This document shows, piece by piece, positions 1 through 64,000 of a DNA stretch of 64,000 bases. Under the pieces are notes generated by a model, which saw nothing but the letters and a program-made list of their open reading frames with translations, made no database searches and was not told where the DNA came from. Position numbers and translations under genes: made by a program. Source of the DNA: Oleisolibacter albus (GTDB lineage Bacteria > Pseudomonadota > Alphaproteobacteria > Azospirillales > Azospirillaceae); NCBI RefSeq assembly GCF_003336875.1, contig NZ_QGNJ01000004.1, positions 62,001-126,000 of the forward strand. The letters are read 5' to 3'. Positions within the stretch are counted from its first letter, which is position 1. The number at the start of each line of letters is the position of its first letter.

Positions 1-362
1 AATTCGCTGGTGACAGCGACAGTGCCGAGTTTCCGCGGAATGACGCCAATAGCACCATTTCTGACATCAATTTTTGAGAATACAACATCGCCTGCATCAG
101 CACGGAACAAATTTCCTTTCAGTGCCGATGCTTCCCGCTCGCGCGGAACGATGTCGCCCGTGAACTGGATTGTAATGAGCTTGATGTCGGCGTTACCGTC
201 TTGGCGTGGATCAAGACCAATCGATTTTCTTTTCAACGCCTTCCCAAGCGGGCTTATCACCTGTTTGGGCCAATGCCAATCCAACACGGCGAAACTTGAA
301 ACACTCCATCGGTCAATTTCGCTGAAGTTGACGGCAAATGCTTTCCGCATACCGCTAGGCAT
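1..362 (-). CDS. Type I-like restriction specificity subunit (HsdS/BcgIB-type), 3' part outside window
   Basis: Partial gene running off the left edge; the first 120 residues are visible. The ATG at 362 sits inside the upstream methylase stop (ATGCCTAG overlap of 8 nt), which implies translational coupling; an in-frame ATG at 350 is a second choice. The segment around residues 97-107 (KIDVRNGAIGV) followed by VAVTSE matches the usual end of a target-recognition domain in HsdS proteins, where it precedes the conserved helical spacer. Known role of the family: it reads the DNA target for the paired methylase/nuclease. Codon use is less G+C-rich than in the methylase, as is common for exchangeable specificity domains. 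The subtype cannot be fixed because the second half is missing. Confidence 0.8.
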   Translation of the reverse strand, partial: MPSGMRKAFAVNFSEIDRWSVSSFAVLDWHWPKQVISPLGKALKRKSIGLDPRQDGNADIKLITIQFTGDIVPREREASALKGNLFRADAGDVVFSKIDVRNGAIGVIPRKLGTVAVTSE

Positions 363-2712
363 CGACGTTATCCCCCTGCCGCGCGTCACCTTCTGCCGTT
401 GACATGAAAAACGTGCTCGGATCGTCGCGGAAGCGGCGATACTGGACCAAGGCCGTGTCGTCGGCGCTGAAGTCCGGGGGGAAGCCCAGGGTGTCGTTCG
501 GGTACAACTCGCATGTGTCCTGTTCGCCGGTCGCGGTGATGCCGACGTGTTGGGCGTCGTAGAGGAAAATCGGATAGTCGAACCGATCCTTCAGCAATTG
601 GCGCGCTTCCGCCGTCTTCAGGTCGGTCATGCGCTTCAGATAGCGGGCAAGCTCCGCTTGCGCGGCCTTGCGCGCATCCGCATCACGCGCCCGCTTCGCG
701 GCGGCAATCTCCTGTTCGATCCGGGCGGTTTCCCGGTCGATCTCGGGTTGGTACTTCGCGTCGATCTCCGCGTTCGCGGTGTACCGCTTGTCCTCGAAAT
801 CCGCCGCCTCAAGGTCCGTGAACTTCTGCATGAACAGCAACGACGCCTTTACCGTGGCTCCGGCGGAATAGAAGGTTTCTTGCGGCAGGCTGACCACGGC
901 GCGGATGAACGCGCGGTCCTCGCAGAACTCCCGCACATAGGCCAGCGACGGGTTGTTGAAGATGCCTTCCGGCAACACGATGCCGAACCGCCCGCCGGGC
1001 TTCAGCAGCGACAGGCACCGTTCGATGAACAGGATTTCCGTCTTGACCTTGCCCAGCTTGCGGTTCGCGCTGTCGTCGCCCCGCTTGGGTAGGTCGAACA
1101 GCGACGCGATGGGCACCTTGTCTTCCGCCGCCTTTTGCACCCGCGCTTGCGCGTCGCGGTAGGCGTCGCCGTAGATGCCTTCGTAGAGCCTGCGCTGTTC
1201 GTCGGTGGACCGCACGTCGCCGGGGCCAAGCCTGTCGGTGGGTTCGACGTTCGCCCCGAACGGCGGGTTGGTCAGAATGATGTCGAACCGGCCTTCGAAG
1301 ATGCCGTTGACGTTGATGAAACCGTTGTGATGATGCACGCCGCCGTGACCGTCGCCGTGCATGATCATGTTCATCTTGGACGTGCGCGCCATGCGTTCGT
1401 TCGCGTCGCACCCGTAGATGCAGCGGTTGGCGAGCGTCCACAGGCGGGAACCTTCGCTGGCCGGATCGATGGTCGCCTGAAGCTCTTCGTACCGCGCCCG
1501 CAGCCGTTCCGCGCGTTCCTCGTCCGACAGGGGAAGCGCGTTCAGGTCGGTCACGGTGGCCTGATACTGACGGTCCACGTCGGCAAGGATTTGCTCGCGC
1601 ACCATCTCGAAGAAGCGGATGAGGAAGCCGCCCGAGCCGCTGGCGGGATCGCACACTACGTCGCCTTCCTTCGGCTCCACCATGCGCACCATGAATTCGA
1701 CGATGGTGCGCGGGGTGAAGAACTGCCCGATCTCCCCCCGGAAGGTACGGCCAAGGAAGCGTTCGAAGGCGATGCCCTTGATGTCCTCGCTCGTGTCCGA
1801 CAGGTTGTAGCGTTCGAGCAACTGGACGATTTCCCGCCCGGTTGGGGCCTTCAGGTTCAGCCGTTCGGTCGGCGCGAACAGGTTGTCGTAACGGAAGGCG
1901 TCCTTCGTCTGGCGGAACAGTTCTTGAAGCGGGTCTTCGCCAAGCTGAGTGTCCAGCCAATCCGCCGTGAACAGGTTGAGCCGCTGTTTCTTGCGGCGCA
2001 TCTCTCGTTCAACCCACGTCTTGATGAACAGAACCTTGGCGATTTCGTCGAACGCCGCCGCCGGGTCCAAATGTTCGCGGTTGCGGATGACGTTGTGGCA
2101 CTTGTGCAGAAGGTCCGCGAACTCGTCTTCCTTGAAGGTGCGCAGCTTGGCGATGAGTTCATCAATCTCCCGATCCGACGCATCGGCGTGCGGGATGTTC
2201 TCGATTTCCTCGATATAGCCCGGCATCTTGTCCTTGCGGACACGCCAGAAGCGGGTTTCGCGCGTGTTGTGGGTGACGAAGAAGGGCGCACCCGCCATGC
2301 GGGCGTAGTGTTCGCCCTGGTGGTAATCGTCCTGCTTGATCGTCACGTTGTCGGACTTGCATTCAACGATGATCAAGGGCGGCTTGTCGTCCGCCTTGTC
2401 TTGCATCGTGCGCCAGACGATGAAGTCCGCCCGCGCTTGACCGGCCCCACGACCGATCACGCTTTCCTCTTCCTTGATCTGTTCGGGACGGAACCCGTAT
2501 TCGTTCACCAGCACGGTCAAGTAGGTTTGCCGGACGCCTTCCTCCGGTGTCTCGACCAACCACTTGTGCCGGACATGGCTCCAGATACGCCCTTTCTCGC
2601 GGCGGATCGCGATGGACGCGGACGTGTCGCCGTTCGGAACCGCGTCGGTCTTGGCTTTGCGGGATCGGGAACGCCCGTTGCCGTTGGTCTTACCGGCGGA
2701 TTGGTCGGTCAT
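355..2712 (-). CDS. Fused restriction nuclease / N6-adenine DNA methyltransferase (BcgI-A-like RM subunit)
   Basis: 785 residues. The N-terminal part (about 50-160) looks like an HsdR N-terminal nuclease fold: D96 in ARADF and E117-x-K119 in VECKS fit a PD-(D/E)XK site. The rest is an N6-methylase: FTPR near 332, SAM motif DPASGSGG at 355-362, catalytic NPPF at 482-485, then a long charged helical region near 660-715. Separate HsdM proteins normally lack the nuclease part. A fused RM chain with its own S gene immediately downstream is the layout of BcgI-type (type IIB) enzymes, so the complex probably both methylates and cuts. It overlaps the RHH gene upstream by ATGA. A separate hsdR beyond the left edge cannot be excluded. 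Confidence 0.85.
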   Translation of the reverse strand: MTDQSAGKTNGNGRSRSRKAKTDAVPNGDTSASIAIRREKGRIWSHVRHKWLVETPEEGVRQTYLTVLVNEYGFRPEQIKEEESVIGRGAGQARADFIVWRTMQDKADDKPPLIIVECKSDNVTIKQDDYHQGEHYARMAGAPFFVTHNTRETRFWRVRKDKMPGYIEEIENIPHADASDREIDELIAKLRTFKEDEFADLLHKCHNVIRNREHLDPAAAFDEIAKVLFIKTWVEREMRRKKQRLNLFTADWLDTQLGEDPLQELFRQTKDAFRYDNLFAPTERLNLKAPTGREIVQLLERYNLSDTSEDIKGIAFERFLGRTFRGEIGQFFTPRTIVEFMVRMVEPKEGDVVCDPASGSGGFLIRFFEMVREQILADVDRQYQATVTDLNALPLSDEERAERLRARYEELQATIDPASEGSRLWTLANRCIYGCDANERMARTSKMNMIMHGDGHGGVHHHNGFINVNGIFEGRFDIILTNPPFGANVEPTDRLGPGDVRSTDEQRRLYEGIYGDAYRDAQARVQKAAEDKVPIASLFDLPKRGDDSANRKLGKVKTEILFIERCLSLLKPGGRFGIVLPEGIFNNPSLAYVREFCEDRAFIRAVVSLPQETFYSAGATVKASLLFMQKFTDLEAADFEDKRYTANAEIDAKYQPEIDRETARIEQEIAAAKRARDADARKAAQAELARYLKRMTDLKTAEARQLLKDRFDYPIFLYDAQHVGITATGEQDTCELYPNDTLGFPPDFSADDTALVQYRRFRDDPSTFFMSTAEGDARQGDNVDA

Positions 2713-2915
2713 TCTCCGATGTCCTTCTTCACGTCGAAACGCACCTCAAAGCTCCCATCGTCCGCGTGCCGCTCCAGAAACTCGCGCATCGCTTTGCGGA
2801 CCAACCACGATGCGGAAACGCCCGTCCGTTTGGCGATGCGGTCGAACCGCTCGTAATCGTCGGCGTCAACGCTCAACGTCACGCGGCGAAGGGGCGGGGT
2901 GTCGGCGGTTGACAT
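2709..2915 (-). CDS. Ribbon-helix-helix (CopG/Arc-type) DNA-binding protein
   Basis: 68 residues. The beta strand RRVTLSVDADDYERFDRIA followed by two helices (ASWLVRKAMREFLER) is a typical RHH fold, which binds operators as a dimer. The ATG at 2915 is preferred over an upstream GTG because GAGG lies 6 nt before it. Its stop overlaps the start of the methylase gene (ATGA), so it is co-transcribed with the restriction-modification genes and may act as their controller. No toxin partner is visible, so an antitoxin role is less likely. Confidence 0.75.
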   Translation of the reverse strand: MSTADTPPLRRVTLSVDADDYERFDRIAKRTGVSASWLVRKAMREFLERHADDGSFEVRFDVKKDIGE

Positions 2916-2971
2916 GCGATGCCTCACGGCGGGTATGAGCCGCTGTGGTGTCGCTCATACCGAATCAGGTG

Positions 2972-3979
2972 TCAAGAATCGACGGAACCGCCAAGCCGCC
3001 GCAGCGCCATCGCCGTTCGATTGCGCGCATAGGATCGGGCGTTCTCCGTGGTGCGTTCCGTCGCCTTGTCGCTGCCTTCCATGATCGCGGCTTCTACGTC
3101 GTCGGGCGGCAGGTCGCAGCACAGCATGAAGGCGGCAACGTCGATGTCGCGGCGGCTGCGGTCAACGTCGCCATCGGCACGGCGCGGGAGGGGGTAGCCG
3201 TCAGCGAGCATGTGCCGAAGCGCGTTGTCGAACGCCTCCTTTCCCGCTCCGAGTTTCGGCGGGGCGCTGAATTTCCCGACCACCTTTCCCCGATCCAAAA
3301 GGATGATGTCGCCGTCGCTTCCGTCATCCAATGAAGGACGCTGTGCCCGAGCGACAGGAACACCAGCCGCGCCCGCTGGCGCGCGGGCAAGGGCGGATCG
3401 GGCTTCGGTCAAGATCGCGGTCGCGCGTCGCCCCGGACGGGAATGGATGATCCGAACCAAGGGGAAGTGATTGTTCTCATCCCGGTACTTGGGCTTGCGG
3501 TTGAAGAAGCCCGGTGCGCGGCCAAGCTGCATCCGGCCCGTCGCGCCCATGTCGCCACCGTAGCGGCGCGCGAGGATACGAGCGGCTTCCGCGCCTTCGT
3601 CCGCCGTCACCTCGCGCATGGTGCCGATGTCGATCCAGGCTTGCACATGATCGGGGCTGGTGCGGACGGCCAAGGCGACGGGAACGCCGTCGTCGAGCAG
3701 CGCCTTCAAGCGCGCGTCGCCGTCCGCATCGAAGTCCACCAGCACGTAGTTCGCGAGGCCGGGACGGATGAAGATGTCGGAGTCGTCGGCGTTCGCCGCT
3801 CTCAGGAACTTGATGGTGTCCGGGGCCAGCAGCACCGCGCGGGTCCAGTTTCGCGTTGCCGGGCGGTTGCCGCGTTTTCGGGGGATGATGCGCACGTCGT
3901 AGCGGTGGGACGGCAAGGCGTTGGTGAAATCGCGAAGCGCGTCATGGGTCAGGCGTTGTTTCTCCGCAAGGTCCAGCAT
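2972..3979 (-). CDS. RepB-like DNA primase domain protein
   Basis: 335 residues. It matches the plasmid/satellite RepB primase pattern: the acidic strand VDFDAD at 81-86, then TSPDHVQAWI at 107-116 (the usual 'SpgnyQaWi' motif) and APGFFNRKPKY near 155-165. These correspond to the metal-binding acidic residues and nucleotide-binding loop of the archaeo-eukaryotic primase fold. The C-terminal third has a small helical domain seen in integrative elements. It probably primes replication of the excised island. It is on the same strand as the DNA-binding genes upstream and about 57 nt before the RHH gene. No helicase domain is fused, unlike P4 alpha. Confidence 0.75.
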   Translation of the reverse strand: MLDLAEKQRLTHDALRDFTNALPSHRYDVRIIPRKRGNRPATRNWTRAVLLAPDTIKFLRAANADDSDIFIRPGLANYVLVDFDADGDARLKALLDDGVPVALAVRTSPDHVQAWIDIGTMREVTADEGAEAARILARRYGGDMGATGRMQLGRAPGFFNRKPKYRDENNHFPLVRIIHSRPGRRATAILTEARSALARAPAGAAGVPVARAQRPSLDDGSDGDIILLDRGKVVGKFSAPPKLGAGKEAFDNALRHMLADGYPLPRRADGDVDRSRRDIDVAAFMLCCDLPPDDVEAAIMEGSDKATERTTENARSYARNRTAMALRRLGGSVDS

Positions 3980-4114
3980 GCGGAACCCTCCCTCGCCCCG
4001 GCGCGCAGCGCGCGCCCGTCGGTGTTCATGTCGTTGACGGCCACGGGGCGGAAGTCCGATCCGTGTACCGGCTTAACCCGTTGCCCCGACTCGGATTTTC
4101 GATGGTGCGGGGCG

Positions 4115-4738
4115 CTATGCCGCCGCTCCCGTCCACGTCATGTCCAGATCGAGCGTCCGTGTTGCCGGTTGGTGGGATGACACGCCGTCACTCACGGTCG
4201 AGCGGTGGGTGATCCGCGTGACCGAGGTGCGCCGCGTCTCCGTCCAATCGACGATGTTCAGCACGGCGGCATGCCGTCCACGCTCCGCGCACCACGTCGC
4301 CGCGTCCGCTGCCGCGATGAACAGGCGGTTGGCGCGACGATGGACGGCGGGAGCTTCACCGCGTGCGCGAAGCGCGTAGAAGGTGCTTCGCGCCATGCCA
4401 GTGATGTCGCAGAACTCCGCCAGCGTCATCACGGGTGCGCTGGTAGTGAGCCGCCGCAGGATGTCGGGCGCGGCCAACGTCTCCCACGGATCGGGTTCAC
4501 GCCACGCGGCACCGCGCCACACCCGTTGACCGTGCGACTTCCCGTGCGCGTAGCCCATTGACCGCATCGCCCGCGCAATGTCGCGCACGGACGGCACGGG
4601 CAAGCGGTGGACCGCGCACCAGTCGGCGCAGCGTTCCGACACGATGCGGGATGGAATGCGGTCGGCGTTGTCCGTCGCGGCCAGATGCAGCCGGACGAAG
4701 ACAAGCGCGGTCGCCGCGCGAAGGGGAGCGTCGATCAT
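4115..4738 (-). CDS. Helix-turn-helix regulatory protein of the island, function unknown
   Basis: 207 residues, not recognised as a whole. Residues about 104-155 form a DNA-binding module of the excisionase/MerR kind: MTLAEFCDITGMARSTFYALRARG followed by a wing-like segment and the helix AATWCAERG. Residues 1-75 look like a small helical domain with an SMGY turn, as in phage replication/regulatory proteins. It begins 3 nt after the stop of the upstream 266-residue gene, so the two are certainly co-transcribed, and it precedes the primase gene by about 135 nt. Likely roles are replication control or transcriptional regulation of the island; this is inference. Confidence 0.6.
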   Translation of the reverse strand: MIDAPLRAATALVFVRLHLAATDNADRIPSRIVSERCADWCAVHRLPVPSVRDIARAMRSMGYAHGKSHGQRVWRGAAWREPDPWETLAAPDILRRLTTSAPVMTLAEFCDITGMARSTFYALRARGEAPAVHRRANRLFIAAADAATWCAERGRHAAVLNIVDWTETRRTSVTRITHRSTVSDGVSSHQPATRTLDLDMTWTGAAA

Positions 4739-4741
4739 CCT

Positions 4742-5542
4742 TCATCCTTCCACTTCGCCAGGATCATGCGGGCCTTGCGGCGCATCAGCACCGTGCGACG
4801 AAGGCCGAGTGCGAGTGACCGCTTTCGGTACTTCTTGCGCAAAAGATCGAGAAGTGTTGGCGGGTGCTTCTTCATCGTCATCCTCCAGTTCGGTGTTTAC
4901 ATCACCGTCTTCGAATGCACCTGTGGTCAGATATCCGATACCATCGGAGAGAGAACCGTTCCATGCATGCAGTGGATTGATTTCGTACCGAAAATATCTC
5001 GGTGGACGGCCGCGCGTTTCTGCGCGAGCCTTGCGAATTTTTGTAATTGACTGTTGAGGTATGGTGCGTGGCTTGATCAAACCAATACTCTCCAGCCTTG
5101 CCAGAGAATCTCTGACAGATCGCACATCGGCCCGAACCATCTGCGTAAGGTCGTCATAGGTGAATGTTTTTGTTAGGTTTCCGGGTGTGATCAGCACCGC
5201 TTGGGCGTAATCCTGATTGGGATGCACGTACAGGGGTTCCCCCGAATGCTCATCGTAGAGAACCTCTGAAACACTTCGATGGCACATGCCCTGTAGCTGC
5301 ATGAAAATGAAAACATCAAGAAGCGTAAGCGAACCGCCAAGATGACAATGCTCTTGGATGAATTTGTTACGGATACCAACGGTGTAAAGACTTCTGTCAA
5401 CATACGGCGGGGAACGTAGGATGTACAAAGGCTCCCCATTCCGATCTCGCTTGACGCGCCCTTGTTCATCGCGAAGCACGAACGGTGCGCCAACCTGGAT
5501 CGTGAAGCGGCGTCCGCGCTTGGAAGAAGGTCGAGTGCGCAT
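4742..5542 (-). CDS. Winged-helix protein of the island, possible replication initiator or regulator
   Basis: 266 residues. No named family is certain. The segment near 130-160 (TYDDLTQMVRADVRSVRDSLARLESIGLIKPR) is a clear winged-helix signature, preceded by an LTLLDVFIFMQLQG helix, as in replication initiators and phage DnaD-like or RepA-like proteins. The last 50 residues are acidic and look disordered. Base composition is clearly lower in G+C than the flanking chromosome. The region just upstream carries two perfect inverted repeats (5569-5594 and 5668-5689) that could be its operator or an origin. Second gene of a minus-strand set. Confidence 0.6.
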   Translation of the reverse strand: MRTRPSSKRGRRFTIQVGAPFVLRDEQGRVKRDRNGEPLYILRSPPYVDRSLYTVGIRNKFIQEHCHLGGSLTLLDVFIFMQLQGMCHRSVSEVLYDEHSGEPLYVHPNQDYAQAVLITPGNLTKTFTYDDLTQMVRADVRSVRDSLARLESIGLIKPRTIPQQSITKIRKARAETRGRPPRYFRYEINPLHAWNGSLSDGIGYLTTGAFEDGDVNTELEDDDEEAPANTSRSFAQEVPKAVTRTRPSSHGADAPQGPHDPGEVEG

Positions 5543-5568
5543 GGCGCCCGCTCACAGGGTGGAGCGGC

Positions 5569-5594
5569 ATTTCCGGAAGCGGAGTTCCGGAAAT
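5569..5594. repeat. Perfect 10-bp inverted repeat upstream of the winged-helix gene
   Basis: Arms ATTTCCGGAA (5569-5578) and TTCCGGAAAT (5585-5594) are perfectly complementary across a 6-nt loop; a third related half (TCGGAAAT) follows near 5604. It lies 27 nt upstream of the ATG at 5542, where an operator or replication iteron would be expected. No protein partner can be assigned from sequence. Confidence 0.6.
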
Positions 5595-5667
5595 ACCCCC
5601 TTATCGGAAATCCCAAGCCGACACGGGCCGAAAAGCCATGAGATATCAGCGAGTTCTTGGGTGAGTT

Positions 5668-5689
5668 GCGGATATACATACATATCCGC
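5668..5689. repeat. Perfect 8-bp inverted repeat between alpA-like gene and downstream genes
   Basis: Arms GCGGATAT and ATATCCGC flank ACATAC, making a near-complete 22-bp palindrome. It starts right after the stop codon of the AlpA-like gene (5690) and has no T-run, so an operator fits better than a terminator. Confidence 0.55.
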
Positions 5690-5884
5690 TCACGCCGCAG
5701 GCTGGGCCGTTTCCAGGGTGTGCGCCTTGGCCCATGCGTCCGCCGCGTCCACGGGGATGAGCACGCGCCGTCCGACGCGCATCACGGCTGGCCCCTGCCG
5801 CCGCTCCCACAGGCGGTACAGGGTGGACCGGCTCAGGTTGTAGGCTTGAAGGAACTGTTCAACGGTGTAGGCTCGCGGAGCCAT
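5690..5884 (-). CDS. AlpA/Xis-like helix-turn-helix protein
   Basis: 64 residues: YTVEQFLQAYNLSRSTLYRL forms the helix-turn-helix, then WERRQGPAVMRVGRRVLIPVDAADAWA forms the wing and last helix. This is the excisionase-like fold (helix_turn_helix_17/AlpA) that islands use as recombination directionality factor or activator of the integrase. It is transcribed in the same direction as the integrase and lies about 215 nt from the integrase stop codon, in the first block of early genes. It probably controls excision and/or the early promoter; which of the two cannot be told. Confidence 0.75.
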   Translation of the reverse strand: MAPRAYTVEQFLQAYNLSRSTLYRLWERRQGPAVMRVGRRVLIPVDAADAWAKAHTLETAQPAA

Positions 5885-6099
5885 GACACATCTCCCGCCG
5901 ATAGGGGCGGGGATGGTCGCACCTCACCCGCCCACGGTTGATCCGTAGAGCGGTGAGGGGGTGGTCCGACAGGACGCTCTCACCAATACACCCGAGGCAA
6001 AACATAGCCGATGGGGAAAGAAGTATCAAGAGGCGAATTGAGACGTCCCGGCATTTCCCGTCAATTCATCTATTGAACCCTAATGCACGCCGCTGTACT

Positions 6100-7374
6100 T
6101 CATGCTGCGTTCTTGTCTTTGAGAACGACAACATTGCCATTGATCTTTCCTGACATCGCATTCGCGATGCGACGTGAGATGCGATCCGCCGCTTGCTTTG
6201 CCGGGTCTTGCGCGATGTGCGAATAGCGATCCGTCGTTCGTGCGTTCGCATGGCCGAGCAACGCGCCCGTCATCGGCAACGTCTCGCCGTTCGACACTGC
6301 TTCGCTGGCGACGGTGTGACGCAGTGTGTGCGGCATGACGTTGGGCAAGCCGGCAAGCTCACGCACACGCTTCCACACCCGCTTCAAGCCCTGGAAATGC
6401 GAGGAACCGCTTGTCGCAGGGAACACATAGTCGGTTCCGTCGTGACGCGGCAGCGTGCGCAGCAGTTCAAGCGCGGGCGCACCCAGCGGGCGCACGGATT
6501 TGCCCGTCTTGGTGTCAGCAAGCCGCAGGCACGCATGCTCGAAATCCACTTCACCCCACCGCAGTCCGCAGATTTCGTTGCGGCGACACCCGGTGAACGC
6601 CAACAGACGGATGATGTCCACGGCCATGCGGTTCGCGCCTTCGGCGGCTGCGGTTTCCAGCGCAGTTCCGATCCTGGACAGTTCATCGGCGGAAAGAAAC
6701 GTTTCGCGCTTGTTGTCGGTGGGCTTCTTGGCGCTTTCGCACGGGTTCTCGGCAACGATGCGGTGCCGCTTGGCGAAGGTGAACACACCGGACAGGTCGC
6801 GCACCACCTTCGCGGCTGCGCCGCGCCCGCCTTTGACGATGACGCGGGCACGCGGGCCGACCTTCTCATCCTTCGCGGTCTTGCCGTTGATGACGGCGCG
6901 GATCATGCGCTCAATGTCCGCCGGACCAACCTCCGTCACCTTCTTCGTGCCCAGCGTCGGGATGATGTGGTGCTGAAGCCGGGCCAAGGTGTACTTGCGC
7001 GTCAGCGGCTTCAGATGTGACGTGCCTTCGTCGGCGTAGATGTCGATCAACTGCGCGATGGTCAGTTCCTTGCGCTTGGCGGAACGCTCCCCCGCCGGAT
7101 CGTCGCCCTTCGCGGCGGCTCCCAACAACTCCTTCGCCCGCTTCCGCGCATCCTCCATGCAGAGCGTCGGATAGCGCCCCACCGTCATGAACCGACGCGG
7201 CGCGGTGCGCCCGCCACCGTTGGCGCGATAGCGGATGATGAACGTCTTCGTGCCGCTCTTCTCGACGCGAAGACCGAAGCCGGGCAACTCGCTGTCCCAC
7301 AGATCGTAGCGGGCTTCCTTCGATTCGGCACCGTCAACGACGCGCTTGGTGAGCTTCTGCGAGGGGCTGGACAT
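6100..7374 (-). CDS. P4-type tyrosine integrase
   Basis: 424 residues from the ATG at 7374, chosen because GGAG precedes it at proper distance; the open frame continues 16 codons further upstream. It has the N-terminal arm-binding DUF4102 domain (LTKRVVDGAE... GFGLRV... YPTLCMEDARKRA), a SAM-like core-binding domain, and the catalytic domain with R264 (TGCRRNEI), H349-x-x-R352 (HTLRHT), H375 (LLGHANA) and Y384 (TDRYSHI), so all catalytic residues are present. It integrates and excises the island. It reads away from the attachment site at 7547-7596, about 170 nt away, the usual arrangement for islands that target tRNA 3' ends. Confidence 0.93.
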   Translation of the reverse strand: MSSPSQKLTKRVVDGAESKEARYDLWDSELPGFGLRVEKSGTKTFIIRYRANGGGRTAPRRFMTVGRYPTLCMEDARKRAKELLGAAAKGDDPAGERSAKRKELTIAQLIDIYADEGTSHLKPLTRKYTLARLQHHIIPTLGTKKVTEVGPADIERMIRAVINGKTAKDEKVGPRARVIVKGGRGAAAKVVRDLSGVFTFAKRHRIVAENPCESAKKPTDNKRETFLSADELSRIGTALETAAAEGANRMAVDIIRLLAFTGCRRNEICGLRWGEVDFEHACLRLADTKTGKSVRPLGAPALELLRTLPRHDGTDYVFPATSGSSHFQGLKRVWKRVRELAGLPNVMPHTLRHTVASEAVSNGETLPMTGALLGHANARTTDRYSHIAQDPAKQAADRISRRIANAMSGKINGNVVVLKDKNAA

Positions 7375-7546
7375 GGCCGTTCTCCGGTGCCGTGGTGGAC
7401 ACCATTGAATCATGGTGTCCACATGGTGTCCACCAAAATTGGAATGTTGGGGAATCTGCCGCGATAGAGCGGCACAGAAAACGCCGTGAAATCAGTAAGT
7501 TATGGACATAGAGAGACAACAGGAAACGCCACGAAACAGCCGACAA

Positions 7547-7596
7547 CAACCTTGCCAAGGTTGGGGTCGAGGGTTCGAATCCCTTCGCCCGCTCCA
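7547..7596 (+). repeat. Attachment site: 3' half of tRNA-Gly(GCC) duplicated by island integration
   Basis: The 50 nt match the anticodon arm to CCA end of a glycine tRNA: anticodon stem CAACC/GGTTG with loop TTGCCAA (anticodon GCC), T arm with TTCGAAT, and acceptor strand CGCCCGCTCCA. The D arm and 5' acceptor strand are absent, so this copy is not a functional tRNA. A terminator follows at 7645, as expected for the original chromosomal 3' flank. The intact tRNA-Gly(GCC) should lie at the other end of the island, left of this window. Confidence 0.85.
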
Positions 7597-7644
7597 GTCG
7601 GATCAGGCCGGATGCCGCAAAGGCGTCGGCGTGTTGCGCTACCG

Positions 7645-7676
7645 AAAAGGCCGCCTCCGGGCGGCCTTTTGGTTTT
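7645..7676 (+). terminator. Intrinsic terminator behind the tRNA-Gly 3' end
   Basis: Stem AAAAGGCCGCC / GGGCGGCCTTTT with loop TCC, followed by a further GGTTTT. It probably belongs to the original tRNA-Gly transcription unit before the island inserted. Confidence 0.85.
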
Positions 7677-7791
7677 CCGGCCCGGTTCCGGCGGTTTGTG
7701 CCGCTGTCCCGCCGCCCACGGACCGGCTGGTTGGCGCGCACCGGAAAACCCGTTGTGTTTCCGCCGGGATTGCCTATCTTTGCGCTCGCGT

Positions 7792-7868
7792 GGCCCCGTA
7801 GCTCATCAGGATAGAGCGCGAGTTTCCTAAACTTGAGGCAGCAGGTTCGAGTCCTGCCGGGGTCACCA
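7792..7868 (+). tRNA. tRNA-Arg(CCT)
   Basis: 77 nt with CCA encoded. The acceptor GGCCCCG pairs with CGGGGTC (one G-T), D arm GCTC/GAGC, anticodon stem CGAGT/ACTTG with loop TTCCTAA (anticodon CCT), T arm GCAGG-TTCGAGT-CCTGC, discriminator A. It reads the AGG codon. This gene lies outside the island. Confidence 0.95.
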
Positions 7869-8195
7869 CCTGTCGCCCGCCGCGATGATGCGGCGGTGCC
7901 ATATCCCAATATCCAGGCGCGCTGATGCGCCGTTCCCGTCCGGGGCGTCATGGCCTGCCGCATCGCCGGACCCGCGGGCAAGCAGGGCCGTGCCGCGTGC
8001 GCGGCCTGGCCGGATCCGGGCCGCCCTGCGACAGAATGGACAGTGCCGCCGATCGGCCCCGCGCAGTTGCGCCAGATCAATCCGCCCATCGAGAGGGATA
8101 CTTTAGACTTCTTCTAGTTCTAAACTGCGCCGCCGGGACCTCGGGGATGGGGGATGCGGCGCGCCACCGGAAAACCAGAAGAAGAGGTGCCGCCC
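7869..8195. other. Intergenic region between tRNA-Arg and ccpA
   Basis: About 330 nt without a supported gene. It holds a small GC hairpin just after the tRNA (around 7876-7895) and an AT-rich inverted repeat at 8102-8124 close to the peroxidase gene. Nothing else was recognised. Confidence 0.6.
8102..8124. promoter_or_regulatory. Inverted repeat upstream of ccpA, possible iron/heme (Irr/Fur-family) operator
   Basis: TTTAGA-N11-TCTAAA, with a further TTCTAG inside, in an otherwise GC-rich region 72 nt before the peroxidase start. Irr boxes in alphaproteobacteria are built from TTTAGAA/TTCTAAA halves, and heme peroxidases are plausible targets. The spacing is not a clean match, so the assignment is tentative. 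Confidence 0.4.
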
Positions 8196-9248
8196 ATGAT
8201 GAAGGTCCTGCTTGCCGGTACCGCCCTGATCGGTGCCGCCCTTGTCGGCCTGTCCGTCCCGGCCCTGGCCGCGGACACGCTGATGCAGGAGGCCAAGGCC
8301 GCCTTCCAGCCCATCACCACCAACGTCGTCATCAAGGACAATCCCACCTCGCCCGCCCGGGTCGAGCTGGGGCGTATGCTGTTCTTCGAGCCGCGCCTGT
8401 CCGCCAGCCACATGTTCTCCTGCAACTCCTGCCACAACATCGCCACCGGCGGCGTCGACGGCATGCCCACCTCCATCGGTCATGGCTGGGCCGCTGGGCC
8501 GCGCAACGCGCCGACCGTGCTGAACGCCGTCAACAATGTGGCCCAGTTCTGGGATGGCCGCGCCGCCGACCTCAAGGCCCAGGCCAAGGGGCCGATCCAG
8601 GCGGCGGTGGAGATGAACAGCACGCCCGACCGGGTGGTGGCGGTGCTGAACAGCATGCCGGCCTACCGCGAGGCCTTCGCCCGCGCCTTCCCCAACGAAA
8701 AGGACCCGGTGACCTTCGACAATGTGGCCAAGGCCATCGAGCTGTTCGAAGCCACCCTGGTCACGCCCGACTCCCCCTTCGACCGCTACCTCAAGGGGGA
8801 TACCAAGGCGCTGACCGACAAGCAGAAGCAGGGACTGGCCCTGTTCATGGAGAAGGGCTGTTCCGGCTGCCATAACGGCATCAATGTGGGCGGCCAGGAT
8901 TACTTCCCCTTCGGCGTGGTGGAGAAGCCGGGCGCCGAGATCCTGCCCGTGGGCGACAAGGGCCGGTTCCAGGTCACCAACACCGCCGATGACGAATATG
9001 TGTTCCGGTCGCCGACGCTGCGCAACGTGGCGCTGACCGCACCGTATTTCCATACGGGCAAGGTGTGGGATCTGCGTCAGGCCGTGGCGGTCATGGGCAC
9101 CAGCCAGCTGGGCGCCACCCTGACCGAACCGGAGATCGACGCCATCACCGCCTTCCTGGACTCGCTGACCGGCAAGCAGCCGGCGGTGGAGATCCCGATC
9201 CTTCCGGCCAGCACGCCGGCCACGCCGCATCCCGTGACCACGCGCTGA
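8196..9248 (+). CDS. ccpA: Di-heme cytochrome c peroxidase (CcpA/MauG family)
   Basis: 350 residues from the ATG at 8196 (AGAGGTG-type RBS), beginning with an export signal (MMKVLLAGTALIGAALVGLSVPALAA), so it is periplasmic. Two heme-binding motifs are present: CNSCH in the N-terminal half (high-spin peroxidatic heme) and CSGCH in the second half (electron-transfer heme), with the family motif SPTLRNVALTAPYFHTG near the end. The enzyme reduces hydrogen peroxide to water with electrons from cytochrome c. The length is normal for the family. The last 20 residues are a proline/threonine-rich tail. It stands alone as a transcription unit. Confidence 0.93.
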   Translation: MMKVLLAGTALIGAALVGLSVPALAADTLMQEAKAAFQPITTNVVIKDNPTSPARVELGRMLFFEPRLSASHMFSCNSCHNIATGGVDGMPTSIGHGWAAGPRNAPTVLNAVNNVAQFWDGRAADLKAQAKGPIQAAVEMNSTPDRVVAVLNSMPAYREAFARAFPNEKDPVTFDNVAKAIELFEATLVTPDSPFDRYLKGDTKALTDKQKQGLALFMEKGCSGCHNGINVGGQDYFPFGVVEKPGAEILPVGDKGRFQVTNTADDEYVFRSPTLRNVALTAPYFHTGKVWDLRQAVAVMGTSQLGATLTEPEIDAITAFLDSLTGKQPAVEIPILPASTPATPHPVTTR

Positions 9249-9342
9249 GTCCGGCACCGGCCGGGGGCGCCTGCGCCTCCGGCCGGCCCCCACTGCCCCC
9301 GCAGGGCAGCGTCGCGGTGCCGGGGACGGAAAAATACCCGCA

Positions 9343-9360
9343 CTGTCAACGAACTGTCAT
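9343..9360 (+). promoter_or_regulatory. PHO box (PhoB binding site)
   Basis: Two direct heptamers, CTGTCAA and CTGTCAT, separated by 4 nt (CGAA), give the exact 11-bp phasing of a PhoB site. It ends 53 nt upstream of the phospholipase-like gene start at 9414, so that gene and the phosphatase behind it are predicted to be switched on by phosphate starvation. Confidence 0.8.
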
Positions 9361-9413
9361 CCAATGTCTGTTTTATGCCGCTCCGTTCGTCCCGTCCGGA
9401 GAAAGGCATACCG

Positions 9414-10655
9414 ATGCGTGTTCCGCTGTGGCTGGCGCTGGTGCTGGCGTCGACCGCCTCCGTCGTCGCTGCCGCGACGTCTGCCGCTCCAGCCTCTGCC
9501 GCTCCAGCCTCTGCCGCTCCAGCCTCTGCCGCCCCGGCCTCTGCCGCCCCGGCCAAGGCGGGGTGCGATCTGGCGGCCGCCGACGCCCGTGCAGCCGGGC
9601 CGGGCTGCGCCCGGGCCTGGATGGATGCCAATCTGCGCCTGAACGACATCGTCACCATGGGCACGCACAACAGCTACAAGCAGCGCCAGTCCGCGGCGGA
9701 ATTCGCCCTGATCGCCGCCAGGAACCCCCAGGCGGCGCAGTCCATCGATTACGGCCACCGGCCGCTGGCGGAGCAGCTGGACGCCGGCGCCCGCCAGCTG
9801 GAGATCGATGTCTATTACGATCCGGCGGGCGGCCGCTTCGCCGCCCCGCTGGGGCCGGCGCTAACGGGCCAGACACTGCCGGCGGACTATGCCGCCACCA
9901 TGGCCAGGCCGGGTTTCAAGGTCTTCCACATCCCCGACATCGACCCGCACAGCTCCTGTCTGCTGTTCGCGGACTGCCTGCGCCGGATCAAGGCCTGGTC
10001 CGATGCCCATCCCGACCATGCTCCCATCCTGATCACCATGAACACCAAGCAGGACGCCTCGCCGGTGCCCGGCGGCACCGGCGCCCTGCCCATGACCGAA
10101 GACGCCTTCGATGCGCTGGACCGGGAGATCCGCGCGGTGCTGCCGCCGGCCAAGCTGATCACGCCCGACGATGTGCAGGGGGCCTATCCCAGCCTGCGTG
10201 CGGCCGTGCTGGCCAACAACTGGCCGACGCTGGGGGCGTCGCGTGGCAGGATCCTGTTCGCCCTGGATGAGCCGCCGGGCGTTGTCGCGGTCTATCGCGG
10301 CAGGCGCCATGCCCTGGAGGGGCGGGTGCTGTTCGTCAACACCGATGAATCCTCCCCCGCCGCCGCCTACCTGACCCTGAACGAGCCGCAGGAACTGGCG
10401 GCCCGGATCGCCGCCGCGGTCGATGCCGGGTTCCTGGTCCGCACCCGCGCCGATGCCGACACGGTGGAAGCGCGGACCAACAGCACGGGCCGGCGCGATG
10501 CCGCTCTGGCCGGCGGCGCCCAGTATGTCTCCACCGACTATCTCTGGCCCGACATGCGCTTCAGCCCTTACACCGCCCGCCTGCCCGGCGCGGCCAAGGC
10601 CCTGTGCAATCCCCGGCGTGCGGCGGCGCGCTGCCAGGGTCTGCCGGTGGAGTGA
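9414..10655 (+). CDS. Secreted Ca2+-dependent phosphoinositide phospholipase C-like protein
   Basis: 413 residues from the ATG at 9414 (GGAGAAAGG RBS), with an N-terminal signal peptide (LWLALVLASTASVVAAA). Then comes a low-complexity linker of five SAAPA units and a TIM-barrel PI-PLC C1-like domain. Recognisable are the catalytic-type motif TMGTHNSYK with its histidine, the acidic strand QLEIDVYYDP, and the late VSTDYLWPDMR. The family cleaves phosphodiester headgroups from phospholipids. With the PHO box upstream and a phosphatase downstream it probably releases phosphate from lipids outside the cytoplasm. The true substrate is not deducible. Confidence 0.8.
   Translation: MRVPLWLALVLASTASVVAAATSAAPASAAPASAAPASAAPASAAPAKAGCDLAAADARAAGPGCARAWMDANLRLNDIVTMGTHNSYKQRQSAAEFALIAARNPQAAQSIDYGHRPLAEQLDAGARQLEIDVYYDPAGGRFAAPLGPALTGQTLPADYAATMARPGFKVFHIPDIDPHSSCLLFADCLRRIKAWSDAHPDHAPILITMNTKQDASPVPGGTGALPMTEDAFDALDREIRAVLPPAKLITPDDVQGAYPSLRAAVLANNWPTLGASRGRILFALDEPPGVVAVYRGRRHALEGRVLFVNTDESSPAAAYLTLNEPQELAARIAAAVDAGFLVRTRADADTVEARTNSTGRRDAALAGGAQYVSTDYLWPDMRFSPYTARLPGAAKALCNPRRAAARCQGLPVE
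9480..9554 (+). repeat. Five tandem 15-bp repeats inside the phospholipase gene
   Basis: Unit TCTGCCGCTCCAGCC, five copies; the last two carry CC for TC in the middle. They encode five SAAPA pentapeptides between signal peptide and catalytic domain. Copy number may vary by slippage without breaking the frame. Confidence 0.9.
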
Positions 10656-10660
10656 GCGGC

Positions 10661-12580
10661 ATGCTGCGGTGGCGGAGTGATGTCTGGTGCGTCGGGCTGT
10701 CGGCGCTGCTGTTCCTGGTGGCCTTGCCGGGATGCGATGAGCGGCCGGCCAAGCTGCCCGCCGCGGCGGCCGATCCGGTGGCCGTCCGTGTCGCCTTCAT
10801 GCCGGATGTGCATTTCCACGACATCCACGCCCGGTTCAGCGACGGCGCCTTCCCCGGGCTGCCGCCGCTGACGCCGGGGGGCGAGCCGGCCACCATCCGC
10901 ACCATGGCGGCGCAGCTCTCCTCCACCCGCCTGTTCAACGAGAACTATTTCGCCCTGCGGGCAGCCCTGGACGACGCTGTGGCCCGCGGGATCCGCATCA
11001 TCGCCCTGCCCGGCGATTTCAGCGATGACGGACAGCCCATCCATCTGCGCGGGCTGCACCGGCTGCTGGATCTGTATGAGCGGCAGTACGGCGTCCGCTT
11101 CTTCCTGACACCGGGCAACCATGATCCGGTGCGGCCGGTGGACCAGCCGTCAGGCAAGCCGGATTTCCTGGGGTCGGACGGGCGGCGCCAGCCGCTCTAC
11201 AGCCCCGGCACCGCGGCCTGTCCGGCCGATGGCGGGGTGCCGCCGGATGCCGCCGGCGACGATCCGCTGCCGGTGATCTGCACGCCGGAAATCCGCAGTC
11301 TGGGCTATGCCGGGATTCTGGCCGAGCTGGGCGGCTTCGGTTTCGAGCCGCGGCCCGACGATCTTCACTGGGAAACCCCTTACAGCGCCAAGGGTCCCTA
11401 CAGCTATGCCGCGGCCCGGGAAGCGGCCATGCCCGACGCCCGGCAATACGAGATCTGCCGCGAGGGCACCGGCGGCGCCTACCGCAAGCCCGGCTATACC
11501 GATTGCCGGATGGTGCCGGACGCCAGCTATCTGGTGGAGCCGGTGGCGGGGCTGTGGCTGCTGGCCATCGACGCCAATGTCTATCGGCCCAGGGACGGGG
11601 GAAGCTTCGCCGGGTCCGGGGATGCCGGCTATAACCGGGTGCTGACCCACAAGGCCCAGCTGATCGACTGGGTGCGCGATGTGGCGGCCCGGGCCAGGAC
11701 CCAGGGCAAGACCCTGGTCACCTTCAGCCATTTCCCCATGGTGGAGTTCCTCAACGGTACCGGCGCACAGGTGCAGGCCCTGTTCGGGCCGAAGGCGCTG
11801 CAACAGGAGCGGCTGCCGGCCGACGCCACCAGCCGCGCCCTGGCCGCGGCCGGCGTGCGGGTGCATGTGGGCGGCCACATGCATTACAATGACACCGGGG
11901 TGCGGCGCTTCGGGCCGGGGGAATTCCTGGTCAATATCCAGGCGCCGTCGCTGGCCGGCTATGTGCCGGCCTACAAGATCCTGACCTTCTCCCCCGGCGC
12001 GGTGGAGGTGGAGACACCGGTGCTGGCGGATGTGCCCGGCTTCGACAGCCTGTTCCCCTATTACCGGCAGGAGCACCGCCATCTCCAGGCCGTACACTCC
12101 CCGGAGCTGTGGGACGAGGCCATCCTGTCCAGCCCCGATTACCGCAGCTTCACCCGTGACCATCTGCGCCAGCTGGCCCAGCGCCGTTTCTTCCCCAAGG
12201 ACTGGCCGGCCGATCTGCGTGCCGCCCTGCTGGATGCCAGCGGGCGCGACCTGTGGCAGCGGGCCGGCGGCGGGGCGCTGGCGGACGCGGCCCTGCTGGA
12301 TGGCTGGACCGGGCTGGATCTGGCCCTGGATTTCCACCGTCTGGCCAATGCCGGTGATCTGGCCCTGCCCGACGTGCCGGCGGCCCGGCTGGCGGCCTAC
12401 CGCCGGCTGGAACAGGCCCTGGACCGGACTCCGCCGGCCGATCCGGCCCTGGCCGCGCTGCTGCGGGAGCGGCTGGCCCGTCTGCTGGCCGTGGTCGATG
12501 GGTTATCGCAGGGGGCGCCCAGCGATCATTTCCGCATCGACATGACCATCGGCGCGCTGGAGGCCCTGCCGCCGGGCTGA
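10661..12580 (+). CDS. Exported calcineurin-like metallophosphoesterase (lipoprotein)
   Basis: 639 residues. The start at 10661 is 5 nt after the phospholipase stop, with GGAG upstream, so the two genes form an operon. The hydrophobic leader ends in LPGC, a plausible lipobox. Metallophosphatase motifs in order: MPDVHFHD (D-x-H), PGDFSDDG (GDxxD), TPGNHDP (GNHD), TFSHFP and GGHMHYND (GHxH). These bind the two metal ions. The C-terminal 170 residues are a helical extension not typical of small phosphatases. It likely removes phosphate from products of the upstream enzyme; this is inferred from the operon and the shared PHO box. Confidence 0.82.
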   Translation: MLRWRSDVWCVGLSALLFLVALPGCDERPAKLPAAAADPVAVRVAFMPDVHFHDIHARFSDGAFPGLPPLTPGGEPATIRTMAAQLSSTRLFNENYFALRAALDDAVARGIRIIALPGDFSDDGQPIHLRGLHRLLDLYERQYGVRFFLTPGNHDPVRPVDQPSGKPDFLGSDGRRQPLYSPGTAACPADGGVPPDAAGDDPLPVICTPEIRSLGYAGILAELGGFGFEPRPDDLHWETPYSAKGPYSYAAAREAAMPDARQYEICREGTGGAYRKPGYTDCRMVPDASYLVEPVAGLWLLAIDANVYRPRDGGSFAGSGDAGYNRVLTHKAQLIDWVRDVAARARTQGKTLVTFSHFPMVEFLNGTGAQVQALFGPKALQQERLPADATSRALAAAGVRVHVGGHMHYNDTGVRRFGPGEFLVNIQAPSLAGYVPAYKILTFSPGAVEVETPVLADVPGFDSLFPYYRQEHRHLQAVHSPELWDEAILSSPDYRSFTRDHLRQLAQRRFFPKDWPADLRAALLDASGRDLWQRAGGGALADAALLDGWTGLDLALDFHRLANAGDLALPDVPAARLAAYRRLEQALDRTPPADPALAALLRERLARLLAVVDGLSQGAPSDHFRIDMTIGALEALPPG

Positions 12581-12588
12581 GCCGGCGT

Positions 12589-13305
12589 TCAGCGCCCGTG
12601 CTCGGCCGTCCAGGCCAGGCGGAAGGCGTTGGCGGCGTTGTGGGCGGCCCGCGTCGGTTCCGGCAGGCGGTAGCGGGTGGTGGCGGCCAGCGTATGGGCC
12701 AGCGCGGCCTCGGGCGTGACGCGATGGCCGACCGAGACATAGAGCGGCGCCACCTTGTCCTTGCTGCGCAGGACGCTGGCGATGGTCCGCCCCTTCCAGA
12801 CCAGCGGCACGGAGGCGCCGCGGGCCGGGGGCAGGTCGCCCTCCGGCCGGCCGACCAGGACGCTCTTGGCCACGCCGATGGTGGGGCGGTCCAGCAGCAC
12901 GCCCAGATGGGTGGCGATGCCCAGGCCGCGGGGATGGCTGATGCCATGTCCGTCCACCAGGATCAGGTCCGGCATCTCCGGCAGCTCGGCGAAGGCCGCC
13001 AGCAGGGCCGGCACCTCGCGGAAGCCCAGATACCCCGGCACATAGGGCATGGGGGCGATGCGCATGGCCGTGGCTGTGGCCCGGACCTGGAGCGTGGTGG
13101 CGTCCAGCAGCACCACGGCAGCGAAGATGCGGCCGGCGGGATCTCGGGGAAAGGCGCTGACATCGACCCCGGCCAGCAGCCGCACCGGCTGTGGCGGCCC
13201 CTCCATCACCATCTGCGCCGCCAACCGGCGCTGCACGGCCGCCGCCGCGGTCAGATCCGGCGGGGACAACACGTCATCGGGAATGGGCGGCAGGGTCAGG
13301 GGCAT
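12589..13305 (-). CDS. nfi: Endonuclease V
   Basis: 238 residues from the ATG at 13305; the frame extends upstream only to a TTG. It cuts DNA near deoxyinosine, starting repair of deaminated adenine. Family motifs are all present: LAGVDVSAF (first catalytic Asp), [25 protein letters not shown] (second Asp and His region), and [11 protein letters not shown]. Length is close to the usual 220-240 residues. It stands alone, convergent with the phosphatase gene. Confidence 0.93.
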
Positions 13306-13415
13306 GATCACGCGGGGGAAACGGGCGGGCGCGGGCAGGCTGGCCCGTGCTTGTCGTCCCGTCAATGCGCCGGCCGCTGCCGGGGTTCCGCCGCAGGGGG
13401 TGACGCCGGCGCCGG

Positions 13416-14519
13416 TCAGAGTGCCGTGTCGGTGCCGGTGGCCTTGGCGGCGGCGGCACGGGCGCGGGTCTGCGCCTCGTACTTGTTCATGGCCTGCATC
13501 ATCAGGTCGGCGATGGCGGCCTTGGGCACGGCCCCCGGTCCGCCGGGGGGCCAGCCTGCCGGTGCGCCCGCGGGCGTGCCGGGCTTGGCCGCCTCCGCTG
13601 TCCCGGCCTTGGCCGTATCGGCTCTGGTCGCCTCTGCCGCGGCCGGCGTGCCTGCGGCCTGTGCGCCAGCGTCCTGCTGCGGGGTGCCGGCGCTTGCCGT
13701 GGCGGGCTTGGCGGCGGGCGCCAGGGTGGCCGTGGCCAGATCGGTGACGCGGCCGCGATCGGGCATGGCCGTCTGCACGGCGGCCGTGGGCACATAGATC
13801 TTGCGCACCGGCCCGGACAGGCCCTGCGCCTCCTGCCGGTACTGGGCCAGGGTCTTGCCCTTGGCCTGCTGCGTCTTCGCCGGTGCGGACAGGGCGGCGA
13901 TGGCATTGGCGTCGGCGGCATCGCCCGGCGCGGACAGGCTGGCCAGCGCCGCCTGCGGCGGCAGACCGGACGCCGCCATGGCCGCGGCGGAGGCACCGGG
14001 CATGTGCTTCAGCTGGTTGCGCCTGTAATCGTCCAGCACGGACCCGGGGACCGGGGCGGCGCCGGCGGCCTGGGGGGCTGTGCCGGCGGGCGCCGCGGCG
14101 GCTGCGGCGCGGTCGCCGGGGGCGGCATCGGCAGTCGCGGCATCGGCTGTGGCGGCCGGGGCGGCGTCCGGCCCGCCGTCCTTGGCCTTATCGTCTTTGA
14201 ACAGCGAGGCGATGTTGTCGACCGTGTCCTTGCCGGTGGCATGCTCCACCGCCATGTCGGCGGCGGTGGCGGCCAGACCGATGGGGCCGAAGAACAGGGT
14301 GGCGCCCGCCATGCGGGCCGGTCCTTTGATTTCGTCGCCGGTGACGGCGCGATAGATCTTGTTGACGACGGGGATGTGCTGCAACGGATTGACCACGTCC
14401 AGCAGGTCCCAGAAGGACATGCCGTCCTCCTGCTTGGGCTCCTTCTGGGCGACAACCTCCACCTCCGGCAGCATCGGGGCCTGGGGCGGGCTGTGGTTCT
14501 GGATGGCGCTGATCGACAT
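13416..14519 (-). CDS. Conserved hypothetical protein with Ala/Pro-rich linker
   Basis: 367 residues, no recognised function. Residues about 30-105 form the only ordered block: [28 protein letters not shown], followed by a glycine-rich hydrophobic stretch ([25 protein letters not shown]). The rest is a long alanine/proline/threonine-rich low-complexity region, with a short helical end ([23 protein letters not shown]). There is no signal peptide; the hydrophobic block could associate with the membrane. The ATG at 14519 has a good RBS (GGAGG). Comparable proteins occur in relatives of Azospirillum, but no role is known to me. Confidence 0.7.
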
Positions 14520-14709
14520 GCGTGATCCTCCCGGTCGGGCCGAGAGGAAGCAAGGCGCATGCCAAACAACGCTCGTCGCTGAATCAAAGGCTTGGCGGGT
14601 CGCAGGCCGGATCGGTCCGGCCCGTTTCCCCCGGCCTGGTCCCGGGCTGGGCGGAATCTGCCGGGCAACCCCGTCCCTCCGCCGTGCCGGCGGCCGCGGC
14701 GCCGGCGGG

Positions 14710-15873
14710 TCAGAACAGGTGCCCGGCCCGCTCGGCCTTGGTGCGGAGATAGGCCTCGTTGTGGCCGTTGCTGGGGAAGATGTGGGGCACGCGCTCCACC
14801 ACCTCCACGCCCCAGCGCGCCAGCTGGGCCAGCTTGTCCGGGTTGTTGGTCATCAGCCGCACATGATCGAATCCGAGCTGCTTCAGCATGGTGGCCGCCG
14901 GCAGATAGACCCGCTCGTCGGCGTCGAAGCCCAGCACGGTGTTGGCGTCCACCGTGTCCAGCCCGCCATCCTGCAGCCGATAGGCCCGCAGCTTGTTGAT
15001 CAGGCCGATGCCGCGCCCTTCCTGCGCCAGATAGAGCAGAACCCCGGCCCCGGCGGTGGCGATCTCGGCGATGGCGCCGCGCAGCTGCGGGCCGCAGTCG
15101 CAGCGCAAGGACCCCAGCAGGTCGCCGGTGAAACATTCCGAATGCAGCCGCGTCAGCACCGGCTGGCCCGGTGCCGGGTCGCCGATGACGATGGCCAGAT
15201 GCTCCGGCCCGCCATCGGAGGGGCGGAAGGCGACGATGCGGGTGCGCTCGGCATCGGCCAGCGGCACTGTCGCCTCCACCACGCGGTAGAGCGTGCGGGC
15301 GGACTGGTGGCGGTAGGCCAGCACATCGGCGGCCCGCACCTGCATCAGGTCGTTGCGGCGGGCGAAGGCGGCGGCATCCTGCACGCCGGCCACGGTGGCG
15401 ACCAGGGCGGCCGGCAGCAGCCGCGCCACCTTGGCCAGCAGCACCGCCGCGGCCTCCGCCGCGCTGTCGCCGTCCAGGGCGGTGGCCGCGACCAGGCGGA
15501 CGCGGTCGGCCAGGGTCGTGTGCGGGGGCAGGACCCGGGTGGGGTCGGCCAGATCGCGGGCCAGCTCCGCCGTCAGCGGGCCGGTCAGCAGGACCGGCTG
15601 CTCCACCGGCAGGTCGAAGCCCAGGGCGCGGGCGCGCTGGCCGCTGACCACCAGGGCGGGCGTGGCGCCGGACAGGCTGGCCAGGGCGGCCAGGGCCGGG
15701 GCGGTCACCGCCTCCGCCGCCAGCATCAGCAGCACGCGTCCGTCCTCGCCCGCCAGCACCACCGGCTCGCTGCGCCGCAGCTCCGACAGGACCCGGTCCA
15801 CGGCACGTTGGGCGGCGCGGTCCAGGGGGCGGGCAAGGTCGGCGGGGGCGAATTCCAAGGGCATGCTATCCAT
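14710..15873 (-). CDS. ribA: GTP cyclohydrolase II domain protein
   Basis: 387 residues. The C-terminal half is a complete GTP cyclohydrolase II: zinc site C247-x10-C258-x-C260 in SECFTGDLLGSLRCDC, then LAQEGRGIGL and MTNNPDKL. It opens GTP to the 2,5-diamino-pyrimidinone that starts riboflavin and some other pyrimidine/pteridine pathways. The N-terminal 190 residues resemble a degenerate DHBP-synthase-like domain without its catalytic acidic motif. It overlaps the upstream CDP-alcohol phosphotransferase by 8 nt and sits opposite a PTPS-like/glycosyltransferase set, which is unusual for a housekeeping rib gene and suggests a specialised paralogue. Confidence 0.85.
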   Translation of the reverse strand: MDSMPLEFAPADLARPLDRAAQRAVDRVLSELRRSEPVVLAGEDGRVLLMLAAEAVTAPALAALASLSGATPALVVSGQRARALGFDLPVEQPVLLTGPLTAELARDLADPTRVLPPHTTLADRVRLVAATALDGDSAAEAAAVLLAKVARLLPAALVATVAGVQDAAAFARRNDLMQVRAADVLAYRHQSARTLYRVVEATVPLADAERTRIVAFRPSDGGPEHLAIVIGDPAPGQPVLTRLHSECFTGDLLGSLRCDCGPQLRGAIAEIATAGAGVLLYLAQEGRGIGLINKLRAYRLQDGGLDTVDANTVLGFDADERVYLPAATMLKQLGFDHVRLMTNNPDKLAQLARWGVEVVERVPHIFPSNGHNEAYLRTKAERAGHLF

Positions 15874-16660
15874 CGATCATCCGGTCGGCGGCCGTGCCGT
15901 GGCGGAAAAGCCAGACGGTATCGACCGCGAAAGAGAAAAGCAAAAGCGCAAGCGCTGCACCGGCCGCAAGCCCGCTCAGCGGCGGGGCCACCAGCGGGGT
16001 CAGGGCCGCGGCCGGCACCGCCACCTGCACCACGCAGACAGCACGGCGGCGGCGGCTGAAGGGCAGGGGCGCCGTCAGCCAGGGCCACAGCCATCCGGCC
16101 GCCACGAACAGCGGACGCAGCAGCCCCAGACCCAGAACCCAGATCCCCGCCTCCCCCAGACGCCAGACCAGCAGGGCCAGGACCAGGGTCAGCAGCGTGT
16201 CCAGCTCCATGTCGAAGCGGGCGCCATAGGGGCTGCTCTGCCCGTGGCGGCGGGCCAGCCAACCATCGACCCCGTCCAGGGCCAGGGCGATGACCGCGGT
16301 CACAGCCAGCCCCCACTGGACCGCCGGCCCCAGGCCGGGAGCCAGCGGCACGGCGCCGGCCAGCAGGCAGGTCAGCCCGCCGCGCAGCAGGGTCACGCGG
16401 TTGGCATGGCCCCAGCCACGCCCGGAATCATGGCCGTCCAGGCCGGTGCAGGCCAGAGCCGCCACCAGGGCGAAGGTCAGCAGCGTGGCGGCCGGCACGC
16501 TGGGCGGCAGCAGGCGCTCCAGGCTGAGGGTCAGCCCGCCGCCGCCCAGCAGCAGCCCGGCGGCGGCCAGATGCAGGCCGACCTCAACCCGCAGGCGGGC
16601 CGGGGACCCCGCGGCGGATCGGTGGCCGGATTGGCGGACAGGGGCGGAGGGCGGCGTCAT
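15866..16660 (-). CDS. CDP-alcohol phosphatidyltransferase family membrane enzyme
   Basis: 264 residues from the ATG at 16660 (GGGAG RBS). The signature DG-x2-AR-x8-G-x3-D-x3-D is intact in DGWLARRHGQSSPYGARFDMELD, so it should transfer a phospho-alcohol from a CDP donor. Several hydrophobic segments surround the motif and the C-terminal third is strongly hydrophobic, so it is an inner-membrane protein. The acceptor is unknown. It is translationally coupled to the GTP cyclohydrolase II gene and divergent from the dehydrogenase/PTPS/glycosyltransferase genes. Confidence 0.8.
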   Translation of the reverse strand: MTPPSAPVRQSGHRSAAGSPARLRVEVGLHLAAAGLLLGGGGLTLSLERLLPPSVPAATLLTFALVAALACTGLDGHDSGRGWGHANRVTLLRGGLTCLLAGAVPLAPGLGPAVQWGLAVTAVIALALDGVDGWLARRHGQSSPYGARFDMELDTLLTLVLALLVWRLGEAGIWVLGLGLLRPLFVAAGWLWPWLTAPLPFSRRRRAVCVVQVAVPAAALTPLVAPPLSGLAAGAALALLLFSFAVDTVWLFRHGTAADRMIDG

Positions 16661-16772
16661 GATCTCCCAAGGTTGTGCCGATTGCGGCGGGGACAAGCCC
16701 CTTTCGGCCTATCGCCAGCGGCGGGGCGGACTGGCACAGTGTCCGCTCCCGATCCTTGCCGCGCTGTCCGCC

Positions 16773-17786
16773 ATGCCCCGCACCGCCCGCGCCTTCTGGA
16801 TCGTCTCCCCCGGCCGGGGGGAGATCCGCAGCGAGACCCTGCCCGATCCCGGGCCGGATCAGGTGCTGGTGCGCGCCCTGGCCAGCGGCGTCAGCCGCGG
16901 CACCGAACGGCTGGTGTTCCAGGGCCGGGTGCCGCCGGCCCTGGCGGCGGCGATGCGCTGTCCCTTCCAGGCCGGGGATTTTCCGGGGCCGGTGAAGTAC
17001 GGCTATTGCCTGGTCGGCCGGGTGGAGCAGGGGCCGCCCGCCCTTCTGGGCCGCCGGGTCTTCGTGCTGCATCCGCACCAGGACCGGCTGGTGGTGCCGG
17101 CCGCGTCCTGCCGCCCGGTGCCCGACGGGGTGCCGGACCGCGCCGCCGTGCTGGCCGCCAATCTGGAAACGGCGCTGAACATCCTGTGGGACGGCGGCGC
17201 CACGGCCGGCCAGCGCATCGCCGTGGTCGGCGGCGGCGTGGTGGGCTGTCTCGCTGCCTGGCTGGCCGGGCGGCTGCCGGGGGCGTCGGTGACGCTGGTG
17301 GACATCGCGCCGGAGCGTGCGGCGCTGGCGGCGGCGCTGGGTGTGGGCTTCGCGGCCCCGGCGCAGGCGCTGGACCGGCTGGCCCCGTCGGGGCGGGACC
17401 CGGCCGGGTGCGATCTGGTGGTCCATGCCAGCGCCAGCGAGGCCGGGCTGGCCACGGCGCTGGCCCTGGCCGGGCCGGAGGCCACGGTGGTGGAGGCGTC
17501 CTGGTACGGCGACCGGCCGGTGGCGGCACCGCTGGGCGCCGGCTTCCATCCGCGGCGGCTGCGGCTGCTGTCCAGCCAGGTGGGACAGGTGGCCCCGTCC
17601 TTCCGGCCGCGCTGGGATCCGGCGCGCCGGCTGGATCTGGCCCTGTCGCTGCTGGCCGATCCGCTGCCGGCGCTGTTGCCGGCGCTGTTAATTGACGGCG
17701 AAAGCCGTTTCGGCGCCCTGCCGGAAACCATGTCGCAACTGGCATCGACACCGGGTCTGTGCCATGTCATCCACTATGATCCTTGA
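16773..17786 (+). CDS. Zinc-type medium-chain dehydrogenase/reductase-like protein
   Basis: 337 residues from the ATG at 16773. The family entry SGVSRGTERLVFQGRVP and the Rossmann motif VVGGGVVGCLAAWLAG are clear, with LVDIAPER following as the NAD(P) ribose-binding strand. The overall pattern resembles BchC-like members of the MDR superfamily. The classic catalytic zinc ligands are not obvious, so it may be zinc-independent. It probably oxidises or reduces an intermediate made by neighbouring genes. First gene of a tight four-gene plus-strand set, divergent from the CDP-alcohol phosphotransferase. Confidence 0.75.
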   Translation: MPRTARAFWIVSPGRGEIRSETLPDPGPDQVLVRALASGVSRGTERLVFQGRVPPALAAAMRCPFQAGDFPGPVKYGYCLVGRVEQGPPALLGRRVFVLHPHQDRLVVPAASCRPVPDGVPDRAAVLAANLETALNILWDGGATAGQRIAVVGGGVVGCLAAWLAGRLPGASVTLVDIAPERAALAAALGVGFAAPAQALDRLAPSGRDPAGCDLVVHASASEAGLATALALAGPEATVVEASWYGDRPVAAPLGAGFHPRRLRLLSSQVGQVAPSFRPRWDPARRLDLALSLLADPLPALLPALLIDGESRFGALPETMSQLASTPGLCHVIHYDP

Positions 17787-17804
17787 ACCGCATCCCGCCC
17801 CCGC

Positions 17805-18218
17805 ATGTACGCCCTGACCGTCCGTGACCATCTGATGATCGCCCACAGTTTCGTCGGGGCGGTGTTCGGCCCGGCCCAGCGCCTGCACGGTGCCACCTTC
17901 GTGGTGGATGCCGAATTCCGCCGCAGCCGCCTGTCGGCGGACGGGCTGGTGGTGGATATCGGTCAGGCGTCCGCCCTGCTGAAGGACGTGCTGGCGCCGC
18001 TGGGCTACCGCAATCTCGACGATCTGCCGGAGTTCCGTGGCCGCAACACCACGACCGAGTTCCTGGCTGGTGAGATCCACCGCCGTCTGGCCGCCGGCAT
18101 CGCCGCCGGCCGGCTGGGCGACGACGGCGCCGCGCTGCACAGCCTCAAGGTCACGCTGCAGGAAAGCCATGTCGCCTGGGGCAGCTATGAGGCACCGCTG
18201 ACCGGGGGGGCCGGATGA
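17805..18218 (+). CDS. 6-pyruvoyl-tetrahydropterin synthase / QueD-like protein with altered zinc site
   Basis: 137 residues, normal PTPS length. Recognisable are DHLMIAHSF (first His ligand), [10 protein letters not shown], the acidic [25 protein letters not shown] strand-helix, and [11 protein letters not shown] (catalytic Glu). The usual HGH pair is HGA here and the catalytic Cys before it is absent, so one zinc ligand is lost and the chemistry may differ from QueD or PTPS. The next gene overlaps by ATGA. It probably acts on a pterin-like product in this cluster. Confidence 0.75.
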
Positions 18219-19327
18219 ACCGCAGCATCGGCCGCCCCGTCCATATCCTATCGCCGGGTCCCATCGGGCAGCGCACCGGCGGCTATGTCTTCCTGCGCCG
18301 CATCGCCGAAGGCCTGGCCGCACGGGGGGAGAGGGTCGGCATCCATGCCCTGCCCGGGCAGCATCCCTGGCCGGACGAGGCGGCCCGGCTGTCGGCGGAC
18401 GCCATCGTCGGCCGCATTCCCGACGGCGCCGTGGTGCTGGTGGACGGGCTGGCCCTGCCGGCCGCCGCCAATGCCCTGTGGATGGACCAGTACCGTCTGC
18501 GCCTGACGGCACTGGTGCATCATCCGCTGCATCTGGAGACCGGGCTGTCCACAGAGCAGGCGACCCTGCTGCGGCAGATCGAGCAGGCGGCGCTGGGTCC
18601 GATGCGCCGGGTGCTGGTGCCGAGCGCCGCCACCGCCGCCGCTGTCGTTGCCCTGGGGGTTCCGCCGGCCCGCATCGCCATGGTGCCGCCCGGCACCGAC
18701 CGGGCGGACAAGGCGGCCGGCAGTGCCGGCGGCGGCCCCCATCGCGCCGATGGCGTCCCGCAGCTGCTGAGCCTGGGCACGCTGACCCCGCGCAAGGGTC
18801 ATCATCTGCTGATCGGGGCGCTGGCGGCCCTGACCGATCTGCCCTGGCGGCTGGTGCTGGCCGGCAGTGACAGCCGCGATCCCGCCTGTGCCGCCGCCCT
18901 GCGTGCGGCGGTGGCCGGTGCCGGTCTGGCTGGGCGGGTCACCATCACCGGCGAGCTGGACGAGGCCGGGCTGGCGCGGCTGTGGGCCTCCAGCGACCTG
19001 TTCGTCTTCCCCAGCCTGCATGAGGGCTATGGCATGGCCGCGGCCGAGGCGCTGGCGCGCGGCCTGCCGGTGGTGACCACCACGGCCGGTGCCCTGGCCG
19101 AGGTCGTTCCCCCTGGCGCCGGCGCCCTGGTGCCGCCGGGCGATGCCGGCGCCCTGGCGGCCGCCCTGCGCCCGTTGCTGGCCGATCCGGGGGTCCGCGC
19201 CGCCGCCGCCCGGGCCGCGGCGGCGGCGGGGGCCCTGCTGCCGGACTGGGAGGACTGTCTCGACCGGGTGCGGTCGGAGCTGGGGCGGGCCGTGCCCGCC
19301 GACCAGCGGATCGAGCGCATCGCATGA
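18215..19327 (+). CDS. Glycosyltransferase family 4 (GT-B) protein
   Basis: 370 residues. The N-terminal domain starts with a glycine-rich loop ([17 protein letters not shown]). The C-terminal domain has the GT-B donor-binding pattern: [19 protein letters not shown], then [27 protein letters not shown] with the E-x7-E motif. It transfers a sugar from a nucleotide or phosphate donor to an unknown acceptor. It overlaps both neighbours by ATGA, so the PTPS-like, glycosyltransferase and methyltransferase proteins are made in step. Confidence 0.85.
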
Positions 19328-20229
19328 GCGGTTTCGCCCTGGACTGGCTGCGCCTGCGCGAGCCGCTGGACGGGCGGTCGCGCGCCACGGCCCTGGTGGC
19401 GGACTTCGCAGCGGCCCTGCCGGAGCGGCCGGCCCTGCTCGACCTCGGCGCCGGCACCGGCTCGACCCTGCGCCAGCTGGCTCCGCGGCTGGGACGGGCC
19501 GCGCAGGGCTGGACCCTGCTGGACAACGACCCGGCCCTGCTGGCCCAGGCCCCGCGGGAGATCGCGGACTGGGCCGCGTCCCGGGGCTGGCAGGTTTCGG
19601 ACCCTCAGGTTTTGGGCCAGCCTGGTTCGGACGATGCGGGCATCGCCCTGCGCGGGCCGGATCTGACGCTGGATGTGGAAACGCGGCGTTTCGACCTGAC
19701 GGGCGACCCGGCCGGGCTGGCGCTTGGCCGTTATGACGGCATCCTGGCCAGCGCCCTGCTGGATCTGGTTTCCGCCGCCTGGGTCGGGCGCTTCGTGGCG
19801 GCGCTTGCCGCCGCCGGACGGCCGCCGCTGCTGCTGGGGCTGACGGTGGACGGGCGCGTGGCCTTCACCCCGCCGCTGGACGATGATGCGCTGGTCCTGG
19901 CCTGCTTCCACGGCCATATGCGCCGCGACAAGGGCTTCGGTCCGGCGCTGGGGCCGGCGGCGGCCGCAACCCTGGCCGGGGCGCTGGACCAGGCCGGTTA
20001 CCGCGTCGCCCTGGCGCCGTCCGACTGGTGCCTGGGGGCGGAGGAGACCGCGGTGCAGCGGCTGATGATCGACGGCTATGCCCGCAGCGCCGGCGCGCAG
20101 GATCCGGCGGTGGCCGGCCGGATCGGGGCCTGGGCCGGGCGGCGGCAGGCGCTGCTGCAGGCCGGCGGGGCCGCACTGGCGGTGGGCCACACCGATCTTC
20201 TGGCGCTGCCCCGGCGCCAGCGCTGCTAG
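19324..20229 (+). CDS. SAM-dependent class I methyltransferase
   Basis: 301 residues. Motif I, LLDLGAGTGSTLRQLAP, is present near residue 40, with LLDNDPALL as motif II and LASALLDLVSAAWV as the post-motif region. The C-terminal part (KGFGPALGPAAAATLAGALDQAGY) is not typical of known small-molecule methyltransferases. It overlaps the glycosyltransferase by ATGA and is the last gene of the divergent cluster. The substrate is unknown. Confidence 0.8.
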   Translation: MSGFALDWLRLREPLDGRSRATALVADFAAALPERPALLDLGAGTGSTLRQLAPRLGRAAQGWTLLDNDPALLAQAPREIADWAASRGWQVSDPQVLGQPGSDDAGIALRGPDLTLDVETRRFDLTGDPAGLALGRYDGILASALLDLVSAAWVGRFVAALAAAGRPPLLLGLTVDGRVAFTPPLDDDALVLACFHGHMRRDKGFGPALGPAAAATLAGALDQAGYRVALAPSDWCLGAEETAVQRLMIDGYARSAGAQDPAVAGRIGAWAGRRQALLQAGGAALAVGHTDLLALPRRQRC

Positions 20230-20282
20230 TTTATGGCGGTGGCGGGCGTGCTAAGGTTGTGCGCCCCGCCGATGGATGGACC

Positions 20283-20987
20283 ATGACCGGACCGATGAAG
20301 ACCACGGGTAAACGCGTTCTGCTGGTGGATGACGATGACGCGCTGCGCCAGTCGCTGGCGGAGCAGCTGAGCCTGCACGAGGAGTTCGAGACGGTGGAGG
20401 CGGCCAGCGGGGCCGCCGGGCTGGAGGCGGCGCGGGCCGGCCTGTTCGATGCCATGCTGGTGGATGTGGGCCTGCCCGACATGGACGGGCGCGATCTCTG
20501 CCGGCTGCTGCGGCGCGACGGGGTGAAGTGTCCCATCATCATGCTGACGGCGGCGGCCAGCGACGCCGACACCATCCTGGGCCTGGACAGCGGCGCCAAT
20601 GACTATGTGGCCAAGCCGTTCCGGCTGGGGGTGCTGCTGGCCCGGCTGCGGGCGCAGCTGCGCCAGTTCGAGGCGTCGGACGACGCCGTGTTCGCCATCG
20701 GCCCCTACAGTTTCCAGCCCGCCGCCAAGCTGCTGCAGGATGAGGGGCGCGGACGCAAGATCCGGCTGACCGAGAAGGAAACCCAGATCCTGAAATATCT
20801 CTACCGCTGCGGCAATGCCGTGGTCGGGCGGGAGACGCTGCTGGGCGAGGTCTGGGGCTACAATGCCGGGGTCACCACCCATACGCTGGAGACCCATGTC
20901 TACCGGCTGCGCCAGAAGATCGAGGCCGATCCGGCCAATGCCCGCATCCTGGTGACGGAACCCGGCGGCTACCGGCTGGTGCCCTGA
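20283..20987 (+). CDS. OmpR/PhoB-family response regulator
   Basis: 234 residues from the ATG at 20283; a second ATG at 20295 is possible. Receiver domain: acidic pocket VDDDD, phosphorylation Asp in AMLVDVGLPDMDG, then LTAAAS and the conserved Lys in YVAKPF. The C-terminal winged helix has IRLTEKETQILKYL and VTTHTLETHVYRLRQKIE. No histidine kinase gene lies next to it, so its signal is unknown. It follows the methyltransferase by 53 nt and may be co-transcribed with that cluster. Confidence 0.88.
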   Translation: MTGPMKTTGKRVLLVDDDDALRQSLAEQLSLHEEFETVEAASGAAGLEAARAGLFDAMLVDVGLPDMDGRDLCRLLRRDGVKCPIIMLTAAASDADTILGLDSGANDYVAKPFRLGVLLARLRAQLRQFEASDDAVFAIGPYSFQPAAKLLQDEGRGRKIRLTEKETQILKYLYRCGNAVVGRETLLGEVWGYNAGVTTHTLETHVYRLRQKIEADPANARILVTEPGGYRLVP

Positions 20988-21051
20988 TCCGGGGCAGCGG
21001 GGTCCGGCGGCATCGCCCCGGCTGCCCGCGCGGGACGGGCACCTTCCGGCA

Positions 21052-21273
21052 TCAGTGCTTCAGGCGCCAGCCCGGCGCTTCGGCGTCGAGGATGCGTTCC
21101 AGCTGGGCGACGCGGTCCTCCAGCCGTTCGGCCCGGCTGGTCAGTTCGCCGGCGGCGCCCTCGGACAGGCCGCCCGCCCGCAATTCGCGCCATTTCGTCA
21201 GATGCTTCATGACGATGCTGACGATGGGGATCATCAGGGCGACGACGGGAACGATGAAGGGGCTGTTGAACAT
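21052..21273 (-). CDS. PspB-like small membrane protein (paralogue)
   Basis: 73 residues: one N-terminal transmembrane helix (FIVPVVALMIPIVSIVMKH) and a cytoplasmic coiled coil. The end, QLERILDAEAPGWRLK, is nearly the same as the end of the main PspB at 22276. It is the last gene of the psp operon and probably a duplicate that joins the PspBC membrane sensor. Confidence 0.75.
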   Translation of the reverse strand: MFNSPFIVPVVALMIPIVSIVMKHLTKWRELRAGGLSEGAAGELTSRAERLEDRVAQLERILDAEAPGWRLKH

Positions 21274-21324
21274 GGCGCGGGTCCGTCGGCGTGGATCGGT
21301 GGGGGAGCGGGACGGGCGTCCGGC

Positions 21325-21576
21325 TCAGTTGCCTTTGTTGTCGGCCAGGCTGCGGAAGCGGCGGTTCAGCTCGAATTCCGGGCTGGTGACATAGCGTTCG
21401 ATATCGGCGATTCGGCGTTCGGCCTCGTCGAAGGCGCGGAAGCGCCGGCGCAGGTCCACATCGGCCTCGGCCCGCCGGATCTCCAGCTCCTGCCAGCGGC
21501 GCAGGGTCTTGGCGATGATGGCGACGATGGGGATGCAGAGCGCGATGACGGGGACGATGAAGGGGGAGCTGAACAC
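21325..21576 (-). CDS. PspB-like small membrane protein (second paralogue)
   Basis: 83 residues: a transmembrane helix (FIVPVIALCIPIVAIIAKTL) and a charged helix ending in EFELNRRFRSL. That tail matches the C-terminal tail of the PspC protein (EYDLNRQFRDL) rather than PspB, so it may dock with the same partner. The first 40 residues are closely similar to the 73-residue neighbour, pointing to local duplication. Confidence 0.75.
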   Translation of the reverse strand: MFSSPFIVPVIALCIPIVAIIAKTLRRWQELEIRRAEADVDLRRRFRAFDEAERRIADIERYVTSPEFELNRRFRSLADNKGN

Positions 21577-21670
21577 GGGCGGCGTCCCTTACTGGCAGGA
21601 TGGTGCTGACCGGTTGGCGGGCGCTGGGGCCGGGTGACCCGGTCTCTGTCGGCGGAGACCGGGCATCCCG

Positions 21671-22279
21671 TCACTTGCGCTCCAGGTCGCGGAACTGGCG
21701 GTTGAGATCATACTCGCGGGAGGCGATATAGCCCTCCAGGCGGGCGATCTCGCGGTCCAGGTCGCGGAACTTGGCCTTCAGCGCCGCCGCGGTCTGTTCT
21801 GGCCGGGTGGAGACCGAGCGCCAGAACTGTTCCTCTTCGACCGTTTCGAACAGGTGACCGGGGCGTGGCTTCAAGATCCACCACAGGGCGACATAGCCGA
21901 TGAAGAACACCGGCGTGAAGAAGAACAGGCCCAGCAGCGCGCCCAGCCGGACCATCCAGCTATCCACATTGATGTAGTCGGCGATGCCGGCGCAGACGCC
22001 GGCGATCTTGCCTTCCGCCACGTTGCGGTACAGCCGGTGCGGATTGGGGGAGCGGGTCAGCGGGTCCTGGCTGGCCATGGGATCCTCCTGTCTCCACCGC
22101 GACCCGCCCTTGCGGAACAGGCCTGGATCGACACCCAGATACTGGCTCCAGCTCTGGCCGGGTTCCTTTCCCAGCCACTCCGACTGCCAGTCGGAAGGCC
22201 GGCGCGACCCGCTGTAGCGGTAGCGGTTGCGCCGGCCGGGGAAGGGCGGCGGCCCTTCCGGCGGGACATGGTCGCTCAT
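21671..22279 (-). CDS. pspC: Phage shock protein C (PspC domain)
   Basis: 202 residues from the ATG at 22279, which overlaps the pspB stop (ATGA). The first 70 residues are proline/arginine-rich and hydrophilic, longer than in E. coli PspC. The PspC domain follows: NPHRLYRNVAEGKIAGVCAGIADYINVD and then two hydrophobic stretches (GALLGLFFFTPVFFIGYVALWWIL). The C-terminal 60 residues are a coiled coil. It senses envelope stress with PspB and pulls PspA from PspF. Confidence 0.88.
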   Translation of the reverse strand: MSDHVPPEGPPPFPGRRNRYRYSGSRRPSDWQSEWLGKEPGQSWSQYLGVDPGLFRKGGSRWRQEDPMASQDPLTRSPNPHRLYRNVAEGKIAGVCAGIADYINVDSWMVRLGALLGLFFFTPVFFIGYVALWWILKPRPGHLFETVEEEQFWRSVSTRPEQTAAALKAKFRDLDREIARLEGYIASREYDLNRQFRDLERK

Positions 22280-22506
22280 GACGCCTTGGACCTCCAGTTG
22301 GGGGCTTCGGCGTCCAGGATCCGCTCCAGCTGGCGGATGCGGTCTTCCATCTTGCCGGCGCTGTGCCACAGATCCGCGAGCATCTTCTCATCGTCGGCGG
22401 ACAGCGTCTTGGCGATCCGCCATTTGGTGATGTAGTGGAAGATGATCCAGACCGGCGCCACGAACACCAGAAAGAGCACCGCCGGGACGATTACGGCTTC
22501 AGACAT
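22276..22506 (-). CDS. pspB: Phage shock protein B
   Basis: 76 residues from the ATG at 22506, preferred over 22518 because GGGGG lies just before it. One transmembrane helix (IVPAVLFLVFVAPVWIIFHYIT), then a coiled coil (DDEKMLADLWHSAGKMEDRIRQLERILD). It is the inner-membrane partner of PspC and follows pspA by 36 nt. Confidence 0.9.
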   Translation of the reverse strand: MSEAVIVPAVLFLVFVAPVWIIFHYITKWRIAKTLSADDEKMLADLWHSAGKMEDRIRQLERILDAEAPNWRSKAS

Positions 22507-22542
22507 GCTTGCCCCCATTTAAGGCTGGCCCCCCGGTGGAGG

Positions 22543-23220
22543 TCAGCCCTGCTGCTGGTCCTTGCCCGCCAGCCTGGCCTTCAACGCCTGCAGTTCGGAC
22601 TCGACCTTGGCGTCGGCCTCCAGCTCGGCGATCTCTTCGGCCAGGCTTTTCTTGCGACCCATCTCCAATACCTCGGACCGGCCTTCCAGCATATCGAGAT
22701 TGCGCTCGACCTGCTCGAAACGGGCGAAGGCATCGGTGATGCGCTCGTCATGCAGCTGGGTCTTGACCTTCAGCCGGTCGGTCGCCGTCTTGTGGCGGGC
22801 GATCAGGGCCTTTTCGCGGGCCTTGGCGTCGGCCAGCTTCTGCTGCAGGGCGCCGATATCCTCGTTGGTCTTGGCCAGCGCGCTGTCCAGGCGCCCCAGC
22901 TCCGCCGACAGGGATTCCGCGGCCTCCATCAGCTTGGTCCGGGCGACCAGGGCGCCCTTGGCCAGATCCTCCCGGTCCTTCGACAGGGCGAACTCGGCCT
23001 TGCGTTCCCAATCCCCGGCCTCGCGGCGGAGATCGGTGAGCTTGCGCTCGATTTCCTTCTTGTCCGCCACCGTCTTCACCGCGGAGCTGCGGACCTCCAC
23101 AAGGGTGTCCTCCATCTCCTGGATGATCAGGCGGATCAGCTTCTCCGGATCCTCGGCGCGATCCAGGATGGCGTTGATGTTGCTGTTCACAATGTCGCCG
23201 AGACGGGAAAAGATGCCCAT
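22543..23220 (-). CDS. pspA: Phage shock protein A (PspA/IM30)
   Basis: 225 residues from the ATG at 23220 (MGIFSRLGDIVNSNINAILD is the standard amphipathic start). The rest is a long coiled coil with the typical ERKLTDLRREAGDWERKAE region. PspA binds stressed membranes as a scaffold and in unstressed cells inhibits the activator PspF. It is the second gene of the operon under the sigma-54 promoter at 23476-23491. Confidence 0.94.
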   Translation of the reverse strand: MGIFSRLGDIVNSNINAILDRAEDPEKLIRLIIQEMEDTLVEVRSSAVKTVADKKEIERKLTDLRREAGDWERKAEFALSKDREDLAKGALVARTKLMEAAESLSAELGRLDSALAKTNEDIGALQQKLADAKAREKALIARHKTATDRLKVKTQLHDERITDAFARFEQVERNLDMLEGRSEVLEMGRKKSLAEEIAELEADAKVESELQALKARLAGKDQQQG

Positions 23221-23233
23221 GTCAGGGTCTCCT

Positions 23234-23428
23234 TCAGGCAAGGGCAATGAAAAGGTTGCTCATCACGGTGGCGACCGCAAGGATGATCCAGGCTTCCACG
23301 GGAACCGCCCGGAAATCCTCGTAGAGGTCCCGGAGAAGTCCGCCATGCGGGGGGGCGAAGAAGCCGCCCCGGGTATCCTCCACGGAAGCACGATCGGCAA
23401 GATCGCTCTGGAAGGTGAAGTCGGTCAT
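23234..23428 (-). CDS. Small single-span membrane protein, first gene of the psp operon
   Basis: 64 residues: a hydrophilic start, an aromatic/glycine stretch (GGFFAPPHGGLLRDLYEDF) and a C-terminal transmembrane helix (AWIILAVATVMSNLFIAL). It is placed where other bacteria do not usually carry a gene, between the sigma-54 promoter and pspA. It should be induced with PspA and is probably a membrane-stress component; function unknown. The ATG at 23428 has a GGGG-type RBS. Confidence 0.7.
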   Translation of the reverse strand: MTDFTFQSDLADRASVEDTRGGFFAPPHGGLLRDLYEDFRAVPVEAWIILAVATVMSNLFIALA

Positions 23429-23475
23429 CGTTCGATCCCCAGCATTTTGAGTTCCCCGGTGTCGCGGAGATAAAA

Positions 23476-23491
23476 AGCAAGGGGCGTGCCA
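23476..23491 (-). promoter_or_regulatory. Sigma-54 promoter of the psp operon
   Basis: On the minus strand the bases read TGGCACG-CCCC-TTGCT followed by TTTT, a perfect -24/-12 element with GG and GC 10 nt apart. It is 48 nt upstream of the first psp gene, and the activator gene pspF is divergent. This shows the operon is activated by PspF with RpoN. Confidence 0.93.
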
Positions 23492-23716
23492 ACCGCGGGA
23501 AATCGGCGGCAAAGCCTGGAAAACCGCGGGTTTCCCACCCCTTTCGCTTGACCCTGGCCGCGGGGCGCCTGTAGCCTCCATGCCAATCCTTCGTGATTTT
23601 CGCCACGGGATGGCCGATTTCGCCAATCCCGCCATCTGGCGCCGAAACGCGAACGGGGAGGCCCCATCCGGCCCGGACCCGCCTGTCGGGACCGGCCCCC
23701 TTGCAGGAGCGCGCCC

Positions 23717-24883
23717 ATGTCGCCCAGCAGCCCGCCGTCGCTGATCGGTCAGGCACCGTCCTTCCTGCGGCTGATGGAGCATGTGTCCCAGGCGGCGCCG
23801 CTGAACCGGCCGACCCTGGTGATCGGGGAGCGCGGCACCGGCAAGGAGCTGGTGGCGGCCCGTCTGCATTACCTGTCGCCCCGCTGGGACAAGCCCTTCG
23901 TCAAGCTGAACTGCGCCGCGCTGAGCGAGACGCTGCTGGAGACGGAGCTGTTCGGCCATGAGGCCGGCTCCTTCACCGGGGCGCAGAAGCGGCATGTCGG
24001 CCGCTTCGAGCTGGCCGATGGCGGCACCCTGTTCCTGGACGAGATCGCCACCGCCAGCCTGCGGGTGCAGGAGAAGATCCTGCGCGTCATCGAATATGGC
24101 GAGTTCGAGCGTGTGGGCGGCACCACCACCATTTCCATCGATGTCCGCGTGGTGGGCGCCACCAATGCCGACCTGCCGCGCCTGGCCGACAGCGGCAGGT
24201 TCCGCGCCGACCTGCTGGACCGGCTGTCCTTCGATGTGGTCACCATCCCGCCGCTGCGGGCGCGGCCCGAGGATATCCCGGTCCTGGCCGAGCACTTCGC
24301 CGTGGCCATGGTGAAGGAGCTGGGACGCCCCTTCTTCGGCGGTTTCAGCCCGGCGGCCATGGCGCAGCTGCTGGACTTCCCCTGGCCCGGCAATGTGCGC
24401 GAGCTGAAGAATGTGGTGGAGCGCGCCGTCTACAAGGCGGCCGACCCGGAACGCGCCATCGAGGAGGTGCAGTTCGACCCCTTCGACTCGCCCTGGCGCC
24501 CCCGGCAGATGGCCATCTACGAGGACGGGCCGCAGCCGATCATTGTCCATGCCCCGGCGGCAGCGCCGGCGGGCGCGGATGGCGCCGCCGGCACTGCCCG
24601 CCCGGTCGACGGGGTGTCGCAGCTCTGGCCGGCCGATGGCAGCCCCTGCGATTTCCTGGCCCAGGTGGCGGATTTCGAGAAGGCGCTGCTGCGGGCGGCG
24701 CTGGAGCGCAACCAGTACCACCAGAAGCGCGCCGCCGCCGATCTGGGGCTGAACTACCACCAGTTCCGCGGTTATCTCCGCAAGTACGAGCTGCTGGAGA
24801 AGCGCCACGGCCCCCGCGGCGCCGAGGATGGTGCCGGCGACGGGGCGGATGAGGGGGCCGGCGAGGGCGCGGACGGGGCGTGA
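23717..24883 (+). CDS. pspF: PspF, sigma-54-dependent activator of the psp operon
   Basis: 388 residues. The AAA+ domain starts almost at the N terminus, with no receiver domain, as in PspF: Walker A GERGTGKE at 37-44, sigma-54 contact loop GSFTGA at 84-89 (usual GAFTGA), Walker B TLFLDE near 104-109, and the arginine-finger region FRADLLDRLSFD. A linker of about 90 residues leads to a Fis-type HTH (AAADLGLNYHQFRGYLRKY) and then an unusual acidic glycine/aspartate-rich tail. A weak sigma-70 promoter (TTGACC, 16 nt, TGTAGC at 23548-23575) may drive it. Confidence 0.92.
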   Translation: MSPSSPPSLIGQAPSFLRLMEHVSQAAPLNRPTLVIGERGTGKELVAARLHYLSPRWDKPFVKLNCAALSETLLETELFGHEAGSFTGAQKRHVGRFELADGGTLFLDEIATASLRVQEKILRVIEYGEFERVGGTTTISIDVRVVGATNADLPRLADSGRFRADLLDRLSFDVVTIPPLRARPEDIPVLAEHFAVAMVKELGRPFFGGFSPAAMAQLLDFPWPGNVRELKNVVERAVYKAADPERAIEEVQFDPFDSPWRPRQMAIYEDGPQPIIVHAPAAAPAGADGAAGTARPVDGVSQLWPADGSPCDFLAQVADFEKALLRAALERNQYHQKRAAADLGLNYHQFRGYLRKYELLEKRHGPRGAEDGAGDGADEGAGEGADGA

Positions 24884-24923
24884 ATCCCCGTCCGTCTGCC
24901 TTCCGGAGGGAGGCCCGGCCGGT

Positions 24924-26537
24924 TCAGCGCAGGCTGCGGCCCAGGAAGGCGCCCAGCGGCGGCAGGGTGACATTGCCCTTGAACAGGATCGGTTCCGGCG
25001 CCCCCGGCGGTCGTGGCAGCAGCAGGGCCGTCACATCCGGGTCGGGCAGCGGATAGGTCACCGACTCGCCGCTGAAATTGAAGATGCAGGTCAGCCGCTC
25101 CTGCCCCAGCACGCGGACGAAGGCCAGCACCGGCCCGTCCTCGTCCACCTGGGTCAGGGCGCCGCTGTGCAGCGGGGCGCGGCTGCGGCGCAGGGCCAGG
25201 GCCGCGCGCCAGATGGCCAGGGTCGAGCCGGGGCGCCGGTCCTGCACGGCCACGGCCTGGGCCAGATGCGCGGCGGGCACGGGCAGCCAGGGCTTCGCCT
25301 CCGGCGGGCAGAAATCGCCGTGGGGGGCTGTGGGGGTCCAGGGCAGGGGCGTGCGGCAGCCGTCTCGGCCCTTGAACTCCGGCCAATAGGCCTTGCCGAA
25401 CGGGTCGCGCAGGTCCTCCTCGGCCAGATCGGCCTGGCCCAGACCCAGCTCCTCCCCCTGGTAAAGGCAGACCGTGCCGGGCAGGCAGGCCAGCAGCAAC
25501 GCCTGAAGCGCGGAGGCGGCGGCCGGATCGCAGCCGGGGGGACACCAGCGGCTGGCGGCCCGCTCCACATCATGGTTGCTGAAGCTCCAGCAACTGTTGC
25601 CGCCCACCGCCATCAATGCAGCGTGGAAGGCGGCCGGCGTGAAGGGACGCTTGGGCAGGTCCAGCGTATAGGCGGAGTGCAGGCCGCCAGGGGCGGTGTA
25701 ATGGGCGATGCGGCCGGTGGCGCCGGGCTGGCTCGACAATTCGCCCAGCAGCACCGTGCCGGGATACTCGTCCACCACCTGCCGCAGCTGTTCCAGCACG
25801 GGGCGGACGGCATCGAACACCATGTCGTGGACATGCCGCTGCATGCCGAACAGCTTGGCCGGGATGCTGGCGGGATGGGCCGTGGCCGGCGGATTGTCGC
25901 GCAGGGCCGGGTCGTGCATCAGATGATCGACGGCATCGACACGGAAGCCGTCCACGCCACGCTCCAGCCAGAAGCGGGCGACATCCAGCACCGCGGCCAG
26001 CGCCCCGGGATGGCGCAGGTTCAGGCTGGGTTGCTCGGGCAGGAAATGGTGCAGGTAATACTGGCGCCGGCGTGGCTCCCAACTCCAGGCCGAGCCGCCG
26101 AACACCGAGAGCCAGTTGGTGGGCGGGGTGCCGTCCGGGCGGGGATCGGCCCAGACGTACCAGTCGGCCTGGACGCCGCTGCGGCTGCGGCGGCTGTCCT
26201 CGAACCAGCGGTGGCGGGTGCTGGTGTGGCCGATGACCAGATCCATCAGCACCTTCAGCTCCAGCCGGTGGGCCTCGGCCAGCAGGCGGTCGAAGGTCTC
26301 CAGATCGCCGAACCGCGGGTCGATGGCGCAATGGTCGGCCACGTCATAGCCGAAATCGGCCAGCGGCGAGGTATAGACCGGCGACAGCCAGATGGCGGTC
26401 ACGCCCAGGGAGGCGATGTGCGGCAGCCCGTCGATGATACCCTGCAGATCGCCCCAGCCATCACCGTTACCATCCCGGAATGACAGCGGGTAGATCTGGT
26501 AGAGCGTGGCCCCCTGCAACCAGTGTCCCGACTCCAT
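24924..26537 (-). CDS. GH13 alpha-glucosidase (oligo-1,6-glucosidase type)
   Basis: 537 residues from the ATG at 26537. AAGGAG lies 8-10 nt before it; the longer frame begins at a GTG that would place this RBS inside the gene. Conserved GH13 regions: GDLQGI near 30, DLVIGHTS, nucleophile D201 in GFRVDAVDH, acid/base E266 in LLGELSSQ, and D323 in SFSNHDVER. There is no signal peptide, so it acts in the cytoplasm on maltose-, isomaltose- or trehalose-type sugars; the exact bond is not deducible. No sugar transporter genes are adjacent. Confidence 0.88.
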   Translation of the reverse strand: MESGHWLQGATLYQIYPLSFRDGNGDGWGDLQGIIDGLPHIASLGVTAIWLSPVYTSPLADFGYDVADHCAIDPRFGDLETFDRLLAEAHRLELKVLMDLVIGHTSTRHRWFEDSRRSRSGVQADWYVWADPRPDGTPPTNWLSVFGGSAWSWEPRRRQYYLHHFLPEQPSLNLRHPGALAAVLDVARFWLERGVDGFRVDAVDHLMHDPALRDNPPATAHPASIPAKLFGMQRHVHDMVFDAVRPVLEQLRQVVDEYPGTVLLGELSSQPGATGRIAHYTAPGGLHSAYTLDLPKRPFTPAAFHAALMAVGGNSCWSFSNHDVERAASRWCPPGCDPAAASALQALLLACLPGTVCLYQGEELGLGQADLAEEDLRDPFGKAYWPEFKGRDGCRTPLPWTPTAPHGDFCPPEAKPWLPVPAAHLAQAVAVQDRRPGSTLAIWRAALALRRSRAPLHSGALTQVDEDGPVLAFVRVLGQERLTCIFNFSGESVTYPLPDPDVTALLLPRPPGAPEPILFKGNVTLPPLGAFLGRSLR

Positions 26538-26646
26538 CAACCGACTCTCCTTCACCCGCGGACGGGGATGGCATCCGCCGTCAGTGCGGATGTCCTACCC
26601 CCTTTGCGCGGCGCAGCCTGCGCCCGCGGTGGTTAAGGAGCGGTTT

Positions 26647-27213
26647 TCAGACGATTTTGCCATCAATATTCCGCAACAGGTCGCGGATCTCGGCCAGCAA
26701 CGGGGCTGTTGCGTCCCCGACCGGGGCCGATACGGGGCCGGGGGCCTCCGGCCGGGCCTCGCTGTGCATCTGCTGGTCGCGTTGGGCCAGAACCCGTTCC
26801 TGGAAGGCTTTGGCCCCCACCAGCCCGACCAGATCGGCGGCGCTGCTGCCCGGCGTGGCGCTGGCGCCCGCCGTCTCGATGCGCAGGGTGCACAGCCCCA
26901 GCGCGTTCAACAGCGGCCCGCGGATCAGCGACAGGTCCTGGATCTTGTCCAGCGGGATGGTGCGCTCGCGCTGGAACAGGATGCCATAGCTGAAATAGAG
27001 CCGCCGCCGTGTCAGCCGGCAGCGGATGGTGGTGAAGAAATGGCCGGACCACCACCAGGCCGCCCACAGCGACAGCGGCAGCAGCACCAGCCCGATGCCG
27101 GTCACGGCCAGCAGCAGGCCGGCCTTCAGGAACAGATACAGCCGCAGCTTGGGATCGAAGACCGCCGTTTCCAGCAGATCGGGATCGGGGCCGGTGGATG
27201 GAACGGGCGCCAT
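26647..27213 (-). CDS. Bacterial PH-domain (YdbS/DUF304-like) membrane protein
   Basis: 188 residues. One long hydrophobic hairpin (FLKAGLLLAVTGIGLVLLPLSLWAAWWW) is followed by a bPH2 domain with the hallmark LYFSYGILFQRERTIPLDKIQDLSLIRGP. The tail (ADLVGLVGAKAFQERVLAQRDQQ) continues as a predicted helix. Members sit in the inner membrane; their role is not settled. Single gene. Confidence 0.8.
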   Translation of the reverse strand: MAPVPSTGPDPDLLETAVFDPKLRLYLFLKAGLLLAVTGIGLVLLPLSLWAAWWWSGHFFTTIRCRLTRRRLYFSYGILFQRERTIPLDKIQDLSLIRGPLLNALGLCTLRIETAGASATPGSSAADLVGLVGAKAFQERVLAQRDQQMHSEARPEAPGPVSAPVGDATAPLLAEIRDLLRNIDGKIV

Positions 27214-27357
27214 GGGATCTCCCCGTCAGGGTTGTGCTGCTCTATCCTGCCGTGTCGGAGGGGCCGATGCCAGCCCGCCGGGCATGGCTGCCCGCAAGCG
27301 GCTGCCGCCGGCGTGGGGTTGACAGGCGGGGGCAGCGGGGCACCTATCGCCCCCATC

Positions 27358-28509
27358 ATGCCGCGCGATCCCCGTTCCCCCCGCCAGACCCCGCCCGCCC
27401 GCTCCGCCCAGGCCAACCGGACCGGACCCGGCCCGATGGCGCCGACCCAGTCTCTGCCGGACCACAGCCCGCCGGCCCGGACCCTGCGGCGCCCGGCTGA
27501 GCTGGTGGAGCAGGGGCTGGTATCCGCCGAGCGGCTGCCGGCGCTGGAGGCGGTGGCCCGGTCTTTCGCCGTGGCCGTGACCCCGGCCATGGCCGCGGCC
27601 ATCGACCCGGCCGATCCGGCCGATCCTATTGCCGCCCAGTTCGTGCCGAGCGAGGCCGAACTGACGGTCCTGCCGGAGGAACGGGCCGATCCCATCGGCG
27701 ACGAGCCCTTCTCCCCCGTCAAGGGCATCGTCCACCGCTATCATGACCGGGTGCTGCTGAAGCCGGTGCATGTCTGCCCGATCTATTGCCGCTTCTGCTT
27801 CCGGCGGGAGATGGTGGGGCCGGGCGGCGAGGGGCTGGACGCGGCCGAGCTGGATGCGGCCCTGGCCTATATCGCCTCCCGGCCGCAGATCTGGGAAGTG
27901 GTCATGACCGGCGGCGATCCCATGATCCTGGCGCCGCGGCGCATGGCCGAGCTGGTGGAGCGGCTGAACGCCATTGCGCACCTGGGGCTGGTGCGCATCC
28001 ACACCCGTGTGCCCATCGTCGATCCCGACCGCATCACGGCCGAACTGGTGGCGGCGCTGAAGGGCAGCCGCATCCCCACCTGGGTCATGCTGCATTCCAA
28101 CCACTGGCAGGAACTGACGCAGGCCGCCCGCGCCGCCATCGGCCGGCTGGTCGATGCCGGTATCCCCATGCTGGCCCAGACCGTGCTGCTGAAGGGCATC
28201 AACGACGATGTGGAGACGCTGACCCGCACCTTCCGCGCCCTGGTCGGCGCCCGGGTCAAGCCGCACTATCTCCACCATGGCGATCTGGCCAAGGGCACCA
28301 GCCATTTCCGCACCAGCCTGGCCGAGGGCCAGGCGCTGATGCGGGCCTTGCGCGGCGATGTCTCCGGCCTGTGCCAGCCCACCTATGTGCTGGACATCCC
28401 CGGCGGCCACGGCAAGGTGCCGGTGGGGCCGGGCTATCTCACCGACCATGGCGACGGGCAATGGACGGTGGAGGACCCCCGCGGCAACCGCCACGCCTAC
28501 AGGGGGTGA
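27358..28509 (+). CDS. Lysine 2,3-aminomutase-family radical SAM enzyme
   Basis: 383 residues from the ATG at 27358. The iron-sulfur motif CPIYCRFCFR (C-x3-C-x2-C) sits near residue 142, with the family motifs VVMTGGDPMIL and HPHYLHHGDLAKGT-like KPHYLHHGDLAKGT, where PLP and substrate bind, and a final IPGGHGKVPVGP. Members form beta-lysine, either free (KamA) or on elongation factor P (EpmB). Length and the short C-terminus favour the EpmB-like group, but neither efp nor epmA is in the window. The first 45 residues are a disordered Pro-rich extension. Confidence 0.85.
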   Translation: MPRDPRSPRQTPPARSAQANRTGPGPMAPTQSLPDHSPPARTLRRPAELVEQGLVSAERLPALEAVARSFAVAVTPAMAAAIDPADPADPIAAQFVPSEAELTVLPEERADPIGDEPFSPVKGIVHRYHDRVLLKPVHVCPIYCRFCFRREMVGPGGEGLDAAELDAALAYIASRPQIWEVVMTGGDPMILAPRRMAELVERLNAIAHLGLVRIHTRVPIVDPDRITAELVAALKGSRIPTWVMLHSNHWQELTQAARAAIGRLVDAGIPMLAQTVLLKGINDDVETLTRTFRALVGARVKPHYLHHGDLAKGTSHFRTSLAEGQALMRALRGDVSGLCQPTYVLDIPGGHGKVPVGPGYLTDHGDGQWTVEDPRGNRHAYRG

Positions 28510-28512
28510 GGA

Positions 28513-29235
28513 TCAGCCCAGGCGGTCCGGCCGCTCGCCGAGGTAGCGCTGCACCGCGGCCAGGGCCGGCGAGCGGAACTGGCGGCTGTAGAGGATGAAG
28601 GTCACCCAGGCCACGGCGGCCATGGACGCATAGGGGTGGACGAACCAGCCCAGCGAGGCGAAGGCGTAGTAATAGGCGCGCATGCCGGCGTTGAAGTTGC
28701 GCACGGCCATGGACATCATCTGCGCCGCCCCTTCCGCCATTTCCTCCACCCGCGGGCCGGGGTCCAGTGGTGCTGCGCCGATCAGGGCGATGGTGTAGTT
28801 GTACTGGCGCACCGCCCAGGTGAACTTGAAGAAGGCATAGACGAAGATACCGATCAGCAGCAGCAGCTTCACCTCGAACAGAAGCTGGCTGGTGCGGCTG
28901 GCCACGCCCAGGTCGGTGGCCAGCTGGTGCGCCTTGTCCGACCCGGCCAGACCGCCCACCAGACCGGCCAGCAGCAGCACGCTGGTGGAGGCGAAGAAGG
29001 ACACGCTGTTGATGAGGTGGCCCATCAGCATGCCGTCCATCACCCGGTTGTCCCGGTGCAGCATGTTGCGCATCCAGTCCACCCGCACCATGGCCATGTG
29101 CCGGTTCAGGCTCAGCGTGCCGCCGACGCTGCGGTTGGCCAGCCGGCTGTAGACGATCCAGAAGCCGAACAGCCAGACCAGGAACAGCCAGTCGGGCGGG
29201 GTCAGGTCGGCAAGCAGGCGCTGAAGCATGGTCAT
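28513..29235 (-). CDS. DUF599 family membrane protein
   Basis: 240 residues. Four hydrophobic segments are visible: DWLFLVWLFGFWIVYS near 14-30, SFFASTSVLLLAGLVGGLAG near 80-98, LLLLIGIFVYAFFKFTW near 125-141, and ASMAAVAWVTFILY near 203-217. The NRHMAMVRVDWMRNMLHRDNRVMDG stretch is typical of DUF599. Inner-membrane location; function unknown. Convergent with the aminomutase gene, 3 nt apart. Confidence 0.82.
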   Translation of the reverse strand: MTMLQRLLADLTPPDWLFLVWLFGFWIVYSRLANRSVGGTLSLNRHMAMVRVDWMRNMLHRDNRVMDGMLMGHLINSVSFFASTSVLLLAGLVGGLAGSDKAHQLATDLGVASRTSQLLFEVKLLLLIGIFVYAFFKFTWAVRQYNYTIALIGAAPLDPGPRVEEMAEGAAQMMSMAVRNFNAGMRAYYYAFASLGWFVHPYASMAAVAWVTFILYSRQFRSPALAAVQRYLGERPDRLG

Positions 29236-29323
29236 CGGTCCGGAAAGGGCGGGGACATGCCGGCGGGGACGACCCGCCGGCGCTGAACGGGATAGGACGG
29301 GGGGCTTGCGGATCGGCGGCGGG

Positions 29324-31129
29324 TCAGAAGCCGGCGGCGTGGCCGTCCACCCGCATTTCGGTGGCCCCCCGGTAGACGCCGGTGGCGGCGTCGCGCTGGA
29401 TGCCCTCGTAGCTGCCGTAATGGGTGCCGGGCTTGTACATCACGGCATGGCCGCGGCGCTTCAGCTCCGCCAGCACCGCCGGGTCGATGCCCTGTTCCAG
29501 ATACAGCTCGCCCACGCCCTTGCCCGGTTCCCCGGTCGGTTCGGCGCTGCCGTCATGCTGCCAGCGGGCGGCGTCGCCCGCCTCCTGCACGCCCATGCCG
29601 AAATCGATCATGTTGACCAGCACCTGCACCTGCCCCTGGGGCTGCATGGCGCCGCCCATGACGCCGAAGGCCAGCCAGGGCTCGCCATTCCTGGTGACGA
29701 AACCGGGGATGATGGTGTGGAACGGGCGCTTGCCCGGCGCATAGGCGTTGGGATGGGCGGGGTTGAGGGCGAACTGCTCGCCCCGGTCCTGCAGCATGAA
29801 GCCCAGCCCGTCCGGCACCAGGCCCGAGCCCATGCCGCGATAGTTCGACTGGATCAGCGCCACCATCATCCCGTCCTTGTCGGCCGTGGCCAGGAAGATG
29901 GTGTCCTTCGATTCCGGCATGGTGCCGGGAGCGGGGTCGGCCGCCGCCCGGTCCATCCGGATCAGCGGCCGGCGCTCGGCCGCATAATCCTTGCTGACCA
30001 GACGCTCCAGCGGAACCTTGACGAAGGCCGGGTCGGCGTACCAGCGGGCGCGGTCGGCGAAGGCCAGCTTCTTGGCCTCCGCCATCACATGGATCATGTC
30101 GGCGGAATTGTGCCCCATGGCCTTGAGGTCGAAGCCCTCCAGCAGGTTCAGCATCTGCAGCGTGGCCAGCCCCTGCCCGTTGGGCGGGATCTGCCAGACA
30201 TCATAGCCGCGGTAATTGGTGGAGATGGGCTCGACCCAGGTGCTGCTGTGGGCGGCGAAATCCTCGGCCCGCAGCGGACCGCCGATCCGCTTCATATAGG
30301 CGTCGATGGTGCCGGCCACCGGCCCCGTGTAGAAGGCGTCGCGCCCGCCCTTGGCCAGCAGCTCATAGGTGCGGGCCAGATCCGGGTTGCGGAAGACCTG
30401 TCCGGCCGCCGGCGCCTTGCCGTCGATCAGATAGGTCTTGCGGGCGTTCTCCTTCTCCTCGATGACGTCCATCGCCAAGATGCGCGTCATGTTGCGGTTC
30501 CAGGCATAGGCCACATAGGGGCTCAAGGGGAAGCCGTCGCGGGCATAGGCGATGGCCGGGGCCAGGATCCTGTCCATGGGCAGCTTGCCGAAGCGTTGGT
30601 GCAGGCTGAACCAGCCATCCACCGCCCCCGGCACCGTCACCGAAAGGGAGCCGTGACTGGGGATGGCGTCGCGGTCGCCCAGGCGCCGGCGCAGCTGCTC
30701 CAGAGTCTGTCCCAGCGGCGCCCGGCCGGAGGCGTTGAGCCCCACCACCTTGCGCGTTTTGGGGTCCCAGACCAGGGCGAACAGGTCGCCGCCCATGCCG
30801 GACCCGGTGGGTTCGACCAGCCCCAGCGTGGCGTTGGCGGCGATGGCCGCATCCACGGCGGAGCCGCCCTGCTGCAGGATGCTGATGGCCGCCTGGGTGG
30901 CCAGGGGCTGGCTGGTGGCGGCGATGCCGTTCCGGGCGATGATCTCGGCCCGCGTGGCGAAGTTGGCGCCCACCAGCCGGTCGCCGCGGCCGGGCTGGGC
31001 CAGCGTCTCGGCCGCCCCGGCGATCTCCGTCATCAGCGGCATGGATACCAGCGCCGCCAGCAGCAGCGCCCCCGCCCGCCACCGGTTCCGTCCGTCCCGG
31101 CCTGCTCCATGCTGCATCCCCCGCTCCAT
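29324..31129 (-). CDS. ggt: Gamma-glutamyltransferase
   Basis: 601 residues from the ATG at 31129 (GGAAGG upstream; 31117 also possible). Signal peptide near 17-38 (ALLLAALVSMPLMTEIAGA), so periplasmic. The enzyme is made as one chain and cuts itself before a threonine; here the site is probably T in ESKDTIFLATADKDG. Other family motifs: GGSAVDAAIAANATLGLVEPTGSGMGGD and NPPNGQG-like IPPNGQGLATLQMLN. It hydrolyses glutathione and gamma-glutamyl compounds. The DTTHFS motif of E. coli is DTIFLA, a variant of unclear effect. Confidence 0.9.
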   Translation of the reverse strand: MERGMQHGAGRDGRNRWRAGALLLAALVSMPLMTEIAGAAETLAQPGRGDRLVGANFATRAEIIARNGIAATSQPLATQAAISILQQGGSAVDAAIAANATLGLVEPTGSGMGGDLFALVWDPKTRKVVGLNASGRAPLGQTLEQLRRRLGDRDAIPSHGSLSVTVPGAVDGWFSLHQRFGKLPMDRILAPAIAYARDGFPLSPYVAYAWNRNMTRILAMDVIEEKENARKTYLIDGKAPAAGQVFRNPDLARTYELLAKGGRDAFYTGPVAGTIDAYMKRIGGPLRAEDFAAHSSTWVEPISTNYRGYDVWQIPPNGQGLATLQMLNLLEGFDLKAMGHNSADMIHVMAEAKKLAFADRARWYADPAFVKVPLERLVSKDYAAERRPLIRMDRAAADPAPGTMPESKDTIFLATADKDGMMVALIQSNYRGMGSGLVPDGLGFMLQDRGEQFALNPAHPNAYAPGKRPFHTIIPGFVTRNGEPWLAFGVMGGAMQPQGQVQVLVNMIDFGMGVQEAGDAARWQHDGSAEPTGEPGKGVGELYLEQGIDPAVLAELKRRGHAVMYKPGTHYGSYEGIQRDAATGVYRGATEMRVDGHAAGF

Positions 31130-31321
31130 GTCCGTTGCGCCTTCCCGCCGGTCATTGCCTGTGCCAGGTCCTTCGGACCCCGCCCGGTCTTCCGCCCATC
31201 TAGGCCATGGCGGCCCCGCCGGTGCAAGATGCGCTTGACCGGCGGGGGGCGGGCCGGGGCACTCTGCCCCGGCAGGGGCCACGCTTCCGGAAGGGGCGGC
31301 GATCGACGGCCCCGGTGATCA

Positions 31322-32227
31322 ATGGCCGTGGCGATGACGGGGAGAGGGGCGGTGCAGGTTCAGGTCAATGGTGTCCCCCTGTTCTTCGATGTGGAGGGTG
31401 CCGCGCTGGTGCCGGACGGCGATATCCTGCGTCCGCGGCCGACAGTGCTGCTGCTGCATGGCGGTCCCGGATTCGACCATGCCAGCTTCAAGCCGGCCTT
31501 CACCGCCCTGACCGATTGCTGCCAGCTGGTCTATCTCGACCATCGCGGCCAGGGCCGCAGCGGCGGCGGCCGCTCCGGCTGGACGCTGGACCAGTGGGCC
31601 GACGATGTGCGCGGCCTCTGCGACGCGCTGGGCATCGTCAAGCCGGTGGTGCTGGGCAACAGCTTCGGCGGCTTCGTGGCCCAGGCCTATCTGGCCCGCC
31701 ACCCCGACCATGCCGCCGGGGTGATCCTGTCCTCCACCGCCGCCCGCATGACTCTCGACCTGATCCTGGCCGCGTTCGAGCGCCGCGGCGGGCCGGCCAT
31801 CCGCGATGCCGCCGCCGCCTTCTGGCAGGATGTGCGGGCCGAGAAGGTGGAGGCCTATGCCCAGGTCTGCATGCCCTTCTACACGGCGGCCCGCCCGCGC
31901 GACGGCGTGCCCGGCCGCGCCCGCTCCATCGTGCGGCCGGAGGTGCTGGAGCATTTCTCCGGCCGCGACGGCGAGATGTGGCGCATGGATTTCCGCGACA
32001 GCCTGCGCCGGGTGCGGGTGCCCGTGCTGCTGCTGGCCGGCGACCTGGACCCGGTGACGCCGTGGGAATGCGCCGAGGAGCTGGCGGCGTGTCTGCCGCC
32101 GCGGCATCTGACCTATCACCGCCAGCCCGATTGCGGCCACGGCCTCTGGCGCGACCAGCCCGACCGCACCTTCGCCGCCATCCGCGCCTTCATCCGGCGG
32201 GTGGCGGCCGAGTGCCAGTGCGGCTGA
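31322..32227 (+). CDS. Alpha/beta hydrolase, proline iminopeptidase-like
   Basis: 301 residues. Oxyanion motif LLHGGPGFDH, nucleophile elbow GNSFGG with the catalytic Ser, acid in LAGDLDPVTP, and His in CGHGLW. This set is typical of the S33/proline iminopeptidase group, but the substrate may be a small ester or lactone instead. No signal peptide. A GTG at 31352 has a better RBS (GGAGAGG) than the ATG at 31322 and may be the true start. Confidence 0.85.
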   Translation: MAVAMTGRGAVQVQVNGVPLFFDVEGAALVPDGDILRPRPTVLLLHGGPGFDHASFKPAFTALTDCCQLVYLDHRGQGRSGGGRSGWTLDQWADDVRGLCDALGIVKPVVLGNSFGGFVAQAYLARHPDHAAGVILSSTAARMTLDLILAAFERRGGPAIRDAAAAFWQDVRAEKVEAYAQVCMPFYTAARPRDGVPGRARSIVRPEVLEHFSGRDGEMWRMDFRDSLRRVRVPVLLLAGDLDPVTPWECAEELAACLPPRHLTYHRQPDCGHGLWRDQPDRTFAAIRAFIRRVAAECQCG

Positions 32228-32392
32228 TGCCGACCCGGTCCAATCCAAGCGGGCCGTTGCAGGGGGCCGTTGCATCCCCGACGCGCCTGTTCCCCCCGTG
32301 ATTCCACAGAGTCAGAGGACCGACCCGGCGGCAAAAGACAAACCCCAGGGCACCGGAGCGCCCCGCGACTGTCCCGGAATGTCGAGGAAAGC

Positions 32393-32466
32393 TGGAGCGG
32401 GTGAAGGGAATCGAACCCTCGTCGTAAGCTTGGGAAGCTTCTGCTCTACCATTGAGCTACACCCGC
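32393..32466 (-). tRNA. tRNA-Gly(CCC)
   Basis: 74 nt with CCA encoded. The acceptor GCGGGTG pairs with CACCCGC, the D arm is GCTC/GAGC, the anticodon loop is TTCCCAA (anticodon CCC), and the T arm has GTTCGATTC. The first anticodon-stem pair is a G-A mismatch. Discriminator T. Confidence 0.95.
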
Positions 32467-32558
32467 GCTGGGACGGCTTTATACGGTGTCCGCCGCTGCG
32501 GTTCAAGGGTCTTCGCGGCGATGGGGGCGCGGGGACCCCGCCGGAGGGTCAGGAGGCG

Positions 32559-33263
32559 TCAGCGCGCGGCGCGCCGCAGTCGGCGTCGTCCGCCCCCGGA
32601 CGGGGCCGCGGCATCCAGATCGGCGGGGCGGCCATCCTCGTGCACCGCCAGCGGCGTGATCGCGGCGACCGCATCCGCCGTCACGCCGGCCGTGGCCGGC
32701 AACGGATGGGCGAGGGGCGGGGTCTGCTGGCCCGGATGCGGGGTGCGGCCGGCCTTCGACCGGGACACGCGCCCGACCATGCCGGTCACCCCGTCCAGGG
32801 CGCCGGGCACCAGCTCCAGCCCCAGGAAGCGGGCCGGGTCCACCGGACCCGGCAGGGCCAGGGCCAGTGTCTTCTCGCGGCTGAAACCGAAGCGCACATA
32901 GTAGGGCGCATCGCCCACCAGGATGACGATGGCGTGGCCCAGCTCGGCCGCGCGGGCCAGGCTGTGCCGGATCAGCCGGCCGCCCAGCCCCTGGCTGCGC
33001 CAGGCCTCGGCCACGGCGATCGGCCCCAGCAGCAGGGCCGGCGTGGTGCCGCCCAGCAGGATCGGCCAATAGCGGATGCTGGCCACCACCTGCTCCTGCC
33101 CGGCGGCGTCGGTGTCGATGGCGACGAAGGACAGGTCGGCGATGGGCGCCACGTTCCGGCGCAGCCGGTACACGGTCTTCTTGTTGCGCTTGGGGCCGAA
33201 GGAGGTGTCGAGCAGGGCTTCGATGGCGCCGGCATGCGCCGGCTGCTCAAGCGTGATGTTCAT
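32559..33263 (-). CDS. GNAT-family N-acetyltransferase
   Basis: 234 residues from the ATG at 33263. The acetyl-CoA loop is RSQGLGGRLIRHSLARAAELG near 95-115, preceded by LLLGPIAVAEAW and followed by VGDAPYYVRFGF, as in predicted YhbS-type acetyltransferases. The C-terminal 60 residues are Ala/Pro/Arg-rich and look disordered, an extension beyond the normal 165-170 residues. Substrate unknown. Confidence 0.82.
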   Translation of the reverse strand: MNITLEQPAHAGAIEALLDTSFGPKRNKKTVYRLRRNVAPIADLSFVAIDTDAAGQEQVVASIRYWPILLGGTTPALLLGPIAVAEAWRSQGLGGRLIRHSLARAAELGHAIVILVGDAPYYVRFGFSREKTLALALPGPVDPARFLGLELVPGALDGVTGMVGRVSRSKAGRTPHPGQQTPPLAHPLPATAGVTADAVAAITPLAVHEDGRPADLDAAAPSGGGRRRLRRAAR

Positions 33264-33752
33264 CTCTGTGGGGTGTCCCGGCACTACGGAAACGGGGGAA
33301 GCGAATTCTTCGCCGGCCGGGGCCCCCGTGCGCATGGCGCCGTCAGCCCAGGGCGGAACGAATGGACCGCCCGGTCAGGGGGCGGACGCAGGGTCGTCGT
33401 CGCAGGGAAATGAGGCGCAGCATTGCGCGGCTCGTCGGCAGTTGCATCTGATCGCGGTATATGACGGCAACCGCCCCGGCACGCAAGGGCGATTTTCCAG
33501 TCCGATCCCCGCGCCGGGCGGCCAACGGCCCTGCGAACTTTGCGCGGCGGCCACCATCCCCCGGCCGCGGCGGCCGGTCGGCCCGGACCGGGCCGGAAAA
33601 GGCGGGGCCGGACCGGCGGCTGTGCGCTTGCAACAGGCATTGGACCCGGCCCCGTCCCGCCCTATAGTGCAGCCGCAACACAGTTCCGCGTCCTTGCAAC
33701 GCGGCGGATGGATGTTCACGGCCCGGCGGACGTGGACCGGAGGGAGTGACAG
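33264..33752. other. Long intergenic region between GNAT gene and apaG
   Basis: 489 nt with no supported gene; open frames here are short or antisense and lack family patterns. It holds the apaG promoter at 33640-33668. Nothing else was recognised. Confidence 0.6.
33640..33668 (+). promoter_or_regulatory. Sigma-70 promoter of apaG
   Basis: TTGGAC at 33640-33645 and TATAGT at 33663-33668, spaced 17 nt. This is close to the consensus and stands out in a GC-rich region 85 nt before the GTG start of apaG. Confidence 0.7.
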
Positions 33753-34145
33753 GTGTACAGCGAATCCACGCGGTCCATTCGCGTGTCGGTCGAGCCGCGC
33801 TATCTGCCCGACCAGTCGGACCCGGCCGAGGGCCGCTATCTCTGGTCCTATACCGTCCGCATCGAGAACCAGGGCGGCGAGACGGTGCAGCTGCGCACCC
33901 GGCACTGGCAGATCACCGACGCGCTGGGCCGGCGGCAGGAGGTGCGCGGCGCCGGTGTGGTGGGCGAACAGCCGGTCCTGACACCCGGCGCGGCCTTCGA
34001 GTACACCAGCGGCACCCCGTTGCCCACACCGTCCGGCATCATGGTCGGCAGCTATCGGATGGTCACGGCCGACGGCGAGCCGTTCGATGTGCGCATCCCC
34101 GCCTTTTCCCTGGACAGCCCGCACCAGCAGCGCTGCCTGCAGTGA
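33753..34145 (+). CDS. apaG: ApaG domain protein
   Basis: 130 residues, the normal length. GTG start at 33753 with GGAGGGAG upstream. A fibronectin-like beta fold is indicated by the family patterns WSYTVRIENQGGETVQLRTRHWQITDA and GAFEYTSGTPL-like AAFEYTSGTPLPTPSGIMVGSYRM. The protein is linked to cobalt/magnesium resistance in enterobacteria; its molecular function is not settled. Single gene. Confidence 0.93.
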   Translation: MYSESTRSIRVSVEPRYLPDQSDPAEGRYLWSYTVRIENQGGETVQLRTRHWQITDALGRRQEVRGAGVVGEQPVLTPGAAFEYTSGTPLPTPSGIMVGSYRMVTADGEPFDVRIPAFSLDSPHQQRCLQ

Positions 34146-34312
34146 GGTGAGGGTGGCCGCGGCGCCGGTGGTGCGGGGCGGCGCCGCCACCCGGAGGGCG
34201 TGATCCGGCTTGAAAGCCCCCCCTTTGCGCTCCACCTTGCCTGCGGAGGCAATGTGCTCCGCTGCGCCGGCCGGTACAGCGGATACCAAGGTTGTTACGA
34301 AGGAGCCTACCC

Positions 34313-34975
34313 GTGACGTCACCCAAAGCGTCGACCGGCACCGTGCTGCCGGGTCCGGCCCATGGCCGCCGCAGCTCGCCCGCCCTGTCCAAGCCCAGCC
34401 GTGCCGAAGCCGAGGCCGCCGTGCGCACGCTGATCCGCTGGGCCGGCGACGATCCCGACCGCGAGGGGCTGGTCGGCACCCCCGACCGTGTGGCCCGGTC
34501 CTATGAGGAGTTCTTCGCGGGTTATGAGGTCGACCCGGTCGAGCTGCTGACCCGCACCTTCGAGGAGACGGACGGCTACGACGAGATGGTGGTCCTGCGC
34601 GGCATCCGCTTCGAGAGCCATTGCGAGCACCATATGGTGCCGATCATCGGCAAGGCCCATGTGGCCTATCTGCCGCGCAACCGGGTCGTGGGCATCTCCA
34701 AGCTGGCCCGCGTGGTCGAGGTCTATGCCAAGCGCCTGCAGATCCAGGAGAAGATGACCTCCCAGATCGCCAACACCATCGAGGAGGTGTTGCAGCCGCT
34801 GGGCGTGGCCGTGGTGATCGAGGCCTCGCACCAGTGCATGACCACCCGCGGCGTGCACAAGCCGGGCGTGACCATGGTGACCAGCCGCATGCTGGGCGCC
34901 TTCCGCAGCGATCCCAAGACCCGCCGCGAATTCCTGGCCATGATCGGCAACCCGTCCAGCAATCTGGAGGCCTGA
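34313..34975 (+). CDS. folE: GTP cyclohydrolase I
   Basis: 220 residues from the GTG at 34313, chosen because GAAGGAG is placed 7 nt before it; the longer frame starts at a TTG without RBS. FolE makes dihydroneopterin triphosphate from GTP, the first step to folate. Zinc and catalytic motifs are intact: [26 protein letters not shown], and [15 protein letters not shown], with two Cys and a His for zinc. The N-terminal 30 residues are poorly conserved. Confidence 0.96.
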
Positions 34976-35008
34976 GCGGCTCCCGGCCGTCCCTGGTCCC
35001 GTCGATGG

Positions 35009-35040
35009 AACCGCCCCCGTGCCGCCGGCCGGGGGCGGTT
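35009..35040. terminator. Bidirectional hairpin terminator between folE and the convergent gene
   Basis: Arms AACCGCCCCC and GGGGGCGGTT with a 12-nt centre. The T-run is weak on both sides, but the position between convergent genes supports the call. Confidence 0.5.
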
Positions 35041-35053
35041 GCGTTCTGGGGGC

Positions 35054-35638
35054 TTACAGGATCACCACCTGGAACAGGGCCGTCTTGATGGCCTGGGACA
35101 GTTGCGCATCGAGGTCGCCGGTCAGTTCCCGCACCAGGGTCAGCATGGTCTTGTCGCGGTCGGCCAGGCTGACATCCTCGCGCACGCTGGTGGAGCGGGC
35201 GACCGCGGCGCTGGCGGACCCGGTGAAGCCCGAGGGCTTGTCGATCAGCACCTCCACGGCCAGACGGCCGGTGTAGCGCTCGGACTGGTCCTTGGTGAAC
35301 CAGCCCTTGACGCCCCCGGTCCGCTTCAGTTCCTCCTCCACCACGGCGGCGTCATGGATGACGATGCGGGCGCGGCCCGCGCTGCCGCCGGCTTTCAGCC
35401 GGCTGGAGGCCCACAGCCGCACGGCGTCCGACGGGGTGATGGGGAGCAGATGCTCCACATTGGGCTCCTTCATCGGCGCCACATAGTCGCTGCTCACCTC
35501 GATCTCGGCCACGTCCAGGGTGATGACGCCACCGCTGGTGAAGGAGAAGCCGTTGGGGTCCTGCGCCCGGGCCGGAAGGGCCAGGGTGGCCAGCGGCAGC
35601 AGGGCGGCCAGGAACAGGCGGGCGAACAGGCGGCGCAT
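35054..35638 (-). CDS. Exported protein of unknown function
   Basis: 194 residues from the ATG at 35638, with a clear signal peptide (MRRLFARLFLAALLPLATLALPARA). The mature part begins with a beta-like segment (VITLDVAEIEVSSDYVAPMKEPNVEHLLPITP) and resembles small alphaproteobacterial periplasmic proteins of unknown role. No lipobox. There are no operon partners: it is convergent with folE and ends well before znuB. Confidence 0.72.
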   Translation of the reverse strand: MRRLFARLFLAALLPLATLALPARAQDPNGFSFTSGGVITLDVAEIEVSSDYVAPMKEPNVEHLLPITPSDAVRLWASSRLKAGGSAGRARIVIHDAAVVEEELKRTGGVKGWFTKDQSERYTGRLAVEVLIDKPSGFTGSASAAVARSTSVREDVSLADRDKTMLTLVRELTGDLDAQLSQAIKTALFQVVIL

Positions 35639-35766
35639 GGACGGAGACCTCGTCGAAAGGGGAACCCGGGCGCATGTTTGCGCCGGGAAGCCGGCAGGAT
35701 CAAGGCGGTCGCACAGGGTCTGCGTGCACCGTGGCGTCCGGCACGCAGCGGCGGTTGCGCGCCGGC

Positions 35767-36555
35767 TCAACGCCCGCGGGCCGGCAGCAGATGTCCGGCC
35801 AGGAACAGGCCGGCGGCGGCAGCGACGATGGCCGGACCGGTCGGCAGATCGGCGGCCAGCGACAGGCCCAGCCCGGCGGCCACGGCCAGCAGCCCGGCTC
35901 CGGCCGCCAGCACGGCCATCTCCTCCGGCCCGCGGGCGAAGCGGCGGGCGGCGGCGGCCGGGATGATCAGCAGGGACGTCACCAGCAGGATGCCGACGAT
36001 CTTCATGGCCAGGGCGATGGTGCCGGCGATCAGCAGCATGAAGATCAGACGGATGCGGCCCACCGGCATGCCCTCCACCCGCGCCAGGTCGGGGTCCACG
36101 GTCAGGGCCAGCAGCCGGCGCCAGATCAGGGCCAGGATCACCAGCACCACGGCCCCGCCGCCCCAGATCCAGGCCAGATCGCCGCCGGTCACGGCCAGGA
36201 TGTCGCCGAACAGATAGGCCAGCAGATCGACCCGCAGCGACTCCATCAGGGCGATGGCGATCAGCCCCAGGCTGAGGGCGGAGTGGGAGATGATGCCCAG
36301 CAGCGTGTCCGTGGCCAACCGCCGCTGCTCCTGCAGCAGGCTCAGCAGCACGGCGATGCCGACACAGACCAGGGCCACGCCGGTGTTCAGCCCGATGCCG
36401 AACAGGAAGCCCAGGGCCACGCCCAGCAGGGCGGAATGGGACAGGGTGTCGCCGAAATAGGCCATGCGGCGCCAGACCACGACACAGCCCAGCGGTCCGG
36501 CCACCAGGGCCAGCCCGGCACCGCCCAGCAGGGCCCGCAGCAGGAAATCATCCAT
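35767..36555 (-). CDS. znuB: Zinc ABC transporter permease ZnuB
   Basis: 262 residues from the ATG at 36555, overlapping the znuC stop by 8 nt. Seven or eight hydrophobic helices; the family motif [17 protein letters not shown] near 35-50 and [12 protein letters not shown] near 115. It forms the membrane channel of the high-affinity zinc importer with ZnuC and ZnuA. Confidence 0.92.
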
Positions 36556-37465
36556 GGCGGTGTTCCCCCGGCGTCCGGCCGTGATCATGGGGGGCAGGCC
36601 CCTGCGGGCCGTGGTCCTGATCACCCCCGTCCTGATCTCCCTGGTCCTGGTCACCGTGGGCGTGGTCGCCGTGGTCATGGTGGTGCAGGGCGTGGGGCGT
36701 GTGTTCCTGTCCGACCGGCACCACGCAGCCATCATCGGCATGGGCGTGGTCGTGCATGTGGTGATAGATGGCCAGGGCCTCCGCATGCTTGCCGAACAGC
36801 GCGACATAATCGGGATGGCGGCTGACATCCTCCGGCCGCCCCTGGCAGCAGATATGCCGGTTGAGGCAGACCACCGTGTCGGTGCGGGCCATGACCAGAT
36901 GCAGATCGTGGCTGACCAGCAGCACGCCGCATTGGCGCCGCCGCCGGATCTCGCCGATCAGTTCGAACAGGGCGATCTGCCCATGCACGTCCACGGCCTG
37001 CACCGGCTCGTCCAGCACCAGCAGATCCGGCTGGCGCAGCAGGGCGCGGGCCAGCAGCACGCGCTGCATCTCGCCGCCGGACAGGGCCTGCACGGCCCGG
37101 TCCAGCGTGTGGGCTGCCCCGACCTCGGTCAGGGCGGCCTCCAGCGCGTCGGTGCGCACCGGTCCCCACAGCGACAGGAAACGGCGCACGCTGAGCGGCA
37201 GGGTGGCGTCCACCGCCAGCCGCTGCGGCATGTAGCCGACGCTGATGCCGTCGCGCCGGAACACCGACCCGGCGCTGGGCTGGACCAGCCCCAGAACGGT
37301 CTTGACCAGGGTGGTCTTGCCGGCACCATTGGGGCCGATCAGGGTGACGATCTCCCCCTCGCCCACCGACAGGCTGACATCCTCCAGCGCCATGCGCCCG
37401 TTGTAGCGCACGCTGAGATGCTCGGCCCGCAGCAGGGGAGCGGATGCGGAAGCGGTGGCGGCCAT
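36548..37465 (-). CDS. znuC: Zinc ABC transporter ATPase ZnuC with long His/Asp tail
   Basis: 305 residues from the ATG at 37465. Walker [13 protein letters not shown] signature LSGGEMQRV, Walker B LLVLDEP, and switch His in SHDLH are intact. After the normal end near residue 245 there is a tail of about 60 residues packed with His and Asp ([19 protein letters not shown]). It is probably a cytoplasmic zinc-binding sensor or store. Transcribed from the Zur-controlled divergent promoter region. Confidence 0.92.
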
Positions 37466-37559
37466 GAACCTAATCTCTGGTGGGCCCATCCCGGACGGGT
37501 TGGATGCGGACCCCGTCCGACGCAGGGCAGCGGGCAGATGTACGCCGATCCGACCGCCC

Positions 37560-37588
37560 TTGACAAATGTTATACTATAACAATCTAT
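37560..37588 (+). promoter_or_regulatory. znuA promoter with Zur box in the spacer
   Basis: -35 TTGACA (37560-37565), spacer of 17 nt, -10-like ATCTAT (37583-37588). The perfect palindrome TGTTATA-C-TATAACA lies at 37568-37582, within the spacer, and matches the alphaproteobacterial Zur consensus. A zinc-loaded Zur dimer bound here would block RNA polymerase for znuA and, on the other strand, znuCB. Confidence 0.88.
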
Positions 37589-37621
37589 GCGCCCCCGATG
37601 CTGCTGTTAAGGTCTGCCGCC

Positions 37622-38569
37622 ATGTCCCTCCTGAAACCTCTTGCGGCGCTGCTGCTTCTGGCCGGCTTGGCTGCCGGCCCCGCCCGGGCGGACGCACCGC
37701 CGGACGCACCGCCCGACGTGGTGGTGACGGTGAAGCCGCTGCATGCGCTGGTGGCCGGGGTGATGCAGGGGGTGGGGGAGCCGGCGCTGCTGGTGCCGGG
37801 CTCGGCCAGTCCGCATGCCTTCTCCCTGCGTCCGTCCGATGCCCGCGCCCTCAACGGGGCCGACCTGGTGGTCTGGGCCGGGCCGCGATTGGAGACGTTC
37901 ATGGAGCGCCCGCTGCGCGCCCTGGCCGGCAATGCCACGGTGCTGGAACTGATGCAGGCGCCGGGGATGGAACTGCTGGACAGCCGCGGCGGCGGCGTCT
38001 GGCAGACGGACCATGGCGATCATGGCGATCACAGCCATGGCGACGGTGCCGGCGGCAAGGACGGGCACATCTGGCTGGACCCGCACAATGCCCAGGCCAT
38101 CACCCGGGCCGTGGCCGCTGCCCTGATCCGGCTGGATCCGGCCCGCGCCGACATCTACCGCACCAACGAGGCCGCCCAGCTGGCGCGGCTGGCCGCGCTG
38201 GACCGCGAGATCGGGGAACGGCTGGCGCCGGTGAAGGACCGGCCCTTCATCGTCTTCCATGACGCCTACCAGTATCTGGAGCACCGCTACGGGCTTAACC
38301 CCGCCGGGACGCTGACGGTGACGCCGGACCAGAAGCCGGGCGCGGCCCGCCTGTCGGCCCTGCGCCGGCAGATCACCGAGGCCGGGGCCGCCTGTGTCTT
38401 CGCCGAACCGCAGTTCGAGCCGACCCTGGTGCGCACCCTGGCCGAGGGCACCCCGGCCCGCACCGGCGTGCTGGACCCGGAAGGCGCCAGCCTGCCCCCC
38501 GGACCGGGCCTGTACGAGGCCTTGATGCGCTTCAACGCCGACGCCCTGGCCGGCTGCCTGGGGCGATGA
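37622..38569 (+). CDS. znuA: Zinc ABC transporter substrate-binding protein ZnuA
   Basis: 315 residues from the ATG at 37622; an ATG at 37598 is less likely because AAGG precedes the later one. Signal peptide LAALLLLAGLAAGPARA, so periplasmic. Zinc ligands: His in KPLHALVAGVM, GSASPHAFSLRPSD, and FVFHDAYQYLEHRY-like FIVFHDAYQYLEHRY. A His-rich mobile loop (DHGDHGDHSHGDG) near residue 135 is typical of ZnuA. It captures zinc and hands it to ZnuBC. Confidence 0.93.
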   Translation: MSLLKPLAALLLLAGLAAGPARADAPPDAPPDVVVTVKPLHALVAGVMQGVGEPALLVPGSASPHAFSLRPSDARALNGADLVVWAGPRLETFMERPLRALAGNATVLELMQAPGMELLDSRGGGVWQTDHGDHGDHSHGDGAGGKDGHIWLDPHNAQAITRAVAAALIRLDPARADIYRTNEAAQLARLAALDREIGERLAPVKDRPFIVFHDAYQYLEHRYGLNPAGTLTVTPDQKPGAARLSALRRQITEAGAACVFAEPQFEPTLVRTLAEGTPARTGVLDPEGASLPPGPGLYEALMRFNADALAGCLGR

Positions 38570-38662
38570 CCCCGGCCGCCGCGGCGCATAGGCCTCCGCC
38601 GCTCCCCTGTGCTATGGGGAGCAGGAGAGGGCGGACTTGAAGCGGGCTTGAAGGAGAGTGCC

Positions 38663-39460
38663 ATGCGCGTCGGGATCGTGGGCTGTGGCGGGCGGATGGG
38701 CCTGATGCTGGTGCGGGAAGTGGCGGCCACGCCGGGCGCCATCCTGGCCGGCGGCACCGAGCGGCCGGGTGCCGCCGGGCTGGGCCGGGATCTGGGCACG
38801 CTGGCCGGGCTGGACCCGCTGGGCGTTGCCGCCAGCGACGATGCCGCCGCCCTGTTCGCCGCGTCTGATGTGGTGATCGACTTCACCGCCCCCGCCGCCA
38901 CCGTCGGCCATGCGACGCTGGCGGCGGAGACGGGCACGGCCCTGGTGGTGGGCACGACCGGCCTGTCCGCCGCCGACCATGCCGCGCTGGCCGAGGCTGC
39001 CAGCCGGGCACCGCTGGTGCTGTCCGCCAATTTCAGCCTGGGCGTCAACCTGCTGCTGGGGCTGGTGCGCAAGGTGGCGGCGACCCTGGGCGATGATTGG
39101 GACATCGAGGTGCTGGAAATGCACCATCGCCACAAAGTCGATGCGCCCAGCGGCACGGCGCTGGCCCTGGGCCGGGCGGCGGCGGCCGGCCGCGCTGTCG
39201 ATCTGGACGCGGTCAAGGACACGGTCCGCGACGGGCACACCGGCGCCCGCGTGCCCGGCCATATCGGCTTCGCCACCCTGCGCGGCGGCGATGTGGTGGG
39301 CGACCATACCGTGCTGTTCGCCACCGAGGCCGAGCGCATCGAACTGACCCACAAGGCCGGCAGCCGCGCCATCTTCGCCCGCGGCGCCGTCCGCGCCGCC
39401 CTCTGGGCGCCCACGCAGCCGCCCGGCCTCTACGGCATGGAGCATGTGCTGGGCCTGTGA
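38663..39460 (+). CDS. dapB: 4-hydroxy-tetrahydrodipicolinate reductase
   Basis: 265 residues from the ATG at 38663 with an AAGGAG RBS. NAD(P)-binding loop VGIVGCGGRMG, TTGL in VVGTTGLS, and the catalytic EMHHRHKVDAPSGTAL with its His pair and Lys. It makes tetrahydrodipicolinate for lysine and peptidoglycan. It is the chromosomal gene that borders the tailocin locus on its 3' side. Confidence 0.95.
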   Translation: MRVGIVGCGGRMGLMLVREVAATPGAILAGGTERPGAAGLGRDLGTLAGLDPLGVAASDDAAALFAASDVVIDFTAPAATVGHATLAAETGTALVVGTTGLSAADHAALAEAASRAPLVLSANFSLGVNLLLGLVRKVAATLGDDWDIEVLEMHHRHKVDAPSGTALALGRAAAAGRAVDLDAVKDTVRDGHTGARVPGHIGFATLRGGDVVGDHTVLFATEAERIELTHKAGSRAIFARGAVRAALWAPTQPPGLYGMEHVLGL

Positions 39461-39467
39461 ACCGGCC

Positions 39468-39875
39468 CTATTTGGCGGCGCCCCGCACCTTCTCCACCGA
39501 CCGGGCGCCGACATAGCCCAGCATCACCCACTGGAACAGCTCCACAATGTCGGTCGGGATGGCGGCCAGCCAGGCCTGCATGCCGGCCGCCACCGCCTTC
39601 GCCGTCTCCGGCGCGAAGGCGGAGAGCACGCCCATGGGTAGTGAGGCCAGGATCAGGGCATAGACCACATAGAGGAAGGTCGGCCGCGCCCGGCTGGTCC
39701 AGGGATCGGCGCTCTGCGCCTCGGCCAGGATGGCCGACAGCTGCACCTTCACCTCTTCCAGCGCGCCGGCCTGCTGCTGGCGCAGCAGCTCCAGCTTGGC
39801 CGCTTCCCGCGCCTTTTCATCGGGCAGGACCCGGTCGATGACGGCCATCAGCGGGGTCAGCAAGGCGTCCCACAT
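39468..39875 (-). CDS. 3TM-type holin
   Basis: 135 residues from the ATG at 39875, preceded by GGAGG; an ATG at 39887 overlaps the muramidase stop. Charged N-terminal helix (LLRQQQAGALEEVKVQLSAILAEAQS) typical of the 3TM_holin family, then hydrophobic helices FLYVVYALILASLPMGVLSAF and DIVELFQWVMLGYVGA. It probably forms pores that let the muramidase reach the wall. Last gene of the tail locus, 7 nt from convergent dapB. Confidence 0.78.
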   Translation of the reverse strand: MWDALLTPLMAVIDRVLPDEKAREAAKLELLRQQQAGALEEVKVQLSAILAEAQSADPWTSRARPTFLYVVYALILASLPMGVLSAFAPETAKAVAAGMQAWLAAIPTDIVELFQWVMLGYVGARSVEKVRGAAK

Positions 39876-39886
39876 GGGTGCCTCCA

Positions 39887-40420
39887 TCACGGGGTCAGGA
39901 ACAGGGCGCGCTCGGCCGCCCGGCGGCGGACCAGGCCGGGCAGCACGCGGCCGCCGGCCCGGCACCAGCGCGGGAATTCATCCGCCGCGCCGGCCGTGTC
40001 GCCGGCCAGCAGCAGGCGGCGCAGGGTGGAGCCGCCCAGGGCGTCCAGGCCGATATTGTAGGCCAGGCTGCCCAGCGCGGCGAACTGGTTATCCGTCAGC
40101 GGGACGGGGCAGAGCCGGACGATGCCCGTCTCCACAGTGGCCAGGTCCTGGCGCAGCAGGGCGTCTGCGTCGGCCAGGGTCATGCCGGCCGGCCACAGGC
40201 GCCGCCACGCGGCCATGGCCGCGGCACGGTCGGCCCCGCCGCGCAGCTGGCGTCCGCCGTCGGTCAGGGCATGGCCCCAGCCGACGCTCCAGACGCCGGC
40301 CGGGCACAGGGCGGGCTCCAGCGTTGGTGTCGAAGGGTCGCCGTCATGCAGCCCCTCGAAGGATTTGATGAGGTCGAGTCCCGGCGCGTTGATGCGCCGG
40401 GACCGGTCCATGGTGGGCAT
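39887..40420 (-). CDS. Phage-type muramidase (GH24-like endolysin)
   Basis: 177 residues. Catalytic Glu in LIKSFEG (E22) and the conserved VWSVGWGHALT strand, then QFAALGSLAYNIGLDALGGSTLRRLLLAGD and the RWCRAGGRVLPGLVRRRAAER end that is the norm for phage lysozymes. There is no signal peptide, so it needs a holin to cross the membrane; two holin genes flank it. It frees the particles by cell lysis. Confidence 0.88.
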   Translation of the reverse strand: MPTMDRSRRINAPGLDLIKSFEGLHDGDPSTPTLEPALCPAGVWSVGWGHALTDGGRQLRGGADRAAAMAAWRRLWPAGMTLADADALLRQDLATVETGIVRLCPVPLTDNQFAALGSLAYNIGLDALGGSTLRRLLLAGDTAGAADEFPRWCRAGGRVLPGLVRRRAAERALFLTP

Positions 40421-40445
40421 CTGCCCCTCCTTGTCGGCACGGAAA

Positions 40446-40463
40446 GCCCGCCGGCAGGCGGGC
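40446..40463 (-). repeat. GC hairpin between holin and muramidase genes
   Basis: Arms GCCCGCC and GGCGGGC with a 4-nt loop; on the minus strand it is followed by TTT. It may be a weak terminator or attenuator that sets the ratio of holin to muramidase. Confidence 0.4.
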
Positions 40464-40469
40464 GGGGGA

Positions 40470-40808
40470 TCAGGACGCGTCGGCCGCGCCCTTGCGGCTG
40501 GCCGGCGCCGACCGGTCCAGCAGCCGCCAGATCACGGCTTCGGTAAAGCCGGGTCCGAGATAGCCGGCGACCACGATACAGGCCGTGGCCTGCCAGCCGG
40601 CCAGGCCCAGATAGTCCGCCACCCCCTGGCCGATGACGCCGGTGCCGACGGCAATCGGCAGCTCATAGAGCAGGCTCATGGACAGGAAGGGCCGGCGTCC
40701 ACGCTGGGCAGCGCTGGCGCGGTACATCAGCCGACCGACCAGCGCCCACAGGAAGGCCAGAAGCCCTCCCATGACCGTCTCGCCCGGCGGCAGGGTCTCC
40801 AATGGCAT
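40470..40808 (-). CDS. LydA-like phage holin
   Basis: 112 residues. Two or three transmembrane helices: MGGLLAFLWALVGRLMYR, LYELPIAVGTGVIGQGVADYLGL and ACIVVAGYLGPGFTEAVIW. This pattern matches LydA/holin superfamily members placed next to endolysin genes. Charged C-terminus. Second holin of the lysis set. Confidence 0.75.
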   Translation of the reverse strand: MPLETLPPGETVMGGLLAFLWALVGRLMYRASAAQRGRRPFLSMSLLYELPIAVGTGVIGQGVADYLGLAGWQATACIVVAGYLGPGFTEAVIWRLLDRSAPASRKGAADAS

Positions 40809-40938
40809 CGCGGGATGCCTTTCCGATCTGCGGAATTGAGGGCCGCTCTGACGTTCGAGGGCCGGCGAGGGGAGGGCGCCAAGCCCTGCCCTCTACACCA
40901 CGCGGGGTGTTCCTCGCATTGAGCGGGCTGACAGCCGC

Positions 40939-41661
40939 TCACGCAATGCCGTCGGGCCAGGCGACCCCGTTCAGGATCTGATCGACCTCATGCACCGTTT
41001 CGGCCGTCATCACCGCCCTTTTGGCGGCAAGCCGCGGCCCTTCAATGGCCGCAGCACGATTGTTGAAGGCGCGGGCCTTTTCGAGAACGACAGCGGCGAC
41101 ATCGCCAAGGGTTTCGGCGGGCTGTCCGTCGGCAAGGCGTCGGGTCGTGCCCACCTCGGCGCTCAGATAGGGGTACTTGTCCGACGACGTCAGGGTGCTG
41201 TCAGCCTCATCAATGGAGCTGGCCTCGGCAGCCTTGCCATCATAGACCATAGCCATGCCGCTTCCGCCGGTGATGATCTTCAAGCGGTGATTTTCCGCGG
41301 CCGCGTCGAGGCGCTGAATGGCCAGCGTGCGATACGTTTCGAGGTCGATGACACCGGGGGCACCATTCGTCGGCATGGGATCGGGCCATGCAATCTCCTT
41401 GGCCGCGTAGGCACGCAGAACCGCCGCCGGGATGTCATATGAGGAAGTGAACTGCTCATACTCCGCGGGAACGAGTGTCCCGAGACCGGAAGCTGCCATA
41501 TGCACGTAGCGGCTGATGTAGGACGATCCTATGGCCGACAGGGCGACCACCGCGAAAAGGAAATCATGGGTCACGCGGCCATCGCTCTGCACGTGAGTGC
41601 CAGAGGCGAAATCCCGCTCAACAATGTTTCGAAGAGCCGTAATAAGATCAGGGGTGGGCAT
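40939..41661 (-). CDS. Tail-locus accessory protein of unknown function
   Basis: 240 residues, soluble, no signal peptide. Helix-rich; the second half (ETLGDVAAVVLEKARAFNNRAAAIEGPRLAAKRAVMTAETVHEVDQILNG) resembles phage proteins that sit between fibre and lysis genes, such as DUF4376-type tail-assembly factors. A good RBS (AAGGA) precedes the ATG at 41661. It follows the AT-richer fibre block and probably belongs to it. Function not known. Confidence 0.55.
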   Translation of the reverse strand: MPTPDLITALRNIVERDFASGTHVQSDGRVTHDFLFAVVALSAIGSSYISRYVHMAASGLGTLVPAEYEQFTSSYDIPAAVLRAYAAKEIAWPDPMPTNGAPGVIDLETYRTLAIQRLDAAAENHRLKIITGGSGMAMVYDGKAAEASSIDEADSTLTSSDKYPYLSAEVGTTRRLADGQPAETLGDVAAVVLEKARAFNNRAAAIEGPRLAAKRAVMTAETVHEVDQILNGVAWPDGIA

Positions 41662-41815
41662 CCTATATGTCCTTCTTTCATTAGGCTGTAGGGGAGGGGA
41701 TAGTGCTGCCCGTGGCGCATCCGGAAGTCAGAACAACTATGCCATATCCTCTCTGCAGAATGATAATTGCGTGAATTCAATTAAAATAAATCATGGTATT
41801 GTGTGTATTTTGCTG

Positions 41816-42547
41816 CTAATAGCCAGTCACGTCAACGAGCAGGATGTTTGTTGAGAAATTCATATCTTTGTATATGTCTGGGACTATTCCTTTTCCCTCT
41901 ATCGTTCGTTCGTATAGAACATATACTTTTCCTGTTGTCTCTGTTGTTGTCATGAGGATGCCGGCATACCAGAAAAGCTTTGGCTTGGGGTCGGATGGGG
42001 GCGATTGCAACTCGCTTTGTTCGTATACAACCTTGGACTGACAAAATGCAGCAATTTTTCTACCCGAAAAATCTGCGATGGAACTCCTGAAGACACCAAG
42101 AGGCAGTGACTCCTGGTAGATCAAATCCCGGACAACGAGTGGCTTGTATGCCGAGCTCATGCGCAGCCGACCAGCGGCATCATACACTTCGATTCCGGTG
42201 CCACCCGATACTGTCGCCTGGGCCTGGTCGAAGAAGAAGCACTCCAGCGGTTGGCTACTCGTGGTGACGATATCCCAACTCCAGGTCTCCACGGCACCAA
42301 CGATTTGCGATGACGTGCGCAGGACAGAAAATCCGCTATTCGGTGCATGAACAAACATCAATGGGGTGGAAATGGCCGAGCCGACATATTGGACGGTAGC
42401 TTTTCGGATTATTCCAAGCAATCCACCCTTCACAGGATAGGTTTGGTTTGGGATCACTGTCTGCTTTTGGACGAAAGCAAGATTTGAGGCGTTCTCATCA
42501 ATCTGAACAGTCCCATTGTTCGCGTAGGAGACAAATCCGACGGGCAT
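41816..42547 (-). CDS. Tail-locus protein of unknown function, possible fibre accessory
   Basis: 243 residues with mainly beta-type sequence, no signal peptide. The first 25 residues (MPVGFVSYANNGTVQIDENASNLAFVQK) look like those of the next gene upstream (MPQGLQIFAPDGSTLLDANTV), so both share a small N-terminal module that may attach to the tip. The G+C content is far below that of neighbouring tail genes, suggesting recent transfer. Likely a receptor-binding or cap protein; this is inference. Confidence 0.5.
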   Translation of the reverse strand: MPVGFVSYANNGTVQIDENASNLAFVQKQTVIPNQTYPVKGGLLGIIRKATVQYVGSAISTPLMFVHAPNSGFSVLRTSSQIVGAVETWSWDIVTTSSQPLECFFFDQAQATVSGGTGIEVYDAAGRLRMSSAYKPLVVRDLIYQESLPLGVFRSSIADFSGRKIAAFCQSKVVYEQSELQSPPSDPKPKLFWYAGILMTTTETTGKVYVLYERTIEGKGIVPDIYKDMNFSTNILLVDVTGY

Positions 42548-42550
42548 GGC

Positions 42551-42877
42551 TCAGTACTCTCCGTAGAAGATCGTTGCATGGGTGTAATCCAGGCTTACGA
42601 CTTCGCCATCTGGCAGCTGTCTGCTATATATCAAAACTGATCTGTTGGGATTAGTGTCGCCTGAGCCGACAGTCACATCGTGAAATTCTCCATTTGCAAC
42701 CACTGTCCACCATAATTTTTTGTTTTGATCTTTGTTTACAGTGATTTCCCCATATGACGGAGAGTGAGGTATTTCTTCCTTGGAAAGACGGAGCATCCCT
42801 ATCTGCCTGGACGTAACAGTATTGGCGTCGAGCAGCGTCGATCCGTCCGGGGCAAAAATCTGCAATCCTTGTGGCAT
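42551..42877 (-). CDS. Small tail-tip accessory protein
   Basis: 108 residues with beta-type composition. It shares the N-terminal pattern of the 243-residue gene downstream and lies 3 nt before it and 4 nt after the giant tip gene, so all are co-transcribed. AT-richer than the tip gene. No known function; the position is that of a fibre or tip-associated protein. Confidence 0.5.
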   Translation of the reverse strand: MPQGLQIFAPDGSTLLDANTVTSRQIGMLRLSKEEIPHSPSYGEITVNKDQNKKLWWTVVANGEFHDVTVGSGDTNPNRSVLIYSRQLPDGEVVSLDYTHATIFYGEY

Positions 42878-42881
42878 GGTG

Positions 42882-45800
42882 TCACCATATCCCTAATCGC
42901 ACCCTCAAGGTGCCGTTACTGTCGAAGACCTGAATTAGGGAGTTGTTGATCTCCATCCTTTGACCCGTCTCAGAGTTTTTGATCACAAGCTGGTTGTTAT
43001 CCAGATCGAAGTAAGTAAGCCCGTTTGTCGACTGCAACTTGCCAGTCTTGATTGATGCCCCGTCGATCTGGGTCACGCCTGCGGGCTGCCACAGGGGGGG
43101 CGTCGTCTGGTTCGGGAGCACCTCGGCCAGCATGCATTGTGTTGCAATACAAGTCGGGTTGCCCTCCCCAATGCCATACATGCGCAGGGCAAAGACAACT
43201 TTTGTGCAGTCGGCCGGGACGGTCACGAACCCCTCGGTCCGGCCGAAGGCGTCGATGCGCGTCCCGCCCCAGGCCCCCTGATAGAGGGGGGCGAGCGGAG
43301 AACTGCCGATCTGGTTCCCGGCATCGTCATAGAACCAGAGGAACACGGTTGCGGCACAGCGGATGGCCCCGATCCGGGCGCCGTAATAGTAACGGGCGCC
43401 GGGGGTGACGGAGTAGCCACCACCCTCCATGCCAGCGTTGACGACCTCGACGAACTGATCCGTGGGGACCGGCGTTGCCGTATTGGCCGCGATGTAGAGG
43501 GCATGGCTACCGACCGGGGTCCTGCCCTCCGGATCAACGCCGGAGGTTGCCGTTCCCCCGACAATATTTCCGGACGCCGTGGGCTGGCCCCAGCAGCGCA
43601 AACCCCAGGAGCCATCGCTGTTCTGCAGGAGGTTCGGAGAATTCCCGACAGCCAGCTTGTCCGCGGTGATCGCGCCGGTGGAGATCTTGTCGGCCGTGAT
43701 GGCGTTCGCGGCCAGCTTGCCGGTGGTTATGGAGCCTGCGGCCACATGGTCGGCCGTCACGGCATTGGCCGCGATCTTGTCGGCGGTAATGGCCCCGGCC
43801 TTGATCTTGCCGGTGCTGATGGCGTTGTCGACGATCAGTGTTTCGCCAACGGCGCGCCGGAAGACAGCATTGCACCAGTAGGCATCCGATGGGAGCGGCT
43901 CTCCCGCATCAACCATCAGGATAAAACGTAGGGATTTGATGTCGGACGGTACGGTCCACTGGCCCTCAAGGAAAACCCACTGATTGGTCGCGTAGGTGTG
44001 GCACGGCCAGGCGTAATAGGCGACGGACCCGTCTCCGCGCCGGGCTTCGATGTATATGCCCGCCGGACCAGCATTCGTGTTCCAGACATGGGCCGCGACG
44101 TAGTAGGTCTCGCCCTCGACGACCGGGATAACCTTGTCCCAGGAAAGGGATCTGGCGCGTGTGCGTATCCTTGTCGGGGAGACCGGGTCCGAGGGGGTGC
44201 TTTCAATAGAGAAGGAGGCGCCGCTGGCCGTCCAGCCATCCATGCTAAGCTGGTCATTAAGGGAGAACCGCGGATTGGTGATGATGTTGCTGGCGTCGGC
44301 AATCGCCAGCCGGCTTGTCGTGATAGCCCCGGCAGCCAGCTTGTCGGCGGTGATGGCGCCCGCAGCGATCTTGTTTGCGGTTACGGCGTTGGCGGCAATT
44401 TTGTCTGCGGTTACAGTACCAGCCGTAATCTTGTCGGCCGTAATGGCATTGGCCGCGATCTTATCGGCGGTTATGGCATTGGCTGCAATCTTGTCAGTGG
44501 TTACAGCACCGTCGACAATCATCGAGGCGTTAGCCGCTCGGCGCATAACTACGTTGGACCATAGAACGTCGGGCCGGTTCCCATACTCACGTTCAGTCTG
44601 TAGGTCCAAACGTATGAAGAAAACACCGTCCGGAACAGTAAACCGGGCCTCTAGCAGCGCCCACTGGTTTTTTGTATTTGTGCCAACGATGTATGCGTAT
44701 CCGAGAACGGAATTTTGTGGTGTGCGCTGCTCGATAACGATGTTTGCACTGGCGGCTTGGTCCGTGTTGTATACGTGGGCAGCGATATAGTACGCCTCAC
44801 CCGGCAATACCGGTATATGCTTGGCCCAAAAAACATCACGGGAACGACCGATGATCCGTGTGCGCGCAACCGGATCGCTACTGGCCTGTTCTACCGTGTC
44901 AAAAGGACCTACCAGCCAGCCCTCAGTGCTTGGTTGCCCATTCACCTCAAAGCGCGGGTTCGTGATGATATTGCTGGTATCCGCAACTACCAGCGCCTTG
45001 GCAGTTACCGAATTTGCAGCGATCTGGTCCGCCCCGACGGCACCGGCGGCGATCTTTGCAGCGGTTATGGCATTGGCTGCAATCTTGTCAGCGGTTACAG
45101 CGTTAGCTGCCAATTCATCGGTGGTTACCGAATTTGTACTCAAGTGCAACGCTGTAACCGAATTTGCAGCGATTTGGTCTGCACCAACAGCGCCAGCGGC
45201 GATTTTGCCAGCCGTAATGGCATTGGCCGACAGCTTATCCGTGGTTACGGCATTGGCTGCAATCTTGTCGGCGCTGACCGCACCGTCGACGATGAGGGAG
45301 CCGCTGGCTGCCCGTCGCCAGACAATGTGGGTCCAGTAAGTATTATTGTAAGTCCCCTCAAGCCCGTGCCCGTTGTTTATGATAAGGCGTAGATACATGA
45401 CATCGGCAGGTACCGTGTATTGTGCCTCCAACAGCACCCACTGGTTTTTGAGGTCTGTGCTGGCAAGCGTTGGATAGCCAACCGGGAATTTTGTACCATT
45501 CAACGTTTCTACCAGCAGGCGCGCGGGGGCTGGATCTTCCTGGAACGCATAGGCGGAAAAGTAATAGGTCTCCCCTGCACTCACAGGCACGTATGCGCCC
45601 CAATACGCTTCGGCATTGGTGCCAACCAACCTGAATGCGGAGATACCGGCCCCCGGATAGTAATCAGCACGGGCATCGCCGTTCAGTTCCCATCCCTCGG
45701 TACTCAGCCGGCCATTCACCTCAAAGCGCGGGTTCGTGATGATATTGCTGGTATCCGCGATGGCGATGGATTTTGCCGTAATGGCATTGGCCGCGATCTG

Positions 45801-48800
45801 GTCCGCCCCGACGGCACCGGCGGCGATCTTTCCGGCTGTAATGGCGTTGGCCGCCACCTTGTCGGCCGTGACCGCGCCGGCCGCGATCGTCTCTGCCACG
45901 ACCGCGTTGGCCGCCAGCTTCGGTGTGGAAACGGCACCGTCAGCAAGCTGCGTCCGGGTAATCTGCCCCGCCAGGTCGGCAGTATCGACGTCCAGCGTGT
46001 AGCCGCTGTTGTCGGCCTTCTTGCGGTAAAGCTGGCCCTGATAGACCACCAGGGCGGGAGAAGAGGCCGTCGCCTGCAGGGAGGTCACGGCAATCGGGAC
46101 GACCATGTCGGTCGCCAGCTGGTCGGCTTTGATCTTGCCGACGAGATTGGCGGTATCGACCTCCAGCGTGTAGCCGCTGTTGTCGGCCTTTTTGCGGTAC
46201 AGCTGGCCCTGATAGACCACCAGGGCGGGAGAAGAGGCCGTCGCCTGCAGGGAGGTCACGGCAATCGGGACGACCATGTCGGTCGCCAGCTGGTCGGCTT
46301 TGATCCTGCCGACGAGATTGGCAGTATCGACCTCCAGCGTATAACCGCTGTTGTCAGGCTTCTTGCGGTACAGCTGGCCCTGGTGGACCACCAGGGCGGG
46401 GGATGATGCGCTCACCGCCGTGGGCACCTGTGCCACGACGATAGGCGGGGCGATGTCCGACGCCAGTTTCGCCGCACCGACCGCCGCATCGGCAATATCC
46501 GCGGCGGCGATCAGCGGCAGCATGTGCGGCCCGGTGGAAAGCCAGGGGCCGTAATTGCCGCTGGTATCGACGTAGCGTGCCGAGAAATACTGCGCCGAAC
46601 CGGGCGCCAGCCCGGTCACCGGGATAAAGCTGGCCGCCACGGCGCCGGTCGGCGCCACGGTCACCCGGGGCAGCGCGACATCCGTCGCACCGGCAGAAGG
46701 CGAGCCGTCCGCATTCGGCGGGGTGCTGTTCCGGACCAGCTGAAGAAAGCTGTAGTCCAGCCCGACCAGGCCAGCGGGCGCCAGGACCGAAACATAGGCC
46801 GCCGACGGGGAGAGCGCCACGGAGATTGAGCCGGGGGCCGCCGGGGCCACCGTGTCCTTCCCCGTGGTGAAGGTCAGCGTGTTGCTGTAGGCGCTGCGGT
46901 TGCCGTTGGTATCGACGGCCAGAACCTTGGCGTTGATCGCCGTGTTGGCGGCATAGGTCCGCGGGATACGGAACTTCACCGCGGTGTCTTCGCCCTTGGG
47001 GACGGGGTAATAGTCCCACTGGCTGTCGGCCAACAGCTTGACGGCCACCTCATAGCTGTCCAGGTCGGCGTCGGCGGGCGCTGACCAGCGCAGGGTGACG
47101 GCGGTGCTGCCGTCCGCATGGGGAACGCTGCCGGCGGCAAGGTTGCCCGGGATGCCCGGCGGAACCGTATCGACCGTGGACCCGACAACAACCGACAGCT
47201 GGCCGGACATGTTCAGCCCGTCCGTCCCGAAGATGTCGTAATGGGCCGCGCGGACGTAATAGGTGCCGCCGGGCTTCGGCACGATGATCAGGCCACCGCC
47301 ATCACCATCATAGACGAGATTGGCCGCTCCGGGCGCAAAGCCGTCCTCAGCGGAAATCCAGACCTGTGTGCCGGCGTAATCCGCTTCGGTCGGGCGGGCA
47401 TAGGCGACGGAGATGGCCCCGGCCCGGGAGTCGACCGCCAGACCGGCCGGGGCCGCCGGGGCCGGGTTGGTCAGGGTTGCCGTCGCCGGGTCTCCGACCG
47501 GGTCTCCGGTCGCGTCCAGCAGCTGCACGGACAGGGTCAGGCTGCGCGCCAGCGCCACGCCCGCGGCGGCGGCATCGGCCACGTAGCGGTCATAGGCATA
47601 GGCGAACCGGGCTTCGGTCACGGTCTGTGTGCTCAGAACCGTGGTTCCGTGCAATACCTGCACCTGGAAGCCGCCGAAATAGGCGGAGTCGGTGGCAAGG
47701 GTGCTGTCCCAGACGGCGATCAGATCCGGCGTCGTCCAGGCTCCGCCCTCGGGGCGGACATTCGTGGCTGCCCCGGCGGGTTCAACCCCGACCGTGACCT
47801 CCGCCTCCACCGTGGGCGACCGCCGGCCGTCGGCGCTTTCAGCCCAGAGCCGGCCCAGCCAGGGGCCCTGCGCCACCGCGGTCAGGCGGAAGCCGGTCGG
47901 CGTGTCCGGCGTGACCGTGCGCCAGTCCCCGGCCGGGCTTTTCAGCTGCAGCACATAACGATCCACCCGCCTGTCATCCAGATGCAGCGGATTCCAGCGT
48001 CCGTCCAGCCGGGTGACCCAGGCGCCGCCCTGCATGACCAGATCGGTCGAGAGGGTGAAGCCGGTCGGGGCCGGCAGCCGGTCGATGACGATGCCCGGAT
48101 CGAAGGGCGGGATGATCCCGGCGTCGGCCTGATGGATCTCGGGGGCCAGATCCACCAGCTCCAGCTTCGCCGTCAGGTCGGCGCCGGGGTAGATGCCTTT
48201 CACCAGCAGCGGCACCGTCACGCGCCCGGCCTCGCCGAAGGCGAACAGGTCCCCCTCCTTCACCGCCGCCGGCAGGGCCGACGTCAGCTGCAGCCGCGTG
48301 GCCTCTCCTGGCACCGTGGTCAGCGGCACCTCGGTCACACCCAGCGTATGGCGGATACGCAAGGCATAGCGCTTGCCCTCCTCCATCGGGCAGGCCTCGT
48401 CCGCCTCGATCGACAGCCGGTCGGCCCCGATGCCCGTGATGCGGCCGGAACTCAGGCCGACCAGCATGACGTCGTGCTGTACATCCACCCGGTCGCCCCG
48501 GCGGACGATGAGGGACTCCACGTCCTGGTTCAGCTCGTAGATGCTGGGGCGCAGGCGCAGCTGGGCCAGATGATAGCGGCCGGCCTTGTGGACCTGGTCG
48601 GCATTGGTGAGGCCGGGCAGATCCAGCACCTCGTACAGGGTGGCGTTGGCCTCGCTGTAGCCGTCGTCGAACACCAGACGTTCGGCGGTCTTGTAGTCGG
48701 CCTTCTCATCGGCGAAACGGCAGCGCAGGGCGTGCGGAATGTCCGCAAAGAGTCGTGTGAACTTGAAGCCCCAGCTGTTGCGCGGCGTGATCACGGTGAC

Positions 48801-50399
48801 CGGCACGTCCTGCGGCACGTCACGGACCACGCTGTATTTGGCGTCACGGACCTGGAACTGGGCCCGGCCGACGGCGGCGATCTGCTTCAGCCGCTCGAAG
48901 ACCGTCCCGGCACCGTCCAGAACGGCATCGTAGGTGTAGCCGGCCGCGGCACAGGCTTCATGCCAGGCCGCCAGGGTCGGCCAGTCGATCTTGTGGTCGG
49001 CGGCAGGACGCAGATTGGCGGGGCCGCGCGCCACCCACAGGAACAGGCTTGCCGGATTCCGGGTCGGACGCTCCACCCAGGTGCCGGTGGCCGCATCGTA
49101 ATCCGGGCAGATCCGGGTCGCGATCAGGTTGAAGTTGGACACGGTGCCATTGATCTGGCCCGACGCGCGGATGCGCATGGCCACCAGGGCATGGGGCACA
49201 CGTGTCTTCAGCGGCGCCTCGTTCAGCACGGCGCGCGCCGCGGCCCAGACCATGCTGTCGCTGTATTTGCTGTTGCCGTCATGGTCGATCAGACGGCGCA
49301 CCCGGACCTGGTATTTGCCGCGGGCCACGGCCACGCGGGTGCCGCGACGCAGCAGACTGTTGTCCGTTTCGGCATAGACGCGCAGCACGCCGGGCGAAAA
49401 GGAGTCATCCGTGGGAAATGCCGTCCAGTTCTCCGTCCCGACCGGGGCGTACTGGCATTCCACCGCAGCTTCCGTCGGTTTGCGGTTGCCACCCCCAGTG
49501 GTCCTCCACACACCGGTCGGGAAGATGAAATCCAGGCTCAGCTCGTCCGCATCCTGATCGATGGCGCGGGTAATCCAGCCGTCCTTCTGGCGCAATACGC
49601 CTTGCGGCAGGCCGACGCCCTGGCCAAGCTCCTCCACCGTTCCGGGGAACAGGGCGATGGGCGCATCGCCGGGAAAACCCTGGCGGATCTCCAGTTCCAC
49701 ATCGCTGTAGTCGGACAGCGGTGTGTCGCCCAGACGCATGCTGGCCCGGTCGATCTCCAGCGGCCCCGGACCCAGATCGAACAGGATGCGCACGTACTGA
49801 TCTTCGCCCACGACCTCCGTATAGGGCTTCGCCGCGTATCGGGGCGCCCAGCGGTGGCGTCCCAGCGGCACCGGCACCAACCCATAGGGGCTGGCAGCAT
49901 TGTTGGCGTCGATGCTGTAGCGTTTCTCCATCTGGTCCGCCGACAGTTTAGGCGGCGGGATCAGCATGTTCAGCGCCATCATGCCGACGCTCGAGACGGC
50001 AGCCGTCGTGAGAGCCGTGGCCGTGGCCACACTGGTCCCCAGCGGCGCCGCAAGCTGGGCGCCATAGACCTGCCCCGTCCAGACTGAAATGGCCACGATC
50101 ACTAACGTCGCTACGATGCGGAGCGCGTTCTTGCCCCCCTGGCCGCCACCACCGGCCGGCAACGCGCGCACGGATAGCAGCTGGCCCGGACGGGGCAGCA
50201 CCTCGGCCCAGCGCGCACGGGGGACACACCAGTCGTCCAGCCAGACCGTGGCATCGCAGGCCTGCCGCAGCAGGCCCTGGCCGGTCAGAATCTCCAGTAC
50301 GGAGCCGCCGGCAGGCACTTCGGCGCGGACCAGATCGGAGGCAAAGGGTTTCGCCGCCGCCGATAACCGGATCGGCAGCGCGTTCTGGGTGTCAGCCAT
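42882..50399 (-). CDS. Giant tail-tip / host-specificity protein (TipJ-like, lambda J family)
   Basis: 2505 residues, about twice lambda J. Residues 1-90 look like the ubiquitin-fold piece that is separate (gene I) in lambda; hydrophobic segments follow near 115-165. The hub part includes GFKFTRLFADIPHALRCRFADE and the FAD-like beta region to about 800, then fibronectin-type III repeats up to about 1290. From about 1309 come three 57-residue tandem repeats, then many NAITADKIAA-type repeats separating four jelly-roll-like modules (each opening with SNIITNPRF or a variant). The end carries a short trimeric-type tip (GTLRVRLGIW). The modules probably bind cell-surface sugars and set target range. 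Confidence 0.85.
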   Translation of the reverse strand: MADTQNALPIRLSAAAKPFASDLVRAEVPAGGSVLEILTGQGLLRQACDATVWLDDWCVPRARWAEVLPRPGQLLSVRALPAGGGGQGGKNALRIVATLVIVAISVWTGQVYGAQLAAPLGTSVATATALTTAAVSSVGMMALNMLIPPPKLSADQMEKRYSIDANNAASPYGLVPVPLGRHRWAPRYAAKPYTEVVGEDQYVRILFDLGPGPLEIDRASMRLGDTPLSDYSDVELEIRQGFPGDAPIALFPGTVEELGQGVGLPQGVLRQKDGWITRAIDQDADELSLDFIFPTGVWRTTGGGNRKPTEAAVECQYAPVGTENWTAFPTDDSFSPGVLRVYAETDNSLLRRGTRVAVARGKYQVRVRRLIDHDGNSKYSDSMVWAAARAVLNEAPLKTRVPHALVAMRIRASGQINGTVSNFNLIATRICPDYDAATGTWVERPTRNPASLFLWVARGPANLRPAADHKIDWPTLAAWHEACAAAGYTYDAVLDGAGTVFERLKQIAAVGRAQFQVRDAKYSVVRDVPQDVPVTVITPRNSWGFKFTRLFADIPHALRCRFADEKADYKTAERLVFDDGYSEANATLYEVLDLPGLTNADQVHKAGRYHLAQLRLRPSIYELNQDVESLIVRRGDRVDVQHDVMLVGLSSGRITGIGADRLSIEADEACPMEEGKRYALRIRHTLGVTEVPLTTVPGEATRLQLTSALPAAVKEGDLFAFGEAGRVTVPLLVKGIYPGADLTAKLELVDLAPEIHQADAGIIPPFDPGIVIDRLPAPTGFTLSTDLVMQGGAWVTRLDGRWNPLHLDDRRVDRYVLQLKSPAGDWRTVTPDTPTGFRLTAVAQGPWLGRLWAESADGRRSPTVEAEVTVGVEPAGAATNVRPEGGAWTTPDLIAVWDSTLATDSAYFGGFQVQVLHGTTVLSTQTVTEARFAYAYDRYVADAAAAGVALARSLTLSVQLLDATGDPVGDPATATLTNPAPAAPAGLAVDSRAGAISVAYARPTEADYAGTQVWISAEDGFAPGAANLVYDGDGGGLIIVPKPGGTYYVRAAHYDIFGTDGLNMSGQLSVVVGSTVDTVPPGIPGNLAAGSVPHADGSTAVTLRWSAPADADLDSYEVAVKLLADSQWDYYPVPKGEDTAVKFRIPRTYAANTAINAKVLAVDTNGNRSAYSNTLTFTTGKDTVAPAAPGSISVALSPSAAYVSVLAPAGLVGLDYSFLQLVRNSTPPNADGSPSAGATDVALPRVTVAPTGAVAASFIPVTGLAPGSAQYFSARYVDTSGNYGPWLSTGPHMLPLIAAADIADAAVGAAKLASDIAPPIVVAQVPTAVSASSPALVVHQGQLYRKKPDNSGYTLEVDTANLVGRIKADQLATDMVVPIAVTSLQATASSPALVVYQGQLYRKKADNSGYTLEVDTANLVGKIKADQLATDMVVPIAVTSLQATASSPALVVYQGQLYRKKADNSGYTLDVDTADLAGQITRTQLADGAVSTPKLAANAVVAETIAAGAVTADKVAANAITAGKIAAGAVGADQIAANAITAKSIAIADTSNIITNPRFEVNGRLSTEGWELNGDARADYYPGAGISAFRLVGTNAEAYWGAYVPVSAGETYYFSAYAFQEDPAPARLLVETLNGTKFPVGYPTLASTDLKNQWVLLEAQYTVPADVMYLRLIINNGHGLEGTYNNTYWTHIVWRRAASGSLIVDGAVSADKIAANAVTTDKLSANAITAGKIAAGAVGADQIAANSVTALHLSTNSVTTDELAANAVTADKIAANAITAAKIAAGAVGADQIAANSVTAKALVVADTSNIITNPRFEVNGQPSTEGWLVGPFDTVEQASSDPVARTRIIGRSRDVFWAKHIPVLPGEAYYIAAHVYNTDQAASANIVIEQRTPQNSVLGYAYIVGTNTKNQWALLEARFTVPDGVFFIRLDLQTEREYGNRPDVLWSNVVMRRAANASMIVDGAVTTDKIAANAITADKIAANAITADKITAGTVTADKIAANAVTANKIAAGAITADKLAAGAITTSRLAIADASNIITNPRFSLNDQLSMDGWTASGASFSIESTPSDPVSPTRIRTRARSLSWDKVIPVVEGETYYVAAHVWNTNAGPAGIYIEARRGDGSVAYYAWPCHTYATNQWVFLEGQWTVPSDIKSLRFILMVDAGEPLPSDAYWCNAVFRRAVGETLIVDNAISTGKIKAGAITADKIAANAVTADHVAAGSITTGKLAANAITADKISTGAITADKLAVGNSPNLLQNSDGSWGLRCWGQPTASGNIVGGTATSGVDPEGRTPVGSHALYIAANTATPVPTDQFVEVVNAGMEGGGYSVTPGARYYYGARIGAIRCAATVFLWFYDDAGNQIGSSPLAPLYQGAWGGTRIDAFGRTEGFVTVPADCTKVVFALRMYGIGEGNPTCIATQCMLAEVLPNQTTPPLWQPAGVTQIDGASIKTGKLQSTNGLTYFDLDNNQLVIKNSETGQRMEINNSLIQVFDSNGTLRVRLGIW
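43100..45760 (-). repeat. Four related receptor-binding-type modules with ITADKIAA linkers
   Basis: Within the tip gene, modules of about 150 residues start near 45755, 44980, 44295 and 43655. The first three share SNIITNPRF, GETYYxxAxxx and NQWxLLEAxxTVP; the fourth is divergent (SPNLLQNSDGSWG). They are separated by 6-15 copies of short degenerate repeats of the AANAITADKIAAGA kind. Duplicated modules like these can swap by recombination. Confidence 0.75.
45961..46473 (-). repeat. Three tandem 171-bp near-identical repeats in the tip gene
   Basis: The phrase GTATCGAC and everything after it recur at 45982, 46153 and 46324, a strict 171-bp (57-codon) period. The first two copies are almost identical in DNA and the third has a few changes. 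They encode GQLYRKKADNSGYTLEVDTANLVG and a linker. Recent tandem duplication; copy number may vary between strains. Confidence 0.9.
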
Positions 50400-50848
50400 C
50401 AGAGTAGATCCCGGTGACGGTAGATTGCGATAAGGGTGGCGGCATCGCGGCCGCCGCGGATGGGCGCGACCGCGGCATCCACCCGCTCTTCGGTGTGCAG
50501 CATGCTGTCCGGGGCGACGACGATGCCCACATGGCAGGGCCAGCGCAGCCGGCGCATCAGCACCACATCGCCCGGCTGTTCCAGCGTCTGCCAGATCAGC
50601 GGGTCGCGCAGGCTGGGGCGGTGGGCGATACGCACCCAGGGGGCACCGCTATGGGCCTCCACCGCCCTGGCCATGGCCGCCCGGTCTGTTGCTTCGGCGG
50701 GCGTGTCCTCGGCATAGTCGGGCACATTGATCCCGAACTGCCGGCGCAGCACCAGGGCGACCAGCCCCCAGCAGTCATAAGCTTCGGGCCCGCGCCCCCC
50801 GTGACGGTAGGGCAATCCCACATAGGCCCCGCACCAGCCCGGCAGCAT
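50399..50848 (-). CDS. NlpC/P60 peptidase-type tail protein (lambda K position)
   Basis: 149 residues. Catalytic Cys in YDCWGLV, His in WPCHVGIVV, and the PYRHGGRGPEAYDC entry typical of the C40 family. It lies between the DUF1833-like and tip genes, as gene K in lambda and gp14 in gene transfer agents. It probably helps tip assembly or cuts peptidoglycan. It overlaps its neighbours by 1 nt each. Confidence 0.88.
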   Translation of the reverse strand: MLPGWCGAYVGLPYRHGGRGPEAYDCWGLVALVLRRQFGINVPDYAEDTPAEATDRAAMARAVEAHSGAPWVRIAHRPSLRDPLIWQTLEQPGDVVLMRRLRWPCHVGIVVAPDSMLHTEERVDAAVAPIRGGRDAATLIAIYRHRDLL

Positions 50849-51315
50849 CAGAACACCGCCGGATGGGTGGAGGGCAGGAAGCTGTCGGCCGGAAACGGCT
50901 CGGCCAGCAGGCTTTCCCAGGCCAGGGTGCCGGACACCTGCACGGCATCCACGTCGGCCGAGGCCAGGCGGAATTCCAGCGGCCCGGCCTCCAGCACGTC
51001 GGGGGCGGACGCCAGCACCACGGAAACGCGGACCGTCGGTGCGGTGGTCAGGGCACGGATGGTTTGCGCCATCTCCCGGCCGACATTGTCGATGCTGAGC
51101 TTCACCTCCGGCAGGGAATCGTCGGTATCCGCCGGCAGTTCGATAGTGAAGGGCAGTGCCGTGTAGGTATGGCCGTTGCTGACCGTGTCCACGGCATCGC
51201 TGCTGAAGCGCAGGGGGCCGTCGATGATCTGCGGATGCTCGATCTCGATCAGGATCAGAAAGGCGTCGCCGGTTTCCTGGGCGAAGGTGGCGGATCGGAA
51301 GCTGGGCGTCGGCAT
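50848..51315 (-). CDS. DUF1833-like distal tail protein
   Basis: 155 residues, beta-rich. The IEIEHPQIIDGPLRFSSDAVDTVSNGHTYTALPFTIELPADTDDSLPEVKLSIDNVGREM region is the DUF1833 pattern found at the L position of siphophage tails. It probably links tape measure and tip. 1-nt overlaps on both sides. Confidence 0.78.
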   Translation of the reverse strand: MPTPSFRSATFAQETGDAFLILIEIEHPQIIDGPLRFSSDAVDTVSNGHTYTALPFTIELPADTDDSLPEVKLSIDNVGREMAQTIRALTTAPTVRVSVVLASAPDVLEAGPLEFRLASADVDAVQVSGTLAWESLLAEPFPADSFLPSTHPAVF

Positions 51316-51674
51316 CAGGGCATCTCCTCCAGCTGGATGGTCACGCGGTAATGGTCAGGCCCGATCTGTTCCCATTCCGGCGGCTGATTGGCCACGAACC
51401 GGTAGTCCGCTGCCGCGCCGGTGACAGGATGGCGGGCGCTGAAGCGCAGGGTGCCGCCCGCGGTGGTGACCCGCCAGAACGTCTCCAGCGTCTGCCATTG
51501 GGCGGTATCGAGAACGAAGGAGCGGCTCGACGATTGGGTGGCGGCCGTGAAACGGCGCCGCTGCTTGGCCGGGCCGGCCTCCATGGCGGTGCGCAGACCC
51601 GTGGTGCCGAAACGGCCGGTCGTCCCCAGCAGGGGATAGACCGGCAGGGTGGACGGCCAGGACAAGGGGGCCAT
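51315..51674 (-). CDS. Minor tail protein (lambda M position)
   Basis: 119 residues with beta-type sequence; the pattern TLETFWRVTTAGGTLRFSARHPVTG is common in small distal-tail proteins next to tape measures. It overlaps the DUF1833-like gene by 1 nt and starts 3 nt after the tape measure gene. Assignment rests mostly on position. Confidence 0.65.
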   Translation of the reverse strand: MAPLSWPSTLPVYPLLGTTGRFGTTGLRTAMEAGPAKQRRRFTAATQSSSRSFVLDTAQWQTLETFWRVTTAGGTLRFSARHPVTGAAADYRFVANQPPEWEQIGPDHYRVTIQLEEMP

Positions 51675-51677
51675 GAT

Positions 51678-52631
51678 TCAGCTCCGGCGGATGGGGGAAC
51701 GGGACAGGCCGTAATTCGACTGCATGTCGCGGTCGGCACGGCCACTGTTGAAGCGTTTGGTGACGGCCCGGTCGGCGATCTGCTCGACTATGATTTCCAG
51801 CTGGCGCGAGCCGTCGGCCCCCGTGCGTTCCTCCGCCTGCGTGTGGACGCCGGGTGCGTTGTTGTTGACGACGACCTGAAGTCCTCCCCCTGCGCCCGCG
51901 CTGGCGGCGCTGCTGTAGGACGGGGCCTGCAGCGCATGGTTCGGGATGATGCTGCCGCTCGTGCCGGGCAGGAACAGTTCCGGTCCCCGTTCGCCGACCA
52001 GATAGGCGCTGCCGGCCGACACGGGGCCGCCACCGGCCCGCGCGCCGCCGAAGCCCGTCAGGGTCGGCAGACCGGCACTGGGAAACAGGGAATTGATCAG
52101 GGGATTGAGGATCGCCATCTTCATCATGGAGGCGGCGATATCTGCCGCGGCATTCAGGGCCGTCGTCCTCAAGGCCTTGAACGCATTCTCGCCCTTGGCC
52201 AGGGCGTTCACGAAGGCGTCACCCACGCCCGACAGTGAGTCGGTCAGCTTCTTGTTGAGTTCTTTGGTGCCGTCATATTGCGACTCGATGGATTCTTTCG
52301 CTTTGTTGTAAGAATCCTCGCCGCTGTATTGGACAATGGCTTCCTTGTTATCTTCAAGCTCTTTGAGTTCTCTCTTCCTCTTGTCCTCGGGACTGCCGAA
52401 TTCGTTGCCGATTTTCTTCACATAGTCGTTCGGTTCTCCGCCGGCCTTGCCTCCATTCGCCGTTCCGTCGGACCCGGAGCCCTTGCCGAGGGCCCCTTTC
52501 AGCTTTTCCGCGGCCTCGCCCAGGCTGTTCAGCGCCTTGGTGCCGGTGTCCTTGAAGGCCGCAACGGCCTGGACCAGCTCTTCGATGTTGGGCGGGACCT
52601 GGGCGGAGGTCGCGTCTGTATCTGCCATCAT
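51678..52631 (-). CDS. Short tail tape measure protein
   Basis: 317 residues (ATG 52631 or 52628). Charged helical first half (EELKELEDNKEAIVQYSGED-type), then a hydrophobic stretch (AAADIAASMMKMAILNPLINSLFP), then the conserved C-terminus GGPVSAGSAYLVGERGPELFLPGTSGSIIPN seen in lambda-type tape measures. Tape length sets tail length; 317 residues would give roughly 45-50 nm by the usual 0.15 nm per residue, short for a siphophage and close to gene transfer agents. Confidence 0.85.
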   Translation of the reverse strand: MMADTDATSAQVPPNIEELVQAVAAFKDTGTKALNSLGEAAEKLKGALGKGSGSDGTANGGKAGGEPNDYVKKIGNEFGSPEDKRKRELKELEDNKEAIVQYSGEDSYNKAKESIESQYDGTKELNKKLTDSLSGVGDAFVNALAKGENAFKALRTTALNAAADIAASMMKMAILNPLINSLFPSAGLPTLTGFGGARAGGGPVSAGSAYLVGERGPELFLPGTSGSIIPNHALQAPSYSSAASAGAGGGLQVVVNNNAPGVHTQAEERTGADGSRQLEIIVEQIADRAVTKRFNSGRADRDMQSNYGLSRSPIRRS

Positions 52632-52676
52632 GTCACCTCATCTTGCCGTCTCTGCACGATTGCCGGCTGGCGGAGG

Positions 52677-52704
52677 CATGGCCGGCCCATCCGGGCCGGC
52701 CATG
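52677..52704 (-). repeat. Perfect 12-bp inverted repeat between chaperone and tape measure genes
   Basis: Arms CATGGCCGGCCC and GGGCCGGCCATG with a 4-nt loop, and no T-run on either side. Such a stable hairpin inside an operon may slow decay of, or limit read-through into, the tape measure mRNA. Confidence 0.7.
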
Positions 52705-52708
52705 GGGA

Positions 52709-52921
52709 TCACGCCACCCCCCGCTGCTCCAGCCGGTGACGGAACCGGTTGAAACGGTCACGGCGCAGCATGGCCGCCGCGTCCGGGTCGCCCCGGCTCA
52801 GCCGCCATTCGAAAAGAGCGGCGGCGAACTCATGGTGGGTGGCATCCCAGAAGGTCCGGGGCGGCTGGGCCAGAACACCGGCCCAGATGCCCAGCAGGCG
52901 GCGGTAGGGAAACGGCTCTAC
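52709..52921 (-). CDS. Second tail assembly chaperone frame (Phage_TAC_6-like), no normal start codon
   Basis: 70 codons open from GTA at 52921 to TGA at 52711-52709. The translation VEPFPYRRLLGIWAGVLAQPPRTFWDATHHEFAAALFEW matches the small GTA/siphophage chaperone family (core W near 13 and FWxxTxxEF). The frame is -1 to the upstream chaperone gene and open across its 3' end, but has no ATG, GTG or TTG in the 100 nt before the match. It is probably made by -1 ribosomal frameshifting from the upstream gene, as lambda G-GT, or from a rare start such as CTG. Confidence 0.7.
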   Translation of the reverse strand, partial: VEPFPYRRLLGIWAGVLAQPPRTFWDATHHEFAAALFEWRLSRGDPDAAAMLRRDRFNRFRHRLEQRGVA

Positions 52922-53289
52922 GCCGCTCCCGCCGCCGCCATCGCTTCCCCCGCGGAATCCTCCCGCGGCGGCTGGCCGCCGGTCAGCATGTTGGCCAGCA
53001 GCTGGGATGCCGGATGGATACAGGCGGCAAGGCCGGTCTGGACCACCAGCGTTCCCACCTCGTCGCGCGACAGCTCCGTCCCGGCTCCCTTCAGACCGGC
53101 CCAGATGATTGCGGCCATCTGGCTGGTCCGCAGGGTTGCCGCCCCTTTGGCCAGGATTGCGGAGGCCAGATCGGTGACGCCGCAGCCGAGCGCCTCCTCC
53201 AGCTCCACCATGGCCCCGAAACTGGGGCGCATGGTGTAGGGCCGGCCCGCCAGGGTGAGACTCACCTCACCCGCATGGGGGTTCGCCAT
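52918..53289 (-). CDS. Tail assembly chaperone (GTA TAC family)
   Basis: 123 residues. SLTLAGRPYTMRPSFGAMVELEEALGCGVTDLASAI is the standard start of the gene-transfer-agent family (Phage_TAC_11), which holds the tape measure during tail assembly. The last 25 residues are low-complexity (GEAMAAAGAA) and lie over the -1 frame of the next coding segment. It follows the tube gene by 11 nt. Confidence 0.82.
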   Translation of the reverse strand: MANPHAGEVSLTLAGRPYTMRPSFGAMVELEEALGCGVTDLASAILAKGAATLRTSQMAAIIWAGLKGAGTELSRDEVGTLVVQTGLAACIHPASQLLANMLTGGQPPREDSAGEAMAAAGAA

Positions 53290-53300
53290 GGGCTGGCTCC

Positions 53301-53729
53301 TCAGCCCGCCGACGGCGTCAGCCGGGTCAGGGCGGCCGCGGGGGTCAGGGCCAGCGTGTAGGACGTGACGTCCAGCGTCGGCGCGGTGATCTTCAGGCTG
53401 GACACATAGAAGCCGCCCTTGTAGCCGTTGCCCGCGGCATCGAACAGGATCTGGCAGTCATACGGGGAGCGGGCGGCCCAGGCCGCTTCGAGCTTGTCCA
53501 GCTGGGCCCGGCTGCCGCGCAGCTTGCCGGAGCAGTTGACGACACCGCTGACGGAGACCGGCACATTGGTGACCCAGCCGCCGCTGTCCTTGGCGGTGGT
53601 TTCGATCATCTTGGCCGAACCATCGAAGCTGGTGTCGGTCTGCCCTTCCAGGGTGGTGTAGCCGGTGGCGCCGGTGGCGGTGTTGCCGATCTGCAGAAGG
53701 CACTCGGTACCCTTGACCTCAACGGCCAT
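53301..53729 (-). CDS. Major tail tube protein (TP901-1-like)
   Basis: 142 residues. GTECLLQIGN... EGQTDTSFDGSAKMIETTAKDSGGW is the pattern of TP901-1/GTA major tail proteins. It should polymerise into the tube. One chain, no Ig-like extension. The ATG at 53729 has an AGGAG RBS. Confidence 0.88.
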   Translation of the reverse strand: MAVEVKGTECLLQIGNTATGATGYTTLEGQTDTSFDGSAKMIETTAKDSGGWVTNVPVSVSGVVNCSGKLRGSRAQLDKLEAAWAARSPYDCQILFDAAGNGYKGGFYVSSLKITAPTLDVTSYTLALTPAAALTRLTPSAG

Positions 53730-53772
53730 GGTCTTCTCCTGACTGTGGTGGATGTGGGGAAAGGTCCGACGC

Positions 53773-54234
53773 TCAGGCTACGGCCTGGGCGTCGGTTTCG
53801 CTGGTGGCATAGCGGACGCTGTATTCCAGCCGCTTGGCGGCCGTGGCGTCGCCGATGTCGACGTCCTCCGGCGGAGGGGCCGTGCGCACCAGGGAAACCT
53901 GCTGTACGAGGCCGTCCAGGCCGCCGATGGCGGCGATGGCGGCCTCCACCTCGGCACAGAGCGTGTCGAGGCTGTCCTCGGCCCCGCGGTCGTCACCGCG
54001 CGCGGCACATTCGACGACCAGGGTGAGGGTGCGGAGATGGCGTCCGGCCTTGTCGGCCGGCACCGCCGTTTCGGTGTCGGTGTACAGGGCGATGCCGGGC
54101 AGCTGCCCGGCCGTATGGTCCCACGGGGTCCGCTTGGCCGGATAGATCCGGTTGCCGGACGTGGGAAGCCCGGTCAGATCCGCGACCAGCCGGTCGCGGA
54201 TCTGCTGTCGAACATGGGGCATGGGGTGCTTCAC
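53773..54234 (-). CDS. Tail terminator protein
   Basis: 153 residues. VRQQIRDRLVADLTGLPTSGNRIYPAKRTPW and GIALYTDTE fit the lambda U/gp10-type tail terminator that caps the tube at the head end. It is the first gene of the locus; ATG at 54234 with GGAG about 8 nt before, or 54222. In a headless particle this protein would close the tube. Confidence 0.72.
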   Translation of the reverse strand: MKHPMPHVRQQIRDRLVADLTGLPTSGNRIYPAKRTPWDHTAGQLPGIALYTDTETAVPADKAGRHLRTLTLVVECAARGDDRGAEDSLDTLCAEVEAAIAAIGGLDGLVQQVSLVRTAPPPEDVDIGDATAAKRLEYSVRYATSETDAQAVA

Positions 54235-54254
54235 TCCAGGCAGGGGTCGCCGTG

Positions 54255-54277
54255 CCGGTCCGCCCTGGGCGGACCGG
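54255..54277 (-). repeat. Perfect 10-bp hairpin in the tail-operon leader
   Basis: CCGGTCCGCC and GGCGGACCGG with a 3-nt loop, 20 nt before the first tail gene. It could affect translation of the first gene or be part of an antitermination structure. Confidence 0.6.
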
Positions 54278-54342
54278 TGTGCTGTGTCTTGGACGGCGGG
54301 GCCGTCCGCGGGACATCAGGGCTGTTGACGAAAGCCAGAACG

Positions 54343-54378
54343 AAAAAGGGCCTGCCCCGGAGTCCGGTGCAGGCCCTT
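54343..54378 (-). terminator. Intrinsic terminator inside the leader of the tail operon
   Basis: Stem AAGGGCCTGC / GCAGGCCCTT extended by CCGG-ACT-CCGG, followed on the minus strand by TTTTT. It lies between the promoter at 54442-54470 and the first tail gene, so transcripts should stop here unless antitermination occurs. Confidence 0.8.
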
Positions 54379-54441
54379 CTGTTTCGTCGTACCGTTCATC
54401 GCTGCGCCGCCACAGGGCGGACGATGGGCGATGTTGAGGTG

Positions 54442-54470
54442 ATCCTGCCAGCGTCCCGCCCGGGCGTCAA
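54442..54470 (-). promoter_or_regulatory. Candidate sigma-70 promoter of the tail operon
   Basis: TTGACG (54470-54465), 17-nt spacer, CAGGAT (54447-54442) on the minus strand. The -10 is weak, so an activator may be needed. An inverted repeat GACCT-TATTC-AGGTC (54491-54505) lies just upstream of the -35. Confidence 0.6.
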
Positions 54471-54490
54471 GGACTATTTTCTTTAAATCG

Positions 54491-54505
54491 GACCTTATTC
54501 AGGTC
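54491..54505. promoter_or_regulatory. Inverted repeat upstream of the tail-operon promoter
   Basis: GACCT-TATTC-AGGTC is a perfect 5-bp arm repeat centred about 30 nt upstream of the -35 hexamer, where a transcription activator would bind. No regulator gene is found in the locus. Confidence 0.5.
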
Positions 54506-54527
54506 TGTCCGGGAAAATAATCCCTGA

Positions 54528-54576
54528 AGCCGGCTTCCTGACAGGCAGAGTCTGGGAGGAGGCCGGCTGTTTTTCT
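54528..54576 (+). terminator. Terminator-like hairpin on the plus strand
   Basis: AGCCGGC and GCCGGCT plus five more pairs close a 17-nt loop, followed by GTTTTTC. It would stop plus-strand transcription coming from the tail locus side and so insulate the 54903 gene. Confidence 0.5.
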
Positions 54577-54577
54577 A

Positions 54578-54596
54578 CAAAAAATAGTATTTTTTG
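54578..54596. promoter_or_regulatory. Perfect AT-rich 19-bp palindrome
   Basis: CAAAAAATA-G-TATTTTTTG, perfect in both arms and in sharp contrast to the 68% G+C background. It lies between the two divergent units. An operator for a dimeric regulator is likely; which unit it serves is unknown. Confidence 0.6.
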
Positions 54597-54902
54597 CTGT
54601 CTCTGCTGCATTCTGGTTTCGGATCGTGGCGGCCCGACCTGTCCGGCTGATCGGGATCGCGCGGGATAAGGATGCAAGGGCGCATGGGTGTGCGTGGTCC
54701 GGCCGCAGTTCCCGTCGGCACTGCTGTCCCGTGCCGGGCGGAAGGCCGCCGTGTCCTGGTCGTGCCCCGGTCATTATGAACCGGTATTGAACTGCGACAC
54801 GCTGTCTCGACAGCCTCCCTCACTTTTGGCTAGGGTCGCGTGCGCCGCGTCTGTGCGCCGGCTGCCCGGCAGCGGATTGGACGAGGGCGCAACGGGGACG
54901 CC

Positions 54903-55463
54903 ATGGCCACATGTGATCAGGATGAAGGCTACGAGAAGCTGCTGACGGCGCAGCTGGCCCGCGTCATCGACTTCCTGAAATTCGCCGAGGCGAAGAACGG
55001 CGCCATGCTGGCCTTCTGTTCGGCCTGGCTGGTGGCGGTGTCCAAGGCCGTGACGGATGACCATACCCAGGCCTTTGTCATCATTCCGCTGCTGCTGACG
55101 GTGCCGCCGGTGCTGCTGGTGGCGGTGCTGACCTTGATCTCCTTCCTGCCGCGGCTGCCGTTCAGGGCGCGGCGGCCGGTGCCGGGGCGGCCCTGCGACC
55201 TGCTGTTCTTCGCCGATGTGCTTCATCTCAACGCGGCCGACTACAGCCTGCTGCTGCGCCAGCGCTACTACCCCGAGGAGGGGCGCTTCTGCCGGGACGA
55301 GTATTTCGATGATCTCGTGGCGCAGATCACCGCCAACAGCCGCATCGCCTATCACAAGTACCGGATGTTCAACCGGTCGGCCATGATCCTCATCGCCACC
55401 GTGGCCGTGGCCGTGTTCAGCGCGCTGGCGCTGCTGGCGCTGAAGCCGCCCTTCGCCGGCTGA
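54903..55463 (+). CDS. Pycsar-effector-like (PycTM/DUF5706-type) membrane protein, no cyclase nearby
   Basis: 186 residues from the ATG at 54903. Three hydrophobic helices: NGAMLAFCSAWLVAVSKAV, FVIIPLLLTVPPVLLVAVLTLISFL, and AMILIATVAVAVFSALALLAL. The pattern IDFLKFAEAKNGAML, LLFFADVLHL, and YFDDLVAQITANSRIAYHKYRM matches the PycTM family, where the membrane part breaks the membrane after binding a cyclic pyrimidine nucleotide. No PycC cyclase gene is adjacent, so an orphan or other signalling role must be considered. It sits next to the tail locus but is divergent from it. Confidence 0.72.
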   Translation: MATCDQDEGYEKLLTAQLARVIDFLKFAEAKNGAMLAFCSAWLVAVSKAVTDDHTQAFVIIPLLLTVPPVLLVAVLTLISFLPRLPFRARRPVPGRPCDLLFFADVLHLNAADYSLLLRQRYYPEEGRFCRDEYFDDLVAQITANSRIAYHKYRMFNRSAMILIATVAVAVFSALALLALKPPFAG

Positions 55464-55508
55464 TCCTCCGCCGATGCCGGCTATCCCCCGGGCGGGTCCC
55501 CAGGCGGG

Positions 55509-57161
55509 TCAATAGACATCGCGGCGGTAACGCCCGGTCTCGGCCAGATCGGACAGCGTGTTGGCGCCCAAGGCCTCGGTCAGGGCCGCCTGCACCCCGG
55601 CGGCCATGCCCTGCAGGCTGCCGCAGACATAGAGGGCAGCACCGTCGGCCACCCAGGCGCGCAGCTCGGCCGCGGCCGGGCGCAGCCGGTCCTGGACATG
55701 GATCCGCTCGGCCTGGTCGCGGGAGAAGGCCAGGTCCAGCCGGCGCAGCAGTCCGCTGGCCTGCAAGCCCTCGATCTCGTCGCGGAACAGGAAATCATGG
55801 GCGCGGCTGCGCTCGCCATAGGCCAGCCAGACCGGTCCGGCACTGGCTGCCGCCGCCCGTGCCCGCCACTGGGCCCGCAGCCCGGCGATGCCGGTGCCAT
55901 TGCCGATCAGGATCAGCGGCCGGCCGGCCTCGGGCGGGTGGAAGCCGCGATTCTCGCGCAGGCGCAGCGACACCGGCCCGTCCAGCGGGGCATGGCGGGT
56001 CAGCCAGCCCGAGCCGAGGCCCAGCCGCCCCGCGGCGTCCCGCATCTGCCGCACCACCAGCTCCAGCCGCCCATCCTGCGGCAGCGAGGCGATGGAATAT
56101 TCCCGGTGCGGCAGCGGCACCAGCCTGTCGGCCAGATCGTCCGGGGCCGTGTCGGCCAGTGCGGCCCAGCCCGCCGCATCGGCGGGCAGGCGGCTGCGGG
56201 CCAGCAGGGCCGCCAGGGTCAGCGCCTCCTCCTCGGCCGTCAGCGGCAGATCGGCCGGCAGGCCCAGCCGGTCCAGGGCATCGGCCACGGCGTCGGGCGG
56301 GTTGCAGGGGCCGATCTCGGCGATGTCGCCGGCCGTCCAGTGCAGATCCTCCGCGTCGGCCGGGGGGCGCAGCCCGATGAGATGCACCGGCCCGCCGGCA
56401 CTGCCGGGGTTCAGCAGATGGCGGCGCTCCAGCACCCAGGGGCGGTAGCGCGGGGCGGTCCAGTCGGCCATGGCCGCCTGACCGGTCAGCCGGCCCAATT
56501 GCTGCTGCCAGTGGCGCAGGGCGCCGGGGTCGCCGTCATCGACCTCCACCGCATCGAACAGGGGGGCGGCGCCCTGGTGGCGCAGCCAGGAATCGAGCCG
56601 CCGGCCGAAGGCGCAGAACCGGGCATAGCCGCTGTCCCCCAACGACAGCAGCCCGTAGGACAGGGAGTCCAGCGCCGGTCCCGCCGTCATCACCCGGCGC
56701 AGGAAGGCGCCGGCGCCATCGGGCGCATCGCCCTCGCCGGTGGTGCTGACCACGAACAGTGCCTGGCGGGCGGCGGCCAGCCGGGCGGCATCCACGGCCC
56801 CCAGCTCCAGCAGGCAGGCCGGGCGGCCGGCGGCGATCAGCGTTTCCGCCGTGCGCCGGGCCAGGGATTCGGCGAAGCCGGTCTGGCTGGCGAAGGCCAC
56901 CAGCACGGCGGCGTCCGTGCTGGTGGGTCCCGCCGGCGGCGACAGGGCGAAGCGTCGGCGCTGGCGCCGGCGGTGCCGCCACAGGATCAGGGCGCAGAAC
57001 AGGGCATAGGCCAGCAGCAGCAGACCGGCCAGCAGCAGCCGGTCGGGGGTCTGGGCCAGGATCACCGGCTTCTGCCCGGCGCACCCGGCCAGAAGCGGCA
57101 GGACCGCAAGGGGGGCCGCGGAGCGGGCCGCCGGCAGGGCGGCAGGGGAACGGCGGTGCAT
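55509..57161 (-). CDS. Membrane-anchored flavodoxin/FNR reductase (sulfite reductase alpha-like)
   Basis: 550 residues from the ATG at 57161, overlapping the apbE stop by 1 nt. After an N-terminal hydrophobic leader (LAVLPLLAGC) and a membrane helix (RLLLAGLLLLAYALFCALILW), a flavodoxin domain (FASQTGFAESLARRT, VVSTTGEGDAP, LGDSGYARFC) binds FMN, then a FNR domain with REYSIASLP (FAD) and LIGNGTGIAGLRA, YVCGSLQGMA (NADPH). It passes electrons from NADPH to a membrane or periplasmic acceptor, probably to reduce ferric iron with the PepSY and ApbE proteins. Confidence 0.88.
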   Translation of the reverse strand: MHRRSPAALPAARSAAPLAVLPLLAGCAGQKPVILAQTPDRLLLAGLLLLAYALFCALILWRHRRRQRRRFALSPPAGPTSTDAAVLVAFASQTGFAESLARRTAETLIAAGRPACLLELGAVDAARLAAARQALFVVSTTGEGDAPDGAGAFLRRVMTAGPALDSLSYGLLSLGDSGYARFCAFGRRLDSWLRHQGAAPLFDAVEVDDGDPGALRHWQQQLGRLTGQAAMADWTAPRYRPWVLERRHLLNPGSAGGPVHLIGLRPPADAEDLHWTAGDIAEIGPCNPPDAVADALDRLGLPADLPLTAEEEALTLAALLARSRLPADAAGWAALADTAPDDLADRLVPLPHREYSIASLPQDGRLELVVRQMRDAAGRLGLGSGWLTRHAPLDGPVSLRLRENRGFHPPEAGRPLILIGNGTGIAGLRAQWRARAAAASAGPVWLAYGERSRAHDFLFRDEIEGLQASGLLRRLDLAFSRDQAERIHVQDRLRPAAAELRAWVADGAALYVCGSLQGMAAGVQAALTEALGANTLSDLAETGRYRRDVY

Positions 57162-58168
57162 CACAAATCCAGAAGGGCGTTCAGGGCCGGGGTCGGCAGC
57201 TCGCTGAAGCCGGCCGGGCCGCGCAGCACGAACAGGGCGGCCAGATCCTGTTCCGCGGCCAGGGCAAGGCCGGCCTCGGGTCCCAGCACGGTCAGGGCGG
57301 TGGCCCAGGCGTCGGCCTGCATGCAGCTGGGATGCAGCACGCTGACGGCGGCCACGCGGTCCGGCACCGGCCGGCCGCTGCGCGGGTCGATGCTGTGGGA
57401 CAGGCGCCGGCCGCTGCGCGACAGGACATGGCGGCGCGAATCGCCCGATGTGGCGACACACAGCCCGTGCAGGGCCACCAGCGTGTCCCCGCCATCGCCG
57501 GTGGGGCGGTCGGTGGGCTGTTCCAGCTGCACCCACCAGGGGGTGCCGTCCGGCTTCATGCCGGCGCCGCACAGCTCGCCGCCCACCTCGACCAGGAAGC
57601 TGACATAACCGGCCGCACGCAGCCGCGCGGCCACGCGGTCCACGGCGAAGCCCTTGGCGATGCCGGAGAAATCGAGATACAGCCCGCCGGGCTGCTGCAC
57701 CCGGCCCGTTTCCGGCTCGATGCCGATGCGCTGCCAGCCGCAGCGGTCGAGGGTGGCGGCGATCCGGTCGGGCGGCGGTTCATCCGCCGGGGTGCCGCCG
57801 GGGCCGAAGCCCCAGAGATTGACCACCGGCCCGATGCTGGGGTCGAAGGCGCCGCCGCTGGCCCGGGCGATGGCCAGGGCGCAGTCCAGCACGGTGCGGA
57901 AACCCTCCGGCAGCGCATGCCAGCTGCCGGCCGGGGCGCGGTTGTAGCGGCTGAGGTCAGAATCCGGTTCCCAGCTGCTCATCTCGGCGATGACCTGGTC
58001 CAGCTCCGCCACGATGGCACGGCGCAGGGCGGCCAGATCCACCGGACCGGGCAGGGGCAGCTTCACCGACCAGCTGGTGCCCATGCTGCTTCCTTCCAGC
58101 AGGGCGATGCGGCTGGCCGGCGGCGGCCGTGTGTCGGGGGCGAGGTCGTGCGGAATGAGGACGCGCAT
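57161..58168 (-). CDS. apbE: FAD:protein FMN transferase (ApbE)
   Basis: 335 residues. SSMGTSWSVKLP entry, FDPSIGPVVNLWGFG, YLDFSGIAKGFAVDRVA, and LSHSIDPRSGRPVPDRVAAVSV with the conserved Asp and Thr (ALTVLGPEAG) are standard ApbE motifs. No obvious signal peptide with this start. It attaches FMN covalently to Thr/Ser of a target flavoprotein. Part of the iron-reductase operon. Confidence 0.9.
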   Translation of the reverse strand: MRVLIPHDLAPDTRPPPASRIALLEGSSMGTSWSVKLPLPGPVDLAALRRAIVAELDQVIAEMSSWEPDSDLSRYNRAPAGSWHALPEGFRTVLDCALAIARASGGAFDPSIGPVVNLWGFGPGGTPADEPPPDRIAATLDRCGWQRIGIEPETGRVQQPGGLYLDFSGIAKGFAVDRVAARLRAAGYVSFLVEVGGELCGAGMKPDGTPWWVQLEQPTDRPTGDGGDTLVALHGLCVATSGDSRRHVLSRSGRRLSHSIDPRSGRPVPDRVAAVSVLHPSCMQADAWATALTVLGPEAGLALAAEQDLAALFVLRGPAGFSELPTPALNALLDL

Positions 58169-58234
58169 GGACGGGAACCGCTGCAGGAAAATGGACGGGC
58201 CGGCCCCGGGGCGCGACCGACCCGTCCCGCCGCA

Positions 58235-59050
58235 TCACTGCGGCAGCACTTCGAGCGTGGCGGTGTAGTTGGCCATGCGCTTGTTGGCCGGCTTCTGCAC
58301 CGTCTTCTCGTCCTCGTAGCTGGCGCTGATCCAGTACATGCCGGCCTCCGGCCAGGTCACGCTGAAGCTGCCATCCTTGCCGGTCTTGACCTTGATGTCC
58401 TTGAGATCGTCGCGGTAGCGCTTGCCGCCGGGCACCACGGAGACCTCCATGTCACTGGCGGGCTTGCCGTCCAGCTGCAGCTTGAAGGTGGCGGCCTCGC
58501 CGGCGACCAGATCGTTGGGGTGGGTCACCGGCACCAGCTCCAGCCCCTTGCCGGTGGGCTTCAGCGCCGTGTCGCTGGGCTTGCCGGAGGTGACGAAGGT
58601 CTCCAGCCGGCGCTGGCTGTCGATGACCCGCAGGTTCTTGGCGTCGGCGGGGACCTCCTTGGCGAAGGTCTCGGCGGTGCCGCGCCAGCGCTTCATCTTG
58701 CCGTTCTCCTCATACATCGCCATCAGGCCGCTGCTGGCCAGGGCGATCTTGTAGGTGCCGGGCTTGTCCAGATGCAGGTCGAAGGTGGAGCGGTACTTGC
58801 CGGTGGCCGCATTCTCGGCCTTGGCCTCGCTGCCATCGGGGGCGGTGACGGTCAGACCGTCCAGGCGCAGGGGCACATGGTCGAAATAGAACAGGTCGTT
58901 GGACACGGCGGCGTCCACCGTCACCCAGGGATCGTCGCCCGACAGAACGGTGGCCGAGGGCAGCATCCAGGTGCGGTGGGCGGAGGCCGGCAGGGCGATG
59001 GCGGCGGTCAGCAGCAGGGCCAGGCCGGCGCGGGCAAACATCGTCTTCAT
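58235..59050 (-). CDS. DUF4198 exported protein (NikM-like)
   Basis: 271 residues with signal peptide ([19 protein letters not shown]) and the DUF4198 mark [34 protein letters not shown]. The mature protein starts with His, useful for metal binding. The C-terminal half is an Ig-like beta fold ([38 protein letters not shown]). It probably acts as a periplasmic metal-handling partner in the operon. Confidence 0.85.
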
Positions 59051-59081
59051 GGTCGCGTTTCCGGTTGTTTGTTGCAAAGGA

Positions 59082-59594
59082 TCAGGGGGTGACGTCCAGG
59101 GCGATGCGGCCCAGCTCCGCCTCGCCCTTGGCCGTTCCTTGGGCCGGCTTGGCCGCCGGCCATTCGAAGGGGATGCGCAGCAGTTCGCGCCCGCCCACTT
59201 CACGGGCGGCTTCCACCACCAGCACATAGGACCCCGGGTCCAGCTTGGGCACGCCGTTCTGGCCGGGGACGAAGGTGACGCGGTGTTCGCCCGGCGCCCT
59301 GGTCGGCCCGCTGACGCCGTCCACCGGCATGGTCAGGTCCCGGCCGATGCGGCGCCACCATTGCCGCATGTCCTTCAGCCATTTGGTCCCCTCATTGTCC
59401 CGCATCTTGACGTCGTACCAGACGGCCAGATTGGCGGCGACGCTCTGGTCCGGCCGCTCCACCCACAGGGCCACATAGGGGCGGTGGTATTCGGCGACGC
59501 TCAGCTGGGGGATCTCGACCGTGACCGCCATTTCGGCCGCCAGGGCCGGGCTGGCGATCAGGCCGGACAGGGTCACGGGAACCAGGACACGCAT
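59082..59594 (-). CDS. DUF2271 exported protein
   Basis: 170 residues from the ATG at 59594, with a signal peptide (TLSGLIASPALA). The pattern VTVEIPQLSVAEYHRPYVALWVERPDQ and KWLKDMRQWWRRIGR is typical of DUF2271. It is periplasmic and travels with PepSY and DUF4198 genes in iron-reductase operons. Function not established. Confidence 0.85.
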   Translation of the reverse strand: MRVLVPVTLSGLIASPALAAEMAVTVEIPQLSVAEYHRPYVALWVERPDQSVAANLAVWYDVKMRDNEGTKWLKDMRQWWRRIGRDLTMPVDGVSGPTRAPGEHRVTFVPGQNGVPKLDPGSYVLVVEAAREVGGRELLRIPFEWPAAKPAQGTAKGEAELGRIALDVTP

Positions 59595-59604
59595 GGGGAC
59601 CTCG

Positions 59605-60231
59605 TCAGTGGATGAACAGGATGGCCAGCAGCGCCGGCAGCACCAGCCCCAGCCCCACGGCGGGCCAGGTGGCCGGGCGGCCGGCGGCATGGAACTGCAG
59701 CAGCACCAGCCCGGTCAGGGTGAAGACCAGACAGGCGCCGGCGAAGATATCGATGAACCAGCTCCAGGCCGTGCCGGTGTTGCGGCCCTTGTGCAGGTCG
59801 TTGAGGTAGGAGATCCAGCCGCGGTCGGTCAGTTCATGGACGGCCTCGCCGCTTTCCAGATCAATGCCCAGCCAGGCGTCGCCGCCGGGGCGGGGCAGGG
59901 CCACATAGGCCTCGTCCGCCGACCATTCCACCGTCCGGCCGCGGACGGACACCGACAGGGTCCCGGCGATCCAGTCGGCCAGCGGCGCCGGCAACTCGGC
60001 CGGCTTGGCCTGGGCCGCCGCGGCCAGCACCGGGCGCAGCGCCTCGGGCAGGGCCGCCCTCTGCTCGCTGCGGGTCGGGGCCGCTTCGATCTGGTGGGCA
60101 TGGTTCAGCGTGATGCCGGTGGCCGCGAACAGCAGCATGCCGATCAGGCACAGGGCCGAGCTGACCCAGTGCCACTGGTGGAGTTGCTTCAGCCAGAAGG
60201 CGCGGCGGGTCTGGTCGCGGGTGCTCTTCAT
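59605..60231 (-). CDS. PepSY-associated transmembrane protein
   Basis: 208 residues from the ATG at 60231. First helix: LHQWHWVSSALCLIGMLLFAATGITLNH with two conserved His at the membrane edges; later the helices SWFIDIFAGACLVFTLTGLVLLQF and AVGLGLVLPALLAILFI. Members bind heme and act as ferric or siderophore reductases in the inner membrane. First gene of the five-gene operon behind the Fur-like box. Confidence 0.88.
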   Translation of the reverse strand: MKSTRDQTRRAFWLKQLHQWHWVSSALCLIGMLLFAATGITLNHAHQIEAAPTRSEQRAALPEALRPVLAAAAQAKPAELPAPLADWIAGTLSVSVRGRTVEWSADEAYVALPRPGGDAWLGIDLESGEAVHELTDRGWISYLNDLHKGRNTGTAWSWFIDIFAGACLVFTLTGLVLLQFHAAGRPATWPAVGLGLVLPALLAILFIH

Positions 60232-60301
60232 CAGGTCGGGTCGAACGGAAAGGGCCTGCCACACCTGTGGCCGGCCTCGGAACGGCGCACACCAGACCAT
60301 G

Positions 60302-60320
60302 AATGCGAATGACTCGCAAC
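60302..60320 (-). promoter_or_regulatory. Fur-like box upstream of the iron-reductase operon
   Basis: The plus strand reads TGCGAATGACTCGCAA at 60304-60319, a near-palindrome close to the TGCGAATGATTCGCA type of Fur box. It lies 71 nt upstream of the PepSY gene and also precedes the divergent oxidoreductase gene, so both could be iron-repressed. Confidence 0.65.
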
Positions 60321-60445
60321 TTTATCTTTCGTCGGCGTGGCCATCACTTCTGCATGCAGGGTTTTCCCGTTTGGCGCGTAGGCTCCGGCGGCGGGGCCGG
60401 TTGCCAGGGAACGGTGCAGCCGCGGCGGTGAAAGGGAAGACCGGG

Positions 60446-61633
60446 ATGACGGGCGTGCCTGCGACACGGACGATGCTGCTGGTCGGCGGCGGTCACACCC
60501 ATGCGCTGCTGCTGCGGGCGCTGGCGCGGCAGCCGGAAGCCGGCCTGCGTCCGGTGCTGCTGGCCAGGGAGCTGCGGGCGGCCTATTCCGGCATGCTGCC
60601 GGGCTTTGTCGCCGGGCACTATGCCCGGGCGGCGCTGGAGATCGACCTGCCGCGGCTGGCGGCCTGCGCAGGCGCGGAGATCGTGGCCGGACAGGCCGTC
60701 GGCATCGACAGGACGGCGCGGCGCGTGCATCTGGCCGACGGCGGCAGCCTGGCCTACGACCTGCTGTCCATCGATGTGGGCATCGTGCCGGCCCTGGACG
60801 GGATCGACGGGGCGGCGGCCCATGCCCTGCCGGTGAAGCCGGTGTCCGCCTTCGCCGCCCGCTGGGAACAGGCACTGGCGGCCTTATCGCGGCCGGACGG
60901 GCCGCGGTCCTTTGCCGTGGTCGGGGCCGGTGTGGCCGGGCTGGAGCTGGCTTTCGCCCTGCGGCACCGGCTCGACACGATGGGACTGGCCGATGGCCGG
61001 GTGACGCTGGTGGCCGCCGGGCCGCTGCTGGCCGGCAGCAGCCGGCTGGCCCGCGCTCTGGCCCGCCGTGCCCTGGCCCACTCTGCCCTGCGGCCGGGTG
61101 CTGTGGACCTGGTGGAGGCCGATGCCGTCGCCGCCATCCTGCCCGGCCGGGTGCGGCTGCACAGCGGCCGGGACCTGGCCTGCGATCTGGCGCTGGTGAC
61201 GACAGGCGCCCGGGCGCCGGACTGGTTCGCTGGCACCGGCCTGCCGCTGGACGGGCGCGGTTTCCTGGCGCTCAGGCCGACATTGCAGCTGCTGGATGAC
61301 GACGACATCTTCGCCGCCGGCGACTGTGCCGCCGTGCTGGAGCATCCGCGGCCCAAGGCCGGCGTCTTCGCCGTGCGGCAGGCCGGACCGCTTCTGGACA
61401 ATCTGCGCCGCCGCCATCGCGGCCAGCCCCTCCGCCCCTTCACCCCGCAGCGGCGCTATCTCATGCTGATGGCGCTGGGGGGCCGGCGGGCCATCGCCGC
61501 CTGGGGTCCGTTGGCCCTGGCCGGCGGCTGGGCCTGGACCTGGAAGGACCGGATCGACCGCGCCTTCATGGCCGGCTTCCACGACCTGCCGTCACCGATG
61601 GCGGCGCCGGACGGCGGGAACGGGACGGGATGA
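60446..61633 (+). CDS. FAD-dependent oxidoreductase of the SelD-linked family
   Basis: 395 residues from the ATG at 60446. FAD motif LVGGGHTHALLLRALA, then YSGMLPGFVAGHYARAALEIDLPRLAACAGAE, a second nucleotide motif FAVVGAGVAGLELAFAL, and FAAGDCA. This is the pattern of the pyridine-nucleotide disulfide oxidoreductases usually fused to, or beside, selenide,water dikinase. No selD is seen here. It may be an NADH dehydrogenase-2-like enzyme. The next small gene overlaps by ATGA. Confidence 0.82.
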   Translation: MTGVPATRTMLLVGGGHTHALLLRALARQPEAGLRPVLLARELRAAYSGMLPGFVAGHYARAALEIDLPRLAACAGAEIVAGQAVGIDRTARRVHLADGGSLAYDLLSIDVGIVPALDGIDGAAAHALPVKPVSAFAARWEQALAALSRPDGPRSFAVVGAGVAGLELAFALRHRLDTMGLADGRVTLVAAGPLLAGSSRLARALARRALAHSALRPGAVDLVEADAVAAILPGRVRLHSGRDLACDLALVTTGARAPDWFAGTGLPLDGRGFLALRPTLQLLDDDDIFAAGDCAAVLEHPRPKAGVFAVRQAGPLLDNLRRRHRGQPLRPFTPQRRYLMLMALGGRRAIAAWGPLALAGGWAWTWKDRIDRAFMAGFHDLPSPMAAPDGGNGTG

Positions 61634-61875
61634 CGCCTGTTGGTCCCGGCGGGACGGAACAGGGGAATGGACGCATGGGCAAGGAGACAGGGGAACTGCG
61701 TGGCGGTCCGGCACGGGACGGGGCCATGAGCGGGCATCTTCCCGGGGAACGGAAAGAGGACGAGGCCAAACGGGCGGAGGTGGAGGCGGCGCACAAGGCC
61801 AGGGCCGAGGCGGTGCAGACGCCCGATGCCGGCCCCCTGACTCCTGCCGCGCCTTTGCGCCGGCCGCCGGATTGA
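61630..61875 (+). CDS. Small charged hypothetical protein
   Basis: 81 residues, or 66 if it starts at the ATG 61675. Overlaps the oxidoreductase stop by ATGA. Rich in Glu, Lys, Arg, Ala and Pro (EDEAKRAEVEAAHKARAEAVQ) with no hydrophobic segment; probably partly disordered. No known relatives recognised, so its reality is uncertain. Confidence 0.4.
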   Translation: MTPVGPGGTEQGNGRMGKETGELRGGPARDGAMSGHLPGERKEDEAKRAEVEAAHKARAEAVQTPDAGPLTPAAPLRRPPD

Positions 61876-61942
61876 TGCCGGCGCCGTGCCGATGCTCAGC
61901 CGCTCCGGGTCGGTGCCCCGACCGGGCGGCTCCGGCTCAGGC

Positions 61943-62161
61943 TCAGTGGATGGAGACCGGCTCCATGTCGTGCTGACGCACGGTGGCGACGGCTAGGTCG
62001 CGGTTCTTCAGCACGGTCAGCACGGTGCCGTCGGCGGCATGGATGGCGAAGGCCGGTTCGCCCTGCATCTCCACCGCCTTCACATAGGCGATGTCGTTGA
62101 CGCCATAGGCGGCGAGATCCTGGCTGGACAGCTGACGGAGGAACTGGCTGGCGGTGGTCAT
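61943..62161 (-). CDS. DUF1150 family protein
   Basis: 72 residues from the ATG at 62161. AAYGVNDIAYVKAV, FAIHAADGTVLTVLKNRDLAVATVRQHDMEPVSIH is the DUF1150 pattern, found in alphaproteobacteria directly behind Hsp20 genes. Here it is 83 nt downstream of such a gene. Role unknown, probably part of the heat response. Confidence 0.9.
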   Translation of the reverse strand: MTTASQFLRQLSSQDLAAYGVNDIAYVKAVEMQGEPAFAIHAADGTVLTVLKNRDLAVATVRQHDMEPVSIH

Positions 62162-62244
62162 GGCACGGAACTCCGGGCATGCGGGCGGCGGTGCCCCCGC
62201 ATGGCTACTGTGACGGGAAAGACCTGAACAGATGGTAAAAGGCC

Positions 62245-62748
62245 TCAGCCAAGGGGATCGGGGCTTGCCTTGCCGGGCAGGGGCCGGTCCGGGGACAGGT
62301 CGATGGTCTGGGGACCCGGGGCGTCGGTGCCGCCCTGCGGCGTATCGATCTTGATGGTCCGGACCTTGGGTTCGGGCAGCGGCCGGCGCAGCTCCACATG
62401 CAGCAGACCGTTGTCCAGGCTGCATCCCAGCACCTCGATGCCCTCGGCCAGCACGAAGCTGCGCTGGAACTGGCGGGCGGCGATGCCGCGATGCAGATAG
62501 ATGCGGGACTTGTCGTCGGTCTGCTTGCCGCGGATGACCAGCTGGTTGTCCTCCATCTGCACCTGCAGATCCTCGGCGGTGAAGCCGGCGACTGCCAGGG
62601 TGATGCGCAGCCGATCTTCGGCGACCTGCTCGATATTGTACGGGGGATAGCCTTCGTTGGCGCTCTTGGCGATGCGGTCGAGCGTGCGCTCGAACTGGTC
62701 GAAGCCAAGCAGGAACGGGCTGTTGAACAGCGACAGGCGGGTGGTCAC
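62245..62748 (-). CDS. Small heat shock protein (Hsp20)
   Basis: 167 residues from the GTG at 62748, chosen because AGGAGA lies 8 nt upstream; the ATG at 62766 has no RBS. SLFNSPFLLGFDQFERTLDR is the usual start; the alpha-crystallin domain includes YNIEQVAEDRLRITLAVAGF and DNGLLHVELRRPLPE, with a long C-terminal tail. It holds unfolding proteins. Confidence 0.92.
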   Translation of the reverse strand: MTTRLSLFNSPFLLGFDQFERTLDRIAKSANEGYPPYNIEQVAEDRLRITLAVAGFTAEDLQVQMEDNQLVIRGKQTDDKSRIYLHRGIAARQFQRSFVLAEGIEVLGCSLDNGLLHVELRRPLPEPKVRTIKIDTPQGGTDAPGPQTIDLSPDRPLPGKASPDPLG

Positions 62749-62903
62749 GGCGCATCTCCTCGGCATGAGCGAGCTGGGACCGGCCCGGCACCGGCGCCGT
62801 CCCCAGGGTGTACATGGGTATTGCCTTGTTCCGATCAAGGCAAGCGCCGCGCCGTACCGCCCTGCTCCGCGGTCAGCCCTGGTCCGGGACAGGGGGCGGG
62901 CGT

Positions 62904-63206
62904 CTACTCGCCGGGGCCGGGACCCAGCGGCTCCCGCCCGCGGGTGGCCTGGGGCAGCAGTTCGACGATGGTCAGGCCCAGCCGGCCGTCCACCACCACC
63001 AGTTCGCCGCGGGCCACCATGCGGTCGTTGACGAACACGTCCACCGGCTCGCCCACCGCCCGTTCCAGATCGACGATCTCGCCGGGACCCAGGCGCAGCA
63101 GCTGGCTGATGCGCAACCGGCGCCGGCCCAGCCGGACCGAGACCTGCACGGGCACACCGAGCACGCTGCCCTTGTCGAATTCTTCGCCGGAGCTGGGTTC
63201 GGGCAT
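62904..63206 (-). CDS. fliN: FliN/SpoA-type flagellar motor switch protein
   Basis: 100 residues from the ATG at 63206. The SpoA fold is evident: LGVPVQVSVRLGRRRLRISQLLRLGPGEIVDLERAVGEPVDVFVNDRMVARGELVVVDGRLGLTIVELL. It forms the C-ring with FliM and FliG. No other flagellar genes lie in the window, so a type III secretion C-ring role remains possible. Confidence 0.88.
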   Translation of the reverse strand: MPEPSSGEEFDKGSVLGVPVQVSVRLGRRRLRISQLLRLGPGEIVDLERAVGEPVDVFVNDRMVARGELVVVDGRLGLTIVELLPQATRGREPLGPGPGE

Positions 63207-63279
63207 GCTGGATGTCACGCAGAAGGGGACGGGGCGGGCCGGGGTCGCCCCCGGCTGCGGCCCACTATAGGGCAAGGAA

Positions 63280-63368
63280 CCGGGGCGGGAAAGCGCGCCC
63301 GCCCCGGACAAAGTTGGGCAATCGATGTTGGGCAATCACTGCTGGGCAGTCACTGCTCGGCAGTCAGA
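63280..63368. repeat. 10-bp hairpin and four 14-bp tandem repeats between fliN and the efflux gene
   Basis: A perfect CCGGGGCGGG / CCCGCCCCGG hairpin at 63280-63307 is followed by four copies of a 14-nt unit (GTTGGGCAATCGAT, GTTGGGCAATCACT, GCTGGGCAGTCACT, GCTCGGCAGTCAGA) at 63313-63368, drifting from left to right. The function is unknown; the hairpin may end the efflux operon. Confidence 0.7.
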
Positions 63369-63402
63369 GACCAACGGACCCCGGCCCCGCGCGCTGCCCG
63401 GA

Positions 63403-64000
63403 TCAGGTCGTGCCGCCGCCCAGGGCCTGGTACAGCGTCACCTGGTTGGTCAGGCGGTTGAGATGCACCTGAGCGAAGGCCAGTTCGGCGCTGCGCCGCC
63501 GTTCCTGCGCGTCCAGCCAGGTGCGCAGCGGCACGGCACCGGCCCGGTAGCGCACGGCATAGAGCCGCTCGGCCGTGCGCGTGGCCTCCAGCGATGTCTG
63601 CTGCTGCTCGGCCTGGATGGCCAGCTGCTGCCGGGCCGACAGGGCGTTGTCCACATCGACCAGGGCCTGCTGCAGCGTCTGGCGGAAGGTCACCACCGCC
63701 CGCTCATAGTCGGCGCGGGAGATCGCGGTGTTCAGCCGCACCTTCTCCCAGTTCAGGAAAGGCAGGGTCAGGCCGGCGCCCAGGGTGCCCACCGGATTGG
63801 ACAGCAGGTCCGACAGGCTGCTGCTGCTGCTGCCATAGCTGCCGGTCAGGCTCAGGGCGGGATAGTAGCTGGTGCGGGTGGCGTCCACATCGGCCAGGCT
63901 GCCGCGCAGGCGCAGTTCCGCTGCCCGCAGGTCGGGGCGGCGGCCCAGCAGGCTGGCCGGCAGGCCCGGCTCCACCGCCGGCAGCGGCGCCAGCGGCAGG
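63403..64000 (-). CDS. NodT-family outer-membrane efflux lipoprotein, 5' part outside window
   Basis: The last 199 codons of an outer-membrane factor (OEP) gene that enters from the right edge. The frame continues to 64000 without a stop. RRPDLRAAELRLRGSLADVDATRTSYYPALSLTGSYGSSSS and LPFLNWEKVRLNTAISRADYERAVVTFRQTLQQALVDVDNALSARQQL are the normal second half of TolC/NodT proteins. It works with an RND pump whose genes would lie upstream, outside the window. Confidence 0.9.
   Translation of the reverse strand, partial: LPLAPLPAVEPGLPASLLGRRPDLRAAELRLRGSLADVDATRTSYYPALSLTGSYGSSSSSLSDLLSNPVGTLGAGLTLPFLNWEKVRLNTAISRADYERAVVTFRQTLQQALVDVDNALSARQQLAIQAEQQQTSLEATRTAERLYAVRYRAGAVPLRTWLDAQERRRSAELAFAQVHLNRLTNQVTLYQALGGGTT

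What the first reader, a model, noticed from the sequence alone, without database searches (positions are those of the whole stretch)
39468..54470. Headless tail locus: candidate non-contractile (F-type) tailocin in an alphaproteobacterium
The sequence shows, in order on one strand, tail terminator, tube, chaperones, tape measure, distal-tail proteins, NlpC/P60, tip protein, fibre-type genes, and two holins with a muramidase. There is no terminase, portal, capsid, protease, integrase or replication gene, and the locus ends directly at dapB on one side and at an unrelated gene on the other. There are no sheath or baseplate genes, so it is not an R-type. A tail-only set with its own lysis genes is how F-type pyocins are built. 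The tail genes resemble gene transfer agents, but a GTA would need head genes. A lost prophage is the main alternative; intact frames argue against decay.
Basis: partly seen in the sequence, partly recalled or inferred. Interest (0 to 1): 0.9.

Follow-up and report, generated by a model that had tools for sequence, protein, structure and literature searches.

The report
Headless phage-tail locus, possible tailocin
An alphaproteobacterium carries genes for a short flexible phage tail and for cell lysis, all in open reading frames but with no phage head genes beside them, so it may make headless tails that kill related bacteria, a kind of weapon already described once in this bacterial class.

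Summary
Window 39468-54222 (minus strand) carries a siphophage tail set (terminator, tube, chaperones, tape measure, tail-tip proteins, NlpC/P60, 2505-aa J-like tip with carbohydrate-binding modules) and holin/lysozyme/holin, all in open frames, next to dapB. No capsid, portal, terminase, integrase or replication gene was recognised; the contig is 362 kb, so this is not an assembly edge. The genome's one lambda-type portal lies in a separate headed prophage with unrelated tail terminator and tube.

Best reading: an F-type (non-contractile) tailocin candidate from a lambda-like prophage. A recently truncated prophage is nearly as likely. The tube gene is in 2 of 11 genomes of the genus and 3 of 82 of the family; the other two carry it in headed prophages. 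The tape measure is short (317 aa), no regulator is present, and the one LexA-like box fits the neighbouring gene at least as well.

In a class survey, 2 of 26 assessable tail-terminator loci were headless: this one and one in another family, which two species share at one site with mostly low dN/dS. An alphaproteobacterial F-type tailocin is already known (rhizoviticin), so this is a candidate new member of a known kind.

The parts
53773..54222 (-). tail terminator (phrog_4204)
   Evidence: 47% identical to the terminator of the headed prophage of G008
53301..53729 (-). major tail (tube) protein, PF06199
   Evidence: 65% and 59% identical to G008 and G050
52918..53289 (-). tail assembly chaperone, PF11836 (GTA-gp10 type)
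52709..52960 (-). second chaperone frame, overlapping the first, PF09550-like; start or frameshift site not determined
   Evidence: E 4.9e-4, below the curated cut-off
51678..52631 (-). short tape measure protein, 317 aa
   Evidence: BLAST homologues align within residues 69-311
51315..51674 (-). probable distal tail protein, phrog_384 (filed by PHROGs under head and packaging)
   Evidence: place in the gene order
50848..51315 (-). DUF1833 minor tail protein
50399..50848 (-). NlpC/P60 tail-tip peptidase
42882..50399 (-). 2505-aa J-like tail tip and receptor-binding protein with three CBM_4_9 stretches
42551..42877 (-). accessory ORF, phrog_2427
   Evidence: no match in the phage collection
41816..42547 (-). 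accessory ORF, phrog_4062
40939..41661 (-). accessory ORF, phrog_32459
40470..40808 (-). LydA-type holin, PF16083
39887..40420 (-). phage lysozyme (endolysin), PF00959
39468..39875 (-). GTA-type 3TM holin, PF11351
54346..54378 (-). terminator-like hairpin followed by TTTTTC, upstream of the tail operon
   Evidence: fold z -4.9; not listed by the terminator scan, whose total was at chance level
54778..54792 (-). exact GTTC-N7-GTTC (LexA-like) box between the tail operon and the PycTM gene
   Evidence: the same motif lies about 90 bp upstream of recA in 8 of 9 recA loci of the genus

Best explanation
The locus is the tail-and-lysis half of a lambda-like siphoprophage that has lost its head, DNA and integration halves and is kept as an F-type tailocin. 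Shown: tail and lysis genes in open frames, no recognisable head genes beside them, no att-like repeats, no head remnant found upstream. Inferred: DNA damage or another signal turns the operon on; the 317-aa ruler sets a tube of roughly 45-50 nm; the terminator caps it; NlpC/P60 and J form the tip, whose carbohydrate-binding modules bind a surface polysaccharide of a related cell; holins and lysozyme burst the producer; the bound tube depolarises the target. No step from expression onwards was tested.
For: Tail set and three lysis genes, all open. Terminator, DUF1833, NlpC and phrog_384 proteins align over nearly their full length to phage homologues. The break lies just before the terminator gene; the 684 bp upstream, searched against the loci held by then, gave only one weak 22-aa match, in two near-identical contigs (E 0.019), besides itself. 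Internal to a 362-kb contig. PF04860: 0 matches; the single PF05136 portal belongs to a prophage on contig C40 with unrelated terminator and tube. A LexA-like box and a stable hairpin sit upstream. A second headless tail locus, at one site in two species of another family, has dN/dS of 0.18 or less in 5 of 7 tail genes compared, so such loci can persist.
Against: Tube gene in 2 of 11 genus and 3 of 82 family genomes, the other two in headed prophages. No regulator gene in the locus. The tape measure matches only the C-terminal part of homologues. The LexA-like box is 555 bp from the terminator gene with a terminator-like hairpin between; its distance (110 bp) and orientation relative to PycTM resemble those at recA, so it may serve PycTM. 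An exact box occurs about once per 38-55 kb anyway. The promoter and terminator scans of the region found no excess that stands out from shuffles (6 against 3.0 with sd 2.2; 9 against 9.6). One genome only, so selection on this locus could not be tested.
Confidence: 0.45

Rival explanations
1. A recently truncated prophage: one deletion removed the integration, replication and head half, leaving the tail-lysis half by accident, not yet decayed and not used.
For: Sporadic occurrence and headed closest relatives; what follows dapB varies across the genus (G002 and G005 share one arrangement), so this is a rearranging site; no regulator; short tape measure; hairpin before the operon.
Against: Open frames throughout, including a 7.5-kb gene; the break falls between genes with no remnant found; lysis genes kept.
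Confidence: 0.37
2. The tails are used by another element in the cell: heads of the C40 prophage or of a mobile element join these tails.
For: A headed siphoprophage is present on C40.
Against: Its terminator and tube share no significant similarity with these, and it has tail genes of its own by reading.
Confidence: 0.05
3. A reduced gene transfer agent.
For: GTA-type chaperones and 3TM holin; a short ruler, as recalled for GTAs.
Against: No PF04860 portal in the genome; lambda-J/DUF1833 tip; no head genes in the locus.
Confidence: 0.03
4. A functional tail particle used other than for killing kin, for example for binding or delivery to another organism.
For: Three carbohydrate-binding stretches in J.
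Against: No cargo or toxin family stands out among the matches of the locus's proteins; nothing specific supports it.
Confidence: 0.06

Closest known systems
Rhizoviticin of Allorhizobium vitis VAR03-1 (PMC10811719; abstract, passages and sections 18, 19, 21, 23 seen)
   Same: Headless siphophage-type tail plus lysis genes in an alphaproteobacterium, derived from a prophage; related headed prophages exist.
   Different: Rhizoviticin keeps an early region with a LexA-family repressor, replication genes and an integrase remnant; five genes of that region are reported as needed. It is about 164 nm long. This locus has no such region and a ruler that predicts a much shorter tail. Protein similarity to rhizoviticin was not tested.
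F-type pyocin of Pseudomonas aeruginosa and monocin of Listeria (recalled; named in PMC10811719)
   Same: Non-contractile tail without a head, with lysis genes (recalled).
   Different: Those are established in their hosts with known regulation (recalled); this one is in a single genome with no dedicated regulator in the locus.
   Same: Tube 65%, terminator 47%, chaperone 45% identical.
   Different: Has capsid, decoration protein, S49 protease, portal and terminase upstream.
Headless tail locus in genomes G228 and G470 (unnamed, another family of the class)
   Same: Terminator, tube, chaperone, tape measure and tip genes in order, with no head gene recognised in the stretches read.
   Different: 31-41% identity in tube, chaperone and a part of the terminator; genes with weak sugar-transferase and methyltransferase matches between terminator and tube; no lysis gene recognised.

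Membership tests
F-type tailocin | non-contractile tail gene set | tested here: met
F-type tailocin | no head or DNA-packaging genes for the particle | tested here: met
   none recognised in the locus or in 20 kb on each side of the window (the last two by reading); portal families PF04860 and PF05136 searched in the whole genome; other portal types, terminases and capsids not searched genome-wide
F-type tailocin | own lysis cassette | tested here: met
F-type tailocin | open reading frames | tested here: met
   the tape measure is open but lacks the N-terminal part of its homologues
F-type tailocin | SOS or dedicated regulator control | tested here: inconclusive
   LexA-like box upstream, but at least as well placed for PycTM and expected about once per 38-55 kb; no regulator gene
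F-type tailocin | kept as a headless locus in relatives (usual, not strictly defining) | tested here: not met
   tube gene missing from 9 of 10 congeners, in a headed prophage in the tenth; no second strain of the species available
F-type tailocin | bactericidal headless tail particles | not testable with these tools
   needs induction, microscopy and killing assays
Gene transfer agent | head genes with an HK97-type portal (type recalled) | tested here: not met
   PF04860: 0 matches in the genome
Intact prophage | integrase, replication, terminase and capsid genes | tested here: not met
   the integrase at 6100-7374 lies 32 kb away beside tRNA-Arg and I assign it to another element

The most novel reading that the evidence does not exclude
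A minimal F-type tailocin with a very short (about 45-50 nm) tube and no dedicated regulators, one of several independently headless siphophage tails kept by alphaproteobacteria; the G228/G470 locus would be a second, longer-kept case.
Probability: 0.3. Interest if true: 0.6.

Novelty: new member of a known kind. Interest (0 to 1): 0.42.

Why it matters
F-type tailocins are described as rare in PMC10811719, whose authors regard the one from this class as an early evolutionary stage. A pared-down locus with a short ruler would show how little is needed, and the two headless loci found here make the frequency of tail domestication in the class testable.

Tried and rejected
Gene transfer agent: disfavoured, no PF04860 portal in the genome. 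Tails shared with the C40 prophage: no significant similarity of terminator or tube. Assembly edge: locus internal to the contig. att-like repeats at the two ends: longest shared word 10 bases, typical of random window pairs. Head or neck remnants upstream: none convincing. tRNA-SeC call at 41014-41100: lies inside an open frame on the other strand and is not found by Rfam at gathering score; treated as false. Rfam on the upstream region: 8 matches up to E 1, all far below gathering scores. dN/dS between the three CBM modules of J: synonymous sites near saturation, not informative. Empty insertion site: not shown; what follows dapB varies in the congeners, and PycTM was found in no fetched congener stretch. 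PDB sequence searches: tube, terminator and J gave nothing useful; NlpC matched peptidases weakly; the tape measure matched one solved tape measure protein (E 2.1e-4). The order-level search repeated the same 82 genomes.
Full report
WHAT IS THERE. On the minus strand, from 54222 down to 39468, lie in order: tail terminator, tube, two chaperone frames, tape measure, phrog_384 protein, DUF1833 protein, NlpC/P60, a 2505-aa J-like protein, three accessory ORFs, LydA-type holin, lysozyme and GTA-type 3TM holin. The second chaperone (52709-52960) scores below its Pfam cut-off and its start is not settled. PHROGs files phrog_384 under head and packaging; I read it as distal tail from gene order. dapB (plus strand) ends 7 bp from the last gene. 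About 680 bp upstream of the terminator gene a plus-strand PycTM-type gene starts (54903-55463). The 20-kb stretches on both sides of the window hold host-type genes, and on the left the edge of a tRNA-Arg element, by reading of predicted proteins.

HEADS. The genome was searched with two portal families: PF04860 gave 0 matches and PF05136 gave 1, on contig C40. That prophage has terminase, portal and capsid (Pfam) and its own tail genes (by reading). Its terminator and tube do not match ours significantly. Other portal types, terminases and capsids were not searched genome-wide.

RELATIVES IN GENOMES. The tube protein was found in 2 of 11 genomes of the genus and 3 of 82 of the family, own genome included. 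G008 has capsid, decoration protein, protease, portal and terminase upstream; G050 has head-type genes by reading. dapB was found in all 11 genus genomes. Ten stretches of 16-20 kb around dapB, from 9 of the 10 congeners, held no tail gene and none of the right-flank genes. What follows dapB varies: G002 and G005 share one arrangement, one of the two G009 copies has related genes in another order, the rest differ.

RELATIVES IN VIRUS COLLECTIONS. Viral contigs with the tube: 5 loci, one of them this same locus as a 15,996-base record; L037, L039 and L040 have head-type genes by reading, L038 was not read. With the terminator: 12 loci, again including this one; of the other 11 I read only L143, which has head-type genes. 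With DUF1833: 4 loci including this one; of the other 3 I listed genes for L150 and L152 without settling their heads. Phage records: terminator 6, all Roseobacter phages at 31-36% identity; tube 0; tape measure 3; DUF1833 57; first accessory ORF 0; lysozyme 1, partial.

CLASS SURVEY. phrog_4204 matched 28 of 385 class genomes, own genome included, at 33 places. I had context for 31 of 33 (30 stretches, plus the window); two sit on contigs of about 3 kb and were left out. Of the 31, four weak matches lie inside 901-1459-aa frames and were dropped, and one (G302) is too near a contig end. Of the remaining 26, 24 have head-type genes upstream by reading of predicted proteins (G371 rests on one protease-like gene), and 2 have none: this locus, which is the starting point, and G228. 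Of the 24 only L071 was checked with Pfam.

THE SECOND HEADLESS LOCUS. In G228 the terminator follows a copper amine oxidase gene; then come genes with weak sugar-transferase or methyltransferase matches, then tube, chaperone, tape measure, tip and J; the contig ends soon after and no lysis gene is recognised. G470, same genus, is the only other of 17 family genomes with this tube, and has it at the same site. A terminator search of the same 17 genomes matched 4: G228, G470, G096 (headed, in the survey above) and G466, where the stretch read ends just beyond one neck-type gene, so its heads are not settled. By a simple Nei-Gojobori count: tube 142 of 142 identical with dS 0.13; chaperone dN/dS 0.18; two tail-tip proteins 0.05 and 0; J 0.10 over the part held; NlpC 0.58 on very few changes (dS 0.016); tape measure 0.46 on a poor alignment. 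Flanking host genes have dS 0.25-0.63; one flanking and one sugar-type gene were mispaired (identity 0.36 and 0.29) and are set aside. The terminator was not called in G228 by my gene finder and was not compared; genes at the far end lay outside the G470 stretch. Lower dS in tail genes may mean gene exchange. Heads elsewhere in these genomes were not searched.

CONTROL REGION. The window's only exact GTTC-N7-GTTC (motif recalled) is at 54778-54792; with up to one mismatch the window has 39 sites against 29.3 in shuffles. The motif lies about 90 bp before recA in 8 of 9 recA loci of the genus, the ninth with one mismatch (recA was found in 9 of 11 genomes at the threshold), so it is a plausible LexA box here. 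But 3 exact boxes occur in 164 kb of this genome, 5 in 192 kb of congeners, and shuffled windows average 0.98; one in this gap by chance has a probability near 1-2% by my arithmetic, and its distance and orientation fit PycTM at least as well. G228/G470 have no exact box before their terminator. A stable hairpin with a T run lies between the box and the tail genes, though the terminator scan did not list it. A weak promoter-like TTGACG/CAGGAT pair just upstream of the hairpin is my own reading and was not listed.

TAPE MEASURE. At 317 aa it aligns by BLAST only to the C-terminal part of homologues, whose genes measured here are 621, 713, 817, 982 and 983 aa. G228's 574-aa tape measure gave no match to ours. 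A ruler of about 0.15 nm per residue (recalled) gives 45-50 nm, as recalled for GTAs. Whether this is a deletion or a natural short form is not known.

LITERATURE. [quoted passage not shown]). Listings for tailocin with Azospirillum (5 papers), Niveispirillum with prophage (1), at least two of tailocin, genome-wide and Rhodospirillales (15 of 196 shown), F-type tailocin (16), rhizoviticin (7) and at least three of tailocin, F-type, siphovirus and short tape measure (5) show no title or abstract start reporting this locus; apart from PMC10811719 these papers were not opened. Only openly licensed PMC papers are held.

VERDICT. The anatomy is sound and the tailocin reading is reasonable, but distribution and regulation do not yet separate it from a fresh prophage remnant.

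Noticed in passing
window 1-7400, tRNA-Arg at 7792-7868: Probable integrative element beside tRNA-Arg with an integrase, RepB-type primase, HTH proteins and a type I-like methyltransferase/HSDR_N protein.
   Followed up: partly
window 54903-55463: PycTM/2TM effector-type gene next to the tail locus; no match in the congener stretches fetched, and a LexA-like box 110 bp before it.
   Followed up: partly
L101 from 19175; L105 from 6770: Upstream of the G228/G470 headless tails a pair of TGGACAGATTGG repeats is kept in both species while nearby sequence differs: a possible operator.
   Followed up: no
L071 8063-8727: In the C40 prophage a Phd/VapC-like toxin-antitoxin pair, by reading, lies between the tube and chaperone genes.
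   Followed up: no
window 43800-46450: Three 57-residue tandem repeats and three diverged CBM modules inside the J-like gene.
   Followed up: partly
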